DNA of 64,000 nt from an uncultured Treponema sp. Its GTDB lineage: Bacteria > Spirochaetota > Spirochaetia > Treponematales > Treponemataceae. Below, piece after piece: positions 1 to 64,000 of this stretch. The translations under genes and the position numbers were made by a program. The notes under the pieces are model-generated. The model saw only the letters and a program-made list of their open reading frames with translations. It was not told the DNA's origin and searched no databases. Positions within the stretch are counted from its first letter, which is position 1. The number at the start of each line of letters is the position of its first letter. The stretch is taken from the NCBI GenBank assembly GCA_947165895.1, contig CAMVCB010000002.1, forward strand, positions 186,001 through 250,000, read 5' to 3'.

Positions 1-1
1 T

Positions 2-631
2 CGGGGGCGTTGCGGGGGGGAGAGAAGATAGCCTAAAATCTGCTGCCGCAGATTTCTTAACGGCTTTCGATTCATCAAGAAGCAGCCCAGCTGCTTCACT
101 CACCCCGCTAGAAGGGGTAGCGAGCAACGAAGTGTGAGCGAGGGGAAGGCTTTCCCCTTTTTTGTTTTCGTCATCTACCGTCTGAATGTTAATTGCATCT
201 TCACCAAAGATTTTATGAACTGCGCCGATAAATGTTTCCATGCGTTTAGTATTCTGTCCGTGGTAAGAATCCCAGGAAAGTCCGATTTTTCCGTCGTAGC
301 CGGCGTCGTAAAGAGTCTGAAGCTTTTGAAAAAGGTCGTTTTCATCCTTCCACCAGTCTCCGTTAGTCATAATCTGGTCGAACATAAAGTCACTTTCGAT
401 GGCAGCGCGGGTAATTTCGCACAAAAAATCCATATACAAAAACGGCTCTCCGCCGCTGAAGCCGATTTTTTCTATAGAAGTGCCCTTGCAGGAAAGCAGC
501 AGTTTTTTTGCTGCGTCGATTGAAATGCGTTTAGGCTCGCGGTTTACAAAACAGTGCTCGCAGTGCAGGTTGCAGGCGGTCGTGCAGGAAAAAATTATTT
601 CGGTTGGTGTAAATGGGCTTCCTTTCTTCAT
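2..631 (-). CDS. Radical SAM protein, N-terminal part (runs off left edge)
   Basis: Read on the minus strand from ATG at 631, the frame stays open to the window edge (210 codons). The N-terminus carries CNLHCEHC (residues about 20-27), the CxxxCxxC signature that binds the 4Fe-4S cluster in radical SAM enzymes, followed by FSGGEP, the usual SAM-contact GGE motif. From about residue 160 onward the translation becomes unlike an enzyme (rich in L, S, A and P: SLPLAHTSLLATPSSG and on). The DNA there (about 20-150) resembles the palindromic intergenic islands seen elsewhere in this window, so the gene may be interrupted by a repeat. A TAAAAT box lies six bases before the ATG and no ribosome site is visible. 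Substrate cannot be told. Confidence 0.75.
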   Translation of the reverse strand, partial: MKKGSPFTPTEIIFSCTTACNLHCEHCFVNREPKRISIDAAKKLLLSCKGTSIEKIGFSGGEPFLYMDFLCEITRAAIESDFMFDQIMTNGDWWKDENDLFQKLQTLYDAGYDGKIGLSWDSYHGQNTKRMETFIGAVHKIFGEDAINIQTVDDENKKGESLPLAHTSLLATPSSGVSEAAGLLLDESKAVKKSAAADFRLSSLPPATPP

Positions 632-659
632 AAGGATATTTTAATAAGTGTGAAAAAAA

Positions 660-765
660 ATAGCCACAGATTGACGCAGATAAACACAGATATAACTTTA
701 TATTTGAGAAGTCAATATTGCAAATAACTTATCTGTGTGAATCTGTGTCCCATCTGTGGCTTATT
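660..765. repeat. CACAGAT-type inverted repeat
   Basis: The stretch begins with agccacagattgacgcagat and ends with cccatctgtggctta, so its ends are inverted copies. The core words (acacagat, atctgtgt, catctgtggc) recur at 4862-4892 and 7741-7770. It is a dispersed non-coding repeat; no gene is supported here. Confidence 0.6.
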
Positions 766-780
766 AAAAACATCCTTTTG

Positions 781-805
781 ATTTTCGCCATCGCCGGGAC
801 CCGCA
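781..805. repeat. Half copy of GGGACCCGCA palindromic element
   Basis: The 24 bases at 782-805 match 45619-45642 with only two differences (core ttttcgcc, then gggacccgca). At 45.6 kb this sequence is the right arm of a long hairpin; here the left arm is missing, so this looks like a decayed or truncated copy just ahead of pgk. Confidence 0.55.
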
Positions 806-884
806 ATCTGCTATTCTTGCAGGGTAGAAATTCTATTACAAACACATTATTATATTTTCGTAAATCATTATTAGGAGATTCGCA

Positions 885-2153
885 ATGATTAAAACAGTAA
901 AAGATGTTGATCTTAAAGGCAAACGCATTATCATGCGCGTTGATTTTAACGTACCAATGAAGGACGGAGTTGTACAGGATGATACTCGTATCATGGCTGC
1001 ACTTCCTACTATTAAATACATTCTCGAGCAGAACCCACGTTCTCTCGTTCTTATGAGCCACCTTGGAGACCCTAAAAAGGACGTAAAAAAGGCTCAGGAA
1101 AAAGCTGAAAAGGCTGGTAAAACCTGGACAGAAGCTGATGCAGAAAAATTCATCAACGGAAAGAACCGCATGAAGCCGGTTGTAGAATATTTTGCAAAGA
1201 AACTCGGAAAGCCAGTTACCTTCCTTCCAGATGCACTCGGACAGAAGGCTGCTATCGATGCTCTTCCAGAAGGAGCTGTTGCAATGCTCGAGAACGTTCG
1301 CTTCCACAAGGAAGAGACTTCTAAAGATCCTGCAGAGCGCGATGTAATGGCAAAAGAACTTGCTACATACGGAGACATCTTCGTAAACGATGCATTCGGA
1401 ACTGCTCACCGCGATCAGGCTTCTACAGCTTCTATCGCAAAATTCATGCCAGTAGAAAGCGTTGGCGGCTTCCTTATGGAAAAAGAAGTTAAATACATTC
1501 AGCCAATGGTAACAAACCCGGAAAAACCAATGACTGCTATTATCGGTGGCGCAAAGGTTTCTTCAAAAATCGCTGTTCTCGAAAGCCTTATGAAGAACGC
1601 TTCTACACTCATCATTGGTGGTGGTATGGCTTATACATTCCTCAAGGCACAGGGCCACTCAATCGGTAAGTCACTTGTAGAAGATGACTTCCTTGATACA
1701 GCAAAGGATCTTCTTGCAAAGGCAGAAAAGGCTGGAGTTAAGATTCTTCTTCCAGTTGACCATGTTGGTGGTGCAGAATTTGCTGATAAGGATCCAGTTG
1801 CTGTTGATGCAGTTGATCTTCCAGATAACCTTATGGGTATGGATGTTGGTCCTAAGACTGTTGAACTTTACAAGAATGCTATTCTTGCTTCTAAGTCTAT
1901 CGTATGGAACGGACCAGTTGGAGTATTCGAGTTCGAAAACTTTGCAAAGGGAACTGAAGCTGTAGCCCGCCTGGTTGCAGAAGCAACTTCTAAGGGTGCT
2001 ATGACTGTAGTTGGTGGTGGTGACTCTGTTGCCGCTGTAAACAAGTTCAACCTTGCAGACAAGATGAGCCACGTTTCTACTGGTGGTGGTGCTTCCCTCG
2101 AATTCCTCGAAGGAAAAACTCTCCCAGGTATCGCTATCTTGGCAACAAAATAA
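885..2153 (+). CDS. pgk: Phosphoglycerate kinase
   Basis: Glycolytic enzyme that transfers the acyl phosphate of 1,3-bisphosphoglycerate to ADP, giving 3-phosphoglycerate and ATP in the cytosol. The 422-residue product has the family features in order: RVDFNVP near residue 20, SHLGDP near 60 (the usual SHLGRP substrate motif), ENVRFHKEE near 135, NDAFGTAHR near 170, a lysine-bearing GGAKVSSKI near 218, and the C-terminal nucleotide loop GGGDSVAAV near 375. Length is normal for bacterial PGK. The start is supported by TAGGAG about eight bases before ATG. It is transcribed alone: a strong terminator follows, and no other glycolytic gene is adjacent. Confidence 0.98.
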
Positions 2154-2189
2154 GGCTAAAAATCTTAATACCTTAATATAACATATTAC

Positions 2190-2228
2190 ATGCCGCTCCT
2201 GCTGCGCGCCGGGGCGGCATTTTTTTTA
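2190..2228 (+). terminator. Rho-independent terminator of pgk
   Basis: atgccgctcc pairs with ggggcggcat across an 11-base loop (one G-U pair) and is followed by a run of T. It sits 37 bases after the pgk stop. Confidence 0.85.
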
Positions 2229-2247
2229 ACTTTTTCCCATCTTTTTT

Positions 2248-2290
2248 CAAAAACATTGCCGGAATTCGCAATTTAAGTCCATTTTAACTA
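2248..2290 (+). promoter_or_regulatory. Leader motif shared by two Rpn genes
   Basis: caaaaacattgccggaattc at 2248 is nearly identical to the sequence at 6149-6171 on the minus strand. It stands at a similar distance ahead of both complete Rpn genes and nowhere else seen in the window. It may be a promoter or operator, or a conserved boundary of a mobile unit. Confidence 0.5.
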
Positions 2291-2323
2291 TAGAGAAATG
2301 CAAAATTTCATCTGGAGGAAAAT

Positions 2324-3142
2324 ATGCAGAAAACAGTTTTCGACAACATTAATCCGGCCGTGCTTGAACGTGTAAAAAGTTTACGTCTAATAGATGATGA
2401 ACTTATGACAGTGGTATTCAACGGTGATGTAAGTGCGACAGAATTTCTAATCAGGATTCTATTAAATCGTAATGATCTGATAGTTAAAAAATCAATGACG
2501 CAGGTGCAGAAACAGAATCTTTTTGGACGCTCAGTGAAACTTGATGTAGTTGCTGAAGATATCTTTAAAAATGAATATAACATCGAAATTCAGCAGACAA
2601 AGAAAGGAGCTGGTGCCCGCAGAGTGCGCTATCATCAGGCAATGCTGGACTGTCATAGTCTGCAAAAGGGAACAAAATTTGAGGATTTACCGAATTTATA
2701 TATTATTTTCATTCTTGAACACGATTTCTATGGAAAAGGTGAGCCAATATACATTGTAAATAAAACTCTGAATATAAAAGATGAAGACGGCACTAATTTG
2801 CCATTTAATGATGGCTGTAATATAATGTACATCAACGGTGATTACAGAGGCGACGATTCTTTGGGAAAACTTATGCATGATTTTTCAACACCAAACGCCG
2901 ATGAAATGTATTATGATGAACTTGCGAAAAAAGTTCGCTTTCACAAGCAGGATGAAAAGGGGGTTCAAATGGCGAGTCAAATTGTAGAAGAATATGGAGA
3001 TGAGCGTGCTGCCGATGCAAAAGAGGAAAAATCTATCGAAGATGCCCTTGTTCTCATAAAAGATTTTTCTGTATCCCCTGAACTTGCTGCTGAAAAGATG
3101 AGGGCTCCATTAGATAAAGTTCTTGAGGCAATGCAATCATAA
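2324..3142 (+). CDS. Rpn family PD-(D/E)XK nuclease / transposase-like protein
   Basis: A 272-residue member of the PD-(D/E)XK family (PDDEXK_2, 'Rpn recombination-promoting nuclease'). The active-site pattern is visible: KLDVVAED supplies the aspartate near residue 72, and YNIEIQQ the glutamate plus trailing Q near 87. Then comes the family pattern of a YHQAMLD helix and a strand ending YIIFI. The C-terminus ends in a short helical tail (ELAAEKMRAPLDKVLEAMQS), a variable module reused at the end of the Rpn gene at 5254. The start has GGAGG seven bases upstream. Known relatives cleave DNA and promote recombination without encoding a normal transposase. The gene lies alone between pgk and a porin and shares a leader motif with the second Rpn gene. 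Confidence 0.85.
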   Translation: MQKTVFDNINPAVLERVKSLRLIDDELMTVVFNGDVSATEFLIRILLNRNDLIVKKSMTQVQKQNLFGRSVKLDVVAEDIFKNEYNIEIQQTKKGAGARRVRYHQAMLDCHSLQKGTKFEDLPNLYIIFILEHDFYGKGEPIYIVNKTLNIKDEDGTNLPFNDGCNIMYINGDYRGDDSLGKLMHDFSTPNADEMYYDELAKKVRFHKQDEKGVQMASQIVEEYGDERAADAKEEKSIEDALVLIKDFSVSPELAAEKMRAPLDKVLEAMQS

Positions 3143-3453
3143 TTTAGTCATTAAAAATATCTTTTGGAAGCTCTTCCCACCTAACTAACGTTCATTTGCT
3201 TAAAAATAAGGTAAAATCTTATCAATTTCATAGCCTTTTCAGGGCTTCGGACTGCAGGTGTACCGCAGGGAATACGGCTAAACCTAATCGAAAAATCAGT
3301 GAAATATTATCTATTGGCAACCGATTGCAGAGTAAATTGCAATCGGTTGCTTTAAGATATAACAAAACTTTAGCGTTTAACCTGTCATAAACCATATTAA
3401 ACCAAAAAGTTACTGTTTTTTTATAAGAATAAGTAATTTTTTAATTTTTTTTC
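3143..3453. other. Non-coding gap with a hairpin
   Basis: No credible gene is seen. The only clear structure is a perfect 13-bp inverted repeat (gcaaccgattgca at 3317-3329 with its complement at 3338-3350), followed by a short T-run. It could terminate the Rpn transcript. The short open frame across 3196-3390 has neither ribosome site nor recognisable sequence. Confidence 0.5.
3317..3353 (+). terminator. Probable terminator hairpin after Rpn gene
   Basis: Perfect 13-bp stem with an 8-base loop, but only three T residues follow. It is far (about 175 bases) from the preceding stop, so the role is tentative. Confidence 0.45.
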
Positions 3454-3482
3454 TTGACTTGCCATTTTGGGTGTGCTAAGAT
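3454..3482 (+). promoter_or_regulatory. Sigma-70 type promoter of porin 1
   Basis: TTGACT and TAAGAT are separated by exactly 17 bases, about 75 bases before the porin ATG. This is one of the best promoter matches in the window, as expected for an abundant outer-membrane protein. Confidence 0.75.
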
Positions 3483-3542
3483 TTTTATATAAAAAGGTAT
3501 CAAATAAAAAAGTCGTTGACTCTTTTGAGGCCTAAAAAAAAA

Positions 3543-3598
3543 GGAGGATTTTTTCAAATGAAAAAAATCGTTGGAATTATTGCAGCTGCTGCATTGGC
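3543..3598 (+). repeat. Left copy of 56-bp inverted repeat (porin start region)
   Basis: Ribosome site, spacer, start codon and first 13 codons of porin 1 are base-for-base identical to the minus strand of 9030-9085. The identity covers 15 bases of non-coding leader as well as the signal-peptide codons, so it exceeds protein-level constraint. Confidence 0.9.
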
Positions 3599-4733
3599 TG
3601 CATCTGCTTTCGCTGAAGTAAGCGTTGGTTCTTGGAATAGACAGGACTATGTACCATTGGCATACAATGGAACCGACTTGGTTCATGGTGGAATGGTAAA
3701 CTGGGATATGTGGCGTGGTGCTAACCCAGGTGTAAATCAGGGACGTATTGGTATTGGATTTAACGCTAATGCTGATGATGTTGCAGGTTTATCTGCAGAT
3801 TTACATGGAAATAATGGTCAATTTGAACTTGGTGATAACGCATACATTTGGGTTAAGCCATTTAATTTCATGAAAATTTCTATGGGTAAAATCGAAAACA
3901 ACTGGAAGAGAGGAAATCTTTGCTATGGTTTCTTTGATCACACAATCCGTATCGGTGGTGGACGCATTGGTGAAGATTTAACTTTCCAGAAAAAAGATGC
4001 AAACTTCTCAGTTCTTCTTACTCCAGTTGAAGGACTTGAAATTGACTACTCTGTTTCAACAACTTCTGGTGGAACATATTTCTATAATTCAGTATGGAAT
4101 CAGGCTCGTTTTGGTGTTGCTTATGCAATTGATGGTGTTGGTACAATCAAAGCTCAGATTCGTGGTAAAGACAATGCTACAAACAAAGATGGTGACAAAG
4201 TTGCTTGGGGTGTTGCAAACGTTGCATTTGATTTGACTTCTGTAGAGAATTTATTCTTGACTGTTGGTGCATATGCTCCAACAACCTTTGCAGCTCTTGG
4301 AAGTGACAATAAACAGGACGGTGATTCAACTGTAAAAGTTGCTCTTGGTGTAAACTATAAACTTGATGCTTTGACTCTCCATGCATTTGCAGATACTCGT
4401 CTTTTGGTTGCAGATGTTGAATCTGCAAATCCACTTAAAGATGCTAACAAATTTGGATTTGCATTTGGTGCTGGTGTAGATTTCGCTATTACAGATGCTT
4501 ATACATTGATTGCTGATGTTCGCTATAACGATGCTTGGTATAACACAGTTGGAAATGACAAAAAAGCAAAAGACTGTCTTGCATTCTATGCTGGTATTGC
4601 ACACCAGATTTCCAATGCAACACTTGACATCGGTTTTGAAGGATCTACAAATTCTGTAGGATGCTATGTTGATCCATCAAAAGCAGATGCATTCACATTT
4701 GCTATCCCTCTTCAGGTTACAGTTGGATTCTAA
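3558..4733 (+). CDS. Outer-membrane porin-like beta-barrel protein (porin 1)
   Basis: A 391-residue secreted protein. The start at 3558 is chosen over an upstream in-frame codon because AAGGAGG lies just before it and the product then begins with a clean signal peptide (MKKIVGIIAAAALAASAFA, cleavage before EVSVGSW). The mature part is strand-rich with alternating aromatic and polar residues, repeated VGAY/FGAGVDF-type hairpins, and a final strand ending LQVTVGF with a terminal aromatic residue, the usual outer-membrane insertion signal. This fits short treponemal porins; substrate is unknown. It is a paralogue of the protein at 7901-9070 with the same signal peptide, related C-terminal strands (LTLHA and FGAGVDFA versus LTLHA and VGAGVDYA) and the same 3' flank. 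It is transcribed alone from a strong promoter and ends in a terminator. Confidence 0.8.
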   Translation: MKKIVGIIAAAALAASAFAEVSVGSWNRQDYVPLAYNGTDLVHGGMVNWDMWRGANPGVNQGRIGIGFNANADDVAGLSADLHGNNGQFELGDNAYIWVKPFNFMKISMGKIENNWKRGNLCYGFFDHTIRIGGGRIGEDLTFQKKDANFSVLLTPVEGLEIDYSVSTTSGGTYFYNSVWNQARFGVAYAIDGVGTIKAQIRGKDNATNKDGDKVAWGVANVAFDLTSVENLFLTVGAYAPTTFAALGSDNKQDGDSTVKVALGVNYKLDALTLHAFADTRLLVADVESANPLKDANKFGFAFGAGVDFAITDAYTLIADVRYNDAWYNTVGNDKKAKDCLAFYAGIAHQISNATLDIGFEGSTNSVGCYVDPSKADAFTFAIPLQVTVGF

Positions 4734-4744
4734 TTCCACCTTCT

Positions 4745-4890
4745 GGACTTAGAAACCTAGCTTAAAAAGCAAAAAGCGGTTGCCTTTTGGTAATCGCTTT
4801 TTTTTTATATCAACATAATAAATAATCCAAATAACTTAAAGCTTTCCCTTACAGCTCGCCATCCGTGTAAATCTGTGTTCCATCTGTGGC
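4745..4890. repeat. Left arm of 146-bp inverted repeat
   Basis: From ggacttagaaacctagctt to ccatctgtggc, this flank is about 90 % identical (by eye) to the complement of 7741-7888. It contains the porin terminator and, at its outer end, the CACAGAT repeat. The two arms enclose the Rpn island. Confidence 0.85.
4771..4806 (+). terminator. Terminator of porin 1
   Basis: aaaaagcggttgcc pairs with ggtaatcgcttttt around a tttt loop, with the T-run continuing. The same hairpin is found inverted after porin 2. Confidence 0.9.
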
Positions 4891-4909
4891 TAAAATCTTA
4901 TCTCTTCCA

Positions 4910-5218
4910 CTACACTACCGGCATAGGAGTTTTTACAATTTCTTTTATCTTCTCAACAGGCATATTTAATGACTTTGCAATAATTTCCAGCGAAACTCCA
5001 TTTTCATATAAACTGCGGGCAGCTTCAACAGCCTTTTGCTCTGCACCAGCTTCTTTGCCGCTTTCAAAATCATATGCTCTCTGTCTTTCCCATTCCATAT
5101 ACTGCCTCTTCCATTGCGTATTATGCTTTGCGTCTTCTGCCAGCCGGGCAACTTTCTTTGAAAAATCATCACCTGCTTTTTGTCCGGCAACCAGCTTTAC
5201 AAAATAAAAGAAATGACG
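4910..5218 (-). pseudogene. C-terminal remnant of an Rpn gene with a different tail
   Basis: The minus-strand frame is open from a TAA at 5219-5221 to the stop at 4910. Its first part (KLVAGQKAGDDFSKK onward, through WERQRAYDF) is a near-exact copy of the internal part of the neighbouring Rpn protein: 5049-5199 matches 5417-5567. The remainder differs (SLYENGVSLEIIAKSLNMP). The nuclease half is absent and there is no ribosome site, so this is a partial tandem duplication or a stored tail cassette. A perfect inverted repeat (aaatgac/gtcattt) marks 5211-5228 at its broken end. Confidence 0.8.
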
Positions 5219-5253
5219 TTAGTCATTTCCAATCCGTGTGGCAACTTTTAATT

Positions 5254-6114
5254 TTACTTTTCCAGTGCTTCCAGCACCAGTTCCAATGGCGCATTCATAT
5301 CTTTAGCAGCAATATCTGGCGATGCATTATATTTTTTTACCAGCATTACGGCATCTTCAACAGCTTTCTGCTCAGCACCAAGAGAAATTCCAGCTTCCTT
5401 GCCAATTTCTATACCTGCTTCCTTGCCGCTTTCGAAATCATATGCTCTCTGTCTTTCCCATTCCATATACTGCCTCTTCCATTGCGTGTTATGCTTTGCA
5501 TCCTCTGCCAGCCGGGCAACCTTCTTGGAAAAATCATCACCAGCTTTTTGTCCGGCAACCAGCTTTAAAAACTCTTTCTGTTTTTCATTCAGTATTTTAT
5601 CATAGTTATCCGCAATGTAAAAGATTTTATAAGCCCGGTCGTTAAGACACAGAGAATTATCTTCCAGGCAGATATTTTCAAAATGATAGCATGGCAGCCC
5701 TTTTTCAAAAATGTCGGGAATACAGATAAAGATTACGTATGAGTTTTTCAGTTCCTTATAGGTCTGCCCGGATTTTAAACAATCCACATCAATCGTTCCC
5801 TGATAGTAACGGGCGCGCTCAGGTAATTCCTTTGTATCCGTCGCTTGAAGTTCAATATTATAGGCATTGCTTTCGTTCTTAGCATAAATGTCCAGCCGGA
5901 TTCCCTTGCTGCCGAAATCTGTTTCAATTACTTCTTCCCCGCGCATTTCGATGCGGTCTATTTCTATTTCCAGAAGAAGTTCCAGCAGCTCCTTGCAGAC
6001 GTCAGGATTATGCCTCATTACCTTGTAAAAGATAAAATTGTTTGCAATTGTAGCCCTTTCCCATTTTTCTTCCGGTGTGAGCAGCCGCTCATCAATTATT
6101 CGTTTATCAGTCAT
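5254..6114 (-). CDS. Rpn family PD-(D/E)XK nuclease / transposase-like protein
   Basis: A 286-residue relative of the protein at 2324-3142 but of a different subgroup. The nuclease core shows RLDIYAKNE (aspartate near residue 75) and AYNIELQAT (glutamate near 86), then RARYYQGTID and a strand YVIFIC. The C-terminal third is charged and helical, with a short repeat (GKEAGIEIGKEAGISLGAEQ). It ends in the same type of tail as the first Rpn protein (ASPDIAAKDMNAPLELVLEALEK). ATG at 6114 has GGAGG seven bases upstream, and the leader motif at 6149-6171 is shared with the first Rpn gene. Relatives are believed to nick or cut DNA and raise recombination frequency; a mobile-element role is inferred. 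Confidence 0.85.
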   Translation of the reverse strand: MTDKRIIDERLLTPEEKWERATIANNFIFYKVMRHNPDVCKELLELLLEIEIDRIEMRGEEVIETDFGSKGIRLDIYAKNESNAYNIELQATDTKELPERARYYQGTIDVDCLKSGQTYKELKNSYVIFICIPDIFEKGLPCYHFENICLEDNSLCLNDRAYKIFYIADNYDKILNEKQKEFLKLVAGQKAGDDFSKKVARLAEDAKHNTQWKRQYMEWERQRAYDFESGKEAGIEIGKEAGISLGAEQKAVEDAVMLVKKYNASPDIAAKDMNAPLELVLEALEK

Positions 6115-6148
6115 TCAAAATCCTCCATACCTTAATATGGATTTTTTT

Positions 6149-6171
6149 TGCAAATTCCGGCAATGTTTTGA
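6149..6171 (-). promoter_or_regulatory. Rpn leader motif, second copy
   Basis: Minus-strand sequence caaaacattgccggaattt matches 2248-2270 and stands about 35 bases ahead of the start codon of the 5254-6114 gene. Confidence 0.5.
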
Positions 6172-6245
6172 GAAATTTTTGTAATTTTTTTTGAAAATAA
6201 CTTCAAAAAAAATATGCAAGATTAGTAAAACTTTTACCAAACAAA

Positions 6246-6275
6246 AAAGCACCTGACAGATACGGCAGGTGCTTT
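6246..6275 (-). terminator. Terminator of the 6300-7049 gene
   Basis: On the minus strand gcacctg pairs with caggtgc around a 10-base loop and is followed by TTTTTTGTTT. It lies about 25 bases after the stop codon. Confidence 0.8.
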
Positions 6276-6299
6276 CTTGCAGGTTATATTTTGTCCCTT

Positions 6300-7049
6300 T
6301 TATTCTTCGTAAACGTCTTTTTCAGGGCCATTATACTCTTCTTTTTCCTGGATGATTTTGTTCTGGAAACCCGAAATTTTTTCTTCGTATTCAGCCTGGA
6401 GGGTATTAAGCTGATCCTGATTTAATTTTGCAGCAAAATCTTTTGCCTGAGCACGTGTAAAATACATTGTTACAGTAGGAAAATCTTTCACTGTATATTT
6501 TGGCTGGTTTGGAGCTTCATCTTTTGCTCCCTGAACTGAAATTACAAAATATGGAGATTTCTTTTCAAAACGATATCCTGTTTTAAAGGTTGTATTTGCT
6601 TCGTGATTCATCATAAGCTTTACAGTTCCAAATTCTGCAAAACATTTGCCTTTTCCGTACATTTTTGTTGTCTTGTTATTGTTGCGGATAAGTCTTTTGT
6701 TTGCAAAATCATCAAGATATAAATCAACAGCTTTGATTATTATCTCTCTGTCTGCTTCTGAAAAGGAAAACTTAAAAAACATTGTTTCAAAATATGTCGA
6801 AACTCCGGCTCTTTTGGCAACAGGATCATAAATCATTGTTGACGGACGCTGTTTCTGCTGCTGAAATACATTGTTTGTCTGAAGTTCAACATCGTCGTAT
6901 TCTACATATTTCTGTTTTCCAACAAAAAGCTCTTTCCAGAAGCTGACACTTTCGCCATTTGCATCATATTTTGTTTTTGCAGTAATTCCGGCTGCAAGCA
7001 CAGTGATAAGGATAGCTGTAAAAGCGGTAATTTTTACGTTTTTTTTCAT
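6300..7049 (-). CDS. Secreted protein of unknown function
   Basis: A 249-residue product not recognised. It starts with a basic stretch and a hydrophobic segment (MKKNVKITAFTAILITVLAAGITA) that reads as a signal peptide or single anchor. The rest is hydrophilic and probably periplasmic, with two strand-rich halves (TVKLMMNHE, PYFVISVQG, TVTMYFTRA) and an acidic helical C-terminus (EYEEKISGFQNKIIQEKEEYNG). No lipobox or enzyme motif is visible. It sits between Rpn genes inside the inverted-repeat-bounded island and has its own terminator. A stretch of A/T-rich bases precedes the start (GGAGAT six bases upstream serves as ribosome site). Confidence 0.6.
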   Translation of the reverse strand: MKKNVKITAFTAILITVLAAGITAKTKYDANGESVSFWKELFVGKQKYVEYDDVELQTNNVFQQQKQRPSTMIYDPVAKRAGVSTYFETMFFKFSFSEADREIIIKAVDLYLDDFANKRLIRNNNKTTKMYGKGKCFAEFGTVKLMMNHEANTTFKTGYRFEKKSPYFVISVQGAKDEAPNQPKYTVKDFPTVTMYFTRAQAKDFAAKLNQDQLNTLQAEYEEKISGFQNKIIQEKEEYNGPEKDVYEE

Positions 7050-7172
7050 TTTTAAATCTCCATGATTAACAATTTTAAAGAAGAAGGCTTTCTTACTTAT
7101 ATAAAATAAAACTGTTTATTTATGTTTTCGTTACAAATTAATTTTATCAAAAAAAAAGGATAAATACCACCT

Positions 7173-7685
7173 GTGATTACGGGTAAAAAGTCAATCCCTC
7201 AGAAGCAGGAACTGAAGCTTTCTGATGCCTTTTATGAAAAAGACGACAGTAAACTGGAGCTTGTGGTAAAAGTCAAAAACTGCTCGGACTATATGAATTT
7301 GCCGGTTTTCAATAATTGTGATATTCTTAGGGAGTACTGCAGGTTTATTGAAATAGTCGAACAAACCTACAGCAGGCATTTTCCAAAACGCTCGATAAGA
7401 CGGGCCATTGAAATCGCGAGAGACGAAGGCATTCTTTCTGAATATTTAGACCGGAAGTCGCGGGAGGTAATAAACATGTTATGTGCAAAGTATGATTATA
7501 AAATGGACATTGCAGTAAAACAGGAAGAAGCCCGTGCAGAAGGCATTGTAGAAGGTCAACAAAAGAAAGCTGTTGAAGATGCTGAAAGGGCTATAAAGCT
7601 TGGACTTACTGTTGAACAGGTTGCTGCTATTACATCTTTACCTGAAGATAAAATCCTTGAACTGAAAGAAATGATTGAAAATTAA
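7173..7685 (+). pseudogene. 5'-truncated Rpn-type gene (C-terminal half only)
   Basis: The 170-residue frame, opened by GTG at 7173, corresponds to the C-terminal half of Rpn/PDDEXK proteins: LKLSDAFYEKDD, then CDILREYCRFIEIVEQ, the family helix AIEIARDEGILSEYLDRKSREVI, and a tail GIVEGQQKKAVEDAERAIKLGLTVEQVAAITSLPEDKI. The nuclease core that normally comes first is missing and there is an in-frame stop just upstream, so this is most likely a remnant. The tail resembles an HTH-like LTVEQVAAITSLP unit comparable with the alternate tail in the 4910-5218 fragment (GVSLEIIAKSLNMP). A small translated protein cannot be excluded. Confidence 0.7.
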
Positions 7686-7740
7686 TAGTCTCAAATGGCT
7701 TAACGCTGCTTGCCGACTTAACGAAGGAAATATTGTTTTA

Positions 7741-7888
7741 ACCACAGATGGAACACAGATTTACACGGATGGTGGATTGTAAGGGAAAGATTTTAGTTAT
7801 TTGGATTATTTATTTTAATATGTTGATATAAAAAAAGCGGTTACCAAAAGGCAACCGCTTTTGCTTTTTAAGCTAGGTTTCTAAGTCC
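7741..7888. repeat. Right arm of 146-bp inverted repeat
   Basis: Inverted copy of 4745-4890, including the CACAGAT word (accacagatggaacacagat) and the porin terminator hairpin. Confidence 0.85.
7830..7862 (-). terminator. Terminator of porin 2
   Basis: On the minus strand aaaagcggttgcc pairs with ggtaaccgctttt around tttt, followed by T residues; the inverted counterpart of the hairpin at 4771-4806. Confidence 0.9.
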
Positions 7889-7900
7889 AATGGGTTGGAA

Positions 7901-9070
7901 TTAGAAGCTTACAGTCATTGTCAAAGGTACTGCAAATGTGAAGTCATCAGCTTCGTGTTTAGCATGCATAGCGCGTTTTCCGAACTGAGCACCAAATGCG
8001 AATGTTGCATTTGTAAGCTGCTGCTGGAGACCAAGGTAAGCACCGAATGCTGGATCTTCCCATTTAACATCTTTTCCTTCTTCTTTTGGCTTGTCTGAGT
8101 ATGTGCTGAAGCGAACGTCTGTTACAAGTTTCCAAGCATCAGAGAATGCATAGTCTACACCTGCACCAACATAAGCTGTGAATGCACCAAGTTCATAGTC
8201 TCCGTCATCATTTTTTGATTTTGCACGGATTCCGAGGTCTGTCTGTGCATGGAGTGTAAGAGCGTCGAGATTGTAGTCAACACCAGCACCAATTCTGATA
8301 GCTGAATCTTTCTTTGTAAGAACTGTAGGAATAGAAGCACCTACTTTCAAAGTAAGGTTTTCGATAGCTGTGATATCAGCAGCAAGACCGATTACAGCAG
8401 CTGGTTTTGTGTCTGTATCTTTTGCTTTGTATGTTGTAGCCTGCTGACCATTGATGATTGCACGGATGAATCCGAAATCAGCCTGGTAACCAATCATTGT
8501 AGAAGAAGATTCCCAGAGTACATCATAAGCATGGTTATCTTTTCCTGCTGTTGCAGCATCATCATCAGTAGTTTTGAAGTTAGCTTCATAGTCAATTACA
8601 AGACCTTCAACTGGCTGCAATGTAACTTCTGCACCAAGACCCTTCTGGCGTTCTACACCAGCAAGACCTTCACCAACCTGGAGAACACCAGCGAAACGTG
8701 AGTAATCCCATGTTCCGAAGCAGTGATCAAGACGACCCCAGTTGTTATCCATTTTACCAAATTTAAGAGTAAGCATATCTACAGGTTTTACCCATGTGTA
8801 TGCGTTATCACCCATACCAATAGAAGCACCAGGATTTCCATGGATATCGAATACTACACCGGCATTCTCTGAAGAAGCAGAGAATGAAAGTCCTGTACGA
8901 ACACCACCTTTGTCACCTACGTCCCAGCTTGGACCTTCGAAAGAACGAACTGTATCACCATCATAATAAACTGGTTCGAATATAGCTCTGTTCCATGTAC
9001 CTACATTTACTTCTGCGAAAGCAGTTGATGCCAATGCAGCAGCTGCAATAATTCCAACGATTTTTTTCAT
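7901..9070 (-). CDS. Outer-membrane porin-like beta-barrel protein (porin 2)
   Basis: A 389-residue paralogue of porin 1 on the opposite strand. The start at 9070 is preferred to an upstream in-frame codon: GGGAGG is upstream and the product begins MKKIVGIIAAAALASTAFA, cut before EVNVGTW. The mature part has an N-terminal barrel segment like porin 1 (GDNAYTWVKP versus GDNAYIWVKP; KFGKMDNNWGR versus SMGKIENNWKR) and the C-terminal strand LTMTVSF ending in phenylalanine. Central loops differ strongly (GVERQKGLGAEV; TTDDDAATAGKDNHAYD), so surface-exposed parts have diverged. Its leader contains a hairpin absent from porin 1, and an invertase gene lies directly upstream on the same strand. Confidence 0.8.
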   Translation of the reverse strand: MKKIVGIIAAAALASTAFAEVNVGTWNRAIFEPVYYDGDTVRSFEGPSWDVGDKGGVRTGLSFSASSENAGVVFDIHGNPGASIGMGDNAYTWVKPVDMLTLKFGKMDNNWGRLDHCFGTWDYSRFAGVLQVGEGLAGVERQKGLGAEVTLQPVEGLVIDYEANFKTTDDDAATAGKDNHAYDVLWESSSTMIGYQADFGFIRAIINGQQATTYKAKDTDTKPAAVIGLAADITAIENLTLKVGASIPTVLTKKDSAIRIGAGVDYNLDALTLHAQTDLGIRAKSKNDDGDYELGAFTAYVGAGVDYAFSDAWKLVTDVRFSTYSDKPKEEGKDVKWEDPAFGAYLGLQQQLTNATFAFGAQFGKRAMHAKHEADDFTFAVPLTMTVSF

Positions 9071-9085
9071 TTGAAAAAATCCTCC
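9030..9085 (-). repeat. Right copy of 56-bp inverted repeat
   Basis: Minus-strand sequence from the ribosome site into codon 14 of porin 2, identical to 3543-3598 on the plus strand. Confidence 0.9.
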
Positions 9086-9102
9086 CTTTAAATTGGAGGT
9101 CA

Positions 9103-9128
9103 CTGTTTCACGGAAATGCGTGAAACAG
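9103..9128 (-). promoter_or_regulatory. Hairpin in porin 2 leader
   Basis: ctgtttcacg and cgtgaaacag form a perfect 10-bp stem with a 6-base loop, 33 bases before the porin 2 start. There is no T-run, so it is more likely an mRNA-stability or regulator-binding element than a terminator. Porin 1 has no such hairpin. Confidence 0.6.
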
Positions 9129-9216
9129 CAAAATCTTGCGATTTGTATCAAAATATTGTTGTTGGATTTTGAGAAAATTAAGGTATTATCTTGAGTTTTT
9201 TGTGGTTATTATGCAG

Positions 9217-9831
9217 CTATAATCTGTTTCTAAAGACAATTCCGCGGCGTTTTAGAAAGTTTGTCAGTGTCTGTGTGTTTACGTTGAAGGTTTCGCTGAT
9301 GTATTTTTTTGAATATCCACATAAAAGCATATTGATTATTTCATTTTCGTAGGGGGATAGTTTGTATCTTGTGTTCAGTTTACCGCGGGGGCGGCCAAGT
9401 ACAACTCCTTCGGATTTTTTACGGCGCAAAGCTTCTTTAGTGCGGTCGGAAATCAGTGTGCGTTCAATTTCTGCGGAAATGCTGAAGGCAAAAGCCAGCA
9501 CTTTACTTGTAAGGTCGCTTCCGAGTTTGTATCCTTCTTTGACTGTGTAGACAAGTACGCCGTCTTCCATCAGTCGGTTGAGAATTGACATAATCATAAA
9601 CATGTTTCTTCCCAGGCGTGATATTTCTGAACAGATTATGATGTCACCTTTTTTTACTTTGCCTAATAATTTTCCAAGATTGCGCTTTGACGGTGCAACC
9701 GTGCCGCTTATAGTTTCTGCAATCCACTTATCAATTTTGATTTTATGACGTTTTGCATAGCAAGTAATTTCGTACTTCTGATTTAATACAGTCTGCTTGT
9801 CTGTACTTACCCGTATATAGCCGAAAATCAT
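9217..9831 (-). CDS. Serine site-specific recombinase, Mpi-like DNA invertase
   Basis: A 204-residue serine recombinase of the resolvase/invertase family. The catalytic serine is S9 in YIRVSTDKQ, and the helper arginines are in SRLGRNMF. The long E helix spans KVLAFAFSISAEIERTLISDRTKEAL, followed by GRPRGK and a C-terminal helix-turn-helix (SKKYISETFNVNTQTLTNFLKR). Length and wording (VLAFAFSISAEIER, the GRP linker) are those of the Bacteroides Mpi group, which flips promoter or gene cassettes between inverted repeats, rather than of large integrases. AAGGAGG six bases before ATG supports the start. It lies just outside the 3543-9085 inverted-repeat-bounded segment, the typical position of an invertase relative to its cassette. 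Confidence 0.92.
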   Translation of the reverse strand: MIFGYIRVSTDKQTVLNQKYEITCYAKRHKIKIDKWIAETISGTVAPSKRNLGKLLGKVKKGDIIICSEISRLGRNMFMIMSILNRLMEDGVLVYTVKEGYKLGSDLTSKVLAFAFSISAEIERTLISDRTKEALRRKKSEGVVLGRPRGKLNTRYKLSPYENEIINMLLCGYSKKYISETFNVNTQTLTNFLKRRGIVFRNRL

Positions 9832-9894
9832 ATAATCCTCCTTAGGAAATCTTCGGCATATACACTAGCTAAGTATTATCAGCTGGTAGAGGGC

Positions 9895-12066
9895 TTACAT
9901 ATTAGAAAAGAAGTTTTTTACTTCATCAATAAAGCCGGCAGTGTATTTTTTCAATGCTTTTAAGAAGGAGTTATTAGCAAGCTGTCCAAGAACGGCTTCC
10001 ATTTCATCCTTGCTGCGGTAAACCATTGTGCGATAGTAATCAGTGTAATCTTTTTCGCGGGATTTTACTGATGAATCGTAAATCTGCTGGGCACATTTTG
10101 AAACGTCATTGATGATATCTTCAAAGGTCTCTGAGTTAAAATCTTCAAATTCTCTTGAGTAAAGGTATTCAAGCAGGTAGATGGCATAGCGGACTTTATA
10201 CTGGCCGTAAGAGCACTCGCAGAGATTATAAAACTGATGGACAGATTCCCAGTTGTTGATTGAACCGTCCTTTATGCTGGCAAAAAGTTCTTCAACTTTT
10301 GCATGAGGCATAATCTGGCCGCCAACGTTTTCCCATTCAGTAAATAAAGGAATTTTTTTGATGCGTTCCATAATCTCGTTTGTAAGAACGGTGGAATTCA
10401 AAGTTTTCGTGTATTCCATCAGGGTTCGGACTGCAAAGTATTTTACAATCTGGCGGTAAGTTTTATAGGCCCGGACAGGCTTGCAGATTGTAGCGCCGTA
10501 TTTTTTCTGACACTGTGAATCTGAAAGTGTAAAAACTGCATCCGGATTTTTGTGAAGAAAATCTTTTGCATACTGGTAGCGCTTGCTTTCTTTTGTGATT
10601 TCCGTAATTTTTTTATCGCCGGATTCCGCAAGATAATCGGCTGTAAGAGAAATCAGTCTTTCCAGTGCGTGGGCAATTTCTTCCATTGTATCAGGGGCAA
10701 GCGGGTCAAATTCAATGTTCTGAATCTTTGTGATTCGCTTGTCGCGGACAGCAAATTTATCTTTATTGCGCATAACGGCGAACATGTCGTACATGAAAAG
10801 CCAGGCAGGAACAATGTGTACGCTAGGATCACCGTTTTGTCCCGGTGCAACAAGGGAGAAAGGATATTGAATATCCAGCTCGTGCTGGTAGCTTCCCTTT
10901 GAAACCAGAACAAAGCTTGCAAAGCGGGAGTTGTGTTTAAAATCGCTGCAAAGTCCCGGCCAGAAGCCGCGTTTTGCAAAAATTTCGCCGTCCGGACTTC
11001 GGGAGTTGTGGTTACTTCCGATTGTTGCGCCTGAGGCAATATTGCTCTGTCCCATAACGGTGGTGGCAATCAGGAAGGAAGAGTTATGATGCTGTTCGTG
11101 GAAAGGATAAATCAGATTGTTCAAAACTTCACAGCAGGAAATTGTTGAATTGTCACCGAGAACTGAGTTCAAAAGTCTTGCGCCGTACTTTACGTTACAG
11201 TTTCTGCCTATAACAAAGCGGACTGCCATTGCACTGTAGAAGACGTGGGTACCGTAGCCCATAATTCCGTTTACCAGAATTACACCCTCTCCAATCTGAC
11301 TTGGTTCTTCCTCTGTTGAAAGAATGGTAATGTTTTTGAGCTTGAGGGCGCCTTTAATATAAACGCTTTTTCCAATCTTTGCGTCTTTTATGATGTTTGT
11401 CTGTTTGATAACAGTATCATCATCAATAAATCCTATGGTGTCCAGTTCGCCGGTATTGCCGTTTTCTGTGAGTTCAACGAAACGCTGCAAAAGCTCGCTG
11501 TCGTCACGGTAATGCGACCAGAGGTAGGCGTCCCCCGCAATCATAGATTCAAAAGGCAGAATACGGCGGCCGTCGTTTTCATTTGCAACGCCAATCCACA
11601 TTCGTTTGTCTTCTGTTTCGCCCTTTTTGAGGATTCCGTTTCCAAATTTTGAGTGATTTGTACAGCAGATTTCGCTGATGTTAAAGAGAATTACACGGTT
11701 GCCAAGACGGTAGTTTTCAAAATAATTAACATTATAAATTACGCAGTCATCACCGATTATAATATCCTTGAGCTTGGAATTTCTGATTCCGGCTCCCAGA
11801 CGAAGGTCGTTCCAGTGTAAAAAGACAAGACGGAGCTTCCCGATAACAATGTAGCCCGAAAAAAAACAGTTGGCAATTAAGGTCGGATCAAAATTTCCTT
11901 CGCCTTCTTCAACAAGGATATTCTGCCAGCTTTCATCAAGATTGTGGTTTCTGTTTTCCTTTAATATTTTGATTTCATCTTTTGTAAGGTGACGTTTTCC
12001 CGTCTTATATTCTGACGGAACTTTATATGTAAAATCATTTTTTGATGCTAATTCAATTTCAACCAT
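9895..12066 (-). CDS. DUF4954 family protein (left-handed beta-helix, acyl/nucleotidyl-transferase-like)
   Basis: A 723-residue cytosolic protein. The middle (about residues 80-390) is built of hexapeptide-like turns such as IIGDDCVIYNV, GNRVILFNIS, IGKSVYIKGALKLKN, IGRNCNVKYGARLLNSVLGDNSTI and SGATIGSNHNS, which fold as a left-handed beta-helix in sugar acyltransferases and nucleotidyltransferases. The C-terminal 300 residues are helical. The order and length match DUF4954 (known from treponemes and Bacteroidetes), whose role is not established; a link to sugar-nucleotide or envelope metabolism is inference. No N-terminal nucleotidyltransferase motif is visible. ATG at 12066 has no ribosome site but TATAAT seven bases upstream, suggesting a leaderless mRNA. 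Confidence 0.75.
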   Translation of the reverse strand: MVEIELASKNDFTYKVPSEYKTGKRHLTKDEIKILKENRNHNLDESWQNILVEEGEGNFDPTLIANCFFSGYIVIGKLRLVFLHWNDLRLGAGIRNSKLKDIIIGDDCVIYNVNYFENYRLGNRVILFNISEICCTNHSKFGNGILKKGETEDKRMWIGVANENDGRRILPFESMIAGDAYLWSHYRDDSELLQRFVELTENGNTGELDTIGFIDDDTVIKQTNIIKDAKIGKSVYIKGALKLKNITILSTEEEPSQIGEGVILVNGIMGYGTHVFYSAMAVRFVIGRNCNVKYGARLLNSVLGDNSTISCCEVLNNLIYPFHEQHHNSSFLIATTVMGQSNIASGATIGSNHNSRSPDGEIFAKRGFWPGLCSDFKHNSRFASFVLVSKGSYQHELDIQYPFSLVAPGQNGDPSVHIVPAWLFMYDMFAVMRNKDKFAVRDKRITKIQNIEFDPLAPDTMEEIAHALERLISLTADYLAESGDKKITEITKESKRYQYAKDFLHKNPDAVFTLSDSQCQKKYGATICKPVRAYKTYRQIVKYFAVRTLMEYTKTLNSTVLTNEIMERIKKIPLFTEWENVGGQIMPHAKVEELFASIKDGSINNWESVHQFYNLCECSYGQYKVRYAIYLLEYLYSREFEDFNSETFEDIINDVSKCAQQIYDSSVKSREKDYTDYYRTMVYRSKDEMEAVLGQLANNSFLKALKKYTAGFIDEVKNFFSNM

Positions 12067-12072
12067 AAGTTT

Positions 12073-12078
12073 TATTAT
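12073..12078 (-). promoter_or_regulatory. -10 box of DUF4954 gene (leaderless candidate)
   Basis: On the minus strand TATAAT is followed by seven bases and the ATG at 12066, with no Shine-Dalgarno word. No good -35 hexamer is visible at the usual distance. Confidence 0.55.
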
Positions 12079-12088
12079 ACTATTAAAA

Positions 12089-12117
12089 TTGTCTGTTTAC
12101 TATAGTATTGTTATAAT
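12089..12117 (+). promoter_or_regulatory. Promoter of M16-like gene (leaderless candidate)
   Basis: TTGTCT and TATAAT with a 17-base spacer; the -10 is extended (TGTTATAAT). It ends six bases before ATG at 12124, so transcription would start at or next to the start codon. It overlaps the divergent DUF4954 promoter region. Confidence 0.7.
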
Positions 12118-12123
12118 CAAGTT

Positions 12124-14925
12124 ATGAGAAAAAATATGAAAAAAAACTTTTTCGCGCTTTTAGTTTTTGCCGCATTTAATTTTAATTCTTTATTTTCAAA
12201 TCCAGCCAGTCAGATAAATGAATATATTCTTGAAAACGGAATGGAAGTTTTTCTTCTGGAAGACAGCTCCGATGCCCTTGTTCACGTTGAACTTTCCGTA
12301 AAGGCCGGCTTTTCTTCTCAGACTCAGCAGACAAACGGATTTTTTAAGCTTTACACAAATCTTGTAAAGGCCATGTATTCAAATCTTGATCAGGCTGAAT
12401 GTAATTCTGACTGGTCATCTTATAAAATTACTGCAACTTCCGGCCAGCTTGAAGAGGTTTTGCAGCGTCTTTCCGAATGTACATTTTCTCTCCAGTTCAG
12501 TGATGAGATGCTTGCCAGCGGGCTTTCGGCAATAAAAACTGAATCTGAAGAAAATGCTGCATCAATGGCAGGCTTTATTAATTCTGCTATTGATTCCAAA
12601 GTTTTTTCTGCGGCTCCCTGGCAGCATGATTCGGGGATTTATCCTCAGATTTTCAAAAAAACGACCCCAAAAAATGCCAGAACGATTTTAAATGCCATTG
12701 CCCAAAAGTGGTACATTCCAAAAAACTCTGCGCTTTTTATTAGCGGAAACTTTAATAGCGAAAAAACTCTTAATCTGATAAAAAATTCTTTCGGCCGCTT
12801 TTATTCTTCATATCCGCTTCCTTCTTCAAAGCCGGCTCTGCCCATTAATCTTAAAAAGCGTTTTGTTCTGCATAATCCGGAATTTTCGCCTGAATTAACC
12901 CAGATTGTAATTCAGTACACAAAAATGAACCGGGAGCAGGCTGAGCTTACGGCGGCCGCACTTAATATCCCGGGTTCTCAGCTTAAAAATCGGCTTTTGG
13001 AAGATGCAAGCCTTAATATTCCCGGTGATGAATATATTCACGTGGCGGCGGCTCATAAAAAGGATACTTCCCGCGTGATTATCCAGAGTCTTTTGCAAAA
13101 GCCGGAAGATAAAAAATCAAAAATCACCAGCTGCCAGCAGGTTCTTTCTTTTCTTGATAAGGTTTTGCAGACTCCTCTTCAAAATGATGAGCTTAATCTT
13201 GCAAAACAACAGCTTTTTTATGATTTTGAAACGATTTCTTCCAATCCGCAGGCCTTTATGCAGAATCTCTGCACCTTCTGGAATGTAAGACAGTATCAGA
13301 AAAGTGACTACAGCAGACTTACTATAATAGAAGAATTTCAAAATCAGCCTGAAAGTCTTTCTAAAATCAGCTGTACGGAGCTGCAGGAGCTTCTTGCGGC
13401 GGAAGAGCCTTTTGTTTTTGTGATTATCAATTCAGAGGACTATAAAAAGCAGAAGGCCCAGTACAAGGCTGCAGGTTTTGAAGAAATCACGATTGATAAG
13501 GCTTCCTGGTATCTGCAGGAAATGTACCGTGAAATCAGAAATCAGCTTAAGCCTGATGAAGAATCTTATTTTACTGCTTCTAAGGATTCTCCTGACAATG
13601 ATTATTTTGAGCGCAATGTCGTTCAGATTGAAAATTCCCTGCTGGATAACGGGATTCCTTTGACTGTCAAAAAAAATACAAACACTTCTGATGTTTCCCT
13701 TTTAATTTCGATTAAGGGTGGCGAACTCAATTCTTCGGCAAATCACGGTTTTGAAGAGGTGATGATAAATATAATGGCGGGAATGATTCAAAAGGAAGTG
13801 CTTTCACAGCAGATTAATCATGTGATTTTGGGAAATGTAACAATAACTCCTCAGACAAAACTTGCGGCAAGCTCAATTCTTGTAAGCTGTATTCCTCAGG
13901 ATTTTAATGCTGTCTGTGCTGCCTGTGCAAAATCCTTGATTTACGGAGAGATTCCGCCGGCTCTTGCTGACAGGGCCGTTTCTTCCCGCCAGTATAAAAA
14001 ACGCCTTGAAAACGGAAGTGCAGTGCGACAGTTATATTCGAATGCAATTCTTGCAATTTTCGGAAAGAGCGCCATGAGCGCGGTAACAAATACTGAAGGC
14101 GATGTTCTTCAGACTACGGATTATAAAAGCATTCTGCAGGCTTATCCGGCTTTTCTTGACGGTTCAAAATTCAGCCTGATTTTGACCGGTGATTTTGAAG
14201 AGGATGCTGTGGCGCAGGTAAAAAAGGAATTCGGACTGCTGGCTGTAAAAAAGAAGGCTTTTACAGTTAAAAAATGCAGTCCCAAATCTTTTGATAACAA
14301 AACTCTTTCTGTAAAGATTGTGCATACGTTTCTGACAGACGTTCCTGCTGAAAAAGCAGGGCCTATGCCTGCGGTTTTGATTCCAACGACAGAATTTTTA
14401 GATCCTCTTATTTATGCTTACAGGGCGCCTGAAGCCGGAACAAAGGATGCGGCTTTGTTTAATGCGCTTTTGAATTATCTGGAAGGGGAGATTCAGCATG
14501 AAATTGATTCTGTAATAAAGGACAGCCGTCAGAAGGTTGAAATAAGACTTCCATGTTATAGTCTGGATTACGGATTTATAATTATTCAGAATGCAGCTCA
14601 TCTTCGTGATAGTGAAAATGCCATAAAAAGAGCCCTTCAGAATCTTTCTGCTAAGTTGACTTCGCCTGTTGCCGGTAATACGGTAATTCCTCAGATAAAA
14701 AATGAGTGGACAAAAAAGCAGATGGCAGAAACAGCTTCGAACCGGGGAACGGCCCAGCTGATTCAGAAGGGCACAGAACTCTTCCCTGATAACCCAAGAC
14801 CAGAATTTTATCTGACTGAATATAAGCAGATTCAGGATGCCGGTCCGCAGGATTATATAGAAGCATTTAAATATTTTCCGTCTCTGCCTCAGCTTAGGGT
14901 GCTTTCAAAAGATTCAAAAAATTAG
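12124..14925 (+). CDS. M16 (insulinase-like) peptidase homologue without the zinc site, secreted
   Basis: A 933-residue exported protein (signal peptide to about SLFSNP, residues 5-27) with the repeated fold of M16 peptidases: NGMEVFLLEDSSDALVHVELSVKAG opens the first domain and NGIPLTVKKNTNTSDVSLLISIKGG the third. In active M16 enzymes the sequence after this strand holds HxxEH; here residues 71-84 read NGFFKLYTNLVKAM, with none of the zinc ligands. The protein is therefore probably a catalytically dead binding or chaperone subunit, as in PqqG-like or mitochondrial core proteins. A second in-frame ATG (12136, MKKNFFAL) could be the true start if the mRNA is not leaderless. It stands alone, divergent from the DUF4954 gene. 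Confidence 0.75.
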   Translation: MRKNMKKNFFALLVFAAFNFNSLFSNPASQINEYILENGMEVFLLEDSSDALVHVELSVKAGFSSQTQQTNGFFKLYTNLVKAMYSNLDQAECNSDWSSYKITATSGQLEEVLQRLSECTFSLQFSDEMLASGLSAIKTESEENAASMAGFINSAIDSKVFSAAPWQHDSGIYPQIFKKTTPKNARTILNAIAQKWYIPKNSALFISGNFNSEKTLNLIKNSFGRFYSSYPLPSSKPALPINLKKRFVLHNPEFSPELTQIVIQYTKMNREQAELTAAALNIPGSQLKNRLLEDASLNIPGDEYIHVAAAHKKDTSRVIIQSLLQKPEDKKSKITSCQQVLSFLDKVLQTPLQNDELNLAKQQLFYDFETISSNPQAFMQNLCTFWNVRQYQKSDYSRLTIIEEFQNQPESLSKISCTELQELLAAEEPFVFVIINSEDYKKQKAQYKAAGFEEITIDKASWYLQEMYREIRNQLKPDEESYFTASKDSPDNDYFERNVVQIENSLLDNGIPLTVKKNTNTSDVSLLISIKGGELNSSANHGFEEVMINIMAGMIQKEVLSQQINHVILGNVTITPQTKLAASSILVSCIPQDFNAVCAACAKSLIYGEIPPALADRAVSSRQYKKRLENGSAVRQLYSNAILAIFGKSAMSAVTNTEGDVLQTTDYKSILQAYPAFLDGSKFSLILTGDFEEDAVAQVKKEFGLLAVKKKAFTVKKCSPKSFDNKTLSVKIVHTFLTDVPAEKAGPMPAVLIPTTEFLDPLIYAYRAPEAGTKDAALFNALLNYLEGEIQHEIDSVIKDSRQKVEIRLPCYSLDYGFIIIQNAAHLRDSENAIKRALQNLSAKLTSPVAGNTVIPQIKNEWTKKQMAETASNRGTAQLIQKGTELFPDNPRPEFYLTEYKQIQDAGPQDYIEAFKYFPSLPQLRVLSKDSKN

Positions 14926-14955
14926 AAAAAAAATGAAAAAATCCTTTTATAGCTG

Positions 14956-14984
14956 TTGACACAAAATAGTGATTTCATTAATAT
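14956..14984 (+). promoter_or_regulatory. Promoter of tRNA-Asn
   Basis: A perfect TTGACA is followed after 17 bases by TAATAT (overlapping TATAAT three bases on), ending 27 bases before the tRNA. Confidence 0.8.
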
Positions 14985-15011
14985 AATATTCACGTTCAGC
15001 AATGAATGACT

Positions 15012-15084
15012 GGTTCCTTAGCTCAGTCGGTAGAGCAATGGACTGTTAATCCATGTGTCGCTGGTTCAAGCCCAGCAGGAGCCG
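15012..15084 (+). tRNA. tRNA-Asn (GTT)
   Basis: A 73-base cloverleaf. Acceptor GGTTCCT pairs with AGGAGCC, discriminator is G, D-arm is GCTC...GAGC, and anticodon stem ATGGA/TCCAT carries loop CTGTTAA with anticodon GTT at 15045-15047. T-arm is GCTGG-TTCAAGC-CCAGC. CCA is not encoded. Anticodon GTT reads AAC/AAU. It has its own promoter and terminator. Confidence 0.95.
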
Positions 15085-15086
15085 CG

Positions 15087-15120
15087 AAAGACCTCTGGTA
15101 ATTTCCAGAGGTCTTTTTTT
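15087..15120 (+). terminator. Terminator of tRNA-Asn
   Basis: gacctctgg pairs with ccagaggtc around a 6-base loop, followed by seven or more T. Confidence 0.92.
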
Positions 15121-15469
15121 ATTTTAAATCGAAAAATTGTACTTTGTATGTAAAATTAAAACCGGCTCCTGCTGGGCTTGAAACGAAGTGAGCGCGCCGT
15201 CAGGCGAAGAGGCAACAGGATGTTGCCGGAAGCGAACGGAGGCGGCCGCGAAGGGAACAGCCATGGAGGGCTGTGACCGTAGCGGCAAGCCCAATGGGAA
15301 GGTGACATTTACATTTTTACGTTTCCCCTGCGCCGAGAAACGAACAGCGCGAAGCGGTACACGCCGAAGGCGGGTACTGACCGTAAGGGAACTGTGAGTT
15401 GCGACTGGGAAGGTTTCCCTGCGCCTGGTAACTTGCGCCAAATCTCTTTAACCGTTAAAATAGAATACT
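15121..15469. repeat. GC-rich palindrome mosaic with an inverted copy of the tRNA-Asn 3' end
   Basis: No protein gene is supported. cggctcctgctgggcttgaa at 15163-15182 is the exact complement of the last 20 bases of tRNA-Asn (15065-15084). After it come short self-complementary words (ggcaaca/tgttgcc near 15212, acagcc/gggctgt near 15258) in a purine-biased GC-rich context full of gcgaa and gtagcg words. The composition differs sharply from the flanking AT-rich DNA and resembles the islands at about 20-150 and 49650-49835. Confidence 0.7.
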
Positions 15470-18400
15470 ATGGCAGAAAATGAAATTATCCCATTGCGAA
15501 TGGGTATTGATGTCGGTTCTACTACAGTAAAGGTAGCGATTCTTGATCATGATGATAAGCTTATTTACGGAGATTATCAGCGGCATCGTGCAGATATCCG
15601 CAGTACAATTATTAAGGTTGTAAATCAGGCATTAGACGATATAGAAAAGAAATTTGAGGCTGGCGAAAATCAGACTTTGACTGTTAAGGTTACTGGTTCG
15701 GGCGGTCTTTCGGTTTCGCACTGGCTTAACATTCCTTTTATTCAGGAAGTTATTGCGGCTACTACGGCTGTTAAGAAAATTATTCCCCAGACTGATGTTG
15801 TAATTGAGCTTGGCGGTGAAGACGCTAAGATTACATATTTTAAAGGCGGCGTTGAGCAGCGAATGAACGGTACCTGTGCGGGTGGTACGGGTGCTTTTAT
15901 CGATCAGATGGCGGCTTTGCTTGAAACTGATGCCAACGGTTTGAACGAGCTTTCTAAAAACGCTAAGCAGATTTATCCGATTGCGGCCCGCTGTGGTGTA
16001 TTTGCTAAAACTGATATTCAGCCTTTGATTAACGAGGGTGCCCGCAAGGAAGATATTGCGGCTTCTATTTATCAGGCGGTTGTAAACCAGACTATTTCGG
16101 GGCTGGCCTGCGGTAAGCCGATTCGCGGTCATGTTGCCTTTTTGGGTGGTCCTCTTCACTTTATGGATCAGCTGCGCTACCGCTTTATTGAAACTCTTAA
16201 GCTTAAGGAAGATGAAATTATTGTGCCGGAGGATTCGCAGCTTTTTGTTGCCAGCGGTTCTGCTTTTAGTGCCGAGCGCAAGTTTACCGGTGATTCGGCT
16301 GAGAATTTCCACTTCCCGACAATTAAAGAGTTCCGCGAGAGCCTGAAAAATCTTGTTGGGGCTGAACTGAGCGAGGTTCAGCGTCTGCCTCCTCTTTTTA
16401 AAAATCAGGCGGAGCTGGACGAGTTTAAGGCCCGACATGCTCAGGAAAAGGCTAAGCGCGGGGATTTGAAATCTGTAAAGGGGCCGGTTTTCCTTGGTCT
16501 TGATGCCGGTTCTACAACTACTAAGGCTGTTTTGATTGACCAGGAAGGTGCAATTCTCTGGGATTTTTATGCCCACAATCAGGGAAATCCTGTTGAGCTT
16601 GCCGTTAAGGTTTTGAAAGAGCTTTATGCCCAGCTGCCATCTGATGCTTATATCGGCCGTGCGGTTTCTACCGGCTACGGTGAAGTGCTTTTCCAGTCGG
16701 CCTTTAATGTTGATGCGGGTGAGGTTGAAACTATTACTCACTTCCGTGCGGCTGACTTCTTTGTTCCCGGGGTTGAGTTCCTCCTCGATATCGGTGGCCA
16801 GGATATGAAGTGCCTTCGCATGAAGGACGGAGCAATTACTTCCATTCAGCTGAACGAAGCCTGTTCTTCGGGCTGCGGTTCCTTTCTTGATAACTTTGCC
16901 CGCACAATGGGTATGGATGTAAAGGATTTCAGTAAGATTGCCCTGATGGCAGAAAAGCCGGTAGACCTTGGCTCACGCTGTACTGTATTTATGAACAGCC
17001 GCGTAAAGCAGGCTCAGAAGGAAGGTTCTTCTGTTGCTGATATTTCGGCAGGTCTTTCTTATTCTGTAATCAAAAATGCCCTCTTTAAGGTAATTAAGCT
17101 TCGCAAGGCAAGTGATATTGGAACTAAGGTTGTAGTGCAGGGCGGTACCTTTAATAATGATGCCGTTCTGCGTGCCTTTGAAAATATTTCGGGCGTAAAG
17201 GTATTCCGTCCTGATGTTGCGGGGCTTATGGGTGCCTACGGTTCGGCTTTAATTGCCTACGACCAGTGGCGCGATTTGACCGCCCCTCAGCCTGGCGAGC
17301 CGGAAGATACAGTTCACGAGGTTCATTCTAACATTGCAACTTTGGCTGACCTTGAAAGCTTCCATGTTGACCTGGAGCTCCGCCGCTGCGGAAAATGTCA
17401 GAATAACTGTCTTCTTACAATTAATACATTTAAAACAGACTCCGCAACCCGTACCTTTATTACCGGTAACCGCTGTGAAAAGGGTGCCGAAATTGAAGGC
17501 GTTCAGATTCTTGCCGCAAGTGACAAAAACAAGTCTCTTGATGATGATGCGGGTCCGCTTCCAAATCTTTTTGAATGGAAATATAAGCGTCTTTTCAGCT
17601 ATGTTCCGCGCAAGGCAGAAGATGCTCCAATGGGCGATGTGGGAATCCCCCGCGTCCTTAATATGTATGAAAATTATCCGCTCTGGTTTACCTTCTTTAA
17701 TGAACTGGGCTTCCGCGTAAGACTTAGCCAGCGTTCAAGCCGCAAGGTTTACGAAAAAGGAATTGAAACTATTCCTTCTGAATCTGTATGTTACCCTGGA
17801 AAAATCAGCCACGGCCACGTAGAGAGTCTTTTGCAGCAGGGAATTAAGTTTATTTTCTATCCTTGTGCGCCTTATGAGCTTCAGGAAGATTCAGGGGCAG
17901 GAAACCACTATAACTGTCCGATTGTAACAAGCTATCCGGAGGTTTTGCGCAACAACGTAGACGCCCTTCGTCAGGATGATTCTATTTTATACATGGATCC
18001 ATTCCTTCCGATTTACGACAAGCCTCGTCTGGCAGAACGTCTTTGCGAAGAAATGCTGCCTCATTTCCCAAGCCTTACCCGCGAAGCAATTTATGATGCT
18101 GTAGAAAAAGCCTGGGCAGAGCAGGAAAAATTCCGCGCTGACGTACGCAAGGCCGGTGAAGATGCTCTTGAAGAAATCATCACAAAGGGTGGAAGCGGTA
18201 TTGTACTTTCCGGCCGTCCTTATCACCTTGACCCGGAGATCAACCACGGAATTCCTGAACTGATTAACGGTCTTGGACTTGCAGTTCTTACGGAAGACTC
18301 TGTGGCTCACCTTGGAAAAATTGAACGCCCGCTGCGCATTATTGACCAGTGGGTTTACCATAACAGACTTTACCGAGCCGCTCAGTTTGTAAGCGAAATG

Positions 18401-19990
18401 GCAAATCTTGAGCTTGTTCAGCTTACCTCATTCGGCTGCGGTCTTGATGCCGTAACAGCAGATCAGGTTGATGAAATTCTCCGCGCTAAAAACCGCATGT
18501 ACACCCTTATCAAGATTGATGAGGGAAGTAACCTGGGTGCGGTTCGAATCCGAATCCGTTCTCTGATTGCGGCTGTAAAAGCCAGAAGAAGAAACCGCCG
18601 TCACCTTGAAGAAAGAACATCGGCTTATAACCGCGTGGTATTTACAAAAGAAATGAAGTACACCCACACGATTATCGGCCCTCAGATGTCGCCTATCCAC
18701 TTCCGCATTTTGCAGAAGGCCTTCCGCAGCGGCGGCTACAATTTTGTTGTACTGGATGCTGTTGACCCTAAGGCAATTGATGCCGGACTGCGCTATGTAA
18801 ATAACGACGCCTGCTATCCGTCGCTTCTTGTTGCCGGTCAGATGATTTCTGCCCTTGAAAGCGGAAAATATGACATTGATAAGGTTGCCCTGATTATTAC
18901 TCAGACTGGTGGCGGTTGCCGCGCGACAAACTACATTGGATTTATACGGCGCGCGCTGAATGACGCGGGCTGGGGCCAGGTTCCGGTTCTTTCTTTGAGT
19001 GCTCAGGGCTTTGAAAAGAACCCGGGCTTTAAGCTTACACCGCGCCTTGTTGATAACCTTATTAAGGCTCTTGTTGTAGGTGATGTTCTTATGCGCGTTC
19101 TCTACCGTGTTCGTCCTTATGAGGAAGTTCCGGGCAGCGCAAACCAGATGTATGAAAAATGGAATGCCAAGGCAGAGGCAATGTTTGAAAAGCATGTTTC
19201 TTTTGCCCGCTTTAACCGCCTTGTGCGCAATATCATAAAGGATTTTGATAACCTTCCGCTTAAGCCTATTAAAAAGCCTCGCGTTGGTGTTGTCGGAGAA
19301 ATCCTTGTTAAATTCCACCCGACTGCAAACAATCAGATTGTAGATACAATCGAAAAAGAGGGTGCAGAGTGTGTTATGCCTGATTTGCTGGACTTCTTCT
19401 TCTACACCTTTGCAACTGGTATTTTCCGTCATCAGCAGCTGGCTTTCCCTAAGAAAACTGAGCGCAATGCCCGTCTTCTTGTATGGGGACTGGATCTCTA
19501 TCGCCGCAAGATGAAGAAATATTTGAATAAGAGCCGCCGTTTTGAAGCGCCTAACTCAATCTACCAGATGATGAAGGGTGTAGACGATATTGTTCAGATT
19601 GGAAATATCACCGGTGAAGGCTGGTTCTTAACTGCTGAAATGGTTGAGCTTATCAACGAGGGAGCTCCAAGCATTGCCTGCGTTCAGCCTTTTGCCTGTC
19701 TTCCAAACCACGTAACTGGTAAGGGTATGATTAAAGAGCTTCGCCGCCGCTTCCCGGATGCGAATATTTCCGCAATCGACTACGACCCGGGCAGCTCGGA
19801 AGTAAACCAGCTTAACCGTTTGAAGCTGTTGCTTTCTAATGCGCCGGTAGGACGTCATCCGGATGAAGTAGGAAATGACGGAATGATCCGCATGGCAGAC
19901 GGAAGCCTGGTGAAGGCAGAAGTTCGCGCCGCTGAAGGAAATACCGGCTTTACCGATACGGATCCGGCAGAGGAAAGCTCGACTAAGTAG
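15470..19990 (+). CDS. Giant fused 2-hydroxyacyl-CoA dehydratase activase-like protein (BcrAD/BadFG ATPase x2 + DUF2229 + HgdB-like)
   Basis: A 1506-residue cytosolic protein. Two ASKHA-type ATPase domains of the BadF/BadG/BcrA/BcrD family come first: GIDVGSTTVKVAI (residue 13) with ELGGEDAK and NGTCAGGTGAF, then GLDAGSTTTKAVL (about 344) with DIGGQDMKC and NEACSSGCGSFLD. Cysteines in the two activation loops are where related activases bind a shared 4Fe-4S cluster. Then follow a cysteine-rich RRCGKCQNNC segment, a DUF2229 region (RVLNMYENYPLWFTFF, SESVCYPGKISHGHV) and a C-terminal HgdB-like part. Smaller relatives energise electron transfer to 2-hydroxyacyl-CoA dehydratases; the substrate of this giant form is unknown, and no dehydratase subunit lies nearby. 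The ATG at 15470 lacks a clear ribosome site but follows a TAAAAT box by eight bases. Confidence 0.85.
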   Translation: MAENEIIPLRMGIDVGSTTVKVAILDHDDKLIYGDYQRHRADIRSTIIKVVNQALDDIEKKFEAGENQTLTVKVTGSGGLSVSHWLNIPFIQEVIAATTAVKKIIPQTDVVIELGGEDAKITYFKGGVEQRMNGTCAGGTGAFIDQMAALLETDANGLNELSKNAKQIYPIAARCGVFAKTDIQPLINEGARKEDIAASIYQAVVNQTISGLACGKPIRGHVAFLGGPLHFMDQLRYRFIETLKLKEDEIIVPEDSQLFVASGSAFSAERKFTGDSAENFHFPTIKEFRESLKNLVGAELSEVQRLPPLFKNQAELDEFKARHAQEKAKRGDLKSVKGPVFLGLDAGSTTTKAVLIDQEGAILWDFYAHNQGNPVELAVKVLKELYAQLPSDAYIGRAVSTGYGEVLFQSAFNVDAGEVETITHFRAADFFVPGVEFLLDIGGQDMKCLRMKDGAITSIQLNEACSSGCGSFLDNFARTMGMDVKDFSKIALMAEKPVDLGSRCTVFMNSRVKQAQKEGSSVADISAGLSYSVIKNALFKVIKLRKASDIGTKVVVQGGTFNNDAVLRAFENISGVKVFRPDVAGLMGAYGSALIAYDQWRDLTAPQPGEPEDTVHEVHSNIATLADLESFHVDLELRRCGKCQNNCLLTINTFKTDSATRTFITGNRCEKGAEIEGVQILAASDKNKSLDDDAGPLPNLFEWKYKRLFSYVPRKAEDAPMGDVGIPRVLNMYENYPLWFTFFNELGFRVRLSQRSSRKVYEKGIETIPSESVCYPGKISHGHVESLLQQGIKFIFYPCAPYELQEDSGAGNHYNCPIVTSYPEVLRNNVDALRQDDSILYMDPFLPIYDKPRLAERLCEEMLPHFPSLTREAIYDAVEKAWAEQEKFRADVRKAGEDALEEIITKGGSGIVLSGRPYHLDPEINHGIPELINGLGLAVLTEDSVAHLGKIERPLRIIDQWVYHNRLYRAAQFVSEMANLELVQLTSFGCGLDAVTADQVDEILRAKNRMYTLIKIDEGSNLGAVRIRIRSLIAAVKARRRNRRHLEERTSAYNRVVFTKEMKYTHTIIGPQMSPIHFRILQKAFRSGGYNFVVLDAVDPKAIDAGLRYVNNDACYPSLLVAGQMISALESGKYDIDKVALIITQTGGGCRATNYIGFIRRALNDAGWGQVPVLSLSAQGFEKNPGFKLTPRLVDNLIKALVVGDVLMRVLYRVRPYEEVPGSANQMYEKWNAKAEAMFEKHVSFARFNRLVRNIIKDFDNLPLKPIKKPRVGVVGEILVKFHPTANNQIVDTIEKEGAECVMPDLLDFFFYTFATGIFRHQQLAFPKKTERNARLLVWGLDLYRRKMKKYLNKSRRFEAPNSIYQMMKGVDDIVQIGNITGEGWFLTAEMVELINEGAPSIACVQPFACLPNHVTGKGMIKELRRRFPDANISAIDYDPGSSEVNQLNRLKLLLSNAPVGRHPDEVGNDGMIRMADGSLVKAEVRAAEGNTGFTDTDPAEESSTK

Positions 19991-19998
19991 GGGAATGT

Positions 19999-20020
19999 GC
20001 GGGCGCCGGGAGTGCCCGCC
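19999..20020 (+). promoter_or_regulatory. GC-rich hairpin between activase and envelope operon
   Basis: gcgggc (19999-20004) pairs with gcccgc (20014-20019) just before the ribosome site of the next gene. No T-run follows, so it may damp read-through or initiation rather than terminate. Confidence 0.4.
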
Positions 20021-20038
20021 ATCGGCCAGGGGGATTTT

Positions 20039-21415
20039 ATGAAAAAAACGTTTTTATCATTTTTGATTCTTTTTTTCGCCGGCTTTACAAGACTTTTTGC
20101 CGCATATAATTCGCTTGGAATCCCCGATTCCGCAGAAATCCGTAAAACTCTTATAGAAGAATGGTTTGAAGCTCCTTTGCAGACTGTGCGGACAAACAAT
20201 GCTTTTGAAACCCGCAATCAGATTGGAGAGGAGTTTCAGGTTCGGCTTGAAGAGGATGACCAGTATTTTTATATTTTTGTAGCCCCTCATTCAATCCTTA
20301 CTGTTAATGTTTACACAAGCAAAAAATCCTATACAGAGCAGCAGGATTATTACCCCGGTGACCTTGCCGGAAGCTTTGTTCTTATCCGTGATAAGAAAAC
20401 CGGGGATGCTCTCTGTGCCCGTTATTATTTTTTGAAAGACAGCGGAGTTTATGTTCAGTTTACTCCATATGGCAAGGCCGCCCTGGCTGACCTTGTGATT
20501 TTTGATAATTATGCGGCCCGGGGAGTTGCAACAGGCCTTCCTTTTTCTTATTTTTATTCCGCTTCTATAGAAGAAGTGATAAGTGTCACAAAAAATAAGC
20601 TTCCATGGTCCTATGTCCTTACCGCTCAGAACGAATATCATTCTGTCCGCCAGATGATTACTCTGATTGATGAAGCTCTGCCTGCCATCCTTTACTGCCC
20701 CGACGCAATGTATGATGAGGAAGCCAAGCTGATTCATGTTCGCGACGGAAGCCCTTTCCTTTATGAACAGCTTCCCCAGACAGAAATAAATAAATCAATT
20801 TTCCTTTCTTCTGCGGGATTTTTAAAATGGATTTGTGACGGTCTTGTTGAACCGATTGCAGGAAGCCTTTTGAAGAGGGAGCCTCTGGTAAAGGAAACAA
20901 TTTCTTCCAAAGAAACCGGCCGGAAGGGTGTTTTAAGTCAGAAATATGATTTGTACTTTGGCTTAAACTGGGTAAGAAATCTGGCATCGGCTGTGATTTC
21001 GGTTTATGCAAATAAAAATTACATGTTTAATCAGTCTGGCGTTGACGTTACAATCAATCCTTTTGCAGCTTCCATTACGAGTCAGGGAATTTCCAGCACT
21101 GTAACTTTTATAGAAAATACTGGTTATAAAATAGAGGTATTAAAATCACTTCTTTATGTGCTTGCGGCAGAAAATCCGGATACCTTTTATCTTGGCGCAA
21201 TCAGGGAAACTGACCGTAATGCAAGTCCTGAAGTTTCGGTATTTAATCAGAATGCGGCTTTCTTTCCGTATTTTAATGATAACGGAGCCTTTGACTGTGT
21301 AATTTTTATGAACGGTCAGAAAATGACACTGGATTTCTTCCTCAAAAATTATAAGGACTGCTTTGTTTACCTGACCCGGGTTAAGGCAAGTGACCAGTTC
21401 TTCCCTGTAAAATAG
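20039..21415 (+). CDS. Secreted protein of unknown function, first gene of envelope operon
   Basis: A 458-residue product. The start at 20039 is chosen because AGGGGGA lies six bases upstream and the protein then begins with a signal peptide (MKKTFLSFLILFFAGFTRLFA). The upstream in-frame GTG has neither. The mature protein mixes strands and helices (VRLEEDDQYFYIFVAPHSILTV; YDLYFGLNWVRNLASAVISV; DVTINPFAASITSQG) and shows no motif I recognise. It contains conserved-looking aromatic hairpins but no barrel-type end. Position just ahead of the TPR, barrel and Exb/Ton genes, with a 25-base gap, makes it a likely periplasmic partner of that system. Confidence 0.6.
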   Translation: MKKTFLSFLILFFAGFTRLFAAYNSLGIPDSAEIRKTLIEEWFEAPLQTVRTNNAFETRNQIGEEFQVRLEEDDQYFYIFVAPHSILTVNVYTSKKSYTEQQDYYPGDLAGSFVLIRDKKTGDALCARYYFLKDSGVYVQFTPYGKAALADLVIFDNYAARGVATGLPFSYFYSASIEEVISVTKNKLPWSYVLTAQNEYHSVRQMITLIDEALPAILYCPDAMYDEEAKLIHVRDGSPFLYEQLPQTEINKSIFLSSAGFLKWICDGLVEPIAGSLLKREPLVKETISSKETGRKGVLSQKYDLYFGLNWVRNLASAVISVYANKNYMFNQSGVDVTINPFAASITSQGISSTVTFIENTGYKIEVLKSLLYVLAAENPDTFYLGAIRETDRNASPEVSVFNQNAAFFPYFNDNGAFDCVIFMNGQKMTLDFFLKNYKDCFVYLTRVKASDQFFPVK

Positions 21416-21440
21416 AAGAAAGATCTGAAAAAGAAAAACT

Positions 21441-24368
21441 ATGAAAAGAATAAATAAAAAAAATATTTTGATTTTTGCAGCTGCTGCGGCTTTCTCCAGC
21501 GGCGCTTTCTGTCAGACTCAGAATGTAAGTGAGTCATCCCTTTATAATGAAATCAATTCTGCTTATGCAACAGGCTTTCTGCCGGGCGTTATAGAAAAAG
21601 CTTCTGATTTTGAAAGAAAATATCCCGAATCAGCCTATATTAATGATATCCGGATGCAGAAGGCCCGTGCCCTTGTAAGTGCTAAGCAGAATGACGGGGC
21701 AATAGAAACTCTTGAACAGCTTATTCAAGTGCTTTCTCAGAATAAGGAAAATACTTCCGCCAAAAATGATATTCCTGAATGTTACTTTCTGATGGGGCGT
21801 GCTTATTATGAAAAAGGGCAGTATAACAGGGCCCTTTCAGCTTTTTATACGGCCGCAAAGATGTTAAAGAATGCTAATCCCAGGGCGAATTTTTATGCCT
21901 ACAGCATTCTTTATGCGGGCCGCATTTATTTTAATCAGGATAATTTTGCAGCTGCAATTCCTCAGTTTGAATTTGCAGTTTCTAACGGCGACCTCTTTGC
22001 CCGCAGTGACTTTAATGAAGCCCTGCAGAAGCTGGTCATTTCCTACAATGAAAGCGGAAAGTCAGATAAGGCAACGGCTCTTTTTAAGACAATTTCTGCC
22101 TCTAAAGAAAATTTTGACCCTCAGTTTTATTATACGACTGCGGTTTATGCGGCTCAGGGCTATGAAAAGCTGAAAAATTACCAGAAGGCCTATGATTTGT
22201 ATTGCGAGGTTATCGATGCAAAAATCGAAAGCCTTTCTGTTATTGCCTTGAAAAAAGCCTATCTTCTTGCTGACCAGAAAAAAGTTCCAGTAAATCCCGG
22301 GGAAGTTTTCAGCAGAAATACCTCTTCCTTTGATAATCAGAAGGAACTTGTGCTGGACTTCTGGATCCGCCTTGGAATAGACGAATTCGACGGAGGAAAT
22401 TACAGTCTTTCTGAAAAATATTTTGATAATGCGGCTCTCCTTCTTGAAGAGGGGGTAAAGGGTGAAAAGGCACTTGTCTGTCTTTACCAGGCAAAACTCC
22501 AGCTGAAAGAAGAGCCTCTTGATAAATCAAAACTTGAGCAGGGAAAAAAGACTTTGATGAGTAATGAAGCTTTATTCAAAAAGTCAAATCTGCAGGATAT
22601 TATGGATTCATATTATTCTACTCTGATTCAATTTGACCAGCTTCTTGGCAACTGGAATGATGTAATTTCTAACTACGAAAAACTAAAAAATCCGGATTCA
22701 AAATCGGCCTATTTTGCCGCATCATATTTTTATAATAAGAAAAATTATGCACAGGCTGAGAAGCAGCTTGAAGGCTTTTTAAGTGACCCTTTATGCAAAA
22801 AGCTTTATGCTTCCTGCTGCCTTAATCTTAAGGATGCAAAAAAAGCCGCCGCCCTTTATTCTGAGCTGGAAAACGATGGAAAACTTGATGATTTATCTGC
22901 CCTTGAATATGCCAAGGCTTTGTTTCTGAAAAAAGACTATTCTCTGGCTTATGAAAAAGCCGGAAAGGTTAAAAGTCCTCAGGCTTCATATATCAGCGGG
23001 CTTTGTCTTATTAACCTTAAAAAATGGGCGTCTGCTCGCGACAGCTTTAATTCCTATATAAAGGAGGCCTCGGCGGGGGCTGATTTTTACAGGCTTTCCT
23101 TCTTTTATAAGGGCTACGCTGAATACAATCTGGGGGAATTCAAAAATGCTTATGCCTCTTTTGTGCGCTTTAAAAGTGAAGCTTCTGATGACATGAATAC
23201 TTATCTTCGTCAGGCCTGTGATTTTGCGGTTAAGAGTGCCCTTCAGAATGGTGATATGAAAAATGCCTCTCTCCAGGCAGAAAAACTTGTACGGATTTCT
23301 CAGACACGCGAAGAAAAGCAGGAAGCTCTGCTCCTGAATGCCCAGATTTATGCGGATTCTGGTAATGCACAGAAGGCTGTTGAAGTTCTTACTCCCTTTA
23401 CCGGTGAAAAATCTGATTTTGCCCTTCAGGCTCTTTATCAGATTGCCCAGATTTACGAAAAAGAGGGCGATTTGGGACTTGCCGAAGCAAATCTTGAAAA
23501 AATCATGTCAAAATCACCGCGGTCAACTTATGCAGAAGAAGCCTGCTATCATGAAGGCGAAATGTATTATTCAAAAAAAGAATATTCTGCGTCAGAAAAC
23601 CGCTTTAATAAATACATTTACAAATATGCAGACGGAAAATATGCTGATGCGGCTTTATTTTACTGTGCCGACTGCAATTACCGTCTATCTTCTTATGAAA
23701 AAGCAATCATGCTCTGCCTTATGTTTACGGGAAAATTCCCTCAAAGCATTTATTCATACGGAGTTTACACAACACTGCTGAATGCTTATAACGATGAGCA
23801 GGATTACGAAAACGCCCTTGCAACGGCAAATAATCTTCTTAAGCTTTTCCCGGAACAGGCCGCAAGTGACGGAATCGGGAAAAGGGCCGCTGAGCTTAAA
23901 CGGCTTGTTTCAGGGGCTGACAAGCAGATTGCCCAGAAGGTGAATGAATTTGAAAAACATGGAAAAACTTCTACCAGGGAAGGAAGAAAAATCGCTTCTG
24001 AACTTGTAAAACTCTACCTGAGAAATCCCGAAACCGAGGAAGAAGGAATTAAGCTTGCAGAAGAAATTCTTCCTTTACAGACTGGTGATGATGAAAAAGA
24101 GCTTTTTGCCCAGAATACCAGCCTGATTGCTGAATATGCTAGAAAAAATAATGACAATAAAACTTCTGCCCAGCACTATCTTGATGCGGCCGCTGCCTAC
24201 CGGGCCTGCGGTAATTCAGAAAAGGCGGCAGAAAGTCTTTACAGCGCTGCGGAAGCCTTTGCTGCGGCAAAATTAAAAGGAGATGCCCGCGAAACTGCAA
24301 AAACCCTTAAGGAATTATATCCTCAGAGTCATTATGCAGTTTCTGTAGACAGAATTACAGGGAATTAA
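21441..24368 (+). CDS. Large periplasmic TPR-repeat protein
   Basis: A 975-residue secreted protein (signal peptide MKRINKKNILIFAAAAAFSSGAFC, cut near QTQ). Almost the whole mature chain is TPR-like helical hairpins, e.g. ECYFLMGRAYYEKGQYNRALSAF, FYAYSILYAGRIYFNQDNFAAAIPQF and AEEACYHEGEMYYSKKEYSASENRF. Such proteins act as scaffolds; relatives of CpoB/BamD type work in the periplasm with Tol or Bam machineries. The C at the signal-peptide end (AFCQ) raises a weak possibility of lipid anchoring. The gene is followed after three bases by the barrel gene, then by ExbB/ExbD/TonB-like genes, so it probably joins an energised envelope complex. Confidence 0.75.
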   Translation: MKRINKKNILIFAAAAAFSSGAFCQTQNVSESSLYNEINSAYATGFLPGVIEKASDFERKYPESAYINDIRMQKARALVSAKQNDGAIETLEQLIQVLSQNKENTSAKNDIPECYFLMGRAYYEKGQYNRALSAFYTAAKMLKNANPRANFYAYSILYAGRIYFNQDNFAAAIPQFEFAVSNGDLFARSDFNEALQKLVISYNESGKSDKATALFKTISASKENFDPQFYYTTAVYAAQGYEKLKNYQKAYDLYCEVIDAKIESLSVIALKKAYLLADQKKVPVNPGEVFSRNTSSFDNQKELVLDFWIRLGIDEFDGGNYSLSEKYFDNAALLLEEGVKGEKALVCLYQAKLQLKEEPLDKSKLEQGKKTLMSNEALFKKSNLQDIMDSYYSTLIQFDQLLGNWNDVISNYEKLKNPDSKSAYFAASYFYNKKNYAQAEKQLEGFLSDPLCKKLYASCCLNLKDAKKAAALYSELENDGKLDDLSALEYAKALFLKKDYSLAYEKAGKVKSPQASYISGLCLINLKKWASARDSFNSYIKEASAGADFYRLSFFYKGYAEYNLGEFKNAYASFVRFKSEASDDMNTYLRQACDFAVKSALQNGDMKNASLQAEKLVRISQTREEKQEALLLNAQIYADSGNAQKAVEVLTPFTGEKSDFALQALYQIAQIYEKEGDLGLAEANLEKIMSKSPRSTYAEEACYHEGEMYYSKKEYSASENRFNKYIYKYADGKYADAALFYCADCNYRLSSYEKAIMLCLMFTGKFPQSIYSYGVYTTLLNAYNDEQDYENALATANNLLKLFPEQAASDGIGKRAAELKRLVSGADKQIAQKVNEFEKHGKTSTREGRKIASELVKLYLRNPETEEEGIKLAEEILPLQTGDDEKELFAQNTSLIAEYARKNNDNKTSAQHYLDAAAAYRACGNSEKAAESLYSAAEAFAAAKLKGDARETAKTLKELYPQSHYAVSVDRITGN

Positions 24369-24371
24369 TTT

Positions 24372-26048
24372 ATGAAAAAGATTAAAAATATGAGTAAAAA
24401 GACGCTGCTTATTTGTGCGGCAATGGGATTTTCAATTTTTGCGGGCGGCCTGACTGCCCAGGAAGCAGAAAGCATTGAGCTTGATGATTTGACTACTGTC
24501 GTAAAGTCTGGAAGCCTTACTGTGAGTGAGGATGCCCTTCCTGATTTTGCTGATGTTGTAGAAAAGCACGAGGGCAGTGAATATATCACACCAAAGCTGC
24601 CTGACGTTACCGTTCAGGAAAAGCCTGTTCTTTCTGATGCAAATTCCGGCAAAAAGGAAAAATCTGTTTTTGCGGAAGGAAAGGTTGGCGGCGGCTATCC
24701 TGCTTTGTTTTACGGAGATTTTTCTGTTTACCGTTTGAGCGGTCAGAATCCTTTTTTTATCGGATTTAATCACGATTCTGCTGCCGGATATTCAGGACAT
24801 TCTTTGAAGGACGGTTACAAGGACAGTAAAACAGGCATTAATCTTAAAAAGACAATTCAGAAAAACCGGGCGACTGTAAACCTTAAGGGAGATTATGAGG
24901 TTCTTGTGAACGGACTTCAGTCTAAGGTAAGCAGTATCAGCGATATTACACAGAATGATATCAGCGGCGGCGGTGATTTTACCTGGCAGTTCAATGATAT
25001 TTTTTCTGCCGGAGCAGCTTTGAATGCAGAATTTTACAACCGCTATTCTGCAATCACAGGTTCAGATTCCTATGAGGATTTCTTAAAAAGCGTTTCCCTT
25101 CTGGGACTTTCTCCTTCTGTTTTTGGAAATGTCCGGGTAAATGCCTTTAATATTGATTTTTCCACAGCCTACTGGCTTGATGCAAATACAGACGGGGCAA
25201 TTGCCTATAACACAAAGCGTCAGGAGGCGGGAAAGCTTGCAAACCGCGGGCAGTTTAAGGTTGGAGTTTCATGGAAAAATCAGATTTTTAAGGCCTATGC
25301 CAATGTCGGGGCAGTTCTAAGTGATGCTATGAACGACAATTATATTACGGCGCCTTTTGCTGTGGGCGGCGCTGCCGTTTTCCCGGTTAAGTTTTCTAAC
25401 AGGAAGGCAAGTATCGGGCTGGAAGGAGGACTTTCTTCTTCAAGAAGCCGGGTAAGCGAACTTGAAAAGAAGTTTAAATTTACAAGCCTGACTTTTATTC
25501 CTCAGGAGGTTACCGACTGGTATGCTCAGCTTGAAACTTCCCTCCCGGTTGGCAGCGGCTTTACTGTAAATGCAAATCTTTCTTATAAAAAGACAGCCTT
25601 TGAAAACGGATGGTGGCAGCCTGATTACAGCCTTCCTTCTTACAAGGGCTTTTACGGCTATAAGATATATGATATGAGTGTCCTTTCTTCAAATATTGAG
25701 CTTACTTATATCTATAAAATTCTTTCCCTTAAAGCGGGCTTAAAATCCAACTGGATTGATATTCCTGTCCTTGATTACAATCAGCTTGTAACGCTTGGAA
25801 TAGGACTTGCAAAAGAAAACGGAAAATACGGAGTAAACCTTAATTCGGCATTTGGTCTTGATGACAGCAGCTCCGCAATCATCCCGATTTTTAATCTTGA
25901 TGGTTTTGTAAAAATCACAGAGGCTGTAAGTATTGGTGCTGAATTGACAGATATAATTAAACTTTTATCTGGAACAACAAGAACTTATGCAGGAGATTAC
26001 ATTGTAAGAAGCGGAACTGCTTCTGTAATGGTAAAATTCTTCTTCTAA
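24372..26048 (+). CDS. Outer-membrane beta-barrel protein with TonB-box-like N-terminus
   Basis: A 558-residue exported protein (signal peptide ending GGLTA before QEAES). Residues about 30-100 form a polar N-terminal extension, containing ELDDLTTVVKSG, which resembles a TonB box (acidic, T, hydrophobic pair, V). The rest alternates aromatic and polar residues in many predicted strands (GEYNRYSAITG-like turns, VNLKGDYEVLVNG, FKAYANVGAVL) and the protein ends VMVKFFF with terminal phenylalanine. No plug domain is recognisable, so it is not a standard TonB-dependent receptor. It lies between the TPR scaffold and the ExbB/ExbD/TonB genes, suggesting it is the energised outer-membrane component. 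Confidence 0.7.
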   Translation: MKKIKNMSKKTLLICAAMGFSIFAGGLTAQEAESIELDDLTTVVKSGSLTVSEDALPDFADVVEKHEGSEYITPKLPDVTVQEKPVLSDANSGKKEKSVFAEGKVGGGYPALFYGDFSVYRLSGQNPFFIGFNHDSAAGYSGHSLKDGYKDSKTGINLKKTIQKNRATVNLKGDYEVLVNGLQSKVSSISDITQNDISGGGDFTWQFNDIFSAGAALNAEFYNRYSAITGSDSYEDFLKSVSLLGLSPSVFGNVRVNAFNIDFSTAYWLDANTDGAIAYNTKRQEAGKLANRGQFKVGVSWKNQIFKAYANVGAVLSDAMNDNYITAPFAVGGAAVFPVKFSNRKASIGLEGGLSSSRSRVSELEKKFKFTSLTFIPQEVTDWYAQLETSLPVGSGFTVNANLSYKKTAFENGWWQPDYSLPSYKGFYGYKIYDMSVLSSNIELTYIYKILSLKAGLKSNWIDIPVLDYNQLVTLGIGLAKENGKYGVNLNSAFGLDDSSSAIIPIFNLDGFVKITEAVSIGAELTDIIKLLSGTTRTYAGDYIVRSGTASVMVKFFF

Positions 26049-26080
26049 AATAAATAAAACGGAAACGGAGGTTTTTGAAA

Positions 26081-26689
26081 ATGTTAAACAGTTTGAAAGC
26101 AGGTGGAATTTTAATGATTCCAATCATTTTGTGCGGAATTATTGCAACCTTTATTATTATTGAGCGATGTTTTTACTTTATGAATATTAAAAAACGTGAT
26201 GAAAAGCTTTTGAATGATTTACAGGGCTCTCTAGGCTCTCAGAATTTTGATGCCTGTGCAGTTGCCTGTACTGAAGCCGGTACTCCAATGGCTCAGGTTC
26301 TGAAAAAGGCTTTTGACTGCCGCCGCTATCAGGAAAAGGATTTACGCGAGCTTGTTGAAGCAGAAATGGATTTTGTTGTTCCTCGTCTTGAGCATCTTTT
26401 AACTCCCCTTGGAACAATTGCAAATATCGCAACCTTGTTGGGACTTTTGGGAACTGTAACCGGTAACATTAAGGCATTCGGTGTTCTTGGTGCCGGCGGT
26501 ACTATGGGCGATCCTGCTCTTCTTGCGACCGCAATTTCAGAAGCTCTTGTAACAACCGTTGCAGGACTTATTGTTTCAATTCCTTCAGTTGTATTCCATA
26601 ACTATTTTATTTCGCGGGTAAATCACCGTCTTGTAGAAATGGAAGCTAAGGTTACTGAGGTTCTTGTTCGCCTGACCGGCCGGGTATAA
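26081..26689 (+). CDS. ExbB/TolQ/MotA family proton-channel protein
   Basis: A 202-residue inner-membrane protein. The start at 26081 has GGAGG nine bases upstream. An N-terminal membrane helix (ILMIPIILCGIIATFIIIERCFYF) precedes a cytoplasmic loop; then two closely spaced helices carry the family signature (LTPLGTIANIATLLGLLGTVTGNIKAF, and LVTTVAGLIVSIPSVVFHNYF). The pattern LLGLLGTV and TTVAGL is diagnostic of ExbB/TolQ. With ExbD it would form the proton-driven motor that powers a TonB- or TolA-like arm. Second inner-membrane role is supported by the following ExbD and TonB-like genes. Confidence 0.92.
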   Translation: MLNSLKAGGILMIPIILCGIIATFIIIERCFYFMNIKKRDEKLLNDLQGSLGSQNFDACAVACTEAGTPMAQVLKKAFDCRRYQEKDLRELVEAEMDFVVPRLEHLLTPLGTIANIATLLGLLGTVTGNIKAFGVLGAGGTMGDPALLATAISEALVTTVAGLIVSIPSVVFHNYFISRVNHRLVEMEAKVTEVLVRLTGRV

Positions 26690-26735
26690 ATGAAAGCTGC
26701 GGACTTTGACAGATCCGCTTACAAAGAGGATGCTT

Positions 26736-27149
26736 ATGAGATTAAGTAAAAACCGTAAGAGAATAACTTCAAATGTTGATATGACTCCGATGATTGATAT
26801 CGTATTCCAGCTGATTCTTTTCTTCCTGGTTTCTACAACCTTTGCCATTCTACCGGGAATTAAATTAAACCTTCCTGAAAGCACTACAAGTGAAGGAACT
26901 TCGATGAAGGGCATTACAATTACTGCCGAAGCAAACGGAAGCCTTTACTTCAATGAAAAAGAAGTGAATATGAAGACTCTGGGTAAGGAACTTGTGATGT
27001 ATGATACAGGTGATACAAAGAAAATAGAGTTTCCTGTTTCTCTTGAGGCAGACAGCGAAGTTACAAACGGAAGAATCGTAAAGCTTTTTGACGTTATCCG
27101 GGAAAGCGGATATGCGGTAATAAATTTGAGGACAACATCCAGAAAATGA
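26736..27149 (+). CDS. ExbD/TolR family biopolymer transport protein
   Basis: A 137-residue protein with one membrane helix. VDMTPMIDIVFQLILFFLVST holds the aspartate (in MID) that carries protons in ExbD/TolR. The periplasmic remainder (GMKGITITAEANGSLYFNEKEVNMKTL) has the usual ExbD domain pattern. ATG at 26736 is preferred because AGAGG lies six bases before it; earlier in-frame codons lack a site. Its stop overlaps the start of the TonB-like gene by four bases, so the two are translationally coupled. Confidence 0.92.
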   Translation: MRLSKNRKRITSNVDMTPMIDIVFQLILFFLVSTTFAILPGIKLNLPESTTSEGTSMKGITITAEANGSLYFNEKEVNMKTLGKELVMYDTGDTKKIEFPVSLEADSEVTNGRIVKLFDVIRESGYAVINLRTTSRK

Positions 27150-28291
27150 CAGAAAATTTATGGACTAAAATCCAGAAAATACAATATAAGGGAACTCCGG
27201 TCTTTGGCAGGGACAGTAAGCCGCAGAATACAAGTGAATTTGTGGCGCTTACAGGCACTGTCTTATTCTGGCTGCTGCTTTTTCTTTTTTTGATTTTTGC
27301 CCGGCCATTTGCAAAAAAGCCTGAATATAAAACCGTTCAGATTGTACTTTCTTCAACTCCGGTGGCAAAAACTGAAAAAAAGGAAAGCGCGGCTTCTTCT
27401 GCGGCGGCTCAAAAAGCTCAGAGTACCGAAAAGAAAATTGAAAAGCAGGATGTAAAGACTGTAAAGGAGCAGGCGGCAAAGCCGAAGGATGAAGCTGCCA
27501 GTCAGAACAGGAAGATTGCAGATACTCCCAAAAAGGCAGCTTCAAAGCCTGCGGAAAAACCTGCTGCAAAAACTCAGGCAGCACCGGCAGAGAATAAAAA
27601 AGCTGCTGCTCCGGCTAAAACTCCAGCTCCTGCGGCACCTGTGGAGTATGCTAAGAGCGTAGAAGACCTGATGGCAGAACAGATGAATAGGCAAAAAACG
27701 ACAGCACAGGATTTCAACTGGGATGCTTTTGGGGATTCAGATGACGGAAGTTTGTCTTCTGAAAATCAGTCCACAAAAGTTGGAAATAAATCTACTATTG
27801 AAAATGTTGCAGGAAAAACTTCTAATGGAAGTGATAAGGGGCTTACATCTGCTGCTGAAAGTGATAATCATGCGGTGATAAATACTGTTGGTTCTGAAAC
27901 AAGTAAAGCTCTGGAAGGAATTAAGGCTGTAAAATCTGGAAGTGCGGGGCAATTTACAACAAATGTAAAAGATTCTAATGGAAATGGAGCCGCAGTATCA
28001 GTTACAGATGGATTTGGTCATTCCGGTCGATATATTATAAGTTCGGAACCTATTGATATTTCTGAAAAAAATGCAGAATCAATTACTTCAAATTTGACTT
28101 TTGAAATTACTTTTAAAATACAGCCAAGTGGAGTTGTTTTAAAATCAGATATAGAGTTTGAATCAAAGGCAAATGTAATTTTGACAAATGCTGTTATTGA
28201 TGAAATAAAAACAATAATTGCAAGATGGACATTTTCATCGGCAAGTAATATTTCAATTGCAAAATTCAGTCTTGCTATTCAAAGAAAATAA
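27146..28291 (+). CDS. TonB/TolA-like energy-transducing protein
   Basis: A 381-residue bitopic protein. After a cytoplasmic N-terminus of about 30 residues, one membrane helix (FVALTGTVLFWLLLFLFLIFA) is followed by a long lysine/alanine/proline/glutamate-rich spacer (about residues 70-170: KKAAAPAKTPAPAAP and similar) of the kind that spans the periplasm. A Ser/Gly/Asn-rich middle and a compact C-terminal domain (about 300-381: LTFEITFKIQPSGVVLKSDI, IIARWTFS) resemble TonB/TolA C-domains. It overlaps exbD by four bases. It probably couples the ExbB/ExbD motor to the barrel or TPR protein upstream. Confidence 0.8.
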   Translation: MTENLWTKIQKIQYKGTPVFGRDSKPQNTSEFVALTGTVLFWLLLFLFLIFARPFAKKPEYKTVQIVLSSTPVAKTEKKESAASSAAAQKAQSTEKKIEKQDVKTVKEQAAKPKDEAASQNRKIADTPKKAASKPAEKPAAKTQAAPAENKKAAAPAKTPAPAAPVEYAKSVEDLMAEQMNRQKTTAQDFNWDAFGDSDDGSLSSENQSTKVGNKSTIENVAGKTSNGSDKGLTSAAESDNHAVINTVGSETSKALEGIKAVKSGSAGQFTTNVKDSNGNGAAVSVTDGFGHSGRYIISSEPIDISEKNAESITSNLTFEITFKIQPSGVVLKSDIEFESKANVILTNAVIDEIKTIIARWTFSSASNISIAKFSLAIQRK

Positions 28292-28302
28292 GGAAAAGTT
28301 TT

Positions 28303-29319
28303 ATGCCAAAAGTAATCACATTCGGGGAAATTATGCTGCGTCTTGCGCCGGAGGGCTTTCTGCGTTTTGTTCAGGCGGATAAATTCGGGGCAAGCTACAG
28401 CGGGGCAGAGGCAAATGTTGCTGTCAGCCTTGCAAATTTTGGAATTGATACTGCTTTTGTCACAAGACTTGCTGAAAATGAAATTGGTCAGTGCGCTGTA
28501 AATTATTTACGGCGCTTTGGCGTTGGAACGCAGTTTATCGTAAGGGGCAGCGGCAGAACCGGCCTTTATTATTTGGAAAAGGGAGCCGGAAGCAGAGCTT
28601 CTAAGGTGATTTATGACCGTGCCGGTTCTGCCGTATCACTTTCAAGTGCCAGGGACTATGACTGGGACCGTATTTTCGATGGCTGCCAGATTTTCATGCT
28701 GTCAGGAATTACTCCTGCCCTTAGTGAGAGTCTGGCGGAAATCTGCCTTCAGGCCTGCAAAATTGCTCAGGAAAAAGGAATAACTGTCGTTTTTGACCTG
28801 AATTACCGTAAAAAACTCTGGACTGCAGAGGCTGCCGGCAGGACCATGGGCCAAATCTGCCGCCACGTTGATATCTGCATTACAAACGAGGAAGACGCTT
28901 CTCTGCTCTTTGGAATTAAATGTCCCCAGAAGGATTTTGACAATCTGAATCTGGAAGGCTACAGAGAAGTTGCGGGCCGGCTGCAGGAGCTTTTTAGTTT
29001 TAAAAAGGTCTGCATTACCCTTCGCGAATCAAAATCTGCCTCTGTAAACGGCTGGGCGGGCCTTATGCTCAGCCATGAGGGCTTTAATCAGAGTAAAAAA
29101 TATGAAATCCACATTGTTGACCGGGTTGGGGCAGGCGATGCCTTTACTGCGGGAATTATTTACGGCGAACTGAATAAGATGACTTCACAGAATCAGCTTG
29201 ATTTTGCGGTTGCGGCAGGCTGTCTTAAGCACTCAATTGAAGGTGATTTTAACATGGTAAGCGCTGATGAGGTGCTTGCGCTTGCTAGCGGACAGGCCGG
29301 CGGGCGTGTTCAGCGTTAG
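28303..29319 (+). CDS. kdgK: PfkB-family sugar kinase, probably 2-dehydro-3-deoxygluconokinase
   Basis: A 338-residue ribokinase-fold enzyme. The N-terminal substrate signature is GEIMLRLAPEGFLRFVQADKFGASYSGAEANVAVSLANFG, a pattern typical of KDG kinases. The PfkB C-terminal signature DRVGAGDAFTAG near residue 270 gives the catalytic aspartate and anion hole. It would phosphorylate KDG to KDPG for the lower Entner-Doudoroff branch of uronate use. AAGGAA eight bases before ATG supports the start. It is 11 bases after the TonB-like gene and may be co-transcribed with it, though no functional link is apparent. Fructokinase-like specificity is the main alternative. Confidence 0.78.
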   Translation: MPKVITFGEIMLRLAPEGFLRFVQADKFGASYSGAEANVAVSLANFGIDTAFVTRLAENEIGQCAVNYLRRFGVGTQFIVRGSGRTGLYYLEKGAGSRASKVIYDRAGSAVSLSSARDYDWDRIFDGCQIFMLSGITPALSESLAEICLQACKIAQEKGITVVFDLNYRKKLWTAEAAGRTMGQICRHVDICITNEEDASLLFGIKCPQKDFDNLNLEGYREVAGRLQELFSFKKVCITLRESKSASVNGWAGLMLSHEGFNQSKKYEIHIVDRVGAGDAFTAGIIYGELNKMTSQNQLDFAVAAGCLKHSIEGDFNMVSADEVLALASGQAGGRVQR

Positions 29320-29380
29320 TTTTCAGTATAAATTAATATAAAAATCTGTTTTATTTTTACCCTATTTTGCAATTTAAAGT

Positions 29381-29409
29381 TTTACAATTAAAAAATAGTG
29401 GTTTATAAT
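29381..29409 (+). promoter_or_regulatory. Promoter of cheR (leaderless candidate)
   Basis: TTTACA and TATAAT with a 17-base spacer. The -10 box ends seven bases before the cheR ATG and no Shine-Dalgarno is present. Confidence 0.7.
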
Positions 29410-29416
29410 TTTACTT

Positions 29417-30244
29417 ATGTTAGAAGTACTTAATGACGCAGACTACGAACTTTTCCGAAAGGTCATTTACGACGAAAGCGGAATCACCTTTTCTGCAACA
29501 AACAGATCTATTCTCGACAGTCGAATAAAGGAGCTTCTTCGCAAGAAGAATATGTCAACTCCTCAGGAATATTACGCATTAATCACTAAGAGTACGGAAG
29601 AAATGAAGGAAATGCTGGATGCGGTTACAACAAACCTTACCCGCTTTTTCAGAAATCAGCCGCATTTTGATGCTTTTATTAATTACGTTATTCCTCAGAT
29701 TATCGAATATAAGAAGAGCAAAAATTCTTTTGATAAGACTATTAAAATCTGGAGTGCCGGATGTTCTACCGGTGAGGAGCCTTATACTCTGGCTATGATT
29801 ATGAAGGAAATCTGTCCTATGGGCTGGGATTTTCAGATTACAGCTTCGGATATTTCCCTTAAGTGCCTTATGACTGCCCAGACAGGTTTCTATGCTGACA
29901 ACAAAGTTGACGGTATTCCGGAAAACTACCTGCAGAAGTATTTTACCAAGGTCGATGGCGGCTATCAGGTAAACAAGGATTTGCAGGCTAAAATCAAATT
30001 TGACTACCATAACCTTAAGAATGATTCCGGCGCCCGCAATCTTGATGTTGTATTCTGCCGAAACGTTCTTATTTACTTTGATGAACCGGCTCAGCTTAAG
30101 GTAATCGATAATTTCTGGAACTCAATGGCTGCACATTCATATCTTTATATAGGACATTCAGAGTCCCTGTTCGGTATGAATACTAAATTTGAATTCTTAA
30201 AGACTCAGTGGGCATGTTTGTACCGCAAACTGCTTGCTAACTAG
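29417..30244 (+). CDS. cheR: Chemotaxis protein methyltransferase CheR
   Basis: A 275-residue SAM-dependent methyltransferase that methylates glutamates on chemoreceptors. The helical N-domain (YELFRKVIYDESGITF...RIKELLRK) and NLTRFFRNQPHF linker are typical. The SAM-binding loop is KIWSAGCSTGEEPYTLAM near residue 115, and later FCRNVLIYFDEP near 213 is a CheR hallmark. Length equals standard CheR. With cheB it sets receptor adaptation. The promoter is right at the start codon and there is no ribosome site, so it may be a leaderless mRNA. cheB follows after 46 bases. Confidence 0.95.
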   Translation: MLEVLNDADYELFRKVIYDESGITFSATNRSILDSRIKELLRKKNMSTPQEYYALITKSTEEMKEMLDAVTTNLTRFFRNQPHFDAFINYVIPQIIEYKKSKNSFDKTIKIWSAGCSTGEEPYTLAMIMKEICPMGWDFQITASDISLKCLMTAQTGFYADNKVDGIPENYLQKYFTKVDGGYQVNKDLQAKIKFDYHNLKNDSGARNLDVVFCRNVLIYFDEPAQLKVIDNFWNSMAAHSYLYIGHSESLFGMNTKFEFLKTQWACLYRKLLAN

Positions 30245-30290
30245 GATTTTTAATCAACATATCAATTTTTCAATCTGAGAGGTGTCTGCT

Positions 30291-31487
30291 ATGGATGATA
30301 TTTCGGTATTGGTTTGTGATGATTCCGCTTTGATGCGAAACCTTATTGGCCGCATTGTTGATGAGACTACAGGTCTTAAAGTATGCGGAAAGGCTGAAAA
30401 TGGTCAGGATTTGCTTGATAAGATTCCTCAGTGTAATCCTGATGTAATTCTTCTTGATATTGAAATGCCGGTAATGAACGGTGTTGAATTCCTTAAGAAG
30501 CGCAAGGAACTTAAAATAAAGGTTCCTGTAATCATTCTTTCGAGTGTTGCTACAGAAGGGGCAAAGGTAACAATCCAGTGTCTTGAACTTGGAGCATCTG
30601 ACTTTATTACAAAGCCGGGCGGATCTTCTGTTACACTTAAAATTGCTGATGTTTCCAGTGAAATTATTGAATATATTGCTTCTTATGGTGGAGCATACGC
30701 AAGTGCTCACGGAAAACAGATTCCAGAAGCTGATTATTTTACACAGCAGGTAAAGCTTCGCGAAGCTCAGCGCCAGGTTGTGCTTAAGAAGGGTGAAGAA
30801 GCTGCTAAGAACTTTACAATTCAGAAGACAGATTTGCCTGCCTCTTCTTTGTGGTCAAAACCAAAGATTAAGGAGCCTGTTACTGTTACTCCTCTACGTT
30901 CCGGCGGAAAAATTGAAATTATCGCAATTGGTATTTCTACCGGTGGACCAAATGCCCTGCGCGATGTATTTAAGATGATTGATCCACGCTTAAAGCAGCC
31001 TGTAATGGTTGTTCAGCATATGCCGGCCGGCTTTACTAAAGAGTTTGCGGCAAGTTTGAATAATATCTGTCCGCTGACAGTTTCTGAGGGTGTGGACGGA
31101 GAAAAGATTGAAGGCGGACACGTTTACATTGCTCCGGGCGGATATCATATGTTCGTAGAGCATCGGCCTGACGGAAATTATGTAAAGCTCAGTCAGGATG
31201 AGCAGAGAAACGGCCACAGACCTTCTGCCGACGTTCTTTTTGAATCGGTTGCAAAGATTTACCAGAATAACGCTCTGGGTGTAATTATGACCGGTATGGG
31301 TCGTGACGGTGCCGCTGAGCTTGCAGAAATGCGTAAACAGGGAGCATGGACTTTAGGTCAGGATCAGGCTTCAAGTATTGTTTACGGAATGCCAAAGGTT
31401 GCATTTGAGCTTGGCGGTGTTCAGAAGCAGGTTGGTCTTATGCAGATGGCTGATGAGATTTCAAAACTGGCTAGGGAACATTGCTAA
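30291..31487 (+). CDS. cheB: Chemotaxis response regulator / protein-glutamate methylesterase CheB
   Basis: A 398-residue two-domain protein. The receiver domain has SVLVCDDSALM, the phospho-acceptor D56 in LLDIEMPVMNG, and the conserved lysine in ITKPGG. The methylesterase domain shows the catalytic serine in GISTGGPNAL, histidine in VVQHMPAGFT and aspartate in MTGMGRDGA. ATG at 30291 has GAGAGG eight bases upstream; an upstream in-frame GTG is part of that site. The linker (about residues 130-200) is longer than in E. coli. The last two codons, TGC TAA, lie inside the first copy of the palindromic tandem repeat that follows. Confidence 0.96.
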   Translation: MDDISVLVCDDSALMRNLIGRIVDETTGLKVCGKAENGQDLLDKIPQCNPDVILLDIEMPVMNGVEFLKKRKELKIKVPVIILSSVATEGAKVTIQCLELGASDFITKPGGSSVTLKIADVSSEIIEYIASYGGAYASAHGKQIPEADYFTQQVKLREAQRQVVLKKGEEAAKNFTIQKTDLPASSLWSKPKIKEPVTVTPLRSGGKIEIIAIGISTGGPNALRDVFKMIDPRLKQPVMVVQHMPAGFTKEFAASLNNICPLTVSEGVDGEKIEGGHVYIAPGGYHMFVEHRPDGNYVKLSQDEQRNGHRPSADVLFESVAKIYQNNALGVIMTGMGRDGAAELAEMRKQGAWTLGQDQASSIVYGMPKVAFELGGVQKQVGLMQMADEISKLAREHC

Positions 31488-31747
31488 GGTCGTAATGAAC
31501 ACTACAACTTCCGGATGGGCGTAACCTTAGCAGCAAACTTGCATGCGCAAGTTTGTTTGGATGTATCGGAGATTTGCTAAGGTCGTAACGGGCGTTACAA
31601 CTTCCGGATGCACGTTGCCTTAGCAGCAAACTTGCTGGACGCAAGTTTGTTTGGATGCAGCTGATGTTTGAAGGCCGTAACGGGCGTTACAACTTCCGGA
31701 TGGGCGTAACCTTAGCAGCAAACTTGCGCAGGCGCAAGTTTGTGTTG
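31483..31747. repeat. Three tandem copies of an 80-84-bp palindromic unit
   Basis: Copies at 31483-31566, 31575-31656 and 31668-31747. Each reads: gctaagg, ggtcgtaa, an inner gtaac/gttac pair, acaacttccggatg, ccttagc closing the outer stem, then aaacttgc, 4-6 bases, gcaagttt as a second hairpin, and ggatg or an equivalent end. The first copy overlaps the cheB stop, the third has lost its outer left arm. Not CRISPR: units are self-complementary and separated by only 8-11 bases. Confidence 0.85.
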
Positions 31748-31749
31748 GA

Positions 31750-31778
31750 AAGGCTGTCCGATGGGGCAGCTTTTTTTT
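31750..31778 (+). terminator. Terminator after cheB repeat array
   Basis: ggctgtcc pairs with ggggcagc (one G-U) around three bases, then eight T residues. Confidence 0.75.
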
Positions 31779-32095
31779 TATGCCTGAGGGGGCTCTTCAG
31801 GGGATTTTACGCTGATTTTCATAATCGGATTTGTGCCTCGGGAAAATATGAAAATAATCAGGGTCGGAAGGGCAAAGAAAAACAGAGTGAAGATAAACTT
31901 TACGCTTTCTGTGATTTTTTCATCAGAAATCTTTGAGTAGAGGGAAGGCGCAAAATACCAGCCTGCAAAGGCCGATATAATCGGAATTATCAAGCAGAGA
32001 GTGTGGCCTATGCGCTGTTTCCATGTTCTGTGCAGGTTTTTCTCGATTATAAAGCCTTTTATTTTATGTTCAATTCTTTTAGCTTTTTTAAACAT
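31778..32095 (-). CDS. Small membrane protein, unknown
   Basis: A 105-residue protein with a basic N-terminus (MFKKAKRIEHKIKGF) and two membrane helices (TLCLIIPIISAFAGWYFAP and FIFTLFFFALPTLIIFIFS) joined by a short polar loop; the tail is proline/glutamate-rich. No family recognised. It is the last gene of a leftward operon and its first 37 bases overlap the end of the TPR gene in another frame, so it is probably translationally coupled. The stop lies directly against the T-run of the opposing cheB-side terminator. Confidence 0.65.
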   Translation of the reverse strand: MFKKAKRIEHKIKGFIIEKNLHRTWKQRIGHTLCLIIPIISAFAGWYFAPSLYSKISDEKITESVKFIFTLFFFALPTLIIFIFSRGTNPIMKISVKSPEEPPQA

Positions 32096-32580
32096 TCAGC
32101 TTCTCCTGCGGCATTTTTGAGCACGTTGTAGGTATCCTTAAGGTTATAAAGTGCGTCATCGTAATAAGGATTGATGTAAACTGCCTGCTCAAAAAATTCT
32201 GCCGCTGCTTCGTAATCTTCGGTCTGGAAGCATTTTACTCCCAGAAGGTTCCATAAATGCGTATTAAGCGGGTTAAAATCCAGTTCTTCCTCGCAGATTT
32301 CCTGAACAAGATGATACTGCTTGAGGGTCAGGCTTATCTGCGCGTAGGTTTCTGCTACGTCATCATTGTGAGGGGCAATATCGTAGGCGCGGGCAAGACA
32401 GTCCAGGGCAGATTTAAGCTTGCCCATGTCGCGGTAGGTGACGCCCATATTAAACCAGAGAAGATAGTTTGACTGGTCGATTGTCAGGGCACGTTTAAAG
32501 CAGGCAATTGCTTCGGGAAAGTGACCCGCAGAGGCCAGGTGAATTGCTTCGTTGTTGAGTTTATCCGGCTGTTCTATCAT
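32059..32580 (-). CDS. TPR-repeat protein
   Basis: A 173-residue cytosolic protein made of four or five tetratricopeptide repeats: IHLASAGHFPEAIACFKRAL, LWFNMGVTYRDMGKLKSALDC, THLWNLLGVKCFQTEDYEAAAEFFEQAV and a further unit DDALYNLKDTYNV. TPRs bind other proteins; the partner is unknown. The start overlaps the stop of the polyprenyl synthase gene by four bases (ATGA), and its end overlaps the small membrane protein gene, so the three are one tight operon. Confidence 0.85.
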   Translation of the reverse strand: MIEQPDKLNNEAIHLASAGHFPEAIACFKRALTIDQSNYLLWFNMGVTYRDMGKLKSALDCLARAYDIAPHNDDVAETYAQISLTLKQYHLVQEICEEELDFNPLNTHLWNLLGVKCFQTEDYEAAAEFFEQAVYINPYYDDALYNLKDTYNVLKNAAGEAECLKKLKELNIK

Positions 32581-33623
32581 TTGTATGCCTTCGGAATCAT
32601 TGAGGTAAAGAGTTCTGTAATCAAAGATGAATTAAAGAAGGTGCAGTTTTCGGAAATGAGTTTTTTTCCTTCTTCTGCCGCTTTTTTTATACAGCCGCTC
32701 TTTTCCAGAAGTTTTATGCATTCTTCAACTGCAGGAGAGTCAATTCCTTCTTTTGAAGCCTGCTCCATCAGTCTTGCAATTTCCCTGGAATCTTCCGGGC
32801 AGCGTTCAAGGTGAATTAATACAGGAAGGCTCTTCTTTCCTTCTACAATGTCGTCTCCACGTTTTTTGCCGGGATTACCACTTGTAAGGTTGATTACATC
32901 ATCAATAATCTGAAAGCCCATGCCTATATTTGCAGCTTTTTCGCCGGCTTCTTCAGCTTTTTCAGGGCTGGCTCCTCCTGCCACATAGCCGATTTTAGCT
33001 GCCATACTGGCAAGGGTTCCTGTCTTACAGCGTACCATTCCCTGGTATTCTTCCTTTGTAGGAAAAAGGCTTGGCGTTCTGTGCCAGAAAATATCCATTG
33101 CCTGACCCAGGTGCAGGCGGCGCAGTTCGTTTGTGTAAACCTTGTAAAGTGTAAGCTTCTGCTCTTCTGTGATATCTGTAGTGTTTATGCAGACTGGTGC
33201 TTCAAAATAAAGCCAGCTGGCAGCGTTCAAGGCTGTGTCCAGTCCGTAGGTGATGTGGGCTGCAGGTTTTCCCCGTCGGAGGTCTGCTGAGTCTTCTATA
33301 TCATCGTGAATAAGGCTTGCAGTGTGTACGAATTCCACAAGCGGTGTAAGGGCATATGCCTGCTCAGGGGTAAGGGCTTTATCTCCATTAATCGCCTTTT
33401 GATTTTCATAGCAGAGAATGAGGAGAAGGGGACGCCATCTTTTTCCGCCAAGGTCAATAAGGTTTTTATTCGGTATAATCAGGTTCTGAATAAAGTTTTT
33501 TGTAATGGCCTGGGCAAGATTTCCAAAAGAATCCTTCTGCCATTTATCTGAGAATTCCAGACTGAGTGATTTGTTCAGTGCTTCCTCTATTTTTGTAAGC
33601 CTGTATAAAAATTCATTGTTCAT
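32577..33623 (-). CDS. Polyprenyl (geranylgeranyl/octaprenyl-type) diphosphate synthase
   Basis: A 348-residue trans-isoprenyl diphosphate synthase. The first aspartate-rich motif is LIHDDIEDSADLRRG, with GGKRWRPLL ahead of it. The second is FQIIDDVINLTSGNPGKKRGDD, where the usual fifth residue D is N (DDxxN), as also occurs in some eukaryotic GGPP synthases. It condenses isopentenyl diphosphate units into prenyl chains for quinones or cell-wall carrier lipid; chain length cannot be read reliably. Start at 33623 (MNNEFLYRL) is preferred to an upstream TTG. No ribosome site is visible, but a TATATA box lies eight bases ahead. First gene of the leftward operon beside the DnaA-box gap. Confidence 0.88.
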   Translation of the reverse strand: MNNEFLYRLTKIEEALNKSLSLEFSDKWQKDSFGNLAQAITKNFIQNLIIPNKNLIDLGGKRWRPLLLILCYENQKAINGDKALTPEQAYALTPLVEFVHTASLIHDDIEDSADLRRGKPAAHITYGLDTALNAASWLYFEAPVCINTTDITEEQKLTLYKVYTNELRRLHLGQAMDIFWHRTPSLFPTKEEYQGMVRCKTGTLASMAAKIGYVAGGASPEKAEEAGEKAANIGMGFQIIDDVINLTSGNPGKKRGDDIVEGKKSLPVLIHLERCPEDSREIARLMEQASKEGIDSPAVEECIKLLEKSGCIKKAAEEGKKLISENCTFFNSSLITELFTSMIPKAYK

Positions 33624-34029
33624 AAGAGAAGTATATAAAAGAATTGACAAAAAAACAAATTCTTGAATTTTTAAGGTTATTCACACTTTATTAACATCAA
33701 TTCACGGAAATTCCACAAGTTATCCACAATTAATTAAAAATAATGTGAGTAAAATTTGTGTCAATAGATTTTTTTAAAAAATTACAGAAAAATATAAAAT
33801 TTAAATATAAATCTTGTAATTATTGATATTATAAATAATTACAAGATTGAAAAATTCTTAGTATAGTAGTTTATGCCTTAAACTTTGCAAAATTAATGTT
33901 TCACATGTTATATTTGTGAAACACTTTTAACTTTTTATCCACAAGTTATCCACAATTTAAAAATACATATGTGGAAAAAAAAGGCGTCCTTCCGGTCTGG
34001 AAGAACGCCTGTAATGATCATTTTTTCTG
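33624..34029. other. AT-rich gap with DnaA-box cluster: candidate replication origin or DnaA-titration site
   Basis: No protein gene. Four perfect TTATNCACA boxes stand on the plus strand: 33677-33685, 33720-33728, 33935-33943 and 33946-33954. The last two are 11 bp apart centre to centre, one helical turn. Between the pairs is about 200 bp of extremely AT-rich DNA with a perfect 15-bp inverted repeat (aatcttgtaattatt, 33811-33825, with its complement at 33834-33848) and a gtttcac/gtgaaac repeat near 33899-33922. This layout (box groups flanking an AT-rich unwinding region) is that of an oriC. dnaA, dnaN and gidA are not in the window, so the call is tentative. Confidence 0.6.
33982..34012 (-). 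terminator. Terminator of STAS gene
   Basis: On the minus strand aggcgttcttcc pairs with ggaaggacgcct around five bases, followed by eight T. Confidence 0.9.
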
Positions 34030-34584
34030 CTAGCCCAGTGTAACTTCACCGCTTTCGTTGATTGCAAGAATCGAACGACAGCCTGAACATCTGAAACGAC
34101 CGGCTTTTGTTGCACGAAGCTTTTTGTTGCAGACAGGGCAGGAAATAATCAGCGGAAAAGATGATGCTGTTCCCGAGCTGTCTCCCGCATTGAAGTAAGA
34201 AATTGCTTCTTCTACAGTATTTTTAATATTAAAGAACTGAGAGAATCCAAGAAGCTGGAAAACCTCATATACTTTTGGCTGGATTTCCAGAAGAACTACA
34301 TCTCCGTTCTTTGGTTTTACAATTTTAAGGAAAACAGTAAAAGAGCCAATACCTGTTGATGATACATAGTTCAAAGCAGAGCAGTTGAAAACAAGATTGA
34401 TATAACCTGCTTCAATTACCTTGGTAATCTGCTTCTGGAAAAAACTTGAATTGTAGGTGTCTATGTATCCATTCAAATAAATAAAAATTCCGCGGTTAAT
34501 GCCGTCAGCTTTTTTGAGTGCAATTGAAAGACTGTCGTCTTTTTCATTGTCAAAACCTGGAATGATTGAATTATTGCTGTCCAT
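34030..34584 (-). CDS. STAS-domain protein with C-terminal zinc ribbon
   Basis: A 184-residue cytosolic protein. Residues about 20-130 form a STAS (anti-sigma-factor antagonist) domain: GIFIYLNGYIDTYNSSFFQKQI, then NLVFNCSALNYVSSTGIGSFTVFL, where the SSTG serine is the usual phosphorylation site, and EVFQLLGFSQFF. The last 40 residues hold CPVCNKKLRATKAGRFRCSGC, a four-cysteine zinc ribbon. STAS proteins of this type switch partner kinases or sigma-factor systems; the added ribbon is unusual and may bind nucleic acid or a protein. AAAGGT lies seven bases before ATG. Single-gene unit, next to the DnaA-box gap. Confidence 0.85.
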   Translation of the reverse strand: MDSNNSIIPGFDNEKDDSLSIALKKADGINRGIFIYLNGYIDTYNSSFFQKQITKVIEAGYINLVFNCSALNYVSSTGIGSFTVFLKIVKPKNGDVVLLEIQPKVYEVFQLLGFSQFFNIKNTVEEAISYFNAGDSSGTASSFPLIISCPVCNKKLRATKAGRFRCSGCRSILAINESGEVTLG

Positions 34585-34702
34585 CTAAAACCTTTCCTGT
34601 TACAATATTCTAACTATAATTATATCTAACAATTATAATTTCTGTCAAATTGTTTTAACATTATTCAAAAGTCAACCGATAATTAATGAAGGAAATTAGC
34701 GG

Positions 34703-35671
34703 ATGAAAAAAGCATTAACCTTTATACTTATATATATTGTCATTCTTTTTACGGGAACCCTGCTTTCTACAATACTGTATTCTCTCTATCTGAATGTAAC
34801 AGGCTTTACAGCCGGCAAAGCGATTAAGCTTTTTAATACCCCTGATATCCTCAAATCTTTTTTTTATGTTTCTGCATGTTTTTGTTTTTTAATTTGTCCC
34901 CTGCTTTCATATTATAGAATCCGTCACAGCTATGGAGTTTTACAGACCTTCGCCTATGTTCTGATTTTTCTTCTGACCTGGGCTGTAATTTTTCCCGCTA
35001 ATGCAAAGCTCAAGAATTTTGTGAATAGAAATTTTTCCTATGACCAGCAGAGGGAAGCTTTGACCGGCGGCTATTTCAGAAAGGTCGGCGATAAAGTTTA
35101 TTATCTTGTGGAAGATTATAATTTTGATAAGGCCACAAGACTGATTGAAATTGATACAGATGAAGACCTGCCTGTAAAATACGGGCTTGTTTTTTCTGAA
35201 GATGATTTTGAACTTTTGACAGCAGGAAAAAATTACCGGGACGTAATAATCAAGAGTACTTTTGTTGATTCAACTCTTCCTCATATTATTAATTTCCGTT
35301 CTCTTGTTGACTACGGGGAAAGGGCACTGGAAGGAGGGCTTTTATCTTATCTTTGTTTTTTGGCCCTGGCTCTGGCTCTTTCTTCTGTTTACGGAATTAC
35401 AGCATTTTTTGAATGGCACCTTTTGAGTGTTTGTGCGGTTGCTCTTTTTTCAGCCGGAATTCTTTCAATAAATACACTTTATTTTTCACCAGCTTTTACC
35501 TCGATAAAAAATCATATTTATGACATCAGTCTTTTTAATTTTTTGAACGGATTTATTGATAACTCCTTCCTGCTTGTTGCCAATTGCGCAATTTCCCTGT
35601 TTTTTATTGCTTTTGGCATTGTTGTATTTATACTTCATAAAAGTTCGGTAAAAAAGGAGGAGGAAATTTAA
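34703..35671 (+). CDS. Membrane protein of unknown function (possible LptF/G-like half)
   Basis: A 322-residue protein with about six membrane helices: three near the N-terminus (residues 5-105), a polar domain of about 95 residues (FVNRNFSYDQQREALTGGYFRKVGDKVYYLVEDYNF) that would be outside the cytosol, and three more at the end. Helices flanking an extracytoplasmic domain is the arrangement of LptF/LptG permease subunits, but sequence motifs are too weak to assign. Stop and next start touch (TAAATG), with AGGAGG in front of the second gene, so the two products probably form a pair. Confidence 0.5.
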   Translation: MKKALTFILIYIVILFTGTLLSTILYSLYLNVTGFTAGKAIKLFNTPDILKSFFYVSACFCFLICPLLSYYRIRHSYGVLQTFAYVLIFLLTWAVIFPANAKLKNFVNRNFSYDQQREALTGGYFRKVGDKVYYLVEDYNFDKATRLIEIDTDEDLPVKYGLVFSEDDFELLTAGKNYRDVIIKSTFVDSTLPHIINFRSLVDYGERALEGGLLSYLCFLALALALSSVYGITAFFEWHLLSVCAVALFSAGILSINTLYFSPAFTSIKNHIYDISLFNFLNGFIDNSFLLVANCAISLFFIAFGIVVFILHKSSVKKEEEI

Positions 35672-37510
35672 ATGAAAAAGATTATTGGAATTCTGTCTTT
35701 TTTCCTTGTTGCCGGATTGATTTTAAGTCTTGTTTTTGGTTTTATAGGAACAATTCCGGATTCTGTTCCTGAGGCTGCAAGAGGAAAATATAAATTTCTT
35801 GTAGGACTTGGATATTTTCTTCGCTATATTCCCAGCGTAATTACATCCGGTTTTATAGTAAGTTTTTGTGTATATTTTGGAAATAACTGCGAAGGAAGCA
35901 TGTCACGTTTTTCATCTGCAATGCTGACACGCTTTAAGCTGATGATTATTTTCGCGGTTTCCTGCTCATTTATTTTGACCCTAAGTTCAGAGGTTTTTTA
36001 TCCTCTTACCAGCCGTGTAAAAAAATCAATAATCAACCGGCCAAAACTGATTAATCAGTACCTTAAAGCCGGTGAACAGTTTTTTGCTGACGGTCATTAT
36101 GACAGAAGTTATGTATATGCTGATGCTGTTCTTGCTCTTGATCCTAATTCCCGCCAGGCTGCTGATTTGAAAGACCGTTCCGATGTTGAAATCAACCGGG
36201 AAAATACCTCTAATATCCGTTTTGAAATTTACCGTTCGTCCAAGGAAAATCATGATGATACTGCAAAGATTCATATTGATGAGCAGAAAATTTCTGATGC
36301 CTACAGATGTTATCTGAAGGCTAAAGAGTGTTTTGCAAAAGGCGAGTGGATTAATGCACATTATTATGCTCTGGAAGGCCGTAAACTTTCAACTCCAAAG
36401 GATCCTAATGTAGAAGAGCTTAGAAACATAGCAACAGAGGCATGGAACAAAATCACAAGCGAGCATGATCTTTCAAAAAATGATGATCAGAAGTTTTTTG
36501 ACGCCAAGTTCCGCGGTTATCTTGCCCTCGTTCAGAATGATGATTTAACTGCCTATTATATATTCCGTGATTTGTATCTTTCTTCCCGAGAATATTCTAC
36601 AGACCCTGATGTTCTTTTCTATCTTGATGTTGCCGCAAAAAGAATTGATGAGCGCTGTTTTTTTGACGACGAAGTTTTCCAGCTTAAGAGCTTTGAAAAT
36701 GTAAATGACATCTGTTTTTCCTATACATACAATGATGGGTCAAAGGATATTATCTATTTCCGCGGTATGACTTCCGTAAAGGAAACCGGGCGGACTGTTC
36801 AGTATCTTAGAGATTTAACAATTCAGACCTTGAGTAATACAGGAAGCCTTTACAGAACTATGACAGTTCCTTACGCAAAGGTTCTGCCTGTTTCGATAAA
36901 GTCAATCAATGAAAAAACAAAGGAGCTTTTAGGAATCGGAAAGGACGTTACAATCATTCCTTATATCATGCTGAACTCTGTGGGACGAAACAGCCCGGAC
37001 ATCAGAATTGAACCTCTTTATGTTTATGAATCCGGGGAAATTGCCCATGTTCCTGAATACATCCTGCTCCCAATGAATTATTCTGATTTTACCATGCTTG
37101 AAACTCAGACTAACGAGCCGGAACGTATTCCTTTTGGCAATCTTTTCAAGCTGATTAAAAAGGCAAGTGACTTTGGATATTCTTCGGAAGTTTATTGCGA
37201 GGCACTATTAAATAGAATATTTTATCCTTTCTGGATTGTAATTCTGCTTATCGGTTATGCTTCTGTGGCCTGGAACTACAGAATTGGCTTTAATAAATAC
37301 TTTAAGATGACCTGGGTTTTCAGTTTCCCTTTTATCATCTTTTTGACCCACATTATGAACAAATGGCTTTTGTACATTTTTAAACTCTTTAATTATGTAA
37401 TTGTAGGCCTTGTTCCGTCGGCCCTTGCGGTTATTGCGGGATTTATTTTATACAGCCTTATTCTGCTGTCTATGTCGATTTATTTTCTTGCAAGACATAC
37501 TTCAGTGTAG
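35672..37510 (+). CDS. Membrane protein with TPR-like extracytoplasmic domain, LptF/G-like layout
   Basis: A 612-residue protein. Three N-terminal helices (about 5-115), then a large extracytoplasmic domain (about 130-515), and three C-terminal helices. The first half of the domain contains TPR-like helices (KAGEQFFADGHYDRSYVYADAVLALDPNSRQAADL). The second half ends with PFGNLFKLIKKASDFGYSSEVYCEALLNRIFYPFWIVILLI, reminiscent of the LptF/G segment just ahead of the last helices. Together with the preceding gene it looks like a two-permease lipid-transport-like pair, yet no LptB or LptC gene is near. The assignment is inference; a treponeme-specific envelope protein is the cautious reading. Confidence 0.5.
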   Translation: MKKIIGILSFFLVAGLILSLVFGFIGTIPDSVPEAARGKYKFLVGLGYFLRYIPSVITSGFIVSFCVYFGNNCEGSMSRFSSAMLTRFKLMIIFAVSCSFILTLSSEVFYPLTSRVKKSIINRPKLINQYLKAGEQFFADGHYDRSYVYADAVLALDPNSRQAADLKDRSDVEINRENTSNIRFEIYRSSKENHDDTAKIHIDEQKISDAYRCYLKAKECFAKGEWINAHYYALEGRKLSTPKDPNVEELRNIATEAWNKITSEHDLSKNDDQKFFDAKFRGYLALVQNDDLTAYYIFRDLYLSSREYSTDPDVLFYLDVAAKRIDERCFFDDEVFQLKSFENVNDICFSYTYNDGSKDIIYFRGMTSVKETGRTVQYLRDLTIQTLSNTGSLYRTMTVPYAKVLPVSIKSINEKTKELLGIGKDVTIIPYIMLNSVGRNSPDIRIEPLYVYESGEIAHVPEYILLPMNYSDFTMLETQTNEPERIPFGNLFKLIKKASDFGYSSEVYCEALLNRIFYPFWIVILLIGYASVAWNYRIGFNKYFKMTWVFSFPFIIFLTHIMNKWLLYIFKLFNYVIVGLVPSALAVIAGFILYSLILLSMSIYFLARHTSV

Positions 37511-37572
37511 GCCGCTTACCGTCAAATCCTCTACTTGCTCTTAATCAAGTTAAGCATTAAAATCCTACTGTT

Positions 37573-38103
37573 ATGAGTTTAGAATTACTTGACAGTGCGG
37601 TTCGCCGCGTTCACGACTTCCCAAAACCGGGAATTCTTTTTTATGATATTACAGGTGTTCTTGTAAACCCTGAGGCATTCAAATTCTGCCTTGATAAAAT
37701 GGTAGAATTGTACAAGGATGCAAATCTTGATGCTGTAGCCGGTGTTGAATCTCGTGGTTTTGTTTTTGCAGCTCCACTGGCAGAAAAACTTGGCATTCCT
37801 CTTATTCTTATCCGCAAAAAGGGAAAGCTTCCAGGAGATACTTACAGCTGTAAATATGCCCTTGAATATGGCGTTGCAGAAGTTGAAGTTCACAAGAAGG
37901 ATATTAAAAAAGGTCAGAAAATTCTTGTAATTGATGATTTGATTGCAACAGGCGGAACTCTTGCCGCTGCTAAGAACCTTATTGAACAGGGCGGAGCTGA
38001 GGTTGCAGAATTCTTTGGAATTATCGGACTTCCTGAATTAAACTACGAAAAGGCACTTGCACCTTGCAAGGTAACAACTCTTATCAACTATCAGGGCGAA
38101 TAG
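37573..38103 (+). CDS. apt: Adenine phosphoribosyltransferase
   Basis: A 176-residue purine-salvage enzyme making AMP from adenine and PRPP. Features: FPKPGILFYDIT near residue 16, GVESRGFVFAAPLA near 57, and the PRPP-binding loop ILVIDDLIATGGTLAAA near 117 (the five-residue acidic pair plus TGGT). Length is standard. No clear ribosome site is present; a TAAAAT box stands nine bases before the ATG, so a very short or absent leader is possible. asnA follows after 11 bases as a second gene of the same transcript. Confidence 0.96.
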   Translation: MSLELLDSAVRRVHDFPKPGILFYDITGVLVNPEAFKFCLDKMVELYKDANLDAVAGVESRGFVFAAPLAEKLGIPLILIRKKGKLPGDTYSCKYALEYGVAEVEVHKKDIKKGQKILVIDDLIATGGTLAAAKNLIEQGGAEVAEFFGIIGLPELNYEKALAPCKVTTLINYQGE

Positions 38104-38114
38104 AAGGCATAAAA

Positions 38115-39146
38115 ATGATTACACTTCCTCTTACTTACAAAAGCATTTTGAACAACAAGGAAACAGAGCATGCCATTGTTGCGATTAAGGATTTTTTTCA
38201 GCTTGCTCTTTCTACAGAATTGAATCTTACCCGTGTAACAGCGCCGCTTTTTGTTCCGGCTGGAGTTGGTATCAATGATGATTTAAACGGCGTTGAACGT
38301 CCTGTATCTTTTCCTCTCAAGGCTTTGAACGAAAAGAAAATGGAAATTGTTCAGTCGCTTGCTAAGTGGAAGCGCCTTAAGGTAACAGAGCTTGGACTTG
38401 AGCCTGATTTTGGTATTTATACAGATATGAACGCTTTGCGTCCGGATGAAGATCTTGATCCAATTCATTCTATTTACGTTGACCAGTGGGACTGGGAAAT
38501 GGCAATTGATGAAAAGGACAGAACTGTTTTCTTCCTTCATGAAATCGTAAAGAAGGTTTACCGCTGTATTCAGCGCACAGAATTCTTCCTTTATGACCGC
38601 TATCCGGAAATCAAACCGATTCTGCCAAAGGACATTAAGATAGTATTTGCAGATGATTTGCAGAGAGAATATCCTCAGCTGACTCCAAAAGAGCGCGAAG
38701 ATATCGTTGCAAAGAAATACGGTGCTGTATTTATTACCGGAATTGGCGGCAAACTGGATGACGGCACAATTCACGACGGCCGTGCTCCTGACTATGATGA
38801 CTGGATTACAGAATGTGGTGACGGCCACCGCGGATTAAACGGTGATATTCTTGTATGGAACCCGGTTTTGAATTCCGCATTTGAGCTTTCTTCTATGGGT
38901 ATTCGTGTCAGTCCTGAATCTTTAAAGGCTCAGCTTGAAGAGCGGGGAATGATGGAGCGTGCCAAGCTGGACTTCCACTCAAAGCTTTTGAATGGAGAAC
39001 TCACTCAGACTCTGGGCGGCGGTATAGGTCAGTCACGTCTTTGTATGTTCCTTTTGAGAAAGGCTCACATCGGAGAAACACAGGTAAGCATCTGGTCCGA
39101 TGAAATTATTAAAGACTGCGAAAAACGCGGAATAAAGCTTTTGTAA
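38115..39146 (+). CDS. asnA: Aspartate-ammonia ligase (asparagine synthetase A)
   Basis: A 343-residue ammonia-dependent asparagine synthetase, related in fold to class II aminoacyl-tRNA synthetases. The start at 38115 gives MITLPLTYKSILNNKETEHAI; a longer frame would overlap apt and has no site, while GAAGG lies upstream here. Family sequences: LNLTRVTAPLF, GINDDLNGVERPVSF, HSIYVDQWDWE near residue 120, LNGDILVWNPVLN, and the ATP-site end LTQTLGGGIGQSRLCM. It makes asparagine from aspartate, ammonia and ATP. Encoded behind apt; tRNA-Asn and asnS are elsewhere in the window. Confidence 0.96.
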   Translation: MITLPLTYKSILNNKETEHAIVAIKDFFQLALSTELNLTRVTAPLFVPAGVGINDDLNGVERPVSFPLKALNEKKMEIVQSLAKWKRLKVTELGLEPDFGIYTDMNALRPDEDLDPIHSIYVDQWDWEMAIDEKDRTVFFLHEIVKKVYRCIQRTEFFLYDRYPEIKPILPKDIKIVFADDLQREYPQLTPKEREDIVAKKYGAVFITGIGGKLDDGTIHDGRAPDYDDWITECGDGHRGLNGDILVWNPVLNSAFELSSMGIRVSPESLKAQLEERGMMERAKLDFHSKLLNGELTQTLGGGIGQSRLCMFLLRKAHIGETQVSIWSDEIIKDCEKRGIKLL

Positions 39147-39152
39147 AGTTTT

Positions 39153-40184
39153 TTGTTTATCGAGACTTTTGTAAATTTTATAGTGAAAGAAAAAGAATAT
39201 AAATTCAGCACAAATCAGATTGAATCTCAGATTCCCCTTCTAAGCCAGAAGGGGATTACTGAATTTTCGGTTCATGATGAAAAGCTTGCTTGCGATAAAA
39301 ACTCTCTTTTAAAACTCATGAAGCTTGCGGCAAATAAGGCGCCGGAAGTTTATTTTTCTTTTTATATTGAAGCCTCCGCAATTGACCGTGAAATTATTGC
39401 GGCACTTCAGAATCTTTTCTGTTCAATTGATATTCCTTTGAGGCCTGCTTTCAAAAACGGTAAGCTTTTGTTTGATAAAAAGTTTTATGCGGGTAAGGCA
39501 AATCTTTTGAATGAAGCTGGAATTGTTTTTGGTTTTCACCTGACATATGCAGAAATTGAAGGCGATAATCTGAAAGCCTTCATGGACAGACTTGATTTTG
39601 CGGTTAATCAGTACCCCAATCATATTGATTTTCCCCAGACTGAAAGCGGAGGAAAGGAAGACCTCTTAAACGGGGATTCTGCAAAGGTAAGCGGAATTTT
39701 CAGCGCAAAGGATATCCGCTATGCGCGTGACCTCAGCTTTGCCTGCCGGACTTTTTATTCTTCCGGCCGGGCTGTTCCATGGTTCTTGAACCTTCTTCGC
39801 CCACTGAAAATCTATCCTTCCCGTTTTTTTGCCGATTTTGCTGAGTGGCAGCGCTGCAATAACTGTGATTTTAAAAGCGGCTTTCTTCCTGAAGCAGAAA
39901 GTCATGAATCAATTGAAAAGATGCAGCTTTTGTTTTTGCAGGAAAAATATGAAGAAAAAAATCAGCATGCACTTTTTGAAATTGCGGCAGATATTGTCCG
40001 TCTGAATGGTGCTATTTCCCGCCTTGAAAAAGAAGGTGATAAGGCTGAAATCGATCTTTCTTATTCTGCGGACGAGCTTTTAAGCCCGGAAGTTTTTAAT
40101 CTTGAAGCATTTGCAGAAAATGTCTGTATGGAACCAAGTCACCTGAAGCTTAAGATTGAAGGCGGCGAATTAGTTTGGAACTGA
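39153..40184 (+). CDS. Uncharacterised protein, possibly a cluster-less radical-SAM-like barrel
   Basis: A 343-residue cytosolic protein opened by TTG at 39153, six bases after asnA; the start is uncertain. The first 150 residues read like barrel strands and helices of radical SAM proteins (ITEFSVHDEKLACDKNSLLKLMKLA, then VYFSFYIEASAIDREIIAALQ, FGFHLTYAEI), but the CxxxCxxC cluster motif is absent. A late RCNNCDF pair near residue 230 is the only CxxC. The end overlaps the pseudouridine synthase gene by 10 bases, so the pair is coupled. Function unknown; similarity to the radical SAM barrel is my inference from pattern only. Confidence 0.5.
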   Translation: MFIETFVNFIVKEKEYKFSTNQIESQIPLLSQKGITEFSVHDEKLACDKNSLLKLMKLAANKAPEVYFSFYIEASAIDREIIAALQNLFCSIDIPLRPAFKNGKLLFDKKFYAGKANLLNEAGIVFGFHLTYAEIEGDNLKAFMDRLDFAVNQYPNHIDFPQTESGGKEDLLNGDSAKVSGIFSAKDIRYARDLSFACRTFYSSGRAVPWFLNLLRPLKIYPSRFFADFAEWQRCNNCDFKSGFLPEAESHESIEKMQLLFLQEKYEEKNQHALFEIAADIVRLNGAISRLEKEGDKAEIDLSYSADELLSPEVFNLEAFAENVCMEPSHLKLKIEGGELVWN

Positions 40185-41134
40185 AATTTTCCACCAGCAT
40201 AAAAGAACGACTCGATGATTTTTTGCGGAGGGAACTGCCTGCGCGTCTGCAGGCCAGCTTTTCCGGCCAGCTTTCCAATTCAAAAATCCGCCGGCTTATT
40301 TTGAGCGGCAGTGTTTTTGTAAACGGCCGGGAATGTCGTCGTCCCGCCTTTGAAATCCGCGGGCTTACAAAAATTACCGTCAACTTTGAAAGCGAAAAAT
40401 TTTTTTATGAAAAGCAGCCCGATGACATTGATTTTGTCATGACTGATTCTGATGTACTCTTTGAAGACGAAAATCTTATTTTTGTAAATAAACCTGCCTT
40501 TCTGCCTGTCGAACAGACAATTACTGGTAACAGAAAAAATCTTCACGATGCATTAGTTGATTATTTATGGAAGAGAAATCCAGGGCTTCGTAATCCCCCT
40601 TACGCGGGCATTATGCACCGTCTTGACCGCGAAACAAGCGGCGTGATTTTGTTCACCAAAAACAGGAGTGCCAACAAGGCTGTTCATGATATGTTTGAAA
40701 GCCATAACTTTACAAAAACATATCTTGCGGTCTGCCAGAAGCCTGAGACTGGCAGGGGGCGATATCCTGTAAGAAATTTGTGCGACACCTTCACCGTAGA
40801 AATGTTTATGAACCGGATATCAAAAAAATCGGAAGCCGCAAAGTGGGGCAGGAGCAGTGAAAGGGAAGGAGTTTTATATTCAAAAACTGACTTTAAAATC
40901 TGCGGCGAATATACTTATCGGGGAAAATCTTATTTTCTTGTAGAATGTAATTTGTTTACCGGCCGCACCCACCAGATACGCGTTCACCTTTCAGATGCCG
41001 GAATGCCCCTGCTTGGTGACCAGCTCTACGGCGGCCCTCCCGCCGACCGCATTTACCTGCACGCCTGGCGTCTTGCATGTGACGAAGGTGAATTAAAATT
41101 TGATGTAAGAAGCGAGTTTACACTTCTCGGGTAA
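40175..41134 (+). CDS. RluA-family pseudouridine synthase
   Basis: A 319-residue RNA-modifying enzyme that converts uridine to pseudouridine in rRNA or tRNA. N-terminal S4-like part: RLDDFLRRELP... LSNSKIRRLILSGSVFVNG. The catalytic motif HRLDRETSGVILF carries the aspartate near residue 150, with FVNKPAFLPV ahead and LFTGRTHQIRVHLSDAGMPLLGD after it. The start is TTG inside the end of the previous gene. An insertion of about 35 residues (RNLCDTFTVEMFMNRISKKSEAAKWG) sits between the core motifs. Its final 17 bases overlap the end of the gene on the opposite strand, so there is no room for an ordinary terminator. Confidence 0.92.
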   Translation: MELKFSTSIKERLDDFLRRELPARLQASFSGQLSNSKIRRLILSGSVFVNGRECRRPAFEIRGLTKITVNFESEKFFYEKQPDDIDFVMTDSDVLFEDENLIFVNKPAFLPVEQTITGNRKNLHDALVDYLWKRNPGLRNPPYAGIMHRLDRETSGVILFTKNRSANKAVHDMFESHNFTKTYLAVCQKPETGRGRYPVRNLCDTFTVEMFMNRISKKSEAAKWGRSSEREGVLYSKTDFKICGEYTYRGKSYFLVECNLFTGRTHQIRVHLSDAGMPLLGDQLYGGPPADRIYLHAWRLACDEGELKFDVRSEFTLLG

Positions 41135-42389
41135 TCTTTTTCATCGCTTTTTTTGCAGCCTTTGTATTCGTATTTAAAATTTTAAGAAAATCCTTTCTCA
41201 TAACCTTAATCAGCTTACACTGGGTCTGCGCAATTGCCCTTGCTCCCCGGGTCTTTCCTAAAATACAGTTTGTTTCGCCGATAAAGCTTCCTTGATTTAT
41301 CAGCCTTACACTCTTCCCGTTTTCGTTTATGATTGTAACGAAGCCCTGGCAGATAAAATAAACGCAGTCACTCATATCATTTTCATCGTAGATAATCCGG
41401 CCACCCTCAAAATAAATTGTGTTTTTATAAGCTTCGTTACTGACAGGATTGATAAACAATACGCGGCGGACTTTTTTGAAAAAGCGGTTTTCAAATAAAT
41501 CCGGCAGCAGGTAAAGTTCATTTAGAATCAGGGTATTGAAAAACTGGGAAACGTAAATCATCTGGGCTGTAAAAAGAAAAATTACAAAGAAGAAATAAAC
41601 CTTGAGCATAAGAATGATAAGGGTGCTGATTGTGCCGTAGATGATATTGTAATTTGAGACGTTCAGAAATCCGTTCAAAAGCTGGGACAAAATGAGGGTA
41701 GCAAGTGTATTTAATATAGAATAAAAAATGCAGATTCTATAGGCTGGCTTTGTTCCTGAACCGACACGGAAGTAGTAAAGGGTCAGGGTAAAAAGCATGA
41801 TGTAAACGACTGCCGAGAAGAAGAGATTTGAGCTCTGGCTGAAGAGCCGCGGAAAAACTTCCCTCATCGTATCAAAAAAAGAAAATTCAAGAATCTTATT
41901 CATCAGGAATGCAGAAAGAATTACAACAGCAATTATGATTACAAGTACGAATTCCGAAATAAAACTGACAAGCTGATTGATTGTAGTTTTCCGGTGGGAG
42001 ATTGAGCGGAAAATTCTGTTCATGGCAGAAATAATTGAAGCAAAAAGCTTTCTTGCCATCCAGACAACCCAGAGAGCCAGAAAAATATCAAAAAAATGGA
42101 TGTACTGGATTTTTGTGATGTTTGAAAGGGCAAGTTCAACGTCAATTACGGAATAAAACTGGGCTGTGTAGTTTATTATGTAGTTTTCAATTTCGGGGAA
42201 AATGCGGATTATGCTTGTAAGAAGGGTAAGGATAATCAGCGAAACAGGGACGAAGGAAAATACAAATCCGAAAGAGCAGGCCGCTGCACTTTCCCAGAGA
42301 TTATTGGCGGCAAAATTGGAGAGGGTCAGGTAGAGAAATTGAGAAAAATGAAGGATCTTTTCAGAAAGATTAAAGGGATTTTTCTTCAT
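41118..42389 (-). CDS. YihY/BrkB-family membrane protein fused to a cyclic-nucleotide-binding domain
   Basis: A 423-residue protein. Residues about 20-280 contain six membrane helices and the YihY/virulence-factor-BrkB pattern (AAACSFGFVFSFVPVSLIILTLL; LWVVWMARKLFASIISAMNRIF). Residues about 300-410 form a cNMP-binding-like beta-roll: IIYDENDMSDCVYFICQGFVTIIN, then LINQGSFIGETNCILGKTRGARAIAQTQCKLIKVMRKDF, where GETNCILGKTRGARA fits the phosphate-binding cassette with its arginine. The fusion suggests activity gated by a cyclic nucleotide. BrkB proteins are of unsettled function. Start at 42389 has no clear ribosome site; TTTAAT stands eight bases upstream. Confidence 0.82.
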   Translation of the reverse strand: MKKNPFNLSEKILHFSQFLYLTLSNFAANNLWESAAACSFGFVFSFVPVSLIILTLLTSIIRIFPEIENYIINYTAQFYSVIDVELALSNITKIQYIHFFDIFLALWVVWMARKLFASIISAMNRIFRSISHRKTTINQLVSFISEFVLVIIIAVVILSAFLMNKILEFSFFDTMREVFPRLFSQSSNLFFSAVVYIMLFTLTLYYFRVGSGTKPAYRICIFYSILNTLATLILSQLLNGFLNVSNYNIIYGTISTLIILMLKVYFFFVIFLFTAQMIYVSQFFNTLILNELYLLPDLFENRFFKKVRRVLFINPVSNEAYKNTIYFEGGRIIYDENDMSDCVYFICQGFVTIINENGKSVRLINQGSFIGETNCILGKTRGARAIAQTQCKLIKVMRKDFLKILNTNTKAAKKAMKKITREV

Positions 42390-42420
42390 CTGTTAACATT
42401 AAAACATTTTTTTTATCAGA

Positions 42421-42449
42421 TTGCTACTATTTTATTATAGATGTATTGT
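42421..42449 (+). promoter_or_regulatory. Possible promoter of asnS
   Basis: TTGCTA and TATTGT with a 17-base spacer, about 65 bases before the start. The word tattttattatag occurs twice, near 42428 and 42489, and may mark a regulatory repeat. Confidence 0.45.
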
Positions 42450-42514
42450 AATTGTAAAAAAACGCTCAAATCATTAAAATATCTTCTATATTTTATTATA
42501 GAGGACGTACACAT

Positions 42515-43975
42515 ATGGTACCAACACTTATCAAAGATTTACTTACATCTTCGCCGGACGGTCGTAAAGTTACTGTTTCGGGCTGGGTTCGCACTGTTCG
42601 CGACTCTAAAAATCTTGTTTTTATTCAGGTTAATGATGGAAGCTGCTTTGCAAATATTCAGCTTACTTTTGACCGCAATGCTCCTTCAAATAATGCTAAT
42701 GTAAATAATATTGAAAATGAACTTAAAAAACTCAATACAGGTGCTTCTATCCGCGCTGAAGGTATTCTGATTCCTTCTCCTGCAAGCGGACAGGCTGTTG
42801 AAGTTACTCTTGAAGACCTTACCTGCATAGGAAGCTGTAACCCTGAGGAATATCCTTTGCAGAAAAACAAAATGAGTATGGAATATCTTCGTGATAACGC
42901 TCATCTTCGTGCAAGAACAAATACTTTTGGTGCTGTTTTCCGGGTTCGTAACCAGATGGCCTTTGCCGTTCACTCATTCTTCCAGGAAAGAGGCTTTGTT
43001 TACATCAATGCACCGGAAATCACCTGTTCTGACTGTGAAGGTGCCGGAGAAATGTTCCAGGTTACAACTTTGAGCATGGAAAAAATCGCTGAGCTTGGTG
43101 TAAAAGCAGGCCAGGGCGGAATGAAGATTGAAGATGCCCACAAAATCGTTGACTACTCTAAGGACTTCTTTGGTAAAAAGGCTTCCCTTACAGTTTCTGG
43201 TCAGCTTGAAGCAGAAACAATGGCAACAGCTTTAAGTCGCGTTTATACATTCGGACCTACTTTCCGTGCTGAAAACTCAAATACTCCGCGTCACCTTGCT
43301 GAGTTCTGGATGATTGAACCTGAAATGGCCTTCTATGACCTTGATGACGATATGGATATTCAGGAAGATTTTGTAAAATATCTTTTGAACTGGGCTTTGA
43401 CAAAATGCCGTTCAGACCTTGAATTCTTTGACAAGCGCATTCAGCCAGGTCTTATTGAAAGCCTTACAAAGGTTGCAAATGCAAAGTTTGTCCGCATCAG
43501 CTACACTGACGCAATTGCAAAGCTGGAAGAAGCAGCCGCTAACGGTGCCAAGTTTGAGTTCAAGCCTTACTGGGGCTGTGATATTGCAACAGAGCACGAA
43601 CGCTATCTTACAGAAAAGATTTTCGGCTGTCCTGTAATGGTTTATAACTACCCGAAAGAAATCAAATCCTTCTACATGAAGCAGAATGATGACGGAAAAA
43701 CTGTAAAGGCCGTTGACGTTCTTGTTCCTGGTATTGGTGAATTGATTGGTGGTTCAGAGCGCGAAGAGTCTTATGAAAAGCTCTGCGCAGAAATTGAGCG
43801 CCGCGGTATGGATAAGAGTATTTACAACTGGTATCTGGATTTGCGCAAGTTCGGAACAGTTCCTCACTCAGGATTCGGTCTTGGATTTGAACGCCTTATC
43901 CGCTACGTAACTGGTATGGAGAACATCAGAGACGTAATACCTTATCCTAGAGCTCCTAAGCTGGCGGATTTCTAG
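42515..43975 (+). CDS. asnS: Asparaginyl-tRNA synthetase
   Basis: A 486-residue class IIb synthetase. The N-terminal OB-fold anticodon domain shows KVTVSGWVRTVRDSKNLVFIQVNDGS. Motif 1 is around FFQERGFVYINAPEIT; motif 2 is TFGPTFRAENSNTPRHLAEFWMIEPEMAF; motif 3 is GFGLGFERLIRYVTGMENIRDVIPYPR. The FRAENSNTPRHLAEFWM wording is specific to AsnRS rather than AspRS. Length is normal. GAGG lies ten bases before ATG. With tRNA-Asn and asnA also in this window, the organism charges Asn directly instead of relying only on transamidation. Confidence 0.97.
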   Translation: MVPTLIKDLLTSSPDGRKVTVSGWVRTVRDSKNLVFIQVNDGSCFANIQLTFDRNAPSNNANVNNIENELKKLNTGASIRAEGILIPSPASGQAVEVTLEDLTCIGSCNPEEYPLQKNKMSMEYLRDNAHLRARTNTFGAVFRVRNQMAFAVHSFFQERGFVYINAPEITCSDCEGAGEMFQVTTLSMEKIAELGVKAGQGGMKIEDAHKIVDYSKDFFGKKASLTVSGQLEAETMATALSRVYTFGPTFRAENSNTPRHLAEFWMIEPEMAFYDLDDDMDIQEDFVKYLLNWALTKCRSDLEFFDKRIQPGLIESLTKVANAKFVRISYTDAIAKLEEAAANGAKFEFKPYWGCDIATEHERYLTEKIFGCPVMVYNYPKEIKSFYMKQNDDGKTVKAVDVLVPGIGELIGGSEREESYEKLCAEIERRGMDKSIYNWYLDLRKFGTVPHSGFGLGFERLIRYVTGMENIRDVIPYPRAPKLADF

Positions 43976-44003
43976 TTTGGGAAAATAATTAAGAATACAG
44001 TAT

Positions 44004-44108
44004 AAAAAAGCATGTTGTGGGACGTTCGCAATGGGCTCTAAAATGTTCTTGTTTTTGGAACAATAATTTAGCCCATTGCACTCGCTGGGGCCCGCAACAT
44101 GCTTTTTT
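44004..44108. repeat. Long palindromic element (copy A of GTGGGACG family)
   Basis: Outer stem aaaaaagcatgttgtggg (44004-44021) with its complement at 44091-44108 (17 of 18 pairs plus one G-U). Inner stem gcaatgggct with agcccattgc (44028-44037, 44070-44079). Innermost tgttc/gaaca. The T-run at the right end would let it act as a terminator for asnS. Confidence 0.85.
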
Positions 44109-44181
44109 TGTGTGTATTAATTTTCCGTTATTAATCAAAATTTTCTTGCCTTTTGAATCCTTTCAAATTACATTAATTCTT

Positions 44182-45549
44182 ATGAAATCAAAGATAGTCG
44201 ATATGACAAGTGGTTCCCCACTTAAGCATCTGCTGGCTTTTACCTGGCCGCTTTTGATTGGTAATGTTTTCCAGCAGTTTTATAATATGGTGGATTCTGT
44301 TATTGTCGGAAACTTTGTAGGGCCGGCGGCTCTGGCGGCGGTAGGAACCTGTGGTTCTTTCGGATTTTTATTTTTTTCACTGGCAGGCGGACTTGCAACA
44401 GGTATTGGAATCCTTGTATCGCAGTATTTTGGTGCAAAAAATGAGAAGGCTCTGCGTGCCACAATCGCAAATTCATTTTTTATTCTTACAGTTTCATCGT
44501 TTGCGGTAACGGTTATCGGGGTTTCTTTGTGCAGGGTAATTCTGCGTTTTATTTCATGCCCTGAATCTATTCTGCCCGATGCGGCCCTATACCTTCGCCT
44601 TACAACTTTTGGAATCATCTTTATTGCCTTTTATAACGGAATTTCCTCTATATTAAGGGCGCTGGGTGACTCAAAAACACCTCTTTACTTTCTGATTCTT
44701 GCAAGCCTTGTAAACGTTGTTCTGGATCTGCTTTTTGTAGTTTATTTTGGCTGGGCGGTTCTGGGAGTTGCCCTTGCTACAGTAATTTCCCAGGCTGTCA
44801 GTGCGGTTGCCTGCCTTATTTATGCCTTTGCAAAGGTTCCTTATTTTCGTTTTTCCAGAAAGGATTTAAGGCCTGACACAACTATTGTTGCAAGATCCTT
44901 TAGAATCGGTATTCCGGTTGCCCTTCAAAGTTCATTGATTGCAATTTCCTGCATTATGCTGCAGGGAGTTGTAAACTCATTTGGTGAAATTGTAATGGCA
45001 ACCTTTACTGTTGCAAGCCGTCTTGAACAGCTGATTCATATGCCTTTCCAGTCACTTGCCGCCGCAATAACAACTTATGCGGGACAGAACTACGGGGCTC
45101 AGAATATTGAACGTGTCCGCAAGGGAATGCACCGGGGTATTTTCCTGGTTGCCCTTTTTAGTCTTCTGCTGGTTCCGGTAGTTTTTGTTTTTGGACGAAC
45201 AATGATTGCCTTCTTTGTAAAAGACCGGGATGTAATCGAAATGGGCTATGTTGCCCTTAAGCTGACCTGCTTTTTCTACTTTCCTCTGGGAATGATTTAT
45301 ATTCCTCGTGCCAGCCTGAACGGCTGCGGTGATGCAAATTTTGCAATGATGAACGGCCTGGTCGAAGTTGCCTGCCGAATTGTATTTGCCCACGTACTTG
45401 CAAGTATTGCAAGCGTTACTCTGTTCGGACATACCTTCCCAATCGGTTACTGGGGCGTCTGGCTCACCAATTCCTTCACCTGGACCGTAACGGCAATTGT
45501 CTGTGTGTGGAGGTATAAATTCGGTAACTGGCGAAAAATGATATTGTAA
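44182..45549 (+). CDS. MATE-family efflux transporter
   Basis: A 455-residue inner-membrane protein with about 12 helices, in two related halves. The first helix region MTSGSPLKHLLAFTWPLLIGNVFQQFYNMVDSVIVGNFVG is the MATE hallmark, matched by the second-half segment SFRIGIPVALQSSLIAISCIMLQGVVNSFGEIVMATFTVASRLEQLIHMPFQSLAAAITTYAGQNYGA. MATE proteins export drugs or organic cations in exchange for Na+ or H+. The start at 44182 is chosen because the upstream extension would run through the palindrome. Its stop codon (45547-45549) lies inside the next palindromic element. Confidence 0.93.
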   Translation: MKSKIVDMTSGSPLKHLLAFTWPLLIGNVFQQFYNMVDSVIVGNFVGPAALAAVGTCGSFGFLFFSLAGGLATGIGILVSQYFGAKNEKALRATIANSFFILTVSSFAVTVIGVSLCRVILRFISCPESILPDAALYLRLTTFGIIFIAFYNGISSILRALGDSKTPLYFLILASLVNVVLDLLFVVYFGWAVLGVALATVISQAVSAVACLIYAFAKVPYFRFSRKDLRPDTTIVARSFRIGIPVALQSSLIAISCIMLQGVVNSFGEIVMATFTVASRLEQLIHMPFQSLAAAITTYAGQNYGAQNIERVRKGMHRGIFLVALFSLLLVPVVFVFGRTMIAFFVKDRDVIEMGYVALKLTCFFYFPLGMIYIPRASLNGCGDANFAMMNGLVEVACRIVFAHVLASIASVTLFGHTFPIGYWGVWLTNSFTWTVTAIVCVWRYKFGNWRKMIL

Positions 45550-45657
45550 CAATTGCCAGCTGTGGGACGCAGGCGAAAATTAAGGGGGGGGGGACCGCAG
45601 TGCGGGGTGATACCTTAATTTTCGCCGTCGCTGGGACCCGCAGCATGCAATTGTTAC
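45546..45657. repeat. Long palindromic element (copy B of GTGGGACG family)
   Basis: Outer stem gtaacaattgc (45546-45556) with gcaattgttac (45647-45657). Then tgtgggacg and cgctgggacccgca on the two arms, inner stem ggcgaaaattaagg (45572-45585) with ccttaattttcgcc (45613-45626), and an inner GC tip containing ten G in a row. Same arm words as copy A but different stem sequences. The MATE stop codon is inside the left outer arm. Confidence 0.85.
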
Positions 45658-45674
45658 AGGTAAGGATAATTTTT

Positions 45675-46139
45675 ATGATACGTATATTATTTGTCTGCCA
45701 CGGAAATATTTGCAGAAGCCCCATGGCAGAATTTGTAATGAAAGATTTTGTGCATAAAGCAGGCCTTGAAGAAGCTTTTTATATTGATTCTGCCGCTACA
45801 AGTACAGAAGAAATCGGAAACGGAATGCACCGGGGAACCCTGCAGAAGCTTCGCGAAAACGGGATTTCATTTACCAATCATCGTGCCCGCCAGATTACAG
45901 CCGCCGATTACGAAAAATATGACTACATGATTGGTATGGATGAAGAAAATATTTTTAACATGAAGAGACGCTGGCATGGAGACCCGCAGGGTAAGGTTCA
46001 CCTGCTGCTGGAATACTGCGGCTGCACTGATGAGGTTGCCGATCCCTGGTACACCGGCAATTTTGATGAAACCTGGGCTGATATTACGGCAGGCTGTGCG
46101 GCAATGCTGGAATTTCTCAGGCAGACAAAAGGTATATAG
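45675..46139 (+). CDS. Low-molecular-weight protein-tyrosine phosphatase
   Basis: A 154-residue cytosolic phosphatase. The active-site loop CHGNICRSP (CX5RS) is at residues 8-16 and the general-acid aspartate is in VADPWYTG near residue 121, both in their usual places; length is standard. The start at 45675 gives MIRILFVCHGNICRSP; upstream in-frame codons run into the palindrome. AAGGAT lies about nine bases before. Such enzymes dephosphorylate tyrosine or arginine residues on proteins; a partner kinase is not visible nearby. It stands alone between the palindromic element and the toxin-antitoxin pair. Confidence 0.93.
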   Translation: MIRILFVCHGNICRSPMAEFVMKDFVHKAGLEEAFYIDSAATSTEEIGNGMHRGTLQKLRENGISFTNHRARQITAADYEKYDYMIGMDEENIFNMKRRWHGDPQGKVHLLLEYCGCTDEVADPWYTGNFDETWADITAGCAAMLEFLRQTKGI

Positions 46140-46159
46140 TTTTTTGTAATACTTTTAAT

Positions 46160-46453
46160 CTAATTTAAAGCAAATTGATTTTTAGGAATAAATTCAATCT
46201 TAAGTTTCATTCCTAATCCGTCTGCAAGGCGTTTTAAAAGCTTGATTGTAGGATTACCAGAGCCATTTTCAATTTTACTTATGTCTGCCTGGGCAATTCC
46301 TGTTGTTTCAGAAAGTTGCTTTTGGGTTACATGGCAGGATTTTCTGGCATCAATAAGAGAAGAAATTATTTCATATTCAGGTGCGAGAGCGTCATATTCT
46401 TTTTTGAAAGATTCATCTTTCATTTGTTCGTTTAAGGCTTCTTTTAGATTCAT
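46160..46453 (-). CDS. HigA-like XRE antitoxin
   Basis: A 97-residue helix-turn-helix protein. The XRE domain (residues about 30-85) reads SLIDARKSCHVTQKQLSETTGIAQADISKIENGSGNPTIKLLKRLADGLGMKL, which is the typical antitoxin pattern. The start overlaps the toxin stop by four bases. It should neutralise the upstream toxin and repress the operon. Toxin-first order matches HigBA systems. Confidence 0.88.
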   Translation of the reverse strand: MNLKEALNEQMKDESFKKEYDALAPEYEIISSLIDARKSCHVTQKQLSETTGIAQADISKIENGSGNPTIKLLKRLADGLGMKLKIEFIPKNQFALN

Positions 46454-46821
46454 TTCTTTTCCTCCTCTTTTTGATGTCTGGCAATGTAATCTTTTCTATA
46501 GTCTTTAGCTTTCTTAATCTCTTCCGGCGGTGTTTTTTGAGACTTTTTTCTAAATCCGTGTGTAACAATTATTTTGCTTCCAACAAAGAAGAAATACAAA
46601 TTTCTTACAATATTGCTGCCTTGTTTTGTTCTAAGTTCAAAAATCCCGTCATCAAGATGTTCTGAATATGGCAGACGAAGTTCAGTTCCCTTTTCTTCCA
46701 GAAGATTTAAATCACGAAATGCCTTAGCTCTGAGTTTAATTTCAAGAGAATTTAGAAATTCAAGGCAAGGAATATCTCCTGATTTAGTCTCATAGAATTC
46801 CACTGTAAACTTATTTGCCAT
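46450..46821 (-). CDS. HigB/RelE-like toxin (phage Gp49-like)
   Basis: A 123-residue protein: FTVEFYETKSGDIPCLEFLNSL, then LRLPYSEHLDDGIFELRTKQGSNIVRNLYFFFVGSKIIVTHGFRKKSQKTPPEEIKKAKDYRKDYI. This is the Gp49/HigB pattern, where the ELR...R.LYFF and HGFRKKSQKTP words are diagnostic. Relatives are ribosome-dependent mRNA endonucleases. First gene of a two-gene operon with the XRE antitoxin, in an AT-rich region that looks horizontally acquired. Confidence 0.88.
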   Translation of the reverse strand: MANKFTVEFYETKSGDIPCLEFLNSLEIKLRAKAFRDLNLLEEKGTELRLPYSEHLDDGIFELRTKQGSNIVRNLYFFFVGSKIIVTHGFRKKSQKTPPEEIKKAKDYRKDYIARHQKEEEKK

Positions 46822-46869
46822 AATTATATTTTATGGGATAAAACCTATATTTGTCAATATTAAATAAAA

Positions 46870-47226
46870 TTACTTCCCAATTTTCACAATTAAATCTCTA
46901 AGTGATGTTCTTACATCTGGAGAAAGTTTTTCTATTGCAGTGATTATATCCTTATTTTTACGGTATAAAAATTGTTCTTGTTTTATTTGCGCTTTTGCTG
47001 TTTGAATTGAAGAATTGTATTCATTATTTCCGAAAACCAAATATTCTAAAGGTGTGTCCAGTTTTTCTGCAATTTTTAGGGCGATGTCGGCACTTGGAAT
47101 GCTGCCTAAAGCTTCGCCGTTATGAATGCTTGAATAAGATATTCCGATTTGAGCTGCAAATTCTTTTCGGGAAATATCCTGTTTTTCAAGAAGGTCTAAA
47201 ACTCTACCCCAGAAATTATCATTCAT
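46870..47226 (-). CDS. XRE-family transcription regulator
   Basis: A 118-residue protein with an N-terminal helix-turn-helix (FWGRVLDLLEKQDISRKEFAAQIGISYSSIHNGEALGSIPSADIALKIAEKLDTPLEYLVFG, residues 5-65) and a basic coiled C-terminal part. It is transcribed divergently from the secreted-protein cluster across a 140-base gap that holds a strong promoter with an overlapping palindrome, so it probably regulates that cluster and itself. The wording resembles phage-type repressors. No peptidase or sensor domain is attached. Confidence 0.85.
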   Translation of the reverse strand: MNDNFWGRVLDLLEKQDISRKEFAAQIGISYSSIHNGEALGSIPSADIALKIAEKLDTPLEYLVFGNNEYNSSIQTAKAQIKQEQFLYRKNKDIITAIEKLSPDVRTSLRDLIVKIGK

Positions 47227-47266
47227 AAGTATAATAATACAATTATGTTTTAAAATCTTCTTAAAT

Positions 47267-47295
47267 TTGATAATAATATATTATCATGATATAAT
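47267..47295 (+). promoter_or_regulatory. Promoter and palindromic operator of secreted-protein cluster
   Basis: TTGATA and TATAAT with a 17-base spacer. tgataataatatattatca (47268-47286), an imperfect palindrome, covers the -35 and spacer, a likely binding site for the divergent XRE regulator. Confidence 0.7.
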
Positions 47296-47317
47296 TATAT
47301 TATAAAAGAGGTGATGT

Positions 47318-47353
47318 ATGGATAAACTAATTGCTTGGCGGGCATATTTTTGA
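47318..47353 (+). CDS. Possible 11-residue leader peptide
   Basis: A short frame MDKLIAWRAYF with AGAGGTG immediately ahead of its ATG, placed between the promoter and the first gene of the cluster. It may be a leader peptide, or the remains of a longer gene. Confidence 0.4.
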   Translation: MDKLIAWRAYF

Positions 47354-47368
47354 TTAGTAGGTTTGTAT

Positions 47369-47728
47369 ATGAAAAAACGAAGTGTTTTATTAATAATATT
47401 TTTTATTTTTAGTGCATATCTATTTTCTGAAAGTATGTATTACTATGGGAATGGATTTTCTAGTGCTGAATATAAAGGTACAACATCAACTGTAAGAGCA
47501 TATAATCTTTGGCAATATCAAAAACAGCGTGCTCATGCAAGGTTATATAAAGTTGAAAAGCTGACGGAAGAAGAACGTACTTTTCTGTGGGGCGCATTAA
47601 AAAAATATGATTATCGTTATGGCGAGGTATATTTCATTTTGATTTCTCCAAGTGCTTTTCAACAGATATTTATTTATGCGGAAATACAAAAAGATAAATC
47701 TCTTTCATGGTATGGTTGGAGAAATTAA
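47369..47728 (+). CDS. Small secreted protein, triplet family member 1
   Basis: A 119-residue protein, not recognised. Signal peptide MKKRSVLLIIFFIFSAYLFS is cleaved before ESMYYY. The mature part has EYKGTTSTV and then LTEEERTFLWGALKKYDYRYGEVYFILI, the block shared with the next two genes (consensus L-x3-E-x-FL-x2-AL-x2-Y-x3-x2-E-V/I-Y). The start at 47369 is preferred over TTG six bases earlier. No ribosome site is obvious, since the upstream TAGTAGG is weak. First gene of a five-gene unidirectional cluster. Function unknown. Confidence 0.7.
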   Translation: MKKRSVLLIIFFIFSAYLFSESMYYYGNGFSSAEYKGTTSTVRAYNLWQYQKQRAHARLYKVEKLTEEERTFLWGALKKYDYRYGEVYFILISPSAFQQIFIYAEIQKDKSLSWYGWRN

Positions 47729-47753
47729 TTATTATAAGTAAAAGGAACGAGAT

Positions 47754-48155
47754 ATGAAAATTAAAAAAATAATATTTATTTTTGTATTGTTTATAGGTTT
47801 ACTTATATCTATAAGTGCTACTGATATAAGATTTCACTCTGATTCGGGAAACGGATGGTATGGATATTCAGGTGCAGATTATGTTGGAACAACAAAAACT
47901 GTTAATCCAAGCCAATTTGCAGAAGAAGCTGAAAACCGTGCTGCAAGATATTTTAGAATAGTACGTTATTGCGAAAAACTTTCAAGACAGGAAAATTTCT
48001 TGCTTTGGTCGGCATTGAATCAATATAACTATTCTAACAATGAAGTGTACTCTGTAATTATACAACAAGGTGACGAATGTTTGAATCTCATTGTTGTTAT
48101 TAAAGATAATGGAAATAGTTGTGATTGGTATGGCGGTGCTTATTGGAGATATTAA
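47754..48155 (+). CDS. Small secreted protein, triplet family member 2
   Basis: A 133-residue protein. Signal peptide KKIIFIFVLFIGLLISISA ends before TDIRFH. It contains YSGADYVGTTKTV, then LSRQENFLLWSALNQYNYSNNEVYSVII, paralogous with its neighbours, and finishes CDWYGGAYWRY. AAAGGAACGAG lies seven bases before the ATG. The 25-base gap to the first gene and the 22-base gap to the third indicate one transcript. Function unknown. Confidence 0.72.
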   Translation: MKIKKIIFIFVLFIGLLISISATDIRFHSDSGNGWYGYSGADYVGTTKTVNPSQFAEEAENRAARYFRIVRYCEKLSRQENFLLWSALNQYNYSNNEVYSVIIQQGDECLNLIVVIKDNGNSCDWYGGAYWRY

Positions 48156-48177
48156 ATTAAAATTAGGAGTATTCTAT

Positions 48178-48585
48178 ATGAAATTAAGAAAGATTTTTTT
48201 ATTTACATTGTTTTTCTTTTTTACACTTAATTCAATTTTTGCAGCAAAAATTTACGAAGATAGAATAAAGGGGTACTCTGGTGCTTCTGGTGCAAACTTT
48301 GTTGGAACTAATAAAGATTACTCTTTTGATACGCTTTGCGAGTTCAGGGAAAATAGCCTTAGAGAAGAAAATAATTTTGGAGGAATTCGGAAAAAATTGA
48401 CGGAAGAAGAATTTTTCCTTGTAGAGTCAGCGTTGGGTGAATATTCAGTTAAAAAAGGTGAAATATATGAAGTTATCGTTGTACTTTCGAGAAAAGCGAA
48501 TAAGGTATTGTACGTAGAGGTTGAAATAGCTAATGCAAAAAAAGGTGGCTATTATTATGTAGCCTTAGAATCGATTCGAGGATGA
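48178..48585 (+). CDS. Small secreted protein, triplet family member 3
   Basis: A 135-residue protein. The start at 48178 has TTAGGAG eight bases upstream; a longer frame would overlap gene 2. Signal peptide MKLRKIFLFTLFFFFTLNSIFAA. It has YSGASGANFVGTNKDY and LTEEEFFLVESALGEYSVKKGEIYEVIVVL, matching the family pattern. It is the most divergent of the three, without the WYG ending. Function unknown. Confidence 0.72.
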   Translation: MKLRKIFLFTLFFFFTLNSIFAAKIYEDRIKGYSGASGANFVGTNKDYSFDTLCEFRENSLREENNFGGIRKKLTEEEFFLVESALGEYSVKKGEIYEVIVVLSRKANKVLYVEVEIANAKKGGYYYVALESIRG

Positions 48586-48588
48586 TAA

Positions 48589-49101
48589 ATGAAAAGACTT
48601 TTTGCTTTAATTTTCCTTTTATTTTTAATCTCTTTTTCCTTCGCACAGGAAATTACCTCAAAACTCTTGTATCGCACTGGAGTTTACGGGCAGACTTTTG
48701 AACTTGCAGAATATACTGACGGGAATAATTGCCGGCTTTTGCTTTATATGAATGATAATATGAGTAAACAGGTGCAAACTTATGATTCATCAATGCAGAC
48801 TGTTTATTGTATCTGGTCAGAATGGTTTTTAAGTCCGGGAGAGTATTCAAAGGCGATAGAAGCAAGCAAAAAATTTTTTGATACTGATTTGAATTACATT
48901 TATCTTTCGGATATGAAGGATATTTGTGATATTGCACCCTGCTGTAAATCAACGGATTACAGAATAAAACAGTGGAACAATAGCAAGCAGAAATATATCT
49001 ATATCGAATACGAATGTTCGGATTTGGAGCTTTTGTTTGAAATAGCAAGATTTTATAACGCAAAAGGCCGCGATTACGTTTTTGAAAAATATATAAAATA
49101 A
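48589..49101 (+). CDS. Secreted protein of unknown function in same cluster
   Basis: A 170-residue protein with a signal peptide (MKRLFALIFLLFLISFSFAQ). The mature part has five cysteines, two adjacent (IAPCCKST), and a helix-strand mix (VQTYDSSMQTVYCIWSEWFLSPGEYSKAIEASKKFF). The three small neighbours lack cysteines apart from a few, so this is not a fourth family member. It starts three bases after the previous stop and is followed after five bases by the membrane-anchored protein. Function unknown. Confidence 0.68.
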   Translation: MKRLFALIFLLFLISFSFAQEITSKLLYRTGVYGQTFELAEYTDGNNCRLLLYMNDNMSKQVQTYDSSMQTVYCIWSEWFLSPGEYSKAIEASKKFFDTDLNYIYLSDMKDICDIAPCCKSTDYRIKQWNNSKQKYIYIEYECSDLELLFEIARFYNAKGRDYVFEKYIK

Positions 49102-49106
49102 TTTCT

Positions 49107-49649
49107 ATGAATATCCATAGGATTCAGAGTTTAATTTCTATTGTTCTTTCTAGTGTAATTTTTTGTTTAAGCTTTTATGCCTACTTTTTTGTATTTCCCT
49201 GGGAATTCGCTAAAGCCTGCTTTTCTGAACATCATGATTTTACGGAGAAATATAACAAAATTAATTCTGAGCTGAATTCTCGAATAACTTATGTAATGAA
49301 TTTCGTACATGATAATATCTATGATTTAAATGATGACGGAAAAGAAAATTGCATGGATTATTCCATCCTTTTTAAGCTGGTCTGGGATGAAAAGTATCCG
49401 GAATTAAAATCTGAATGTGAAATTGTACATAATCTCAGACCTGGAAAAATGAATCATCTTTTTATTCGTGTGACTGATGGAAAGTCTGAAGATATAGAAA
49501 TTGAGCCATGGGCTTATAATCCGAAGTTGTACCTGATGGAAGATAACTGGATTAAAGTTTATAAACCTGAATTTAATATTTATGGTGAAACAGATTTATG
49601 GCTGGAAGAAATAAAAGTTCCTTTTAGTCTGGGAGTTTCGAATAAATAG
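49107..49649 (+). CDS. Membrane-anchored transglutaminase-like protein
   Basis: A 180-residue protein with one N-terminal membrane helix (LISIVLSSVIFCLSFYAYFFV) and an extracytoplasmic domain. DLNDDGKENCMDYSILFKLVW (D73 to W93) places a calcium-loop-like DxNxDG just before C82, and later NHLFIRV (H117) and IEIEPWAY (E133) stand where a transglutaminase-like Cys-His-Asp/Glu triad would be. This suggests a cysteine peptidase or transamidase fold; it is inference from the spacing and was not checked by a search. Last gene of the secreted cluster. Confidence 0.6.
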   Translation: MNIHRIQSLISIVLSSVIFCLSFYAYFFVFPWEFAKACFSEHHDFTEKYNKINSELNSRITYVMNFVHDNIYDLNDDGKENCMDYSILFKLVWDEKYPELKSECEIVHNLRPGKMNHLFIRVTDGKSEDIEIEPWAYNPKLYLMEDNWIKVYKPEFNIYGETDLWLEEIKVPFSLGVSNK

Positions 49650-49838
49650 TTGCAGGGGGCACCGTGCCGAGCGTGGAGGGGCGCGGAGCGCGTGCGAAGC
49701 ACCGAACGTAGTGGAGCCCGGAAGGCGACTTGGAAGGTGGAACTGCACCCAAATTTTAAATGAAATTGTGTGAGCCGGTGCCTTAAACTGCGAACTTGCG
49801 AAGCAAGGTCGTGGAAACGCCTAAGTAAACTTACGCTT
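49650..49838. repeat. GC-rich palindromic island between convergent genes
   Basis: After the AT-rich cluster the sequence turns abruptly GC- and purine-rich, with words such as gggggcaccgtgcc, gcgcggagcgcg and acttgcgaagcaaggt. Short inverted repeats are nested (gcaccgtgccgagc, ggcacc/ggtgcc). It extends to the end of metA, read from the other strand. No gene is supported. Confidence 0.6.
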
Positions 49839-50747
49839 TTAGATAAAGTTAAACGGCGTTTCCTGGTAAACATAATAATTCAGCCAGTTTGAGTAGAAGA
49901 GATGGGCTGTGCTGCGCCAGTAGCTGGAAGGCATTCGGTTGGCGTTGTTGAGAGGGAAGTAGTTCTTTGGAAGGGGAACGTCCATGCCCTTGTCGATATC
50001 GCGGTAGTACTCGCCGGCCAGAGTCATTGTATCGTATTCCAGGTGGCCGGTCATGAAGATTTCGCGGTTGTCGTTGGATTTGATGATTGAAACTCCGGCT
50101 TCTGCTCCTTCTGCCAGAATTGTGAGGTTCGGATTTTTGAGGACGTCTTCCCTGCAGAGGGTTGTGTGGCGGGACTGAGGAATGGGGAAGGTGTCGTCAA
50201 AGCCGCGGAGAAGGGGCTCTGCTTCAGTGCAACGGTGGTTCATGAAAACGCCGGAAAGTTTGCGGTCGAGACCGTGTTTCTGGATTCCGTAAAGGTGGTA
50301 AAGGCCGGCAAAGCTTCCCCAGCAGACATAAAGTGTTGAGAAAACGTTTGTTCTGGCGTAATCCATAATTGAACAGAGCTCTTTCCAGTAATCAACTTCT
50401 TCAAATTCCAGCTGTTCGACCGGAGCTCCTGTAATAATCATGCCGTCGTACTTATTTTTAAAAAGTTCACTTGACGGAATGTAAAACTTATCCAGGTAGG
50501 ATTCGTCTGTGTTTTTGCTTTCGTGATTTTCCATGCGGACCAGGGAAATTTCGACCTGTAGAGGTGAGTTTCCTAAAAGGCGGAGGAGCTGAGTTTCTGT
50601 AACTTCCTTAGTCGGCATCAGATTTACGATTGCGATTTTAAGCGGGCGGATATCCTGATTGGCAGCGCGTTTTTCTGTCATTACGAAGATGTTTTCTTTT
50701 TCCAGTGTGCGTACAGCCGGCAAATCTGAGTTAACTTTAATAGGCAT
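49839..50747 (-). CDS. metAA: Homoserine O-acetyltransferase (MetA type)
   Basis: A 302-residue enzyme of the MetA family, first committed step of methionine synthesis. The catalytic cysteine is C142 in LYVCWGSFAG; histidine and glutamate of the triad lie in FMTGHLEYD. Residue 111 is glutamate (in GAPVEQLEF). In this family glutamate there favours acetyl-CoA, and glycine succinyl-CoA, so acetyltransferase is the better name than succinyltransferase. Length matches. The stop abuts the palindromic island. No SAM or T-box riboswitch is recognised upstream; the leader contains a 140-bp structured element (50791-50930). Confidence 0.9.
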   Translation of the reverse strand: MPIKVNSDLPAVRTLEKENIFVMTEKRAANQDIRPLKIAIVNLMPTKEVTETQLLRLLGNSPLQVEISLVRMENHESKNTDESYLDKFYIPSSELFKNKYDGMIITGAPVEQLEFEEVDYWKELCSIMDYARTNVFSTLYVCWGSFAGLYHLYGIQKHGLDRKLSGVFMNHRCTEAEPLLRGFDDTFPIPQSRHTTLCREDVLKNPNLTILAEGAEAGVSIIKSNDNREIFMTGHLEYDTMTLAGEYYRDIDKGMDVPLPKNYFPLNNANRMPSSYWRSTAHLFYSNWLNYYVYQETPFNFI

Positions 50748-50790
50748 AATATGGCTCCCCTGTATTTAGGAAATATTTTTATCTTGTAGG

Positions 50791-50930
50791 AAAAAAATGC
50801 GTAGCAAGGTTCGGGATTTGTGAAGCATTGAAGGCGATAAGGAAAAATACAACGCGGTGTTCTGATTCAGAGCGAAGCGTCGAGCCTTCTCGGCAGAGCA
50901 AATTGCGGTTCTCTGCGAAAGCATTTTTTT
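50791..50930. repeat. 140-bp element with terminal inverted repeats
   Basis: Begins aaaaaaatgc and ends gcattttttt, a perfect 10-bp terminal inverted repeat. Inside, gcagag/ctctgc form another stem near 50893-50916, and the middle is GC-rich with gcgaagcgtcgagc. It lies between divergently transcribed metAA and hydrolase genes, 43 bases from metAA. Confidence 0.7.
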
Positions 50931-50968
50931 AATACTTAGGTAAACTTATACCATAATTTCAAAAATCT

Positions 50969-50977
50969 TGCTATAAT
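50969..50977 (+). promoter_or_regulatory. Extended -10 of hydrolase gene (leaderless candidate)
   Basis: TGCTATAAT (extended -10, TGn plus TATAAT) followed by seven bases and ATG at 50985. No Shine-Dalgarno and no strong -35. Confidence 0.6.
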
Positions 50978-50984
50978 ATGCCTT

Positions 50985-51992
50985 ATGGAAAAGGAATATC
51001 AGAACGACAGAAAAGCCGCTGTTAAAAAACTTAAACTTCTTGCCTATAACGGAAAAAATGATGTTGAAACTTTCAGGAAGAAGATGGATGCTGCTTTTTC
51101 TACGGTTTTCCTTCCAAACGGGGTTGAACGCAGTGATTATAAATACGGCAACATAAGCTGTGAAGTTCTTTCTCCGGAAATTTATGCTTCCAACCGGGTA
51201 ATGCTTTACCTTCACGGGGGCTCTTTTGTGGGCGGCAGTCTTGCGGCATACAGGAGTTTCTGTGCTTCTCTGGCAACCAAGTGTTTTTGTCGTGTTATTG
51301 TGCCGGATTTTCGTCTTGCCCCTGATTCACCCTATCCTGCGGCAAATGAGGATATTCAGTCGGTTTTCCGAGCCTTATATACAGAAGAGCAGATTGCCTG
51401 TTCCCTCAATGCAGAAAAAGGAACTGCGGCTGCTCAGTCTGAAATTATTATTGCGGCTGACGGTTCTGCGGCTCCTCTTGCCTGTTCTCTGATTTTTAAT
51501 CTTCGCGAGAGATACCGGGCAAACATTAAAAAGGTGATTTTATTTTCTCCATGGCTTGATATTTCGACTACATCACCTCTTTTAACTTCAAAAAAACTGA
51601 ATGATGAGATTTTTACTCCTGAAGTTTTTAAGAAGTGCAGCACAATTTATACTTATGAATCAAACACTCAGAATCCTCTTGTTTCTCCGCTTTATGCTTC
51701 TAAAGAGGATTTAGTAAATTTTCCTCCTCTAATCATTCAGATGGGGGAAAAAGAAGTTCTTCTGGATAATGCCCGGGAGTTTGCAAAAAAAGTTTCGGAA
51801 GCAGGAAATGAATGTCAGCTTGATGTCTGGCCTGAAATGATGTTTATGTTCCAGATGGCAGACGAATATCTTCACGAATCACATCTTGCCCTTGACCGCA
51901 TTGGAAAACTGATTACAGGTGGTGCCAGCCTGCAGCGTCAGAAATTTGAAAACAAGCCTAAGCTGGAACGCGGTCTTAACAGCGAAGCTTAG
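50985..51992 (+). CDS. Alpha/beta hydrolase (HSL-like), possibly inactive
   Basis: A 335-residue cytosolic protein of the hormone-sensitive-lipase group. The oxyanion motif LYLHGGSFVGG is intact near residue 75. The nucleophile elbow, usually GDSAGG, reads ADGSAAPL here, so a serine remains but the glycines differ. Where the catalytic histidine normally stands (WPGMIHVF), the chain reads WPEMMFMFQ, with no histidine. It may therefore be non-catalytic or use another residue. No obvious operon mate ahead; the U32 gene follows after 24 bases with its own ribosome site. Start taken from the 50985 ATG next to a TATAAT box. Confidence 0.78.
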   Translation: MEKEYQNDRKAAVKKLKLLAYNGKNDVETFRKKMDAAFSTVFLPNGVERSDYKYGNISCEVLSPEIYASNRVMLYLHGGSFVGGSLAAYRSFCASLATKCFCRVIVPDFRLAPDSPYPAANEDIQSVFRALYTEEQIACSLNAEKGTAAAQSEIIIAADGSAAPLACSLIFNLRERYRANIKKVILFSPWLDISTTSPLLTSKKLNDEIFTPEVFKKCSTIYTYESNTQNPLVSPLYASKEDLVNFPPLIIQMGEKEVLLDNAREFAKKVSEAGNECQLDVWPEMMFMFQMADEYLHESHLALDRIGKLITGGASLQRQKFENKPKLERGLNSEA

Positions 51993-52015
51993 ATTTTAAA
52001 GGAGTCGTTACGTTT

Positions 52016-53536
52016 ATGAGTATGGAATTATTGTCTCCTGCGGGAAATGTTGAAAAATTAGCCTATGCCTATGCTTACGGTGCTGATGCCGCTTATATCG
52101 GATTAAAAAAATTTTCTCTTCGGGTAAAGGCTGATAATTTTTATGAGGATGAGTATAAAAAGGTTGTAGAACTCAAGCAACGTTATCCGGGAAAACGCCT
52201 TCACTGTGCCCTCAACATTTCTTTTCATGATGAAGAAATTGATAATCTTCGTGCTAATATTGATTATTTCCGCCAGTATCCTATAGATGCCTTTATCGTT
52301 CAGGATATTGGAATTGTGCCTTTGCTTCAGAAGGAATTTCCTAATGCGGAGCTGCATCTGTCTACCCAGGCTTCCTGCGTGAACTCCGAAGCAGTAAAAA
52401 TGTACAAATCAATCGGATTTAAACGCGTAGTTTTAGGTCGCGAAATTTCTCTGGCTCAGATTAAGCGCATAAAAGATGCCGTTCCTGACATGGAACTTGA
52501 AACTTTTGTTCACGGTGCCATGTGTATTGCCTATGCAGGCCGCTGTCTTATGAGTGCCTATCTTACAGGCCGTTCTGCCCAGAGCGGATTTTGCAGTCAT
52601 ACCTGCCGCTGGAACTTTAAGCTGAGTGAAAACGGAAGAGCCGGGGCTGACGACGGAAGGGGAGACGGTGCTCCACATATTTTATCAGCAGAAGAAGCAA
52701 GAGCCCTTGCCCAAAGCGGAAAGCTTTTGATAGAAGAAGAGCAGAGAAAGGGAGAATACTTTCCGATTTTTGAAGGTGATGATTTTACCGCAATTCTTTC
52801 TTCTAAAGACATCAATATGATTAATCACCTTGCGGATATGAAGGCTGCCGGTCTTGATTCATTAAAAATTGAAGGCCGCATGAAGAGTACCTACTATGTT
52901 GCCATGGTAACCCGCGCTTACCGCAAGGCTCTGGACGCCCTGGAAGGAAAAATTACTGCTGAAGAAGCCGCTCCTTATATTGCGGAGCTTGAAAATGTAA
53001 GTCACCGCGAAAGTACGACAGGTTTTTACTATAATAAAGCCGATGCCGACAAAACTACCAGCGGGGCCAGCGACAGTAAATATCAGCTTGCGGCTCAGAT
53101 GGGAGCAGAAATTACCGGTGCTTCTTTTGATGCAATCTATAATGAAGGTCAGAAGCGATGGCGCGAAAACGAAGAGCTGCTTGCCTCAATGCACCCGGAT
53201 GCCCGCCAGGCCCGCCTTAAGGATTACGAAATTCACCCTGACCGCCGCATTCTTCCTTTTGAAAAAAAAGAGGGCTGGCACCTTTACGAGTGTACTGCAA
53301 TGAACAAAATTAATGCGGCTGACGAAATTGAGTTTGTTTCGCCCTCTTTCTGCAATCTTTGTGTAAAAGCTGATGAATGGGAACTTATTTCCAGTGAAAC
53401 AGGATTAAAACTCAACTGGGTTTGTGACAGTCACCCCTGCGTAATCTACACAAAATACGAGCTTCCGCCGGCAACACTTCTTCGCACTCTGGATCCTGAT
53501 TATATTGAAGGAAAAATTCGCGACAATGGCCGGTAA
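52016..53536 (+). CDS. U32-family peptidase (TrhP/RlhA-like RNA hydroxylation group)
   Basis: A 506-residue protein. The N-terminal barrel motif MELLSPAGNVEKLAYAYAYGADAAYIG and the characteristic LHLSTQASCVN and ETFVHGAMCIAYAGRCLMSAYLTGRSAQSGFCSHTCRW are U32 hallmarks; the cysteine set (GRC, GFC, HTC) is thought to hold an iron-sulfur cluster in related prephenate-dependent tRNA and rRNA hydroxylation enzymes. A further SFCNLC pair lies near residue 445. True protease activity is doubtful for this group. About 30 residues (RAGADDGRGDGAPHILSAEE) form an insertion. AAAGGAG lies ten bases before ATG. Confidence 0.9.
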   Translation: MSMELLSPAGNVEKLAYAYAYGADAAYIGLKKFSLRVKADNFYEDEYKKVVELKQRYPGKRLHCALNISFHDEEIDNLRANIDYFRQYPIDAFIVQDIGIVPLLQKEFPNAELHLSTQASCVNSEAVKMYKSIGFKRVVLGREISLAQIKRIKDAVPDMELETFVHGAMCIAYAGRCLMSAYLTGRSAQSGFCSHTCRWNFKLSENGRAGADDGRGDGAPHILSAEEARALAQSGKLLIEEEQRKGEYFPIFEGDDFTAILSSKDINMINHLADMKAAGLDSLKIEGRMKSTYYVAMVTRAYRKALDALEGKITAEEAAPYIAELENVSHRESTTGFYYNKADADKTTSGASDSKYQLAAQMGAEITGASFDAIYNEGQKRWRENEELLASMHPDARQARLKDYEIHPDRRILPFEKKEGWHLYECTAMNKINAADEIEFVSPSFCNLCVKADEWELISSETGLKLNWVCDSHPCVIYTKYELPPATLLRTLDPDYIEGKIRDNGR

Positions 53537-53562
53537 GTGGTTTATAATACATTGTTAGGATT

Positions 53563-54441
53563 ATGAAAAAATCTTTTGTATTATTCTGCACTATTTCTCT
53601 TTTTTTCTGTGCGGTATTGCTTTCCTGCAATGTAACGCCGGAATCCTTCTGGAGCGGTGATAATAATGTAAACCACCGCTATCGTCCCATGAAAAATCTT
53701 ACTGCTTCTGATTCTGAAATCGCTAAATGGGCTGAGGAAGTTTCAGGAACTTACGAGGTTCTTATTCTGACTGATGTTCATAAGGGGGCGGGGTATTATA
53801 AAAGCGGTGTAGATGCTGCTTTTGAAAAGTGGCTTAATTCCTATGATTTATCAAAGGTAAAGTTTGCCCTTGGACTGGGTGATTTTGCTGACGGTGCAAA
53901 AGAAGGCCAGATGCGGGATTATTCCGCCCTGATTTCAAAAATTGAAGCAAAAGGAATAAAAGTTCTGAATGTTGTAGGAAATCATGATCTTTTCCAGAGT
54001 GACGGCTATGAGCTTTATTCAAAATACTGTTATCCTCATACATCCTTCTATAAATTTTATACTAAAAATCTTGCCTGGTACGGACTTGACAGCGGTTCCG
54101 GAACTCTGGGATCCCGCCAGCTGGAAGCCTTAAAGACGGCAATGGCTGCCGAATCAAAAAAAGTGATGGTCTTTACTCATGTTCCTCTTTCTCATTCTGA
54201 ACTTGCCCAGTGGTTTCTGCCATTCTGCTTCCGCGACACAACCGAGCGCAATGTTCTGATACAGCTTTTTTCTGAAATGGGGATTCAGGGCTATCTTTGC
54301 GGACATTATCATCCTGGGGGAATTGATACTTTTGGTAACTTTACCCAGTATAATTTTAAATCCTTCGGGGAAAAGGGTGTCTGGTATATTTTGACCGTCA
54401 ACGAAGATGCCGGAACAGTCAGCATAAGGGATTACAGATAA
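53563..54441 (+). CDS. Metallophosphoesterase lipoprotein
   Basis: A 292-residue exported lipoprotein (signal peptide MKKSFVLFCTISLFFCAVLL with lipobox LLSC, C about residue 22). The metallophosphatase motifs appear in order: ILTDVHKGAG (D-x-H), LGLGDFADG (GDxxD-like), NVVGNHDLF (GNHD), VFTHVPLSHS (H) and CGHYHPGG (GHxH). Two metal ions would be bound; substrate unknown. TTAGGA lies five bases before ATG. The stop touches the stop of the convergent RelA-like gene with no spacer, so any terminator must be inside the genes. Confidence 0.9.
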   Translation: MKKSFVLFCTISLFFCAVLLSCNVTPESFWSGDNNVNHRYRPMKNLTASDSEIAKWAEEVSGTYEVLILTDVHKGAGYYKSGVDAAFEKWLNSYDLSKVKFALGLGDFADGAKEGQMRDYSALISKIEAKGIKVLNVVGNHDLFQSDGYELYSKYCYPHTSFYKFYTKNLAWYGLDSGSGTLGSRQLEALKTAMAAESKKVMVFTHVPLSHSELAQWFLPFCFRDTTERNVLIQLFSEMGIQGYLCGHYHPGGIDTFGNFTQYNFKSFGEKGVWYILTVNEDAGTVSIRDYR

Positions 54442-56277
54442 TTATTCGTCCTTCTCCCAGCTTACCTGTACGCTTCTTTTTTCCTTTTCCGGAATGCGCT
54501 GGTAAATCAGACAGTCGGCGCGGTGGATTGTTACACCCTTTGAACGGGTAACATAGCCGCAGATAACATCCGGGTAATAAGGATTGCAGCACTGGGCAAA
54601 ATTGTAAAGCACGTTTTTTTCACCCTGAACCAGAATCTTTTTGCGGATTCTTGTTGTTTTTTCCGGGTGCTCTTCATCCTTTTTATAATGCTTTTTTCTC
54701 TGTCTTTTTCCGCTTGCCTGAATGAGGCTTGCCGCAGCCTGAGCATCTGCTGGAACAGCTTCCACGGAAGTGGCTGCCGCATTCTGCAGGGCAATGCGCT
54801 CGCTGAAGGTCGGGTCATTTGCCATGAGCCAGGAGTGAATTTTCTGGTGAGCCTTTGAGGTTTTTACATTGCCAAGCTGGGCTTCGGTCGGGTGAGCCTG
54901 AGGATTTGTAATTACTTCTATAATCTGAGTGTTCTGAAGAGCTTTTGTAATAGGGATGATTTTTCCATCAGCCTTAGCCGCAACAATTTTTTCACCGATT
55001 GCGGAGTGAACTGAGTAGGCAAAGTCGATTGCTGTCGCGCCTGCCGGAAGTTTTTTTACATCACCTGCCGGAGTAAATACAAAAATTTCATCGCCCAGAA
55101 GCTCGTTTTTCAGGGTTTCAAAATCTGCATCGTTGGTGAGAAGACTTTCCTTAAGTGACTGCAGCTTGTTGAAAATTTCAAGTTTATCTGCTTCTACAAG
55201 GTCGTGGTTAGTGCCCTTTTTGTAAAGCCAGTGGGAAGCAATACCGTGCTCGGCCATATTGTGCATTTCGTAAGTACGGATCTGGATTTCAAGAGGCTTT
55301 CCTTCGCACATTACGGTTGTGTGAAGGGACTGGTAGCCGTTAGCCTTTGGAACAGCGATGTAATCCTTGAAGCGGCCGTCCAGCGGAGTCCAGAGGCTGT
55401 GAACAATTCCAACCAGGGTGTAACATTCTGCGTTAGTTGAGCACAAAATGCGCAGGGCAAGAAGGTCATAAAGCTCGCTTGCGGACTTGTTTCTCTTTCT
55501 CATCTTCTGATAAATAGAATAATAATGCTTTGCCCGGCTTGTAATTGTAACCGCAATGCCTGATTTTTCTGCCTTGAGCTGGATTTTTTTTACGGCTGAG
55601 GCAAGAAAATCTGCCCTTTCTTCCTTTGACTGGGCAACAATTGCTTCAATCTGAGTGTAAGCCTTTGGATTTGTGTATTTAAGGCTGAGATCTTCAAATT
55701 CATTTTTTTCAGTCTGCATACCAAGGCGGTCTGCAAGAGGAGCCCAGATATCGATGATTTCTTCGGCAAGAATGCGCTGCCTTTCAGGCTCCAGGTTTCT
55801 GATGTTTCGGATGCGGTCAAGACGGTCTGCAATTTTTATAAGGATGATTCTTACGTCGTCTGTCATTGCAAAAATCATCTTTCTGATTGCATCTGCCTGC
55901 CTCAGGGTTTTAGAATTTATAGGGAGGTACATGATTTTATTAGTACCCTGAATGATTTTTTCTACCTGTTCGCCGAATATTTTTCCACATTCTTCCGGGC
56001 TTATTCCAAAATCGCGGATTGTGTGAAGAATACCGGAAATTATTGTGTCCGAGTCAAGCTTAGATTTTGCAAGAATGGAAGCCAGTCTGAGAGGATGGAG
56101 ATAATAAGGCATACCGCAGCTGCGTTTTTTGTCACCGCACTTTTCGATAAGCAGCTGCCAGGCTTTTTTAATGCGGATTTTATCATCATCGTTGAAGTAG
56201 TCTTTTTGCGCTAAAAATTCATTAATGAGCGCTTCTGGATCATTTATATCTGAATGAAAAATTGCCTCATTTTCCAT
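54442..56277 (-). CDS. RelA/SpoT-family (p)ppGpp synthetase with degenerate hydrolase domain
   Basis: A 611-residue stringent-response protein. The HD domain is present in outline (H61 in YYLHPLRLA) but the metal motif reads ILHTIRDF where active hydrolases have HDxxED: aspartate is replaced by threonine at 86, and the E-D pair is lost. KIADRLDRIRNI is kept. The synthetase domain is intact: SRAKHYYSIYQKM, YDLLALRI, DYIAVPKANGYQSLHTTV. A TGS domain follows (DEIFVFTPAGDVKKLPAGATAIDFAYSVHS), then a cysteine-bearing segment (QCCNPYYPDVICGYVTRSKGVTIHRADC). No ACT domain remains, making it about 120 residues shorter than usual. It would make (p)ppGpp but probably not degrade it. GAAGGTGGG precedes the ATG at 56277. 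Confidence 0.9.
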   Translation of the reverse strand: MENEAIFHSDINDPEALINEFLAQKDYFNDDDKIRIKKAWQLLIEKCGDKKRSCGMPYYLHPLRLASILAKSKLDSDTIISGILHTIRDFGISPEECGKIFGEQVEKIIQGTNKIMYLPINSKTLRQADAIRKMIFAMTDDVRIILIKIADRLDRIRNIRNLEPERQRILAEEIIDIWAPLADRLGMQTEKNEFEDLSLKYTNPKAYTQIEAIVAQSKEERADFLASAVKKIQLKAEKSGIAVTITSRAKHYYSIYQKMRKRNKSASELYDLLALRILCSTNAECYTLVGIVHSLWTPLDGRFKDYIAVPKANGYQSLHTTVMCEGKPLEIQIRTYEMHNMAEHGIASHWLYKKGTNHDLVEADKLEIFNKLQSLKESLLTNDADFETLKNELLGDEIFVFTPAGDVKKLPAGATAIDFAYSVHSAIGEKIVAAKADGKIIPITKALQNTQIIEVITNPQAHPTEAQLGNVKTSKAHQKIHSWLMANDPTFSERIALQNAAATSVEAVPADAQAAASLIQASGKRQRKKHYKKDEEHPEKTTRIRKKILVQGEKNVLYNFAQCCNPYYPDVICGYVTRSKGVTIHRADCLIYQRIPEKEKRSVQVSWEKDE

Positions 56278-56416
56278 AATTCCCACCTTCTATAAAAGTA
56301 TCAAAAAGATATGAAAAGTAAAAGAGATATAAATCACTTCATAACAAAAAATTCTTAAAAAAGAATGTACTATTTGATATGATTTAATGGTTATAATTGT
56401 GTATAAGGAAACTGAT

Positions 56417-57715
56417 ATGACAAAGAAAATTTTTACTCTTGCCCTTGTTTTTTTTATTATGACGGCAGTTTTTTCAAAGACACAGGAAAATACGGATGCT
56501 TTTCTCCGGCTTACAGTTGATGATGCTGTAAAATACGCATTGGAAAATAACGTTTCAGTCAAAAAAAGTCAGCTTGCCCTTAATCTTAAAAAGCGGGCTA
56601 AAAACTCTTCCTGGAATGCAATTAGTCCAACCTTAAACCTTTCCGGCACTTTTAATGATGATTTTGAAAAGGAAACTTATTCAACAGGGCTTTCCGGGAC
56701 AGCAGCAATTTCACTTTCACCTTCGCTTTTTTCTTCTATTAAATCGGCCCTTATTGCATATGATGCGGGCGAACTTTCTTATGAAGAGACAAAAAGAAAG
56801 GTAGAGCTTAATGTCAGAAAATCCTTCTATAATATTCTCTATCAGAAGGAAAATCTTCTTGCCCAGGAACGCAGTCTGGAAACTGCCCAGCAGACTTATG
56901 ATTCAAACCTGGCAAAATACAACCGGGGTCAGCTTTCTGAACTTGATTTACTAAACTCTCAGTACAACGTGGAAAGCAAAAAGCCGGTAATTACCTCTCT
57001 TAAAAATACCTATACAAACGACATGGCAAGCTTTAAGCAGGTTCTGGGAATCGGTCTTTCAATTCACATTGAACTTGACGGTGACCTTGATGATGTAATG
57101 AAGAATATAAAGCTTTCGGAAGAAATTCTTCACGGTGATATTGAAGCGCTTCCTTCTGTAAAAGCTGCTCAGAACTCAGTGGATGCGGCAAAGGCAAAGC
57201 TTCTTGCAACCCGCTTTTCAGCCTATGGCCCCAGCCTGACAGCTTCTTATTCTTACGGAAAAACAAAGGAAAAGAATGCTTCTGATCCTACAACAACAAA
57301 TCAGCTTTCTCTTGGTGTAAGAATTCCTTTAGACGGCTGGCTTCCCTGGTCGACAGGCGCCCTGAGCGTTGCAAGTCAGAAGGAAAGTCTTGAAGAACTT
57401 AAACTGCAGCTGGAAGATGAAAAGACTACGGCCGCAATAAATGTGCGCAACAGCTATAATACGATTTTGCAGGCTCAGAGTCAGCTTGAAACTCTTGAAA
57501 AAAACGTCAGTCTTATGCAGCGCTCTTATGAAATGACCCGAATTGCCTACAATAACGGTTCAAAGGATCTGCTGACCCTTCAGAAGGCGGAAGATAATCT
57601 TTTGACGGCAAAAACTTCGCTCCAGCAGCAGGAGTTTACCCTGATTTCAAATGTTCTTACTCTGGAAAGCACTCTGGGGCTTCCCTTCGGAACATTTTCT
57701 AATGTAACAAATTAA
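56417..57715 (+). CDS. TolC-family outer-membrane efflux protein
   Basis: A 432-residue exported protein (signal peptide MTKKIFTLALVFFIMTAVFS). AAGGAA lies seven bases before the ATG at 56417. Two OEP repeats are visible: LRLTVDDAVKYALENNVSVKKSQLALNLKKR and the later LEEKTT...NVRNSYNTILQAQSQLETLEKNVSLMQRSYEMTRIAYNNGSKDLLTLQKAEDNLLTAKTSLQQQEF, long coiled helices that form the periplasmic tunnel. First gene of a tripartite exporter operon; MFP follows after 21 bases. Confidence 0.93.
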   Translation: MTKKIFTLALVFFIMTAVFSKTQENTDAFLRLTVDDAVKYALENNVSVKKSQLALNLKKRAKNSSWNAISPTLNLSGTFNDDFEKETYSTGLSGTAAISLSPSLFSSIKSALIAYDAGELSYEETKRKVELNVRKSFYNILYQKENLLAQERSLETAQQTYDSNLAKYNRGQLSELDLLNSQYNVESKKPVITSLKNTYTNDMASFKQVLGIGLSIHIELDGDLDDVMKNIKLSEEILHGDIEALPSVKAAQNSVDAAKAKLLATRFSAYGPSLTASYSYGKTKEKNASDPTTTNQLSLGVRIPLDGWLPWSTGALSVASQKESLEELKLQLEDEKTTAAINVRNSYNTILQAQSQLETLEKNVSLMQRSYEMTRIAYNNGSKDLLTLQKAEDNLLTAKTSLQQQEFTLISNVLTLESTLGLPFGTFSNVTN

Positions 57716-57736
57716 ATCAAATATAGGACGATTAAA

Positions 57737-58684
57737 ATGGCAGGAAAAAAATTAAAGACAATCATTATTGTAGCAGGGGTAATTCTCGCTACGGTTTTTG
57801 CAATTTTTTTGATTAATGTGACTAATAAGGCCGGTAAAGGCGGCAGGGGCGGCAAGCCCGGCAAGGGAATGTTCGGCGGGGCAGGTGACACTGTAACTTC
57901 GGTCAAAACTGTCCTTGCGGAAAATACTGTCCTTCATGACTACATTCTTACAAACGGTGATGTAGAAACCCAGAGTTCTATTGAAGTTTTTCCTTCAATC
58001 GGTGGAAAGGTTATTCAAACTCTTGTTTCCCTGGGGTCACAGGTAAAGGCCGGAGATGTTATTGCCTACGTAGATCCTTCCGAGCCTGGCAGCTACTACG
58101 CAAAATCTCCTGTTACGGCGCCAATCAGCGGAAGCATTATTTCAACTCCCATGAAATCAGGTCAGACGGTTTCCACAAGCTCTGTAATTACAAAAATCGG
58201 TGATATTGCAAACCTTCAGATTACGGCTTATGTACCTGAGCGTTATATAGGTGACATTAAGCTTGGTCTTAAGGCAGAGGTTACTTTTGAAGCTTATGAC
58301 GGCCTTGTTTTTTCTGCAACTGTCGTTCGAATTTCACCGGTTGTTGACGCTTCAACCCGTACAAAGGAAATCGTCCTGCATTTTGACCAGAAGGATGACC
58401 GTTTGAATGCGGGTATGTTTGCAAAAGTAAAGCTTTATACTGTTGATTATGACGGGCAGATTGCAATTCAGCAGGATGCCCTTGTAAATCAGAATGATAA
58501 ATACTACCTCTACGTTACCACTGACGGCGCGACTGTTCAAAAGCGCGAGGTTACTCTTGGAAAAAACGTAGCCGGTTATTATCAGATTTTGTCTGGTGTT
58601 AGTGAAGGTGAAAGGGTTGTAACTGAAGGTATGCTTACTCTGGCAGACGGCGGAAAAATCAAAGATATTACAGAGGTGAAATAA
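57737..58684 (+). CDS. RND efflux periplasmic adaptor (MFP)
   Basis: A 315-residue membrane-fusion protein. An N-terminal anchor (TIIIVAGVILATVFAIFLI) precedes a glycine-rich linker and the lipoyl/barrel pattern: IEVFPSIGGKVIQTLVSLGSQVKAGDVIAYVDPSEP, ITAPVSGSIIS-like turn, LQITAYVPERYIGDIKLGLKAEVTF and VTLGKNVAGYYQILSGVSEGERVVTEG. The coiled-coil hairpin is very short or absent, as in other compact adaptors. The stop overlaps the permease ATG by one base (TAATG), indicating coupled translation. It links TolC to the RND pump. Confidence 0.94.
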   Translation: MAGKKLKTIIIVAGVILATVFAIFLINVTNKAGKGGRGGKPGKGMFGGAGDTVTSVKTVLAENTVLHDYILTNGDVETQSSIEVFPSIGGKVIQTLVSLGSQVKAGDVIAYVDPSEPGSYYAKSPVTAPISGSIISTPMKSGQTVSTSSVITKIGDIANLQITAYVPERYIGDIKLGLKAEVTFEAYDGLVFSATVVRISPVVDASTRTKEIVLHFDQKDDRLNAGMFAKVKLYTVDYDGQIAIQQDALVNQNDKYYLYVTTDGATVQKREVTLGKNVAGYYQILSGVSEGERVVTEGMLTLADGGKIKDITEVK

Positions 58685-61600
58685 TGAGTTTAAGCCGTAA
58701 AACCATGGAGCACCCTGTTCTGGTGCTTATTACTTTTGTCCTTCTTGGCATTCTTGGTGCCTTCACCTTCAGTAAGATTGCCATTGCCCTTATGCCGGAT
58801 GTTGATAACCCCTACGTTATGATTTTTACCAGCTATCAGAATGCGGGGCCGGAATCAGTTGAGCAGACAGTTACCAAGGTAATAGAAAATGCCGTTGTCA
58901 GTGTTAACGGAGTAAAAAAAATCAGCTCTACATCGTCAGAAAGCTCTTCCATGGTTCAGATGGAGTTTAACTACGGAACTGATATGGAAGCGGCTATGAA
59001 TAATATCCGCGATAAGCTGAGCCGGATTACTAACGCCCTGCCTGATAACGCGGGAACACCAAGCATCATGCGCTTTTCAAGTGATTCAATGCCGATTATG
59101 CGAATCTTAGTGCGGGGTAACCGTTCGGTAGATGATATTAAACAGATTGCGGAAGATAATATTACAGATATTCTTGAACAGGCAGAAGGTGTTGCCGAAG
59201 CCGCTGTCCGCGGAGGACGAGCCAAGCAGGTTAATGTTGAACTCGACCAGAACCGCCTTGCCGCTTACGGCTTTACAATTCCGACTGTTGTAAGCGCCCT
59301 TGCAAAACAGAATCTTGAGCTTGGCGGCGGTAAAGTTCAGGAAGGTCACAAAAACTATATTGTTCGTACGACAGGTCAGTATTCTTCAATAGATGAAATT
59401 AATGACACAGTAATTTCTACGATAAACGGATATTCGGTAAAGCTTCGCGACATTGGAAGAGCGACTATGGGCTATGCAGATGCTAGCTCTGAATCTTATA
59501 TCAACGGACAGCGGGGTGTTTACATCAGCATTACTAAAGTTTCCGGCTCAAACTCGGTTACTGTTGCTAACAATGTTTACAAAAAAATGGAAGAGCTTTC
59601 AAATCAGCTTCCTGCGGACATTGCTCTTGAAATTGTATGGGATACAACCGACTCAATCCGCGAGACAATTGACACCCTGATTCAGTCGGCCTGGCAGGGA
59701 CTTTTGCTTGCCGTTTTGATTCTCTTTATCTTTCTGCAGAACTTCAAAAGCACAATCATCATTTCAATTTCCATTCCGCTTTCCATCGTTATTACGCTTT
59801 TTGCAATGAGTAACCTTGGAATCACCCTGAACATGATGACTTTGACTGGTTTGATTCTTGGTGTTGGTATGATTGTAGATGCTTCTATCGTTATGATTGA
59901 TAATATTTACGCCTACCGTCAGAGGGGAACCAAACCTAAGGTAGCGGCAATTCTCGGAAGCCAGGAAATGCTGATGTCGGTAATTTCTGGAAACCTTACG
60001 ACAATCTGCGTTTTTATTCCTTTTATCTTCTTTATTTCTGATTTGGGAATGATGGGCCAGATGTTCAAAGGCTTGATTTTTACAATCGTAATTGCCCTTG
60101 TATCATCACTCCTTGTTGCAATTTTCCTTGTACCTGTTCTTGCAGGAAAATTTCTGCCTCTTTCCAACAGGAATGAAAAGCCTGTAACAAATCCTGTATT
60201 GAAAAATCTTTATGCTTTTTTTCAGGCCGGAATGAATAAGCTTACGGACTGGTACGGAAAACTCTTAAAGCTTTCCTTGAACAACCGTCTTGTTACCCTT
60301 GTAGTTGCGGTCTGCCTTCTTTTTATTTCTTTTGCCATCATCCCTACAATGCAGATTAATATGATGCCGTCTGGAAGTGATGATTCAGTTACCCTTAAGC
60401 TCACAATGCCTGTCGGAACTCCGCTTGATGAAACCGGAAAAGTTCTTTTGAAGTTTGAAGATATCATCAAAAATGAGGTAAAGGGCTACAAAAATATTAC
60501 TACGACAATCGGTGCAAGCGGAAGAAACTCTGCTACAAATACCGGTTCCATTGAAATCTCCCTGCCGGAAACAAACAAACAGATTGATAATGCCGCAAGT
60601 ATTCAGCAGAAGCTGCGCTCTCATTTTGCAGAATTTTCCGGGGCGACCTTCACCTTTGGACAGGGCTTCCGCGGTCAGATGATGGGTAGTGATATCGATA
60701 TTGCAATCCGTTCAGACGACCTTGATAAGGCAATGGATGTAGCAGAAAAAATCGGTGATATTATAGATAATCTTGGCGATACTGGAGAAGCCAGCATAAG
60801 TATGAGCCGGGGACTTCCTCAGGTAGAAATCGTGATTGACCGCCAGCGCGCTTACTCCTTTGGCGTTGACGTTACAACCGTCGCAAAGGAAATCAACTAT
60901 GCCATCAACGGAACTACAGCCTGCGTTTACCGCAATAACGGAAAAGATTATGACGTAGTTGTTTCTTACCGGCCGGAAGACCGCAAGACAATGGATGATC
61001 TGGAATCGATTTTTGTAAAGGGAAGTAACGGAAAGGTCAGCGTTGCGAATTTTGCAAGCCTTAAAAAAGGGGTAGGTCCGGTTTCTATTGCCCGCGAAAG
61101 TCAGACCCGAATCATTCATGTAAAAGCTGATATTTTGACGACTACAAATGCCAATGTCGTAGAAAATATGATTAAGGAAAAAATCAACGAAAGCTTTATT
61201 ATTCCTGAAAGTGTTAGCGTAAGTTATGAAGGTTCCTGGAAGGATACAACCGAGCAGATGAGGCTTTATTTCAAGATTATTGCCATGGCCATTTTACTGG
61301 TATTCGGCGTAATGGCGGCAACCTACGAAAGCTTTAAGGCTCCTCTTATCAACCTTGCAACCATTCCTTTTATGATTATCGGCGTTGTTTTCATCTATAA
61401 GGTTATCGGACAGGCACTTTCTATTATGTCTATGGTCGGCCTGATTATGCTGGTCGGAATTGTTGTAAATAACGGAATTATTCTTGTTGACTATACGGGT
61501 ATGCTGAGGGAGCGGGGCGTTGAATTGAAGGAGGCTTGTTTTCAGGCTGGAAAGAGCCGCTTCCGCCCTGTTTTGATGACAACCCTGACAACAATTCTTG

Positions 61601-61770
61601 GTATGCTTCCTATGTGTTTTGCCAGCGAAGGTCAGGCAATGATGGTTCAGCCGATTGGTATTGCCGTTGTCGGTGGTCTTACTTCCTCTACCTTTATTAC
61701 TCTGCTTGTAATTCCGGTTTTGTATAGTCTTGTAATGTGTGGAAGGCCGCTGGCGGCCGATGTTCAATAG
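58684..61770 (+). CDS. RND-family efflux permease (AcrB-type)
   Basis: A 1028-residue inner-membrane pump with 12 helices and two large periplasmic loops. It starts MSLSRKTMEHPVLVLITFVLLGILGAFTFSKIAIALMPDVDNPYVMI, a typical RND opening. The proton-relay helix is GLILGVGMIVDASIVMIDNIYAY near residue 395, and the second-half helix GLIMLVGIVVNNGIILVDYTGML near 920. Porter-domain repeats are obvious (PDNAGTPSIMRFSSDSMPIMRILV; SIARESQTRIIHVKADI). It exports drugs, detergents, lipids or peptides; substrate unknown. Third gene of the TolC-MFP-RND operon. Confidence 0.95.
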   Translation: MSLSRKTMEHPVLVLITFVLLGILGAFTFSKIAIALMPDVDNPYVMIFTSYQNAGPESVEQTVTKVIENAVVSVNGVKKISSTSSESSSMVQMEFNYGTDMEAAMNNIRDKLSRITNALPDNAGTPSIMRFSSDSMPIMRILVRGNRSVDDIKQIAEDNITDILEQAEGVAEAAVRGGRAKQVNVELDQNRLAAYGFTIPTVVSALAKQNLELGGGKVQEGHKNYIVRTTGQYSSIDEINDTVISTINGYSVKLRDIGRATMGYADASSESYINGQRGVYISITKVSGSNSVTVANNVYKKMEELSNQLPADIALEIVWDTTDSIRETIDTLIQSAWQGLLLAVLILFIFLQNFKSTIIISISIPLSIVITLFAMSNLGITLNMMTLTGLILGVGMIVDASIVMIDNIYAYRQRGTKPKVAAILGSQEMLMSVISGNLTTICVFIPFIFFISDLGMMGQMFKGLIFTIVIALVSSLLVAIFLVPVLAGKFLPLSNRNEKPVTNPVLKNLYAFFQAGMNKLTDWYGKLLKLSLNNRLVTLVVAVCLLFISFAIIPTMQINMMPSGSDDSVTLKLTMPVGTPLDETGKVLLKFEDIIKNEVKGYKNITTTIGASGRNSATNTGSIEISLPETNKQIDNAASIQQKLRSHFAEFSGATFTFGQGFRGQMMGSDIDIAIRSDDLDKAMDVAEKIGDIIDNLGDTGEASISMSRGLPQVEIVIDRQRAYSFGVDVTTVAKEINYAINGTTACVYRNNGKDYDVVVSYRPEDRKTMDDLESIFVKGSNGKVSVANFASLKKGVGPVSIARESQTRIIHVKADILTTTNANVVENMIKEKINESFIIPESVSVSYEGSWKDTTEQMRLYFKIIAMAILLVFGVMAATYESFKAPLINLATIPFMIIGVVFIYKVIGQALSIMSMVGLIMLVGIVVNNGIILVDYTGMLRERGVELKEACFQAGKSRFRPVLMTTLTTILGMLPMCFASEGQAMMVQPIGIAVVGGLTSSTFITLLVIPVLYSLVMCGRPLAADVQ

Positions 61771-61835
61771 CAGACCGTTAAAAAAATTGCGAGAGCAATT
61801 TTTAGGTCTACTTACTTAAAAAAGAGGTGGTTTAC

Positions 61836-62135
61836 ATGGAAACAGAATACCGCGCAGAAATAATCAGTAATCAGTCGGTGGAAGATGATATCATTGAGCT
61901 TCTTGAAGAGGAGATACCTGACATTCAGTACACTCTGATGAACGACGTCCATGGAAAAGGACTGCATACAAAAAAATTAGGTTCTGCAGCCTGGCCTGAA
62001 CAGAATTTTGTTTTGTACGCCTACGTGGATAAAGCTGCGGCAAAAAAGATAAAAGAAATTATGGCAGCCGTAAAACTGAAGTTCCCTAGTGAAGGCATAT
62101 CCTTATTTTTTACAAAGTGTGAGGAGATTGAATAG
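61836..62135 (+). CDS. Small PII-like (PG0541-type) transporter-associated protein
   Basis: A 99-residue cytosolic protein (METEYRAEIISNQSVEDDIIELLEEEIPDIQYTL, then HGKGLHTKKLGSAAWPEQNFVLYAYVDKAAAKKIKEIMAAVKLKFPSEGISLFFTKCEEIE). The alternation of strand, helix, strand and GKG/loop resembles the PII-like fold of small proteins found next to RND operons; this is a recollection of the family, not a search. AGAGGTGG lies six bases before the ATG at 61836. It follows the permease gene after 65 bases and is likely co-transcribed. Confidence 0.7.
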   Translation: METEYRAEIISNQSVEDDIIELLEEEIPDIQYTLMNDVHGKGLHTKKLGSAAWPEQNFVLYAYVDKAAAKKIKEIMAAVKLKFPSEGISLFFTKCEEIE

Positions 62136-62180
62136 AAAACGGCACTTTTATCCAAAAAACTGTCGAATCAGATAATTCTG

Positions 62181-62189
62181 TGTTATAAT
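62181..62189 (+). promoter_or_regulatory. Extended -10 of SLC1-type gene (leaderless candidate)
   Basis: TGTTATAAT followed by seven bases and the ATG at 62197; no Shine-Dalgarno word and no good -35. Confidence 0.6.
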
Positions 62190-62196
62190 TTAAGCT

Positions 62197-63840
62197 ATGA
62201 AGCAGATTTTTACAGCTGATAACACAGGAATTGGTAATGCGACAGACTATATCCGTCAGGTTTTGAATGACGCTGGCATTAAGGGAAATGAAAACAGCAA
62301 AAATCTCCTTGCGGCTGAAGAAGCGATGGGTGAACTTGTAGCCCATGCTGATGAAGACAGTCAGCTTCTTGTCCATGCCCGCACTTTTTTAGGCACGACA
62401 GTTTTTGAACTTTCTGCTGCCGGTCAGCCTATAGATATTCAAAAAAACTTTTCCCCTTCAATTCCAGATTACTGGGCAGAATCTGATACAGCAATAAATG
62501 CAGGCCTCCGCAGTTTGATTTTGAGCAGCATGTGGAGGAATTTAAAATACAAGTACGTAGACGGCAACAACGTTATGCAGCTGTCTGTTACAAGCTCAAC
62601 CCATGCCCTCTTTTTGACTCTTGGCGCTCTCTTTGCGGCTCTTCTTGCAGGAATCATTCTGACAAAGCTTGCACCTGAGGATTTTCTTTATGCCCTTAAT
62701 GATAATTTTCTTGCTCCCGTAAAGAATATGTATATGAACGCTTTAAAGATGTTGGCGGCACCGGTTGTTTTCTTTTCTATTGTGGTCTGCTTTTCCAAAC
62801 AAAGTAATCCTTCTGGTCTTGGAAGAATTGGCGGAAAGATAATAGGTCTTTATATGTTTACCACATTAATTGCAACGGCTGTAGGACTGGCTGTATTTTT
62901 TATTTTCCGCCCGGGAGATCCTTCCGCGGCTGCTGGGATTACAGACGGGTTTTCAGGAAGCTTTTCAAAAGTTGAAGAAATATCCTTTATAAAAATGATA
63001 ACTCAGATTGTTCCTGCCAATTTTCTGTCGCCCTTCCTCGAAAGCAATATGATTCAGCTTCTTTTTCTTGCTGTCATTACAGGACTTGCAGTCGGACTTA
63101 TTGGAGATTATTCCACCAGAATGTCATCATGGTTTGAAGCCTGCAGTGAACTATTCATGAAAATAGTATCACTTGTCATGCATGTTACACCTCTTGCGGT
63201 ATTCTGTTCTATTCTTTCAATGGTGATAAAAACCGGCCCTTTATTACTGCTTTCCCTGCTGGGCATGATAGGTACATTTTTGTCAGGTATGGGCATAATG
63301 ATTTTTGTTTATTGTATGCTTATGCTTCTTGCCGGAATTAATCCCCTGCTTTTTCTCAGACGTTATCTTTCTTACATGCTCCAGGTTTTTGCCATTGCCT
63401 CAAGCAATGCTTCCATTTCCCTTAATATGGAGGCCTGCAAAAAAGAACTGGGAATAGATTCAAGAATTTACAGTCTTTCAATTCCTCTTGGCGCAACTAT
63501 AAATATGGATGGAACCTGTGTTCTCCTGGCGGTCCAGAGTCTGATGCTGGCTCAGATTTATGGTGTTACTGTTCCTGCCGGTGCAATAGCAAGTCTTGCT
63601 TTTTCTATTATCGTCATGTCGGTAGGGGCTCCTGGCGTTCCCGGTGCAGGGGCAGTTATTCTTTCTATGCTTATTTCCATGATAGGTGTCCCGGTCGAAG
63701 GCGTTACACTTATTCTTGGCGTTGGGCCTCTGGTCGGTATGTTTATTACCATGTGTAATTGTCTTGGTGATGTAGTAGTTACAATGATTGTTGCAAAAAG
63801 CGAAAAGATGATAGATTTGAATGTTTACAGAAGAAAATAA
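62197..63840 (+). CDS. Dicarboxylate/amino-acid:cation symporter (SLC1-like) with N-terminal HATPase-like domain
   Basis: A 547-residue fusion. Residues about 1-130 are soluble and resemble a histidine-kinase-like/RsbW ATPase fold: NLLAAEEAMGELVAHAD in the place of the N-box (but glutamate where the Mg-binding asparagine stands) and FELSAAGQPID in the place of the G1 DxGxG motif (aspartate lost), so it probably does not hydrolyse ATP. Residues about 135-547 are a DAACS/SLC1 transporter: KNMYMNALKMLAAPVVFFSIV, then SSNASISLNMEACKKELGI, PLGATINMDGTCVLLA and GAPGVPGAGAVILSML, the substrate and Na+ sites. The fusion is odd and may sense something inside the cell and gate uptake. Single-gene unit, ATG right after the -10. 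Confidence 0.85.
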   Translation: MKQIFTADNTGIGNATDYIRQVLNDAGIKGNENSKNLLAAEEAMGELVAHADEDSQLLVHARTFLGTTVFELSAAGQPIDIQKNFSPSIPDYWAESDTAINAGLRSLILSSMWRNLKYKYVDGNNVMQLSVTSSTHALFLTLGALFAALLAGIILTKLAPEDFLYALNDNFLAPVKNMYMNALKMLAAPVVFFSIVVCFSKQSNPSGLGRIGGKIIGLYMFTTLIATAVGLAVFFIFRPGDPSAAAGITDGFSGSFSKVEEISFIKMITQIVPANFLSPFLESNMIQLLFLAVITGLAVGLIGDYSTRMSSWFEACSELFMKIVSLVMHVTPLAVFCSILSMVIKTGPLLLLSLLGMIGTFLSGMGIMIFVYCMLMLLAGINPLLFLRRYLSYMLQVFAIASSNASISLNMEACKKELGIDSRIYSLSIPLGATINMDGTCVLLAVQSLMLAQIYGVTVPAGAIASLAFSIIVMSVGAPGVPGAGAVILSMLISMIGVPVEGVTLILGVGPLVGMFITMCNCLGDVVVTMIVAKSEKMIDLNVYRRK

Positions 63841-63855
63841 AGCTTTTAAAACAGG

Positions 63856-64000
63856 CTAATGCTTTTCTGCATACAGCACGCGTTCTTGCCCTTCTAAATC
63901 TTCAAAGACCTGCGAATTGCGAAAGCCGGCCCGGTATGAAAGATTTTCGGCGCCGCGCATATTGTATTCTCCGGTTTCCATCAGGAAAAAGCCGCCGGGG
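63856..64000 (-). CDS. prmC: PrmC/HemK release-factor methyltransferase, C-terminal end (runs off right edge)
   Basis: Only the last 48 codons are in the window, read from the right edge to TAG at 63856-63858. GGFFLMETGEYN, then LSYRAGFRNSQVFEDLEGQERVLYAEKH matches the end of PrmC enzymes (GGxLxxExG..., GFxxxxVxxDLxGxxRV), which methylate the glutamine of the GGQ motif in release factors RF1 and RF2. The call rests on this short tail only. It converges on the SLC1-type gene, 15 bases away. Confidence 0.65.
   Translation of the reverse strand, partial: PGGFFLMETGEYNMRGAENLSYRAGFRNSQVFEDLEGQERVLYAEKH

Follow-up and report, generated by a model that had tools for sequence, protein, structure and literature searches.

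A candidate expression-site switch for outer-membrane barrels beside an Mpi-family serine recombinase in Treponema

Described switching systems and the Treponema locus

The vsa locus of Mycoplasma pulmonis undergoes site-specific inversions and has one expression site and promoterless silent genes, and tprK of Treponema pallidum varies by gene conversion (PMC4534519). A multiple inversion model exists for omp1 of Dichelobacter nodosus (Moses 1995, as cited in PMC5903667), pilin inversion is described in Moraxella bovis (Marrs 1988; PMC9585708), and Mpi of Bacteroides fragilis is a global DNA invertase (PMC4747536). Our search for an invertase-linked porin system in Treponema found none in the literature covered.

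Here we analyze such a candidate in a stretch of 64,000 nucleotides (the window) from an uncultured Treponema sp. It resembles vsa in that inversion would place a formerly silent gene behind a promoter and the N-terminal part of a coding region. The vsa products, however, are surface proteins of a wall-less bacterium and the vsa enzyme is a tyrosine recombinase, whereas the Treponema locus combines predicted beta-barrels, a serine recombinase and a putative recombination site that overlaps the ribosome site and the start codon. The omp1 system reportedly comprises several outer-membrane protein genes, one promoter and a crossover in the common 5' region, the same combination as proposed here, but in a Gammaproteobacterium and for an unrelated protein; to our knowledge, silent omp1 leaders with a folded Shine-Dalgarno sequence (SD) have not been described. 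Inversion in M. bovis likewise swaps variable gene bodies beside a fixed expressed 5' part, though for pilin, with two alleles and with Piv, a recombinase of another family. Mpi belongs to the same recombinase family by NCBIfam model and flips promoters at many loci, whereas in Treponema gene bodies would be exchanged at a coding-start site. The tprK system shares variation of a Treponema outer-membrane protein out of silent donors, without an invertase or a common 28-bp site. By analogy, the enzyme/site pair and the lineage would be new, and the working mode would be that of vsa, omp1 and Moraxella pilin.

Genes, repeats and leaders

The original prediction placed a 56-bp identical inverted repeat, 15 of its bases non-coding, at the starts of two porin genes that face each other, with a promoter upstream and an Mpi-type serine invertase about 130 bp outside. 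Each of these elements was recovered (Table 1): the repeat is exact, its first 15 bases are non-coding, and the promoter hexamers are TTGACT (3454-3459) and TAAGAT (3477-3482). As a two-copy functional unit, however, the repeat did not hold up, as the core conserved across species is about 28 bp and the genome has three copies, all inside 12.3 kb. The third differs at one base and is found 3.1 kb beyond the left edge of the window (G000:C2:182848-182903, minus strand), where it precedes a third porin gene, p0. The 3' flanks hold inverted repeats too, including a second pair (4817-4904/7727-7814, 88%), so the history of the locus also includes inverted duplication. An AlphaFold model of the p2-type barrel (pLDDT 73) has about 16 strands; its best Foldseek matches are porins (E 5e-9), yet at a TM of about 0.5, and the barrel scores below the cut-off of Pfam OMP_b-brl. 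An Rfam scan of window positions 1-12000 gave no match.

Table 1. Coordinates of the porin locus and the adjoining recombinase gene (window positions)
Feature	Position	Strand	Evidence or remark
Sigma70-type promoter TTGACT-17-TAAGAT of the expression (E) leader	3454..3482	+	sequence; same promoter type at a single copy in each of 45 genomes
5'UTR hairpin AGTC-GTT-GACT of the E leader	3511..3521	+	covariation in 22 E leaders, 4/5 pairs compensatory
56-bp inverted-repeat arm 1	3543..3598	+	exact match to arm 2
Proposed recombination site copy 1, G-AGGATTTTTTCAAATGAAAAAAATC-GT	3544..3571	+	exact; overlaps SD, start codon and codons 2-4
Porin-like barrel p1, copy currently downstream of the promoter	3558..4733	+	42% homologue of p2; family of the modelled barrel
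Exact inverted repeat downstream of p1 (3' flank/terminator region)	4744..4774	+	pairs with 7859-7889
Partner arm downstream of p2	7859..7889	-	pairs with 4744-4774
Porin-like barrel p2, silent copy	7901..9070	-	~16-strand barrel model; porin matches at low TM
56-bp inverted-repeat arm 2	9030..9085	-	exact match to arm 1
Proposed recombination site copy 2	9057..9084	-	same ~28-bp core as copy 1
Anti-SD (CCTCC, mRNA sense) of the silent leader	9095..9099	-	pairs with SD at 9081-9085
26-bp palindrome/hairpin of the silent leader	9103..9128	-	one further genome copy, in the p0 leader
Mpi-family serine recombinase, proposed invertase	9217..9831	-	131 bp outside the repeat

We assigned leaders across genomes to the expressed (E) or silent (S) class by a consensus promoter in the sequence rather than by transcripts; on this basis, exactly one promoter leader was present in 33/36 multi-copy genomes and two in none, against 16 such genomes in shuffles, which also give 8 that have more than one. 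A single promoter-bearing copy with the rest silent is the arrangement of vsa and omp1. The remaining leaders lack a promoter, and their SD is mostly sequestered: predicted SD accessibility is 0.008 in the silent p2 leader vs 0.57 for p1, and 0.62 for E vs 0.19 for S across genomes. Among the four closest species, E leaders are 78-87% identical in DNA and the bodies 36-66%.

The original prediction also proposed a comparison of related genomes, in which barrel bodies indeed occupy the expressed position in some species and a silent one in others. Orthologous bodies (61-81%) follow an E leader in one species and an S leader in another, and the E/S label changed 33 times vs 30.2 in shuffles, that is, without signal. 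This comparison shows that, as read from present-day sequences, bodies have changed places between the expression site and silent leaders in the course of evolution.

The shared start-codon site

The 25-bp core AGGATTTTTTCAAATGAAAAAAATC, which spans the SD, the start and codon 4, was present in 55 of 196 genus genomes (one genome per species), and the reversed-pattern control in 0. It was confined to the window's Treponema genus in an order-level sample, and a motif search of viral contigs gave no match. Core copies mostly form inverted pairs: 22 expressed copies share a contig with a silent one, and for 20 of them at least one such silent copy is inverted; neighboring copies are convergent in 22 cases and divergent in five.

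It is very improbable, in our estimate, that these are plain paralogous porins whose similar starts reflect a common secretion leader and ribosome site, or one small RNA (sRNA) binding them all. The motif does cover the SD, start and signal peptide, and enteric porin mRNAs are typically sRNA targets in the SD/start region. Yet even copies from a single genome have different signal peptides downstream of an unchanging 25-mer, in which synonymous sites are invariant too, and the other MKKIIGIL start in the window (35656-35690) uses codons and a spacer unlike those of the core. Neither common ancestry nor sRNA binding leads one to expect a single promoter in each genome, copies in inverted pairs, or the link to the recombinase described below. 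The original prediction had named duplicated paralogues with a conserved secretion leader as its null while doubting that protein constraint alone explains the repeat; differing signal peptides next to a fixed 25 bp are not what this null predicts.

Within the core, mismatches among 114 tabulated copies are confined to positions 11-13, except in one genome (G154). The non-coding bases -3 to -1 differ between species and are uniform in 34/36 multi-copy genomes (shuffle mean 10, maximum 17), the exceptions being G078 and G140 with two centre types each. Partner-site centres identical within a genome and variable among genomes are also a property of hix/gix-like sites. Sites of that kind have about 26 bp with a dyad and a 2-bp core that matches between partners; the dyad of the core is imperfect, with 9/12 positions around AA at -1/+1.

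The run shared by expressed and silent copies delimits the site. At its minimum it is 28-30 bp with the same end bases, in six genomes (G122, G152, G163, G208, G212 and G013), near or under the usual minima for homologous recombination. These short runs, the position-specific variation at the dyad centre and the genome-level tie to one recombinase clade all argue against a real 5' cassette exchange by RecA homologous recombination or gene conversion (cf. Campylobacter fetus sap and Treponema tprK), with the recombinase a bystander. We consider such an exchange unlikely; it would fit the 50-119 bp common to expressed and silent copies in several genomes and the inverted repeats of the 3' flanks.

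Two further candidates were rejected. For about a dozen motif copies the distance to a contig end is 2-24 bp, which we did not take as a sign of mixed orientations since repeats break short-read assemblies too. The 26-bp palindrome was considered as a crossover site; within the genome it is confined to two silent leaders, being missing from the p1 leader (and from the relative G023), and therefore cannot join expressed to silent copies.

The recombinase and the proposed switch

The recombinase gene is the only one of the Mpi family in the genome and has an intact reading frame. Its product passes the cut-off of the NCBIfam Mpi-family model (PRK13413.1 / NF009949, equivalog; 280.6 bits vs 272) and has a resolvase N-terminal domain (112 bits). 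The motif was found in 35/43 genomes with a recombinase of clade A, the clade of the window's enzyme, vs 21/153 without (p about 1e-16). By coordinates, recombinase and motif lie within 10 kb in at least 21 of these 35; in up to 14 they are not so placed, which may reflect fragmented assemblies or a recombinase acting in trans. Clade A was further represented in 33/41 genomes with silent copies vs 2/12 with a single expressed copy (p 1e-4). Eight silent-copy genomes lack it, four of which have 56-60% relatives. Inverted sites and an associated enzyme clade are the pattern of Mpi-type invertases. In G099, two contigs with the same recombinase locus are collinear, with no inverted arrangement, and a search of the genome contigs for a second assembly of the window's species returned relatives only.

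Porin switching by inversion, as originally predicted, is thus supported by the genome comparison through recurrence of the core, the recombinase link, the one-promoter rule and bodies changing position. A multi-cassette expression-site switch for outer-membrane barrels, driven by site-specific inversion, is in our judgment very probable. The leader at 3454-3543 (promoter and structured 5'UTR) would be the sole expression site, and the leaders of p2 and p0, which lack this promoter and have a ribosome site predicted to be folded away, would be silent. The ~28-bp site, over the SD, the start codon and codons 2-4, is common to the three genes. Recombination of two inverted sites by the adjoining enzyme would flip the intervening DNA, joining another barrel body to the promoter and silencing the earlier one. 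We infer cutting by the recombinase at the 28-bp site, with inversion as its outcome and at a frequency that is useful in cells. The switch could instead be ancestral and now frozen in the window's strain, the recombinase acting elsewhere or nowhere. No inverted junction was seen in this genome, as a frozen switch would have it, but the intact recombinase frame and two copies identical over 56 bp make this very unlikely.

The switch described above may well extend to genus-wide surface variation in commensal Treponema, a reading that we consider rather likely. The start-codon site would act as a universal joint for divergent barrel families, with one expressed and 1-4 silent cassettes, the silent ones doubly locked (promoter absent, SD sequestered), and at least two further site types (GGAGGCTAAGAG-ATGAAAAAGACTCTTATCGC; GGAGGTTTTTTCATT-ATGAAAAAATTGATTGG) would follow the same one-promoter rule. 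A 28-bp site that covers the start codon is unusual, as the recombination joint would also serve as the translation start. The proposed enzyme and site can be tested in E. coli, and in metagenomes the expressed barrel could be predicted as the sequence behind the one promoter. If true, gut and rumen Treponema would have programmed, reversible surface variation in more than a quarter of the sampled species. Since porins serve as nutrient channels as well as antigens and phage receptors, the system would allow direct tests of phage resistance, host immunity and niche switching in bacteria that are hard to work with.

Anatomy of the convergent barrel locus

The original prediction had proposed an invertible porin-switching cassette at 3454-9831, and its structural elements were recovered in the sequence. 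Two barrel genes, p1 and p2, converge and share an exact 56-bp inverted repeat at their 5' ends; the 15 non-coding bases in this repeat proved to be its first 15; and the serine recombinase just outside it passed the NCBIfam threshold for master invertases of the Mpi family and is the sole gene of this kind in the 2.99-Mb genome. The repeat has three genomic copies, all inside 12.3 kb, at p1, p2 and a third barrel gene, p0. The p0 and p2 leaders are alike over about 100-150 bp, hairpin included; the p1 leader differs from them and has a strong promoter.

Features of the barrel locus (window positions unless a contig is named)
Feature	Position	Strand	Remark
p0, barrel gene	G000:C2:181749-182888 (window's own contig)	-	just left of window; repeat with one mismatch
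p1, barrel gene	3558-4733	+	convergent with p2
p2, barrel gene	7901-9070	-	convergent with p1
Inverted repeat arms, 56 bp, exact	3543-3598 and 9030-9085		at 5' ends of p1 and p2
Serine recombinase, 204 aa	9217-9831	-	131 bp outside 56-bp repeat
Rpn/PDDEXK_2 nuclease-transposase genes and a fragment	2324-3142, 5254-6114, 7173-7685		between and beside porins; 164-bp segments in duplicate in this area

A structure model of p2 (pLDDT 73) forms a barrel of about 16 strands, with porins as nearest structures (OmpF, Vibrio OmpT and Campylobacter MOMP; TM about 0.5). Across 11 homologues the N- and C-termini are conserved and the inner segments variable, in line with variable loops. Together, these neighbours and the conserved ends around a variable interior support describing the modeled protein as porin-like.

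A shared site and its proposed recombinase

Close to the same recombinase in relatives, barrel genes also have inverted repeats beginning GGAGG. The 25-mer AGGATTTTTTCAAATGAAAAAAATC, covering the SD, start codon and codon 4, was present with at most one mismatch in 55 of 196 genus genomes, where a control search with the reversed pattern gave 0, and was limited to this genus (1 of 83 genera) among 294 genomes of the order. We tabulated 114 copies from 50 genomes, a set in which divergent sites are under-sampled because the search tolerated few mismatches. With one genome (G154) set aside, mismatches are confined to positions 11-13, which immediately precede the start codon and form the centre of an imperfect dyad. 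These bases are uniform within 34 of the 36 genomes with several copies, whereas shuffles gave a mean of 10 and at most 17. Signal peptides following the 25-mer vary even inside single genomes (G122, G013, G208, G212); therefore, protein is not what holds the DNA constant. Exact identity between expressed (E) and silent (S) copies, classes assigned by a consensus promoter, is as short as 28-30 bp in six genomes, which places the limits of the site at roughly G-AGGATTTTTTCAAATGAAAAAAATC-GT.

Clade A comprises recombinases at least 64% identical to the window's, present in 43 genomes. The motif occurred in 35 of these genomes versus 21 of 153 others (Fisher p 1e-16), and a clade-A recombinase in 33 of 41 genomes with silent copies versus 2 of 12 with a single expressed copy (p 1e-4), significances that are overstated because related genomes were treated as independent. 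By coordinates, recombinase and motif lie within 10 kb in at least 21 of the 35. In genome G120, a more diverged recombinase (49%) sits between two inverted motif copies with a common new centre, CCT. Other recombinases of the family adjoin inverted repeats (L149 470-501/3571-3602; L161 436-476/6503-6543) that encode an IVIGNPPY-like methyltransferase motif, which suggests phase-variable restriction-modification loci.

One promoter-bearing leader per genome

The E promoter reads TTGAC-N-16to18-TA...T, with the -10 at constant distance, and occurs in one leader per genome: 33 of 36 multi-copy genomes had exactly one E leader, none had two, and the remaining three had zero among recovered copies. 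In shuffles, 16 genomes had a single E leader and 8 had several. Downstream lies a hairpin that covaries, four of its five pairs showing compensatory changes, and that is closed by a GTT triloop. This 5'UTR hairpin (window 3511-3521; E leaders of 45 genomes) immediately precedes an A-rich SD region and had no match in Rfam. The E promoter is missing from the other leaders, for which folding predicts a base-paired SD (accessibility on average 0.19 vs 0.62 in E); predicted accessibility was higher in E than S in 26 of 29 genomes. The p2 SD is predicted closed (0.008), pairing with CCTCC at 9095-9099, and the p1 SD open (0.57). Paired CGTGAAACA motifs are found in silent leaders of many species (window 9103-9128; L235, L240, L247, L248, L096, L099), as an inverted repeat in the window's clade and a direct repeat in G003, G208, G212 and G216.

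A second leader type, GGAGGCTAAGAG-ATGAAAAAGACTCTTATCGC, is common to barrel paralogues of G020, G031, G151, G153 and G222 (L062, L063, L064, L066, L101, L102, L108, L309, L310), again with one promoter-bearing copy; near-complete G222 has one E and three S. No recombinase was found adjoining these loci. A third type, GGAGGTTTTTTCATT-ATGAAAAAATTGATTGG, repeats the one-promoter pattern in G107, G128 and G084 (L104, L105, L110, L111, L308), whose clade-A recombinase is on other contigs.

Exchange of bodies and the proposed inversion

Orthologous bodies, the barrel parts behind the leader, were E in one species and S in another: G122 S/G164 E (81% identity), G208 E/G212 S (74%), G059 S/G060 E (73%), G144 E/G104 S (70%) and window p2 S/G075 E (68%). 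When 93 bodies were placed on a tree, their E/S label required 33 changes versus 30.2 in within-genome shuffles, and thus has no phylogenetic signal. Among the four closest species, E leaders are 78-87% identical (DNA) and bodies just 36-66% (protein); stable paralogues would be expected to show the opposite of this conserved-leader, divergent-body pattern. Among named genomes, the nearest are those of rumen Treponema: the isolate JC4 (NZ_AJGU01) and the MAGs RUG517 and RUI115. The RUG517 copy beside pgk has the window's p1 leader and p1 downstream region, yet a p2-like body, a direct example of a shared leader with a different body. With respect to the flanking genes, the segment between gapA and pgk (G000:C2:184416-186643 vs L061 8757-10910) has opposite orientations in this genome and in RUG517.

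Neighbouring copies are convergent in 22 cases versus 5 divergent. Of 22 expressed copies that share a contig with a silent copy, 20 have a silent partner close by in inverted orientation. Judged from these genomes, the likeliest mechanism is site-specific inversion between inverted 28-bp sites by the Mpi-family recombinase, and we infer that the window's enzyme exchanges strands at the 28-bp site. Inversion between 3543 and 9085 would, as originally predicted, join p2 to the promoter and p1 to the silent leader; inversion using p0 would make the same kind of swap and turn the gapA-pgk segment round too. In many MAGs, contigs stop 2-100 bp past the motif (L070, L197, L236, L238, L246, L254, L256, L260-L262, L264, L265, L268), which may reflect mixed orientations or merely assembler k-mer limits.

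The founder of the Mpi family, to which the window recombinase also belongs, governs surface variation of Bacteroides (PMC4747536), and tprK of pathogenic Treponema undergoes gene conversion (PMC4534519). In its working, the Treponema switch, whose inversion we infer from genomes, resembles Mycoplasma pulmonis vsa (PMC4534519), Moraxella pilin inversion (PMC9585708) and Dichelobacter omp1 (Moses 1995, cited in PMC5903667). In the literature searched, no Treponema system of this kind was described. The switching logic is known; what is new is the lineage, the proposed enzyme-site pair and the placement of the site on the translation start.

Follow-up and report, generated by a model that had tools for sequence, protein, structure and literature searches.

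The 400-bp gap between a STAS-domain gene and a polyprenyl synthase gene in this uncultured Treponema sp. would be a non-coding locus, remote from the origin and dedicated to DnaA control, that either titrates DnaA or changes its nucleotide state. The sequence evidence gives this reading a probability of about 0.6. Such a locus probably helps to decide when copying may start. The window, which is the whole stretch of 64,000 nucleotides that was analysed (G000:C2:186001-250000), comes from a genome of 2,988,978 bases in 15 contigs. A first-pass annotation had proposed an oriC or a DnaA-titration site at this position. The oriC part of that proposal did not hold, and the titration-type part fits the conservation, the geometry and the neighbours of the site.

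The DnaA-box cluster and its setting

The features of the gap and its flanking genes, in positions of the window, are as follows.

32577-33650, - strand: polyprenyl synthase gene, the variable neighbour on the far side (PF00348, 191.5 bits)
33677..33685, + strand: outer left DnaA box, TTATTCACA
33720..33728, + strand: left DnaA box of the module, TTATCCACA, centre at -105 from the palindrome centre
33759..33764, - strand: TTGACA, possible -35 element of a polyprenyl synthase promoter, from reading the sequence
33816..33842, no strand: 27-bp palindromic motif, which here lies within a longer perfect inverted repeat with 15-bp arms (33810-33848)
33935..33943, + strand: first DnaA box of the right pair, TTATCCACA, at +110 from the palindrome centre
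33946..33954, + strand: second DnaA box of the right pair, TTATCCACA, at +121 from the palindrome centre
33974..34009, - strand: probable intrinsic terminator of the STAS gene, a G+C hairpin and, after it on the - strand, a T-run (sequence reading)
34030-34584, - strand: STAS-domain gene, the constant neighbour of the module (PF01740, 77.1 bits)

A scan located TTATNCACA on the + strand at 33677, 33720, 33935 and 33946, which agrees with the four same-strand boxes first described in this gene-free gap of about 400 bp. The starts of the last two boxes are 11 bp apart, i.e. one helical turn, as had been stated. The AT-rich core between the boxes (83.5% AT over 33729-33934) and the perfect 15-bp inverted repeat (AATCTTGTAATTATT at 33810-33824, AATAATTACAAGATT at 33834-33848) were also recovered, and both flanking genes lie on the - strand, so that there is indeed no strand switch. 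The whole window has seven copies of TTATNCACA, against 2.23 expected from shuffles. Four same-strand boxes is the highest count in any 278 bp of contigs C2 and C4 together (794,590 bp), and it is reached only at the window site. In 60 first-order Markov resamplings of 794,590 bp the maximum same-strand count was one (57 resamplings) or two (three resamplings). The four-box cluster is real and lies far beyond chance.

The product of the STAS gene has a C-terminal CxxC...CxxC stretch. By this gene, the closest named relatives among the matches listed are the uncultured rumen Treponema RUG517 (95% identity), followed by Treponema sp. JC4 and C6A8 (91%) and T. bryantii strains (79%). The module also contains a split parS-like palindrome, TGTTTCACA-N8-TGTGAAACA, at 33898-33923, and in several relatives GTTTCACG half-sites are repeatedly present close to the right box pair.

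Conservation of the module and the far-side gene

The same arrangement turned up in relatives when the gap served as a DNA query and the polyprenyl synthase as a protein query. In this module, an AT-rich palindrome (consensus in relatives TAAnTCnTTrTAATAyAAnGAnTTA) lies midway between same-strand DnaA boxes, which stand about 105-110 bp (about ten helical turns) away on each side, just 3' of the STAS gene. The STAS loci used for counting were the best 80 of at least 540, a sample biased to close relatives, and 77 of these extend 500 bp or more beyond the 3' end of the gene; L322, L348 and L366 were too short and were left out. In this best-80 sample, 52 of the 77 Treponema loci have the motif 3' of the STAS gene and 44 have both the motif and boxes on both sides, while 33 did not reach the score of a full module; the control on the 5' side of the gene gave 0 of 75. 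Boxes on both sides at 85-135 bp from the motif centre were found in 44 of the 52 motif loci of the same best 80, against 4, 5 and 0 of the 52 in the adjoining distance windows and 0 in 40 runs of resampled sequence. Exact boxes gather at -109/-110 and at +104 to +106, and second boxes often lie 11 bp farther out. The exact flanking boxes share one strand in every one of the 44 modules among these 80 loci, opposite to the STAS gene in 41 and inverted in three.

These counts depend in part on how the motif was defined. The motif matrix was trained on relatives' module loci found by polyprenyl synthase homology or by box pairs, with the window's own genome excluded. The motif was found in 47 of 60 loci drawn from loci of the training type, which are hence non-independent, and the matches at the origin are independent. 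Several of the named STAS loci among the best 80 of at least 540 are probably from the same species as training genomes. An exact box pair occurs in 64 of 200 genomes and in 0 of the controls, a count that includes places other than the STAS locus. Of 16 genomes chosen among those without an exact pair, five (G087, G113, G110, G115 and G114) have a motif of at least 13 bits 3' of the STAS gene, four of them with boxes on both sides, and the other 11 have no motif of at least 13 bits there. In addition, T. ruminis RU1 lacks the module in the STAS-locus scan, and G109 and G084 gave no sequence-model match at E<=0.1.

The palindrome was also considered as a structure in its own right. A hairpin or cruciform read-out was rejected, since 74.6% of cells were paired against 73.2% in shuffled alignments and the covariation was reached by 41 of 500 shuffles. 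The two arms vary nearly independently, which suits the half-sites of a dimer rather than a hairpin. A dif-like site was rejected as well, as the closed genome G090 has no match at E<=0.01 near its inferred terminus.

The gene on the far side of the module bears on whether the site is a DnaA-regulated promoter, at which DnaA would control the adjoining gene, here polyprenyl synthase, together with a second regulator bound to the palindrome. We consider this unlikely. The far-side gene in the 44 modules (from the best 80 of at least 540 loci) is polyprenyl synthase in 27, an LptF/G-like gene in seven and another gene in ten. A promoter would account for the 34 of these 44 in which the far-side gene, polyprenyl synthase or LptF/G-like, reads away from the module, and for TTGACA between the left box and the palindrome, which in the related modules seen occurs mostly where the polyprenyl synthase gene is downstream. 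However, the far-side gene varies, and in eight of the 44 modules of this best-80 sample, all within the ten "other" cases, it is convergent, so that no gene starts on that side. We take these convergent genes to include hisB-like and lon-like genes. Moreover, the module of G066 and G045 is still beside the STAS gene although the polyprenyl synthase gene of these genomes lies elsewhere, and in L305 and L308 the module is inverted. A promoter-only reading would need a gene start downstream of each conserved copy of the module, and was rejected on the eight convergent cases. Because the far-side gene varies and can be convergent, the module appears to be kept for itself and not for one gene. The polyprenyl synthase gene does start beside 27 of the 44 modules from the best 80 loci, so DnaA may act on its promoter too.

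The replication origin and other places of the palindrome

As first described, dnaA is not adjacent to the site; it lies on another contig (C4:29953-31413, - strand), with dnaN and recF on the - strand and gyrB and gyrA on the + strand as neighbours. The first-pass annotation had named a GC-skew minimum near 33.8 kb as support for an origin. This was not seen: the skew has the same sign on both sides of the site, being positive in 19 of 20 bins of 20 kb along 400 kb of C2 and -0.001 in the remaining bin, with +0.082 and +0.080 in the bins containing and following the site. The skew goes from negative to positive at dnaA/gyrB on C4, and a skew minimum elsewhere, such as at dnaA, was what the first-pass annotation had named as refuting an origin here. 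Sampled stretches of two closed relatives, G090 and G066, likewise place the broad switch in skew at dnaA and not at the module, which lies 863 kb and 474 kb from dnaA, respectively. The skew of G066 is weak, with opposite signs near the module (-0.017 at 440 kb vs +0.040 at 468 kb), and one sampled stretch of G090, at 2640 kb, has a skew of +0.049. These local sign changes were read as noise around the broad switch at dnaA.

The dnaN-dnaA gap of the genome contains TAGTAATAGTAATAATAG, which we take to be a DnaA-trio. Runs of at least five DnaA-trio units were found in 15 of 15 relatives' dnaA-dnaN gaps and in that of this genome; none was found in the window gap (33625-34029) or in the 24 modules scanned. 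The DnaA-trio is mentioned in the available parts of PMC5742627. A bacterial oriC with a DnaA-trio resembles the site in its DnaA boxes, its AT-richness and, within this genus, its palindrome, whereas the site has no DnaA-trio and no skew switch, and does not lie beside dnaA, dnaN or gyr genes. Thus, a main origin unlinked to dnaA has a negligible probability despite the four boxes around an AT-rich core and the palindrome common to site and origin, and it was ruled out by the GC skew and the missing DnaA-trio. A secondary or conditional origin, in use when oriC is blocked, would draw on the same boxes and palindrome, but is highly improbable given the lack of a DnaA-trio in the window gap and in all 24 modules.

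The palindrome is also present at the true origin of the same genomes. The matrix scan of C2 and C4 ranked first a place at the gyrA stop (C4:36028, 32.7 bits), second the window site (24.4 bits) and third the dnaN-dnaA gap (C4:29806, 19.5 bits), and the next place reached only 11.8 bits. A first-order null of 20 runs of 794 kb reached 22.4 bits in one run and 14.8 bits in another, so single weaker matches can be due to chance. A sequence model run over the whole genome also placed the gyrA-end copy first (30.4 bits). With only 17.8 bits (E = 0.013), the window site came third of the distinct places, below a tRNA/integrase site on C8 (19.6 bits); the dnaN-dnaA copy scored 13.1 bits. Among 19 genomes chosen regardless of the motif, 15, including G086, have a motif of at least 13 bits in the dnaA region that was fetched first; in the other four (G003, G110, G114 and G078) it stands in the adjoining gyrA/gyrB part. 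The origin motif of the relatives stands beside the DnaA-trio or directly after gyrA. In L417 (G088) and L420 (G098), two copies follow gyrA and adjoin parS-like sites. Seven places on contigs C9, C13, C14 and C17 of G162 have identical motif scores of 18.7 bits, which suggests a dispersed repeat carrying the palindrome.

A chromosome-organising or segregation site, with the palindrome foremost and DnaA secondary, would explain an origin copy near parS-like sequences and the half-parS-like GTTTCAC repeats near some modules. This appears improbable, however, as the placement of DnaA boxes around the motif is tightly constrained and no full GTTTCACGTGAAAC was seen on reading the window gap.

The palindrome also occurs beside tRNA genes, tyrosine integrases or both, at L224 (G000:C8:103344 and 103395), L228 (G000:C12:45945), L275 (G081; the neighbouring ORF has no Pfam match) and L281 (G052), and it is thus not specific to replication. 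At L227 (G000:C7:20495) the motif adjoins a GC-rich, partly inverted repeat that resembles an integron cassette array. C12 carries an element of about 22 kb at a tRNA-Arg gene. Its borders carry a repeated 45-bp piece of the tRNA end, and its integrase arm contains the motif. For this reason the palindrome was rejected as an integrase crossover core, which on C12 is marked by the 45-bp repeat. That the site in the window is an attachment site for site-specific recombination, or a relic of one, would agree with these locations but is very unlikely, since the C12 motif stands about 60 bp from the 45-bp repeated core at the tRNA 3' end and no integrase is among the identified far-side genes of the best 80 of at least 540 loci. 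A palindrome beside integrases would be expected of an IHF-like accessory factor; this is a lead and not proof. Tentatively, one dimeric protein may recognise the same palindrome at oriC and at the distant DnaA-box locus. This protein would be the genus's counterpart of IHF, coupling initiation with a distant shut-down of DnaA, and would have been borrowed by tRNA-targeting integrases.

Proposed function and known DnaA-control systems

In the proposed mechanism for a DnaA-control locus, a dimeric host protein would bind the palindrome and bend or bridge the DNA, which would bring the two DnaA-box sets together. DnaA would then form a head-to-tail assembly spanning the loop, similar to that on E. 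coli datA, and free or ATP-bound DnaA would fall soon after the locus is replicated, limiting re-initiation. The sequence cannot separate three versions of such control: pure titration (as in the B. subtilis clusters), ATP hydrolysis (as at datA) and, opposite in effect, reactivation through ADP release (as at DARS). The inhibitory versions seem likelier than reactivation, for two reasons: all boxes have the same orientation about a single centre, and the distance between locus and dnaA is 0.11-0.25 of the genome. These relative distances come from five closed genomes: G114 (0.11, for a motif found without flanking boxes), G115 (0.14), G110 (0.15), G066 (0.17) and G090 (0.25). The corresponding E. 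coli values, as given in Table 1 in the available parts of PMC5010248, are 0.10 for datA, 0.21 for DARS2 and 0.33 for DARS1.

On the best reading of these comparisons, the systems closest to the locus in their mode of action would be datA or the B. subtilis DnaA-box clusters. First, datA is likewise an off-origin, non-coding DnaA-box cluster in the origin-proximal part of the chromosome, with a single central site flanked on either side by boxes of the same direction. According to the available parts of PMC5742627, minimal datA is 183 bp, with its essential boxes in one direction and a single IHF site between boxes, and IHF serves oriC, datA and DARS2 in E. coli. In contrast, the central site here is a 27-bp palindrome, the boxes form two symmetric sets about 215 bp apart, and the neighbours and the phylum are different. 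Secondly, B. subtilis has DnaA-box clusters outside and proximal to oriC that are reported to titrate DnaA; the available parts of PMC5010248 and PMC5742627, with which the site was compared by description, do not mention a fixed central palindrome. Loss of a cluster of this B. subtilis type leads to early initiation. Third, DARS1 and DARS2 are off-origin DnaA-box loci, with architectural-protein sites at DARS2, but a core of three defined boxes with its own spacing is the DARS feature (PMC5742627, available parts). The locus is not assigned to datA or to the B. subtilis clusters because its central site differs and its activity is predicted.

The literature titles and abstract openings surveyed describe no off-origin DnaA-control locus in a treponeme. 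If the reading is true, the datA design would have a further, independent example in a group other than those that the available parts of PMC5742627 and PMC5010248 name. A module of fixed geometry with a palindrome shared with oriC would give a direct handle on how spirochaetes limit initiation, and the palindrome could serve as bait for the missing architectural or regulatory protein.

Elsewhere in the window, positions 47363-48585 are low in GC (about 31-35%) with a GC skew of about +0.23 and contain three small tandem look-alike ORFs of secreted type. Two adjacent small genes at 46160-46821 resemble a toxin-antitoxin pair of the HigB/HigA type.

Follow-up and report, generated by a model that had tools for sequence, protein, structure and literature searches.

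A candidate envelope gene cluster of an uncultured Treponema with a predicted calcium-dependent transglutaminase-like enzyme and small, putative partner proteins

Described relatives of the enzyme TG5

The periplasmic protease LapG (Peptidase C93/BTLCP) has a functional Ca2+ near its active site (PMC4359373). It is the best VIA fold match of TG5, the last gene product of a small cluster in an uncultured Treponema, which was found in a window of 64,000 nucleotides (the whole stretch of DNA that was analysed). The host is a gut or rumen spirochaete. TG5 shares with LapG the transglutaminase-like fold, the order Cys-His-acid, and an active site that in TG5 is predicted to lie outside the inner membrane; LapG has its Ca2+ site near the active site, and TG5 has a Ca-type loop. 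However, the identity is 11-12% over the alignment, TG5 has a Glu where LapG has an Asp, and it possesses an EF-hand/dockerin-type loop and its own membrane helix. Moreover, LapG performs Ca2+-dependent proteolysis of a surface adhesin in the periplasm, controlled by LapD, and neither a LapD-like nor a large adhesin gene was noted in or next to the cluster, where T and C4 genes are the neighbours.

The VIA matches of highest identity (17-19%, Z 5.2-5.6) were the pseudomurein endoisopeptidases PeiW and PeiP (Peptidase_C71). They are phage-borne, as are copies of TG5, and one of the 49 aligned TG5 relatives matches Peptidase_C71 (E 0.0059), but the family stays below the Pfam cut-off, with 0/35 genomes over it. 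To our knowledge, bacteria contain no pseudomurein. The Ca2+/Mn2+-linked lectin protease MOA of Marasmius oreades resembles TG5 in its papain-like core and its presumed link to a metal, but MOA is a fungal lectin fusion sharing 8-13% identity. The loop DxNxDGxxNxxD is known from type I dockerins and EF-hands. In contrast to dockerins, which are defined by two Ca-loop repeats and a cohesin-binding face, TG5 contains a single loop within the enzyme core, the tenth residue of which is the presumed catalytic Cys, and has no duplicated repeat. Finally, the type VI amidase/immunity pairs Tae/Tai also combine a papain-like enzyme with small exported partners, whereas no secretion genes were noted in the present cluster and TG5 has a membrane anchor.

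Organisation and control region of the cluster

The gene calls and a search of the own genome with T2 agree with the sequence-only reading, which had placed five proteins including a paralogous triplet next to an XRE regulator at 47226-49649 (Table 1). The genes from T1 to TG5 lie on one strand with intergenic spacing of 3 to 25 bases. T1 starts with the ATG at 47369, six bases downstream of the TTG at 47363 assumed before, and T3 with the ATG at 48178, which is internal to a longer ORF beginning at 48091. The N-termini of T1-T3 and C4 resemble ordinary signal peptides as judged by eye, pointing to export. The description of C4 as a cysteine-rich secreted protein also fits its six Cys among 170 residues. 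No known family was found for C4, and homologues occur in G002 (57% identical) and in G200 (L198:6936), there directly 3' of two T genes. Pfam, NCBIfam and PHROGs revealed no family above cut-off for the exported proteins of the cluster, and no RNA families were found in it.

Table 1. Positions of genes and sequence features in the window
Feature	Position	Strand	Basis
XRE/Cro-C1-type regulator, 118 aa, divergent from cluster	46870..47226	-	HTH_3 E 2.2e-9, Phage_CI_repr E 7e-7
Sigma-70-like promoter TTGATA-N17-TATAAT, facing cluster	47267..47295	+	11/12 consensus bases, extended -10; known from consensus alone
Palindrome TGATAATA-ATA-TATTATCA, two 8-base arms, 3-base loop, possible operator	47268..47286		exact inverted repeat
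11-codon leader ORF MDKLIAWRAYF*	47318..47353	+	resembles start of L198:5383
T1, T-family protein, predicted exported, 119 aa	47369..47728	+	paralogue and family searches
T2, T-family protein, predicted exported, 133 aa	47754..48155	+	AF2 model of mature part, tree, BLAST
T3, T-family protein, predicted exported, 135 aa	48178..48585	+	paralogue and family searches
C4, predicted exported protein, 170 aa, 6 Cys	48589..49101	+	homologues in G002 and G200
TG5, membrane-anchored, transglutaminase/papain-like domain predicted exported, 180 aa	49107..49649	+	AF2 model, fold matches
EF-hand/dockerin-like loop, TG5 codons 73-84; presumed catalytic Cys82 at 49350-49352	49323..49358	+	column counts, Dockerin_1 matches
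Codon of presumed catalytic His117	49455..49457	+	H in 49/49 rows
Codon of presumed catalytic Glu133	49503..49505	+	E in 46/49 rows, D in 3/49

The promoter that had been proposed to face the cluster was found again by its consensus (Table 1); the scanned region contains 26 promoter-like sites compared with 15.9 (sd 3.9) in shuffles. The overlapping palindrome is an exact repeat as described, yet its arm length was equalled in 10% of 2000 shuffles of the AT-rich gap, and it was discarded as evidence for a significant operator.

Predicted structures of TG5 and the T proteins

The spacing of C82, H117 and E133 and the DxNxDG loop, both pointed out before in the 49107 product, turned out to be conserved columns of a family. 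The alignment was reduced from 61 distinct domains to 50 and finally 49 rows, omitting near-duplicates more than 90% alike and L030, which is without Cys82 and probably broken; two weak phylum-level matches with stops (G441, G465) stand outside the counts. C82, D84 and H117 were kept in all 49 relatives. The AF2 model (pLDDT 86.6; core blocks 90-98) shows helix 82-96 beginning at Cys82, strand 115-123 holding His117, and strand 129-132 ending just before position 133, which is Glu or Asp in 49/49. This is the superfamily arrangement of a Cys at a helix start, a His on a strand and an acidic residue at the next strand. The best fold matches are cysteine enzymes of the papain/transglutaminase fold, led by LapG (one entry calcium-bound; Z 7.3 over 113 residues) and MOA (one entry manganese-activated; VIA Z 6.8; Foldseek rank 1 with E 0.09, prob 0.90), at Foldseek E-values of only about 0.1 and VIA Z-scores near 7, which common arrangements reach too. 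Most of the closest matches are proteases and amidases, and Tae1/Tse1 appear among the Foldseek matches. Hence, model and matches bear out the papain/transglutaminase core for which a structure prediction had been suggested, and according to the model TG5 is a membrane-anchored protein with such a core.

Transglut_core (PF01841) matched 4/49 members (best E 0.0015) and not the TG5 of the window, and the curated cut-off was not reached; the BTLCP/Peptidase C93 profile matched neither the window TG5 nor the 49 members in the Pfam scans. Dockerin_1 matched 33/49 members (best E 5.7e-4). Judged from these scans, no library family fits, and TG5 is a putative enzyme family without a domain model. 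No description of it was found among the papers listed by searches of open-access literature, and in the main text of a classification paper (PMC10318531) the terms LapG, dockerin and Spirochaet have 0 occurrences. Calcium dependence, known for the top structural match LapG, is predicted for TG5 because the presumed catalytic Cys lies within the EF-hand/dockerin-type loop. Alternatively, C82 might form a disulfide with C104; C104 is present in 44/49 rows, and the five rows without it still keep C82.

T1-T3 are, by sequence comparison, old paralogues of one family (T). A search of the own genome with T2 found T3 (E 2.7e-11) and T1 (E 3.4e-10), with a single further match at E 0.04 up to E<=10. 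The common block KL[ST]xxExxLxxxALxxY...E[VI]Y retains the previously noted motif with its EVY/EIY end, the 'FL' step being inexact across the triplet. The family searches established the triplet as a real family, present in 31/200 genomes of the genus. T2 has closer kin among the T proteins of other species than in T1 or T3, and the nearest in tree and BLAST is a T protein of G132 (48%). No convincing sequence match was found for T. Mature T2 was modelled with a pLDDT of 96.6, and the comparison with solved structures reached at best E 0.96 in Foldseek and Z 4.7 with VIA; T thus has a confidently predicted fold with no clear solved counterpart. A cystatin-type inhibitor was considered and rejected, the first Foldseek row being the cystatin-like monellin with E 0.96 and TM 0.25, which is too weak. 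Likewise, the profile score was too weak to claim that L036, a T protein, has an N-terminal Cys-rich anchor in common with TG5 proteins. Some proteins contain T fused to FliL, and by eye also to SAM-TM and zinc-ribbon parts. No T genes were found on plasmids.

Gene linkage and possible roles of the cluster

T genes are physically linked to transglutaminase-like genes. Beside TG5, a second such family adjoins T genes, TG2, which is defined by motifs alone. C67, H152 and D168 are invariant in 12/12 TG2 sequences, one of which matches Transglut_core (E 0.02), and an hhalign comparison of the TG5 and TG2 profiles was not significant. In 8/31 T genomes, compared with approximately 0.10 expected, T is found no more than 5 kb from TG5 or TG2, adjoining TG5 in the window, G034, G191 and G060 and TG2 in G132, G128, G100 and G216. 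In a species of another genus (G518), TG5 adjoins T at both T loci. The protein L189:4525 (403 aa) is a fusion of Y, a T-associated secreted family, with a TG2 domain. In contrast to this linkage, the genome-wide check proposed by the sequence-only reading showed co-occurrence of T and TG5 not above chance (9 vs 6.5 expected, p=0.17). Because of this, and with 22/31 T genomes lacking TG5, T members are largely scattered without the enzyme, which the sequence-only reading had named as an outcome that would refute it; 12/31 have neither TG5 nor TG2.

The proposed control by XRE is compatible with several T loci. A divergent XRE gene followed by T and TG genes occurs at L110, L183, L189 and L194, and also at the window and L026, where intervals of 363 and 537 bases break the gene run, but control by a divergent XRE is not general, with 5/65 TG5 runs having one. 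That count used an XRE profile seeded from those same loci and omitted 28 loci, mostly second copies of counted ones, while some same-genome pairs stayed in. At most TG5 loci, both T and a divergent XRE are missing.

Tentatively, and with a probability somewhat short of even, we regard the cluster as a horizontally mobile envelope module of Treponema that would be repressed by the XRE protein. TG5 would be anchored in the inner membrane via a single helix, with the domain on the non-cytoplasmic side, acting as a calcium-switched cysteine enzyme, either a protease or an acyl-transferase, comparable to LapG. Ca2+ bound in the DxNxDGxxNCxD loop might set the presumed catalytic Cys82, along with His117 and Glu133, for action on a protein of the envelope. 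As dedicated partners, T1-T3 and C4 would be exported along with TG5, slightly more likely as inhibitors or adaptors than as sacrificial substrates, since conservation spans the T fold as a whole instead of a single site, and T2 has its closer relatives in other species. It is possible, albeit doubtful, that the cluster represents an undescribed spirochaete envelope system, in which calcium-gated cysteine enzymes of the transglutaminase fold, with the catalytic Cys inside the Ca2+ loop, form pairs with dedicated T-fold proteins, exported and possibly of a new fold, that inhibit them, target them or are modified by them. The partners would be common to two transglutaminase-like families, XRE repressors would often be in control, and phages would carry their own enzyme copies.

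The envelopes of spirochaetes are poorly understood, with no family for many of the proteins exported there. A TG5 family without domain model, a T fold without clear solved counterpart and their recurrent linkage offer a specific, testable pair. If true, a nucleophile carried by an EF-hand-type loop would add a form of Ca2+ control, and phage genes would be tied to proteolysis at the envelope in Treponema of gut and rumen.

Phage contigs of the Treponema type also have TG5 as a conserved gene. Nine IMG/VR contigs carry it, with a helicase gene nearby in 9/9, the same upstream small gene in 8/9 and the same nuclease-like gene in 7/9; among the neighbours are matches to phage families of helicase, primase and dCMP deaminase, and WYL regulators lie near 11/59 TG5 loci. 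Parts of the cluster arrangement recur in other Treponema species, while the phage contigs have the enzyme alone. TG5 genes also occur in the rumen laboratory strains of T. bryantii and T. ruminis (loci L088, L090, L080). Hence, TG5 could be a domesticated phage accessory (moron) function, for example a membrane-anchored superinfection-exclusion protease, with T proteins as later neighbours or modulators. We consider this unlikely, though worth keeping in view. The phage copies are located in a replication region, the P0002 search of 50,697 GenBank phage records found nothing, and single-sequence queries with T2 and C4 gave no relatives in viral contigs. PADLOC, whose matches for the cluster XRE are models HTH-type or regulator-like by name, gave 0 model matches for T1-T3, C4 and TG5.

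The cluster is foreign in base composition, as claimed before: the GC content of 47227-49649 is 0.307, below the minimum of 0.335 (median 0.413) of equal-length stretches elsewhere in the 64-kb window. The neighbouring HigBA pair was recovered as well (Gp49 E 1e-25, HTH_3 E 2.3e-12). TA pairs were seen by eye near the cluster. Left of metA, the gene content varies among the 8 relatives examined, and the cluster is absent there in all 8. A clean empty site was not obtained, since the metA side is syntenic in these relatives and the opposite flank is not, so that only one border is visible. Such variability and the weak genome-level co-occurrence would suit small exported genes and a transglutaminase-like gene gathered at a variable AT-rich site without forming a functional unit. 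This appears improbable in view of the close spacing on one strand and the repeated linkage of T with two transglutaminase-like families, another genus included.

By analogy with Tae amidases and Tai proteins, TG5 might be a periplasmic toxin domain with divergent T copies as immunity proteins. The Tae1/Tse1 matches, the array of divergent T alleles with kin in other species, the small size of the exported proteins and the TA pairs would fit, but TG5 has its own anchor, genes of a secretion system or a polymorphic toxin were not seen in the cluster, most T genomes lack TG5, and T is fused to FliL and other parts, which makes this role quite improbable. That TG5 joins T proteins to envelope components by transglutaminase-type crosslinking is very unlikely. 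The modelled fold and a Lys (K53) kept in 29/32 T rows would allow it, but the T alignment shows no evident conserved Gln donor and the closest folds are mostly proteases and amidases.

The short leader ORF between promoter and T1 shares 9 of its first 10 residues with L198:5383 (MDKTIAWRAYNK...) and is 87% identical to it over 31 bases at the DNA level (E 7e-4). L198:5383 stands upstream of two T genes and one C4 gene at L198, and we read the leader ORF as what probably remains of the 5' end of a first gene that was lost.

The cluster and its surroundings

The cluster as described in the sequence-only reading stands. On contig C2 of the 3.0 Mb genome, a divergent XRE gene faces a plus-strand run encoding, in this order, three tandem small exported paralogues (T1, T2, T3), an exported six-cysteine protein (C4) and the membrane-anchored protein TG5, with intergenic gaps of 25, 22, 3 and 5 bases. 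A HigB-like/HTH pair, recognized by profile matches, lies upstream together with what we take from its translation to be a low-molecular-weight phosphatase-like gene; the downstream gene, read likewise, is presumably metA-like. No other sampled stretch of equal length in the window has a GC content as low as that of the cluster, and the cluster was absent at metA in all eight relatives examined. Furthermore, an 11-codon ORF resembles the start of the gene ahead of a T-T-C4 arrangement in genome G200, which suggests that the window cluster has probably lost its first gene. The GC-rich element immediately 3' of TG5 is a dispersed repeat occurring at 12 places in the window genome (73-100% identity); three of the copies lie no more than 550 bases from where a contig begins.

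Features of the window and of fetched loci
Feature	Location	Strand
XRE gene	window 46870-47226	-
11-codon ORF	window 47318-47353	
GC-rich dispersed repeat	window 49650-49800	
Exported T + FliL-like fusion	L027:864-1664	
Exported T + FliL-like fusion	L180:6054-6854	
Exported T + FliL-like fusion	L111:10481-11317	
Y + TG2 domains, 403 aa	L189:4525-5736	
Two tandem TG5 domains	L130:8939-9847	
K family, copies removed	L026, L110, L265, L266, L269	

Fold and family of the last protein

TG5 had been called transglutaminase-like, which is largely right at the fold level. No family in the libraries scanned fits the window protein. The predicted model has a mean pLDDT of 86.6, with ten-residue means of at least 90 across residues 51-170 and weaker values (53-81) in the anchor region. 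MOA and LapG were the top Foldseek rows in the PDB (probability 0.85-0.90, E about 0.1), and VIA returned LapG (Z 7.3) and MOA (6.8), followed by NTAQ1, TglA, protein-glutaminase and Pei enzymes, where a Z below 8 may reflect a common arrangement. Because most of these top rows are transglutaminase/papain-fold enzymes and the conserved residues follow the order Cys-helix, His-strand, acid-strand, we accept this fold for the model, with a candidate Cys-His-acid triad.

The family occurs in 42 of the 200 genus genomes. When bacteria and archaea were scanned with one genome per species, by a method that relies on conserved short peptides and is thus liable to miss distant kin, 29 loci were obtained, all (titled records) from Treponema or other Spirochaetes. 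C82, D84 and H117 are invariant in the 49 aligned rows, position 133 has E in 46 rows and D in the other three, and D73, N81 and D77 are kept in 48, 48 and 43 rows, respectively. The loop 73-84 is matched by Dockerin_1 in 33 of the 49 members, and the profile of the alignment found dockerins in the PDB solely via this loop. PMC4359373 places Ca2+ near the active site of LapG; we infer that TG5 may depend on Ca2+ as well.

Many relatives have a Cys-rich region at the N terminus together with a membrane helix. Judged by eye, some (L113, L114, L119-L123) end in a stretch resembling an outer-membrane beta barrel, and this end also resembles the tail of TG2, a second transglutaminase-like family assigned by motif only. 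One protein carries two tandem TG5 domains, and two matches were also seen in the genus search. TG5 was found on nine IMG/VR contigs in a conserved neighbourhood with phage replication genes, evidence in favour of a tie between the enzyme and phages. Of 59 nonredundant TG5 loci, 11 have a WYL-type regulator nearby (e.g. L029, L034, L035, L115, L132), and one of these regulators matches PADLOC WYL models (E 1.6e-23).

The small exported family T

T1-T3, at 27-37% identity (BLAST), are old paralogues. In a tree of poor overall resolution, with good support on 8 of 38 inner branches, T2 clusters with T of G132 (support 96/78) and of G206 instead of T1/T3, and T3 clusters weakly with T of G216; hence, the triplet did not arise by recent local triplication. 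T was found in 31 of 200 genus genomes and in 25 of 392 phylum genomes, nine of the latter outside the genus, including two weak matches with stops. AlphaFold2 with a 32-row alignment gave a mean pLDDT of 96.6 and the order beta-beta-alpha-beta-alpha-beta-beta-beta. The best scores (Foldseek against the PDB, E 0.96; VIA, Z 4.7) establish neither a new nor a known fold, and T is a candidate new partner fold.

T is also fused to other domains. The FliL domain in L027 (PF03748, E 8.9e-8) may connect T to the periplasmic flagellar motor; SAM-like and zinc-ribbon parts were read by eye. In G060, about 1 kb separates one T-FliL copy from a TG5 gene. Toxin-antitoxin-like pairs adjoin T genes, as in the window, in L181, L184, L185, L186, L191, L193, L198, L200 and L202 (by eye).

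Linkage and regulation

Co-occurrence of T with TG5, proposed as a check in the sequence-only reading, was not above chance at the genome level (9 of 200 genomes vs 6.5 expected, p=0.17). By position, however, 8 of 31 T genomes have TG5 (G000, the window genome, G034, G191, G060) or TG2 (G132, G128, G100, G216) no more than 5 kb from a T gene, vs 0.10 expected under uniform placement. Since G034 and G191 are close kin, these are seven independent cases. TG2, present in 29 of 200 genomes, shares 12 genomes with T (4.5 expected, p=2e-4). Among eight T loci fetched outside the genus, TG5 adjoins T at both G518 loci; these TG5 genes retain the presumed catalytic residues, and L260 holds an additional partial copy. 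The small exported families K and Y and C4 recur near T or TG genes at five, six and three loci, respectively, a nearness partly due to selection, because the loci were fetched for T, TG or C4. One single protein combines Y and TG2 domains; its Y part belongs to a secreted family found near T and C4 genes, with the motif LHYWLYD. Linkage supports a plausible TG5-T functional unit, which would be a loose one and not exclusive to TG5.

XRE control, as proposed earlier, is not general. A divergent XRE gene precedes 11 of 41 T runs and 8 of 15 TG2 runs but only 5 of 65 TG5 runs. Across these loci an XRE gene is part of 22 of the 163 divergent pairs, a background that is inflated by the counted cases, and the profile was seeded from those cases as well. 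Thus, putative XRE control accompanies part of the T/TG2 islands, not TG5 generally.
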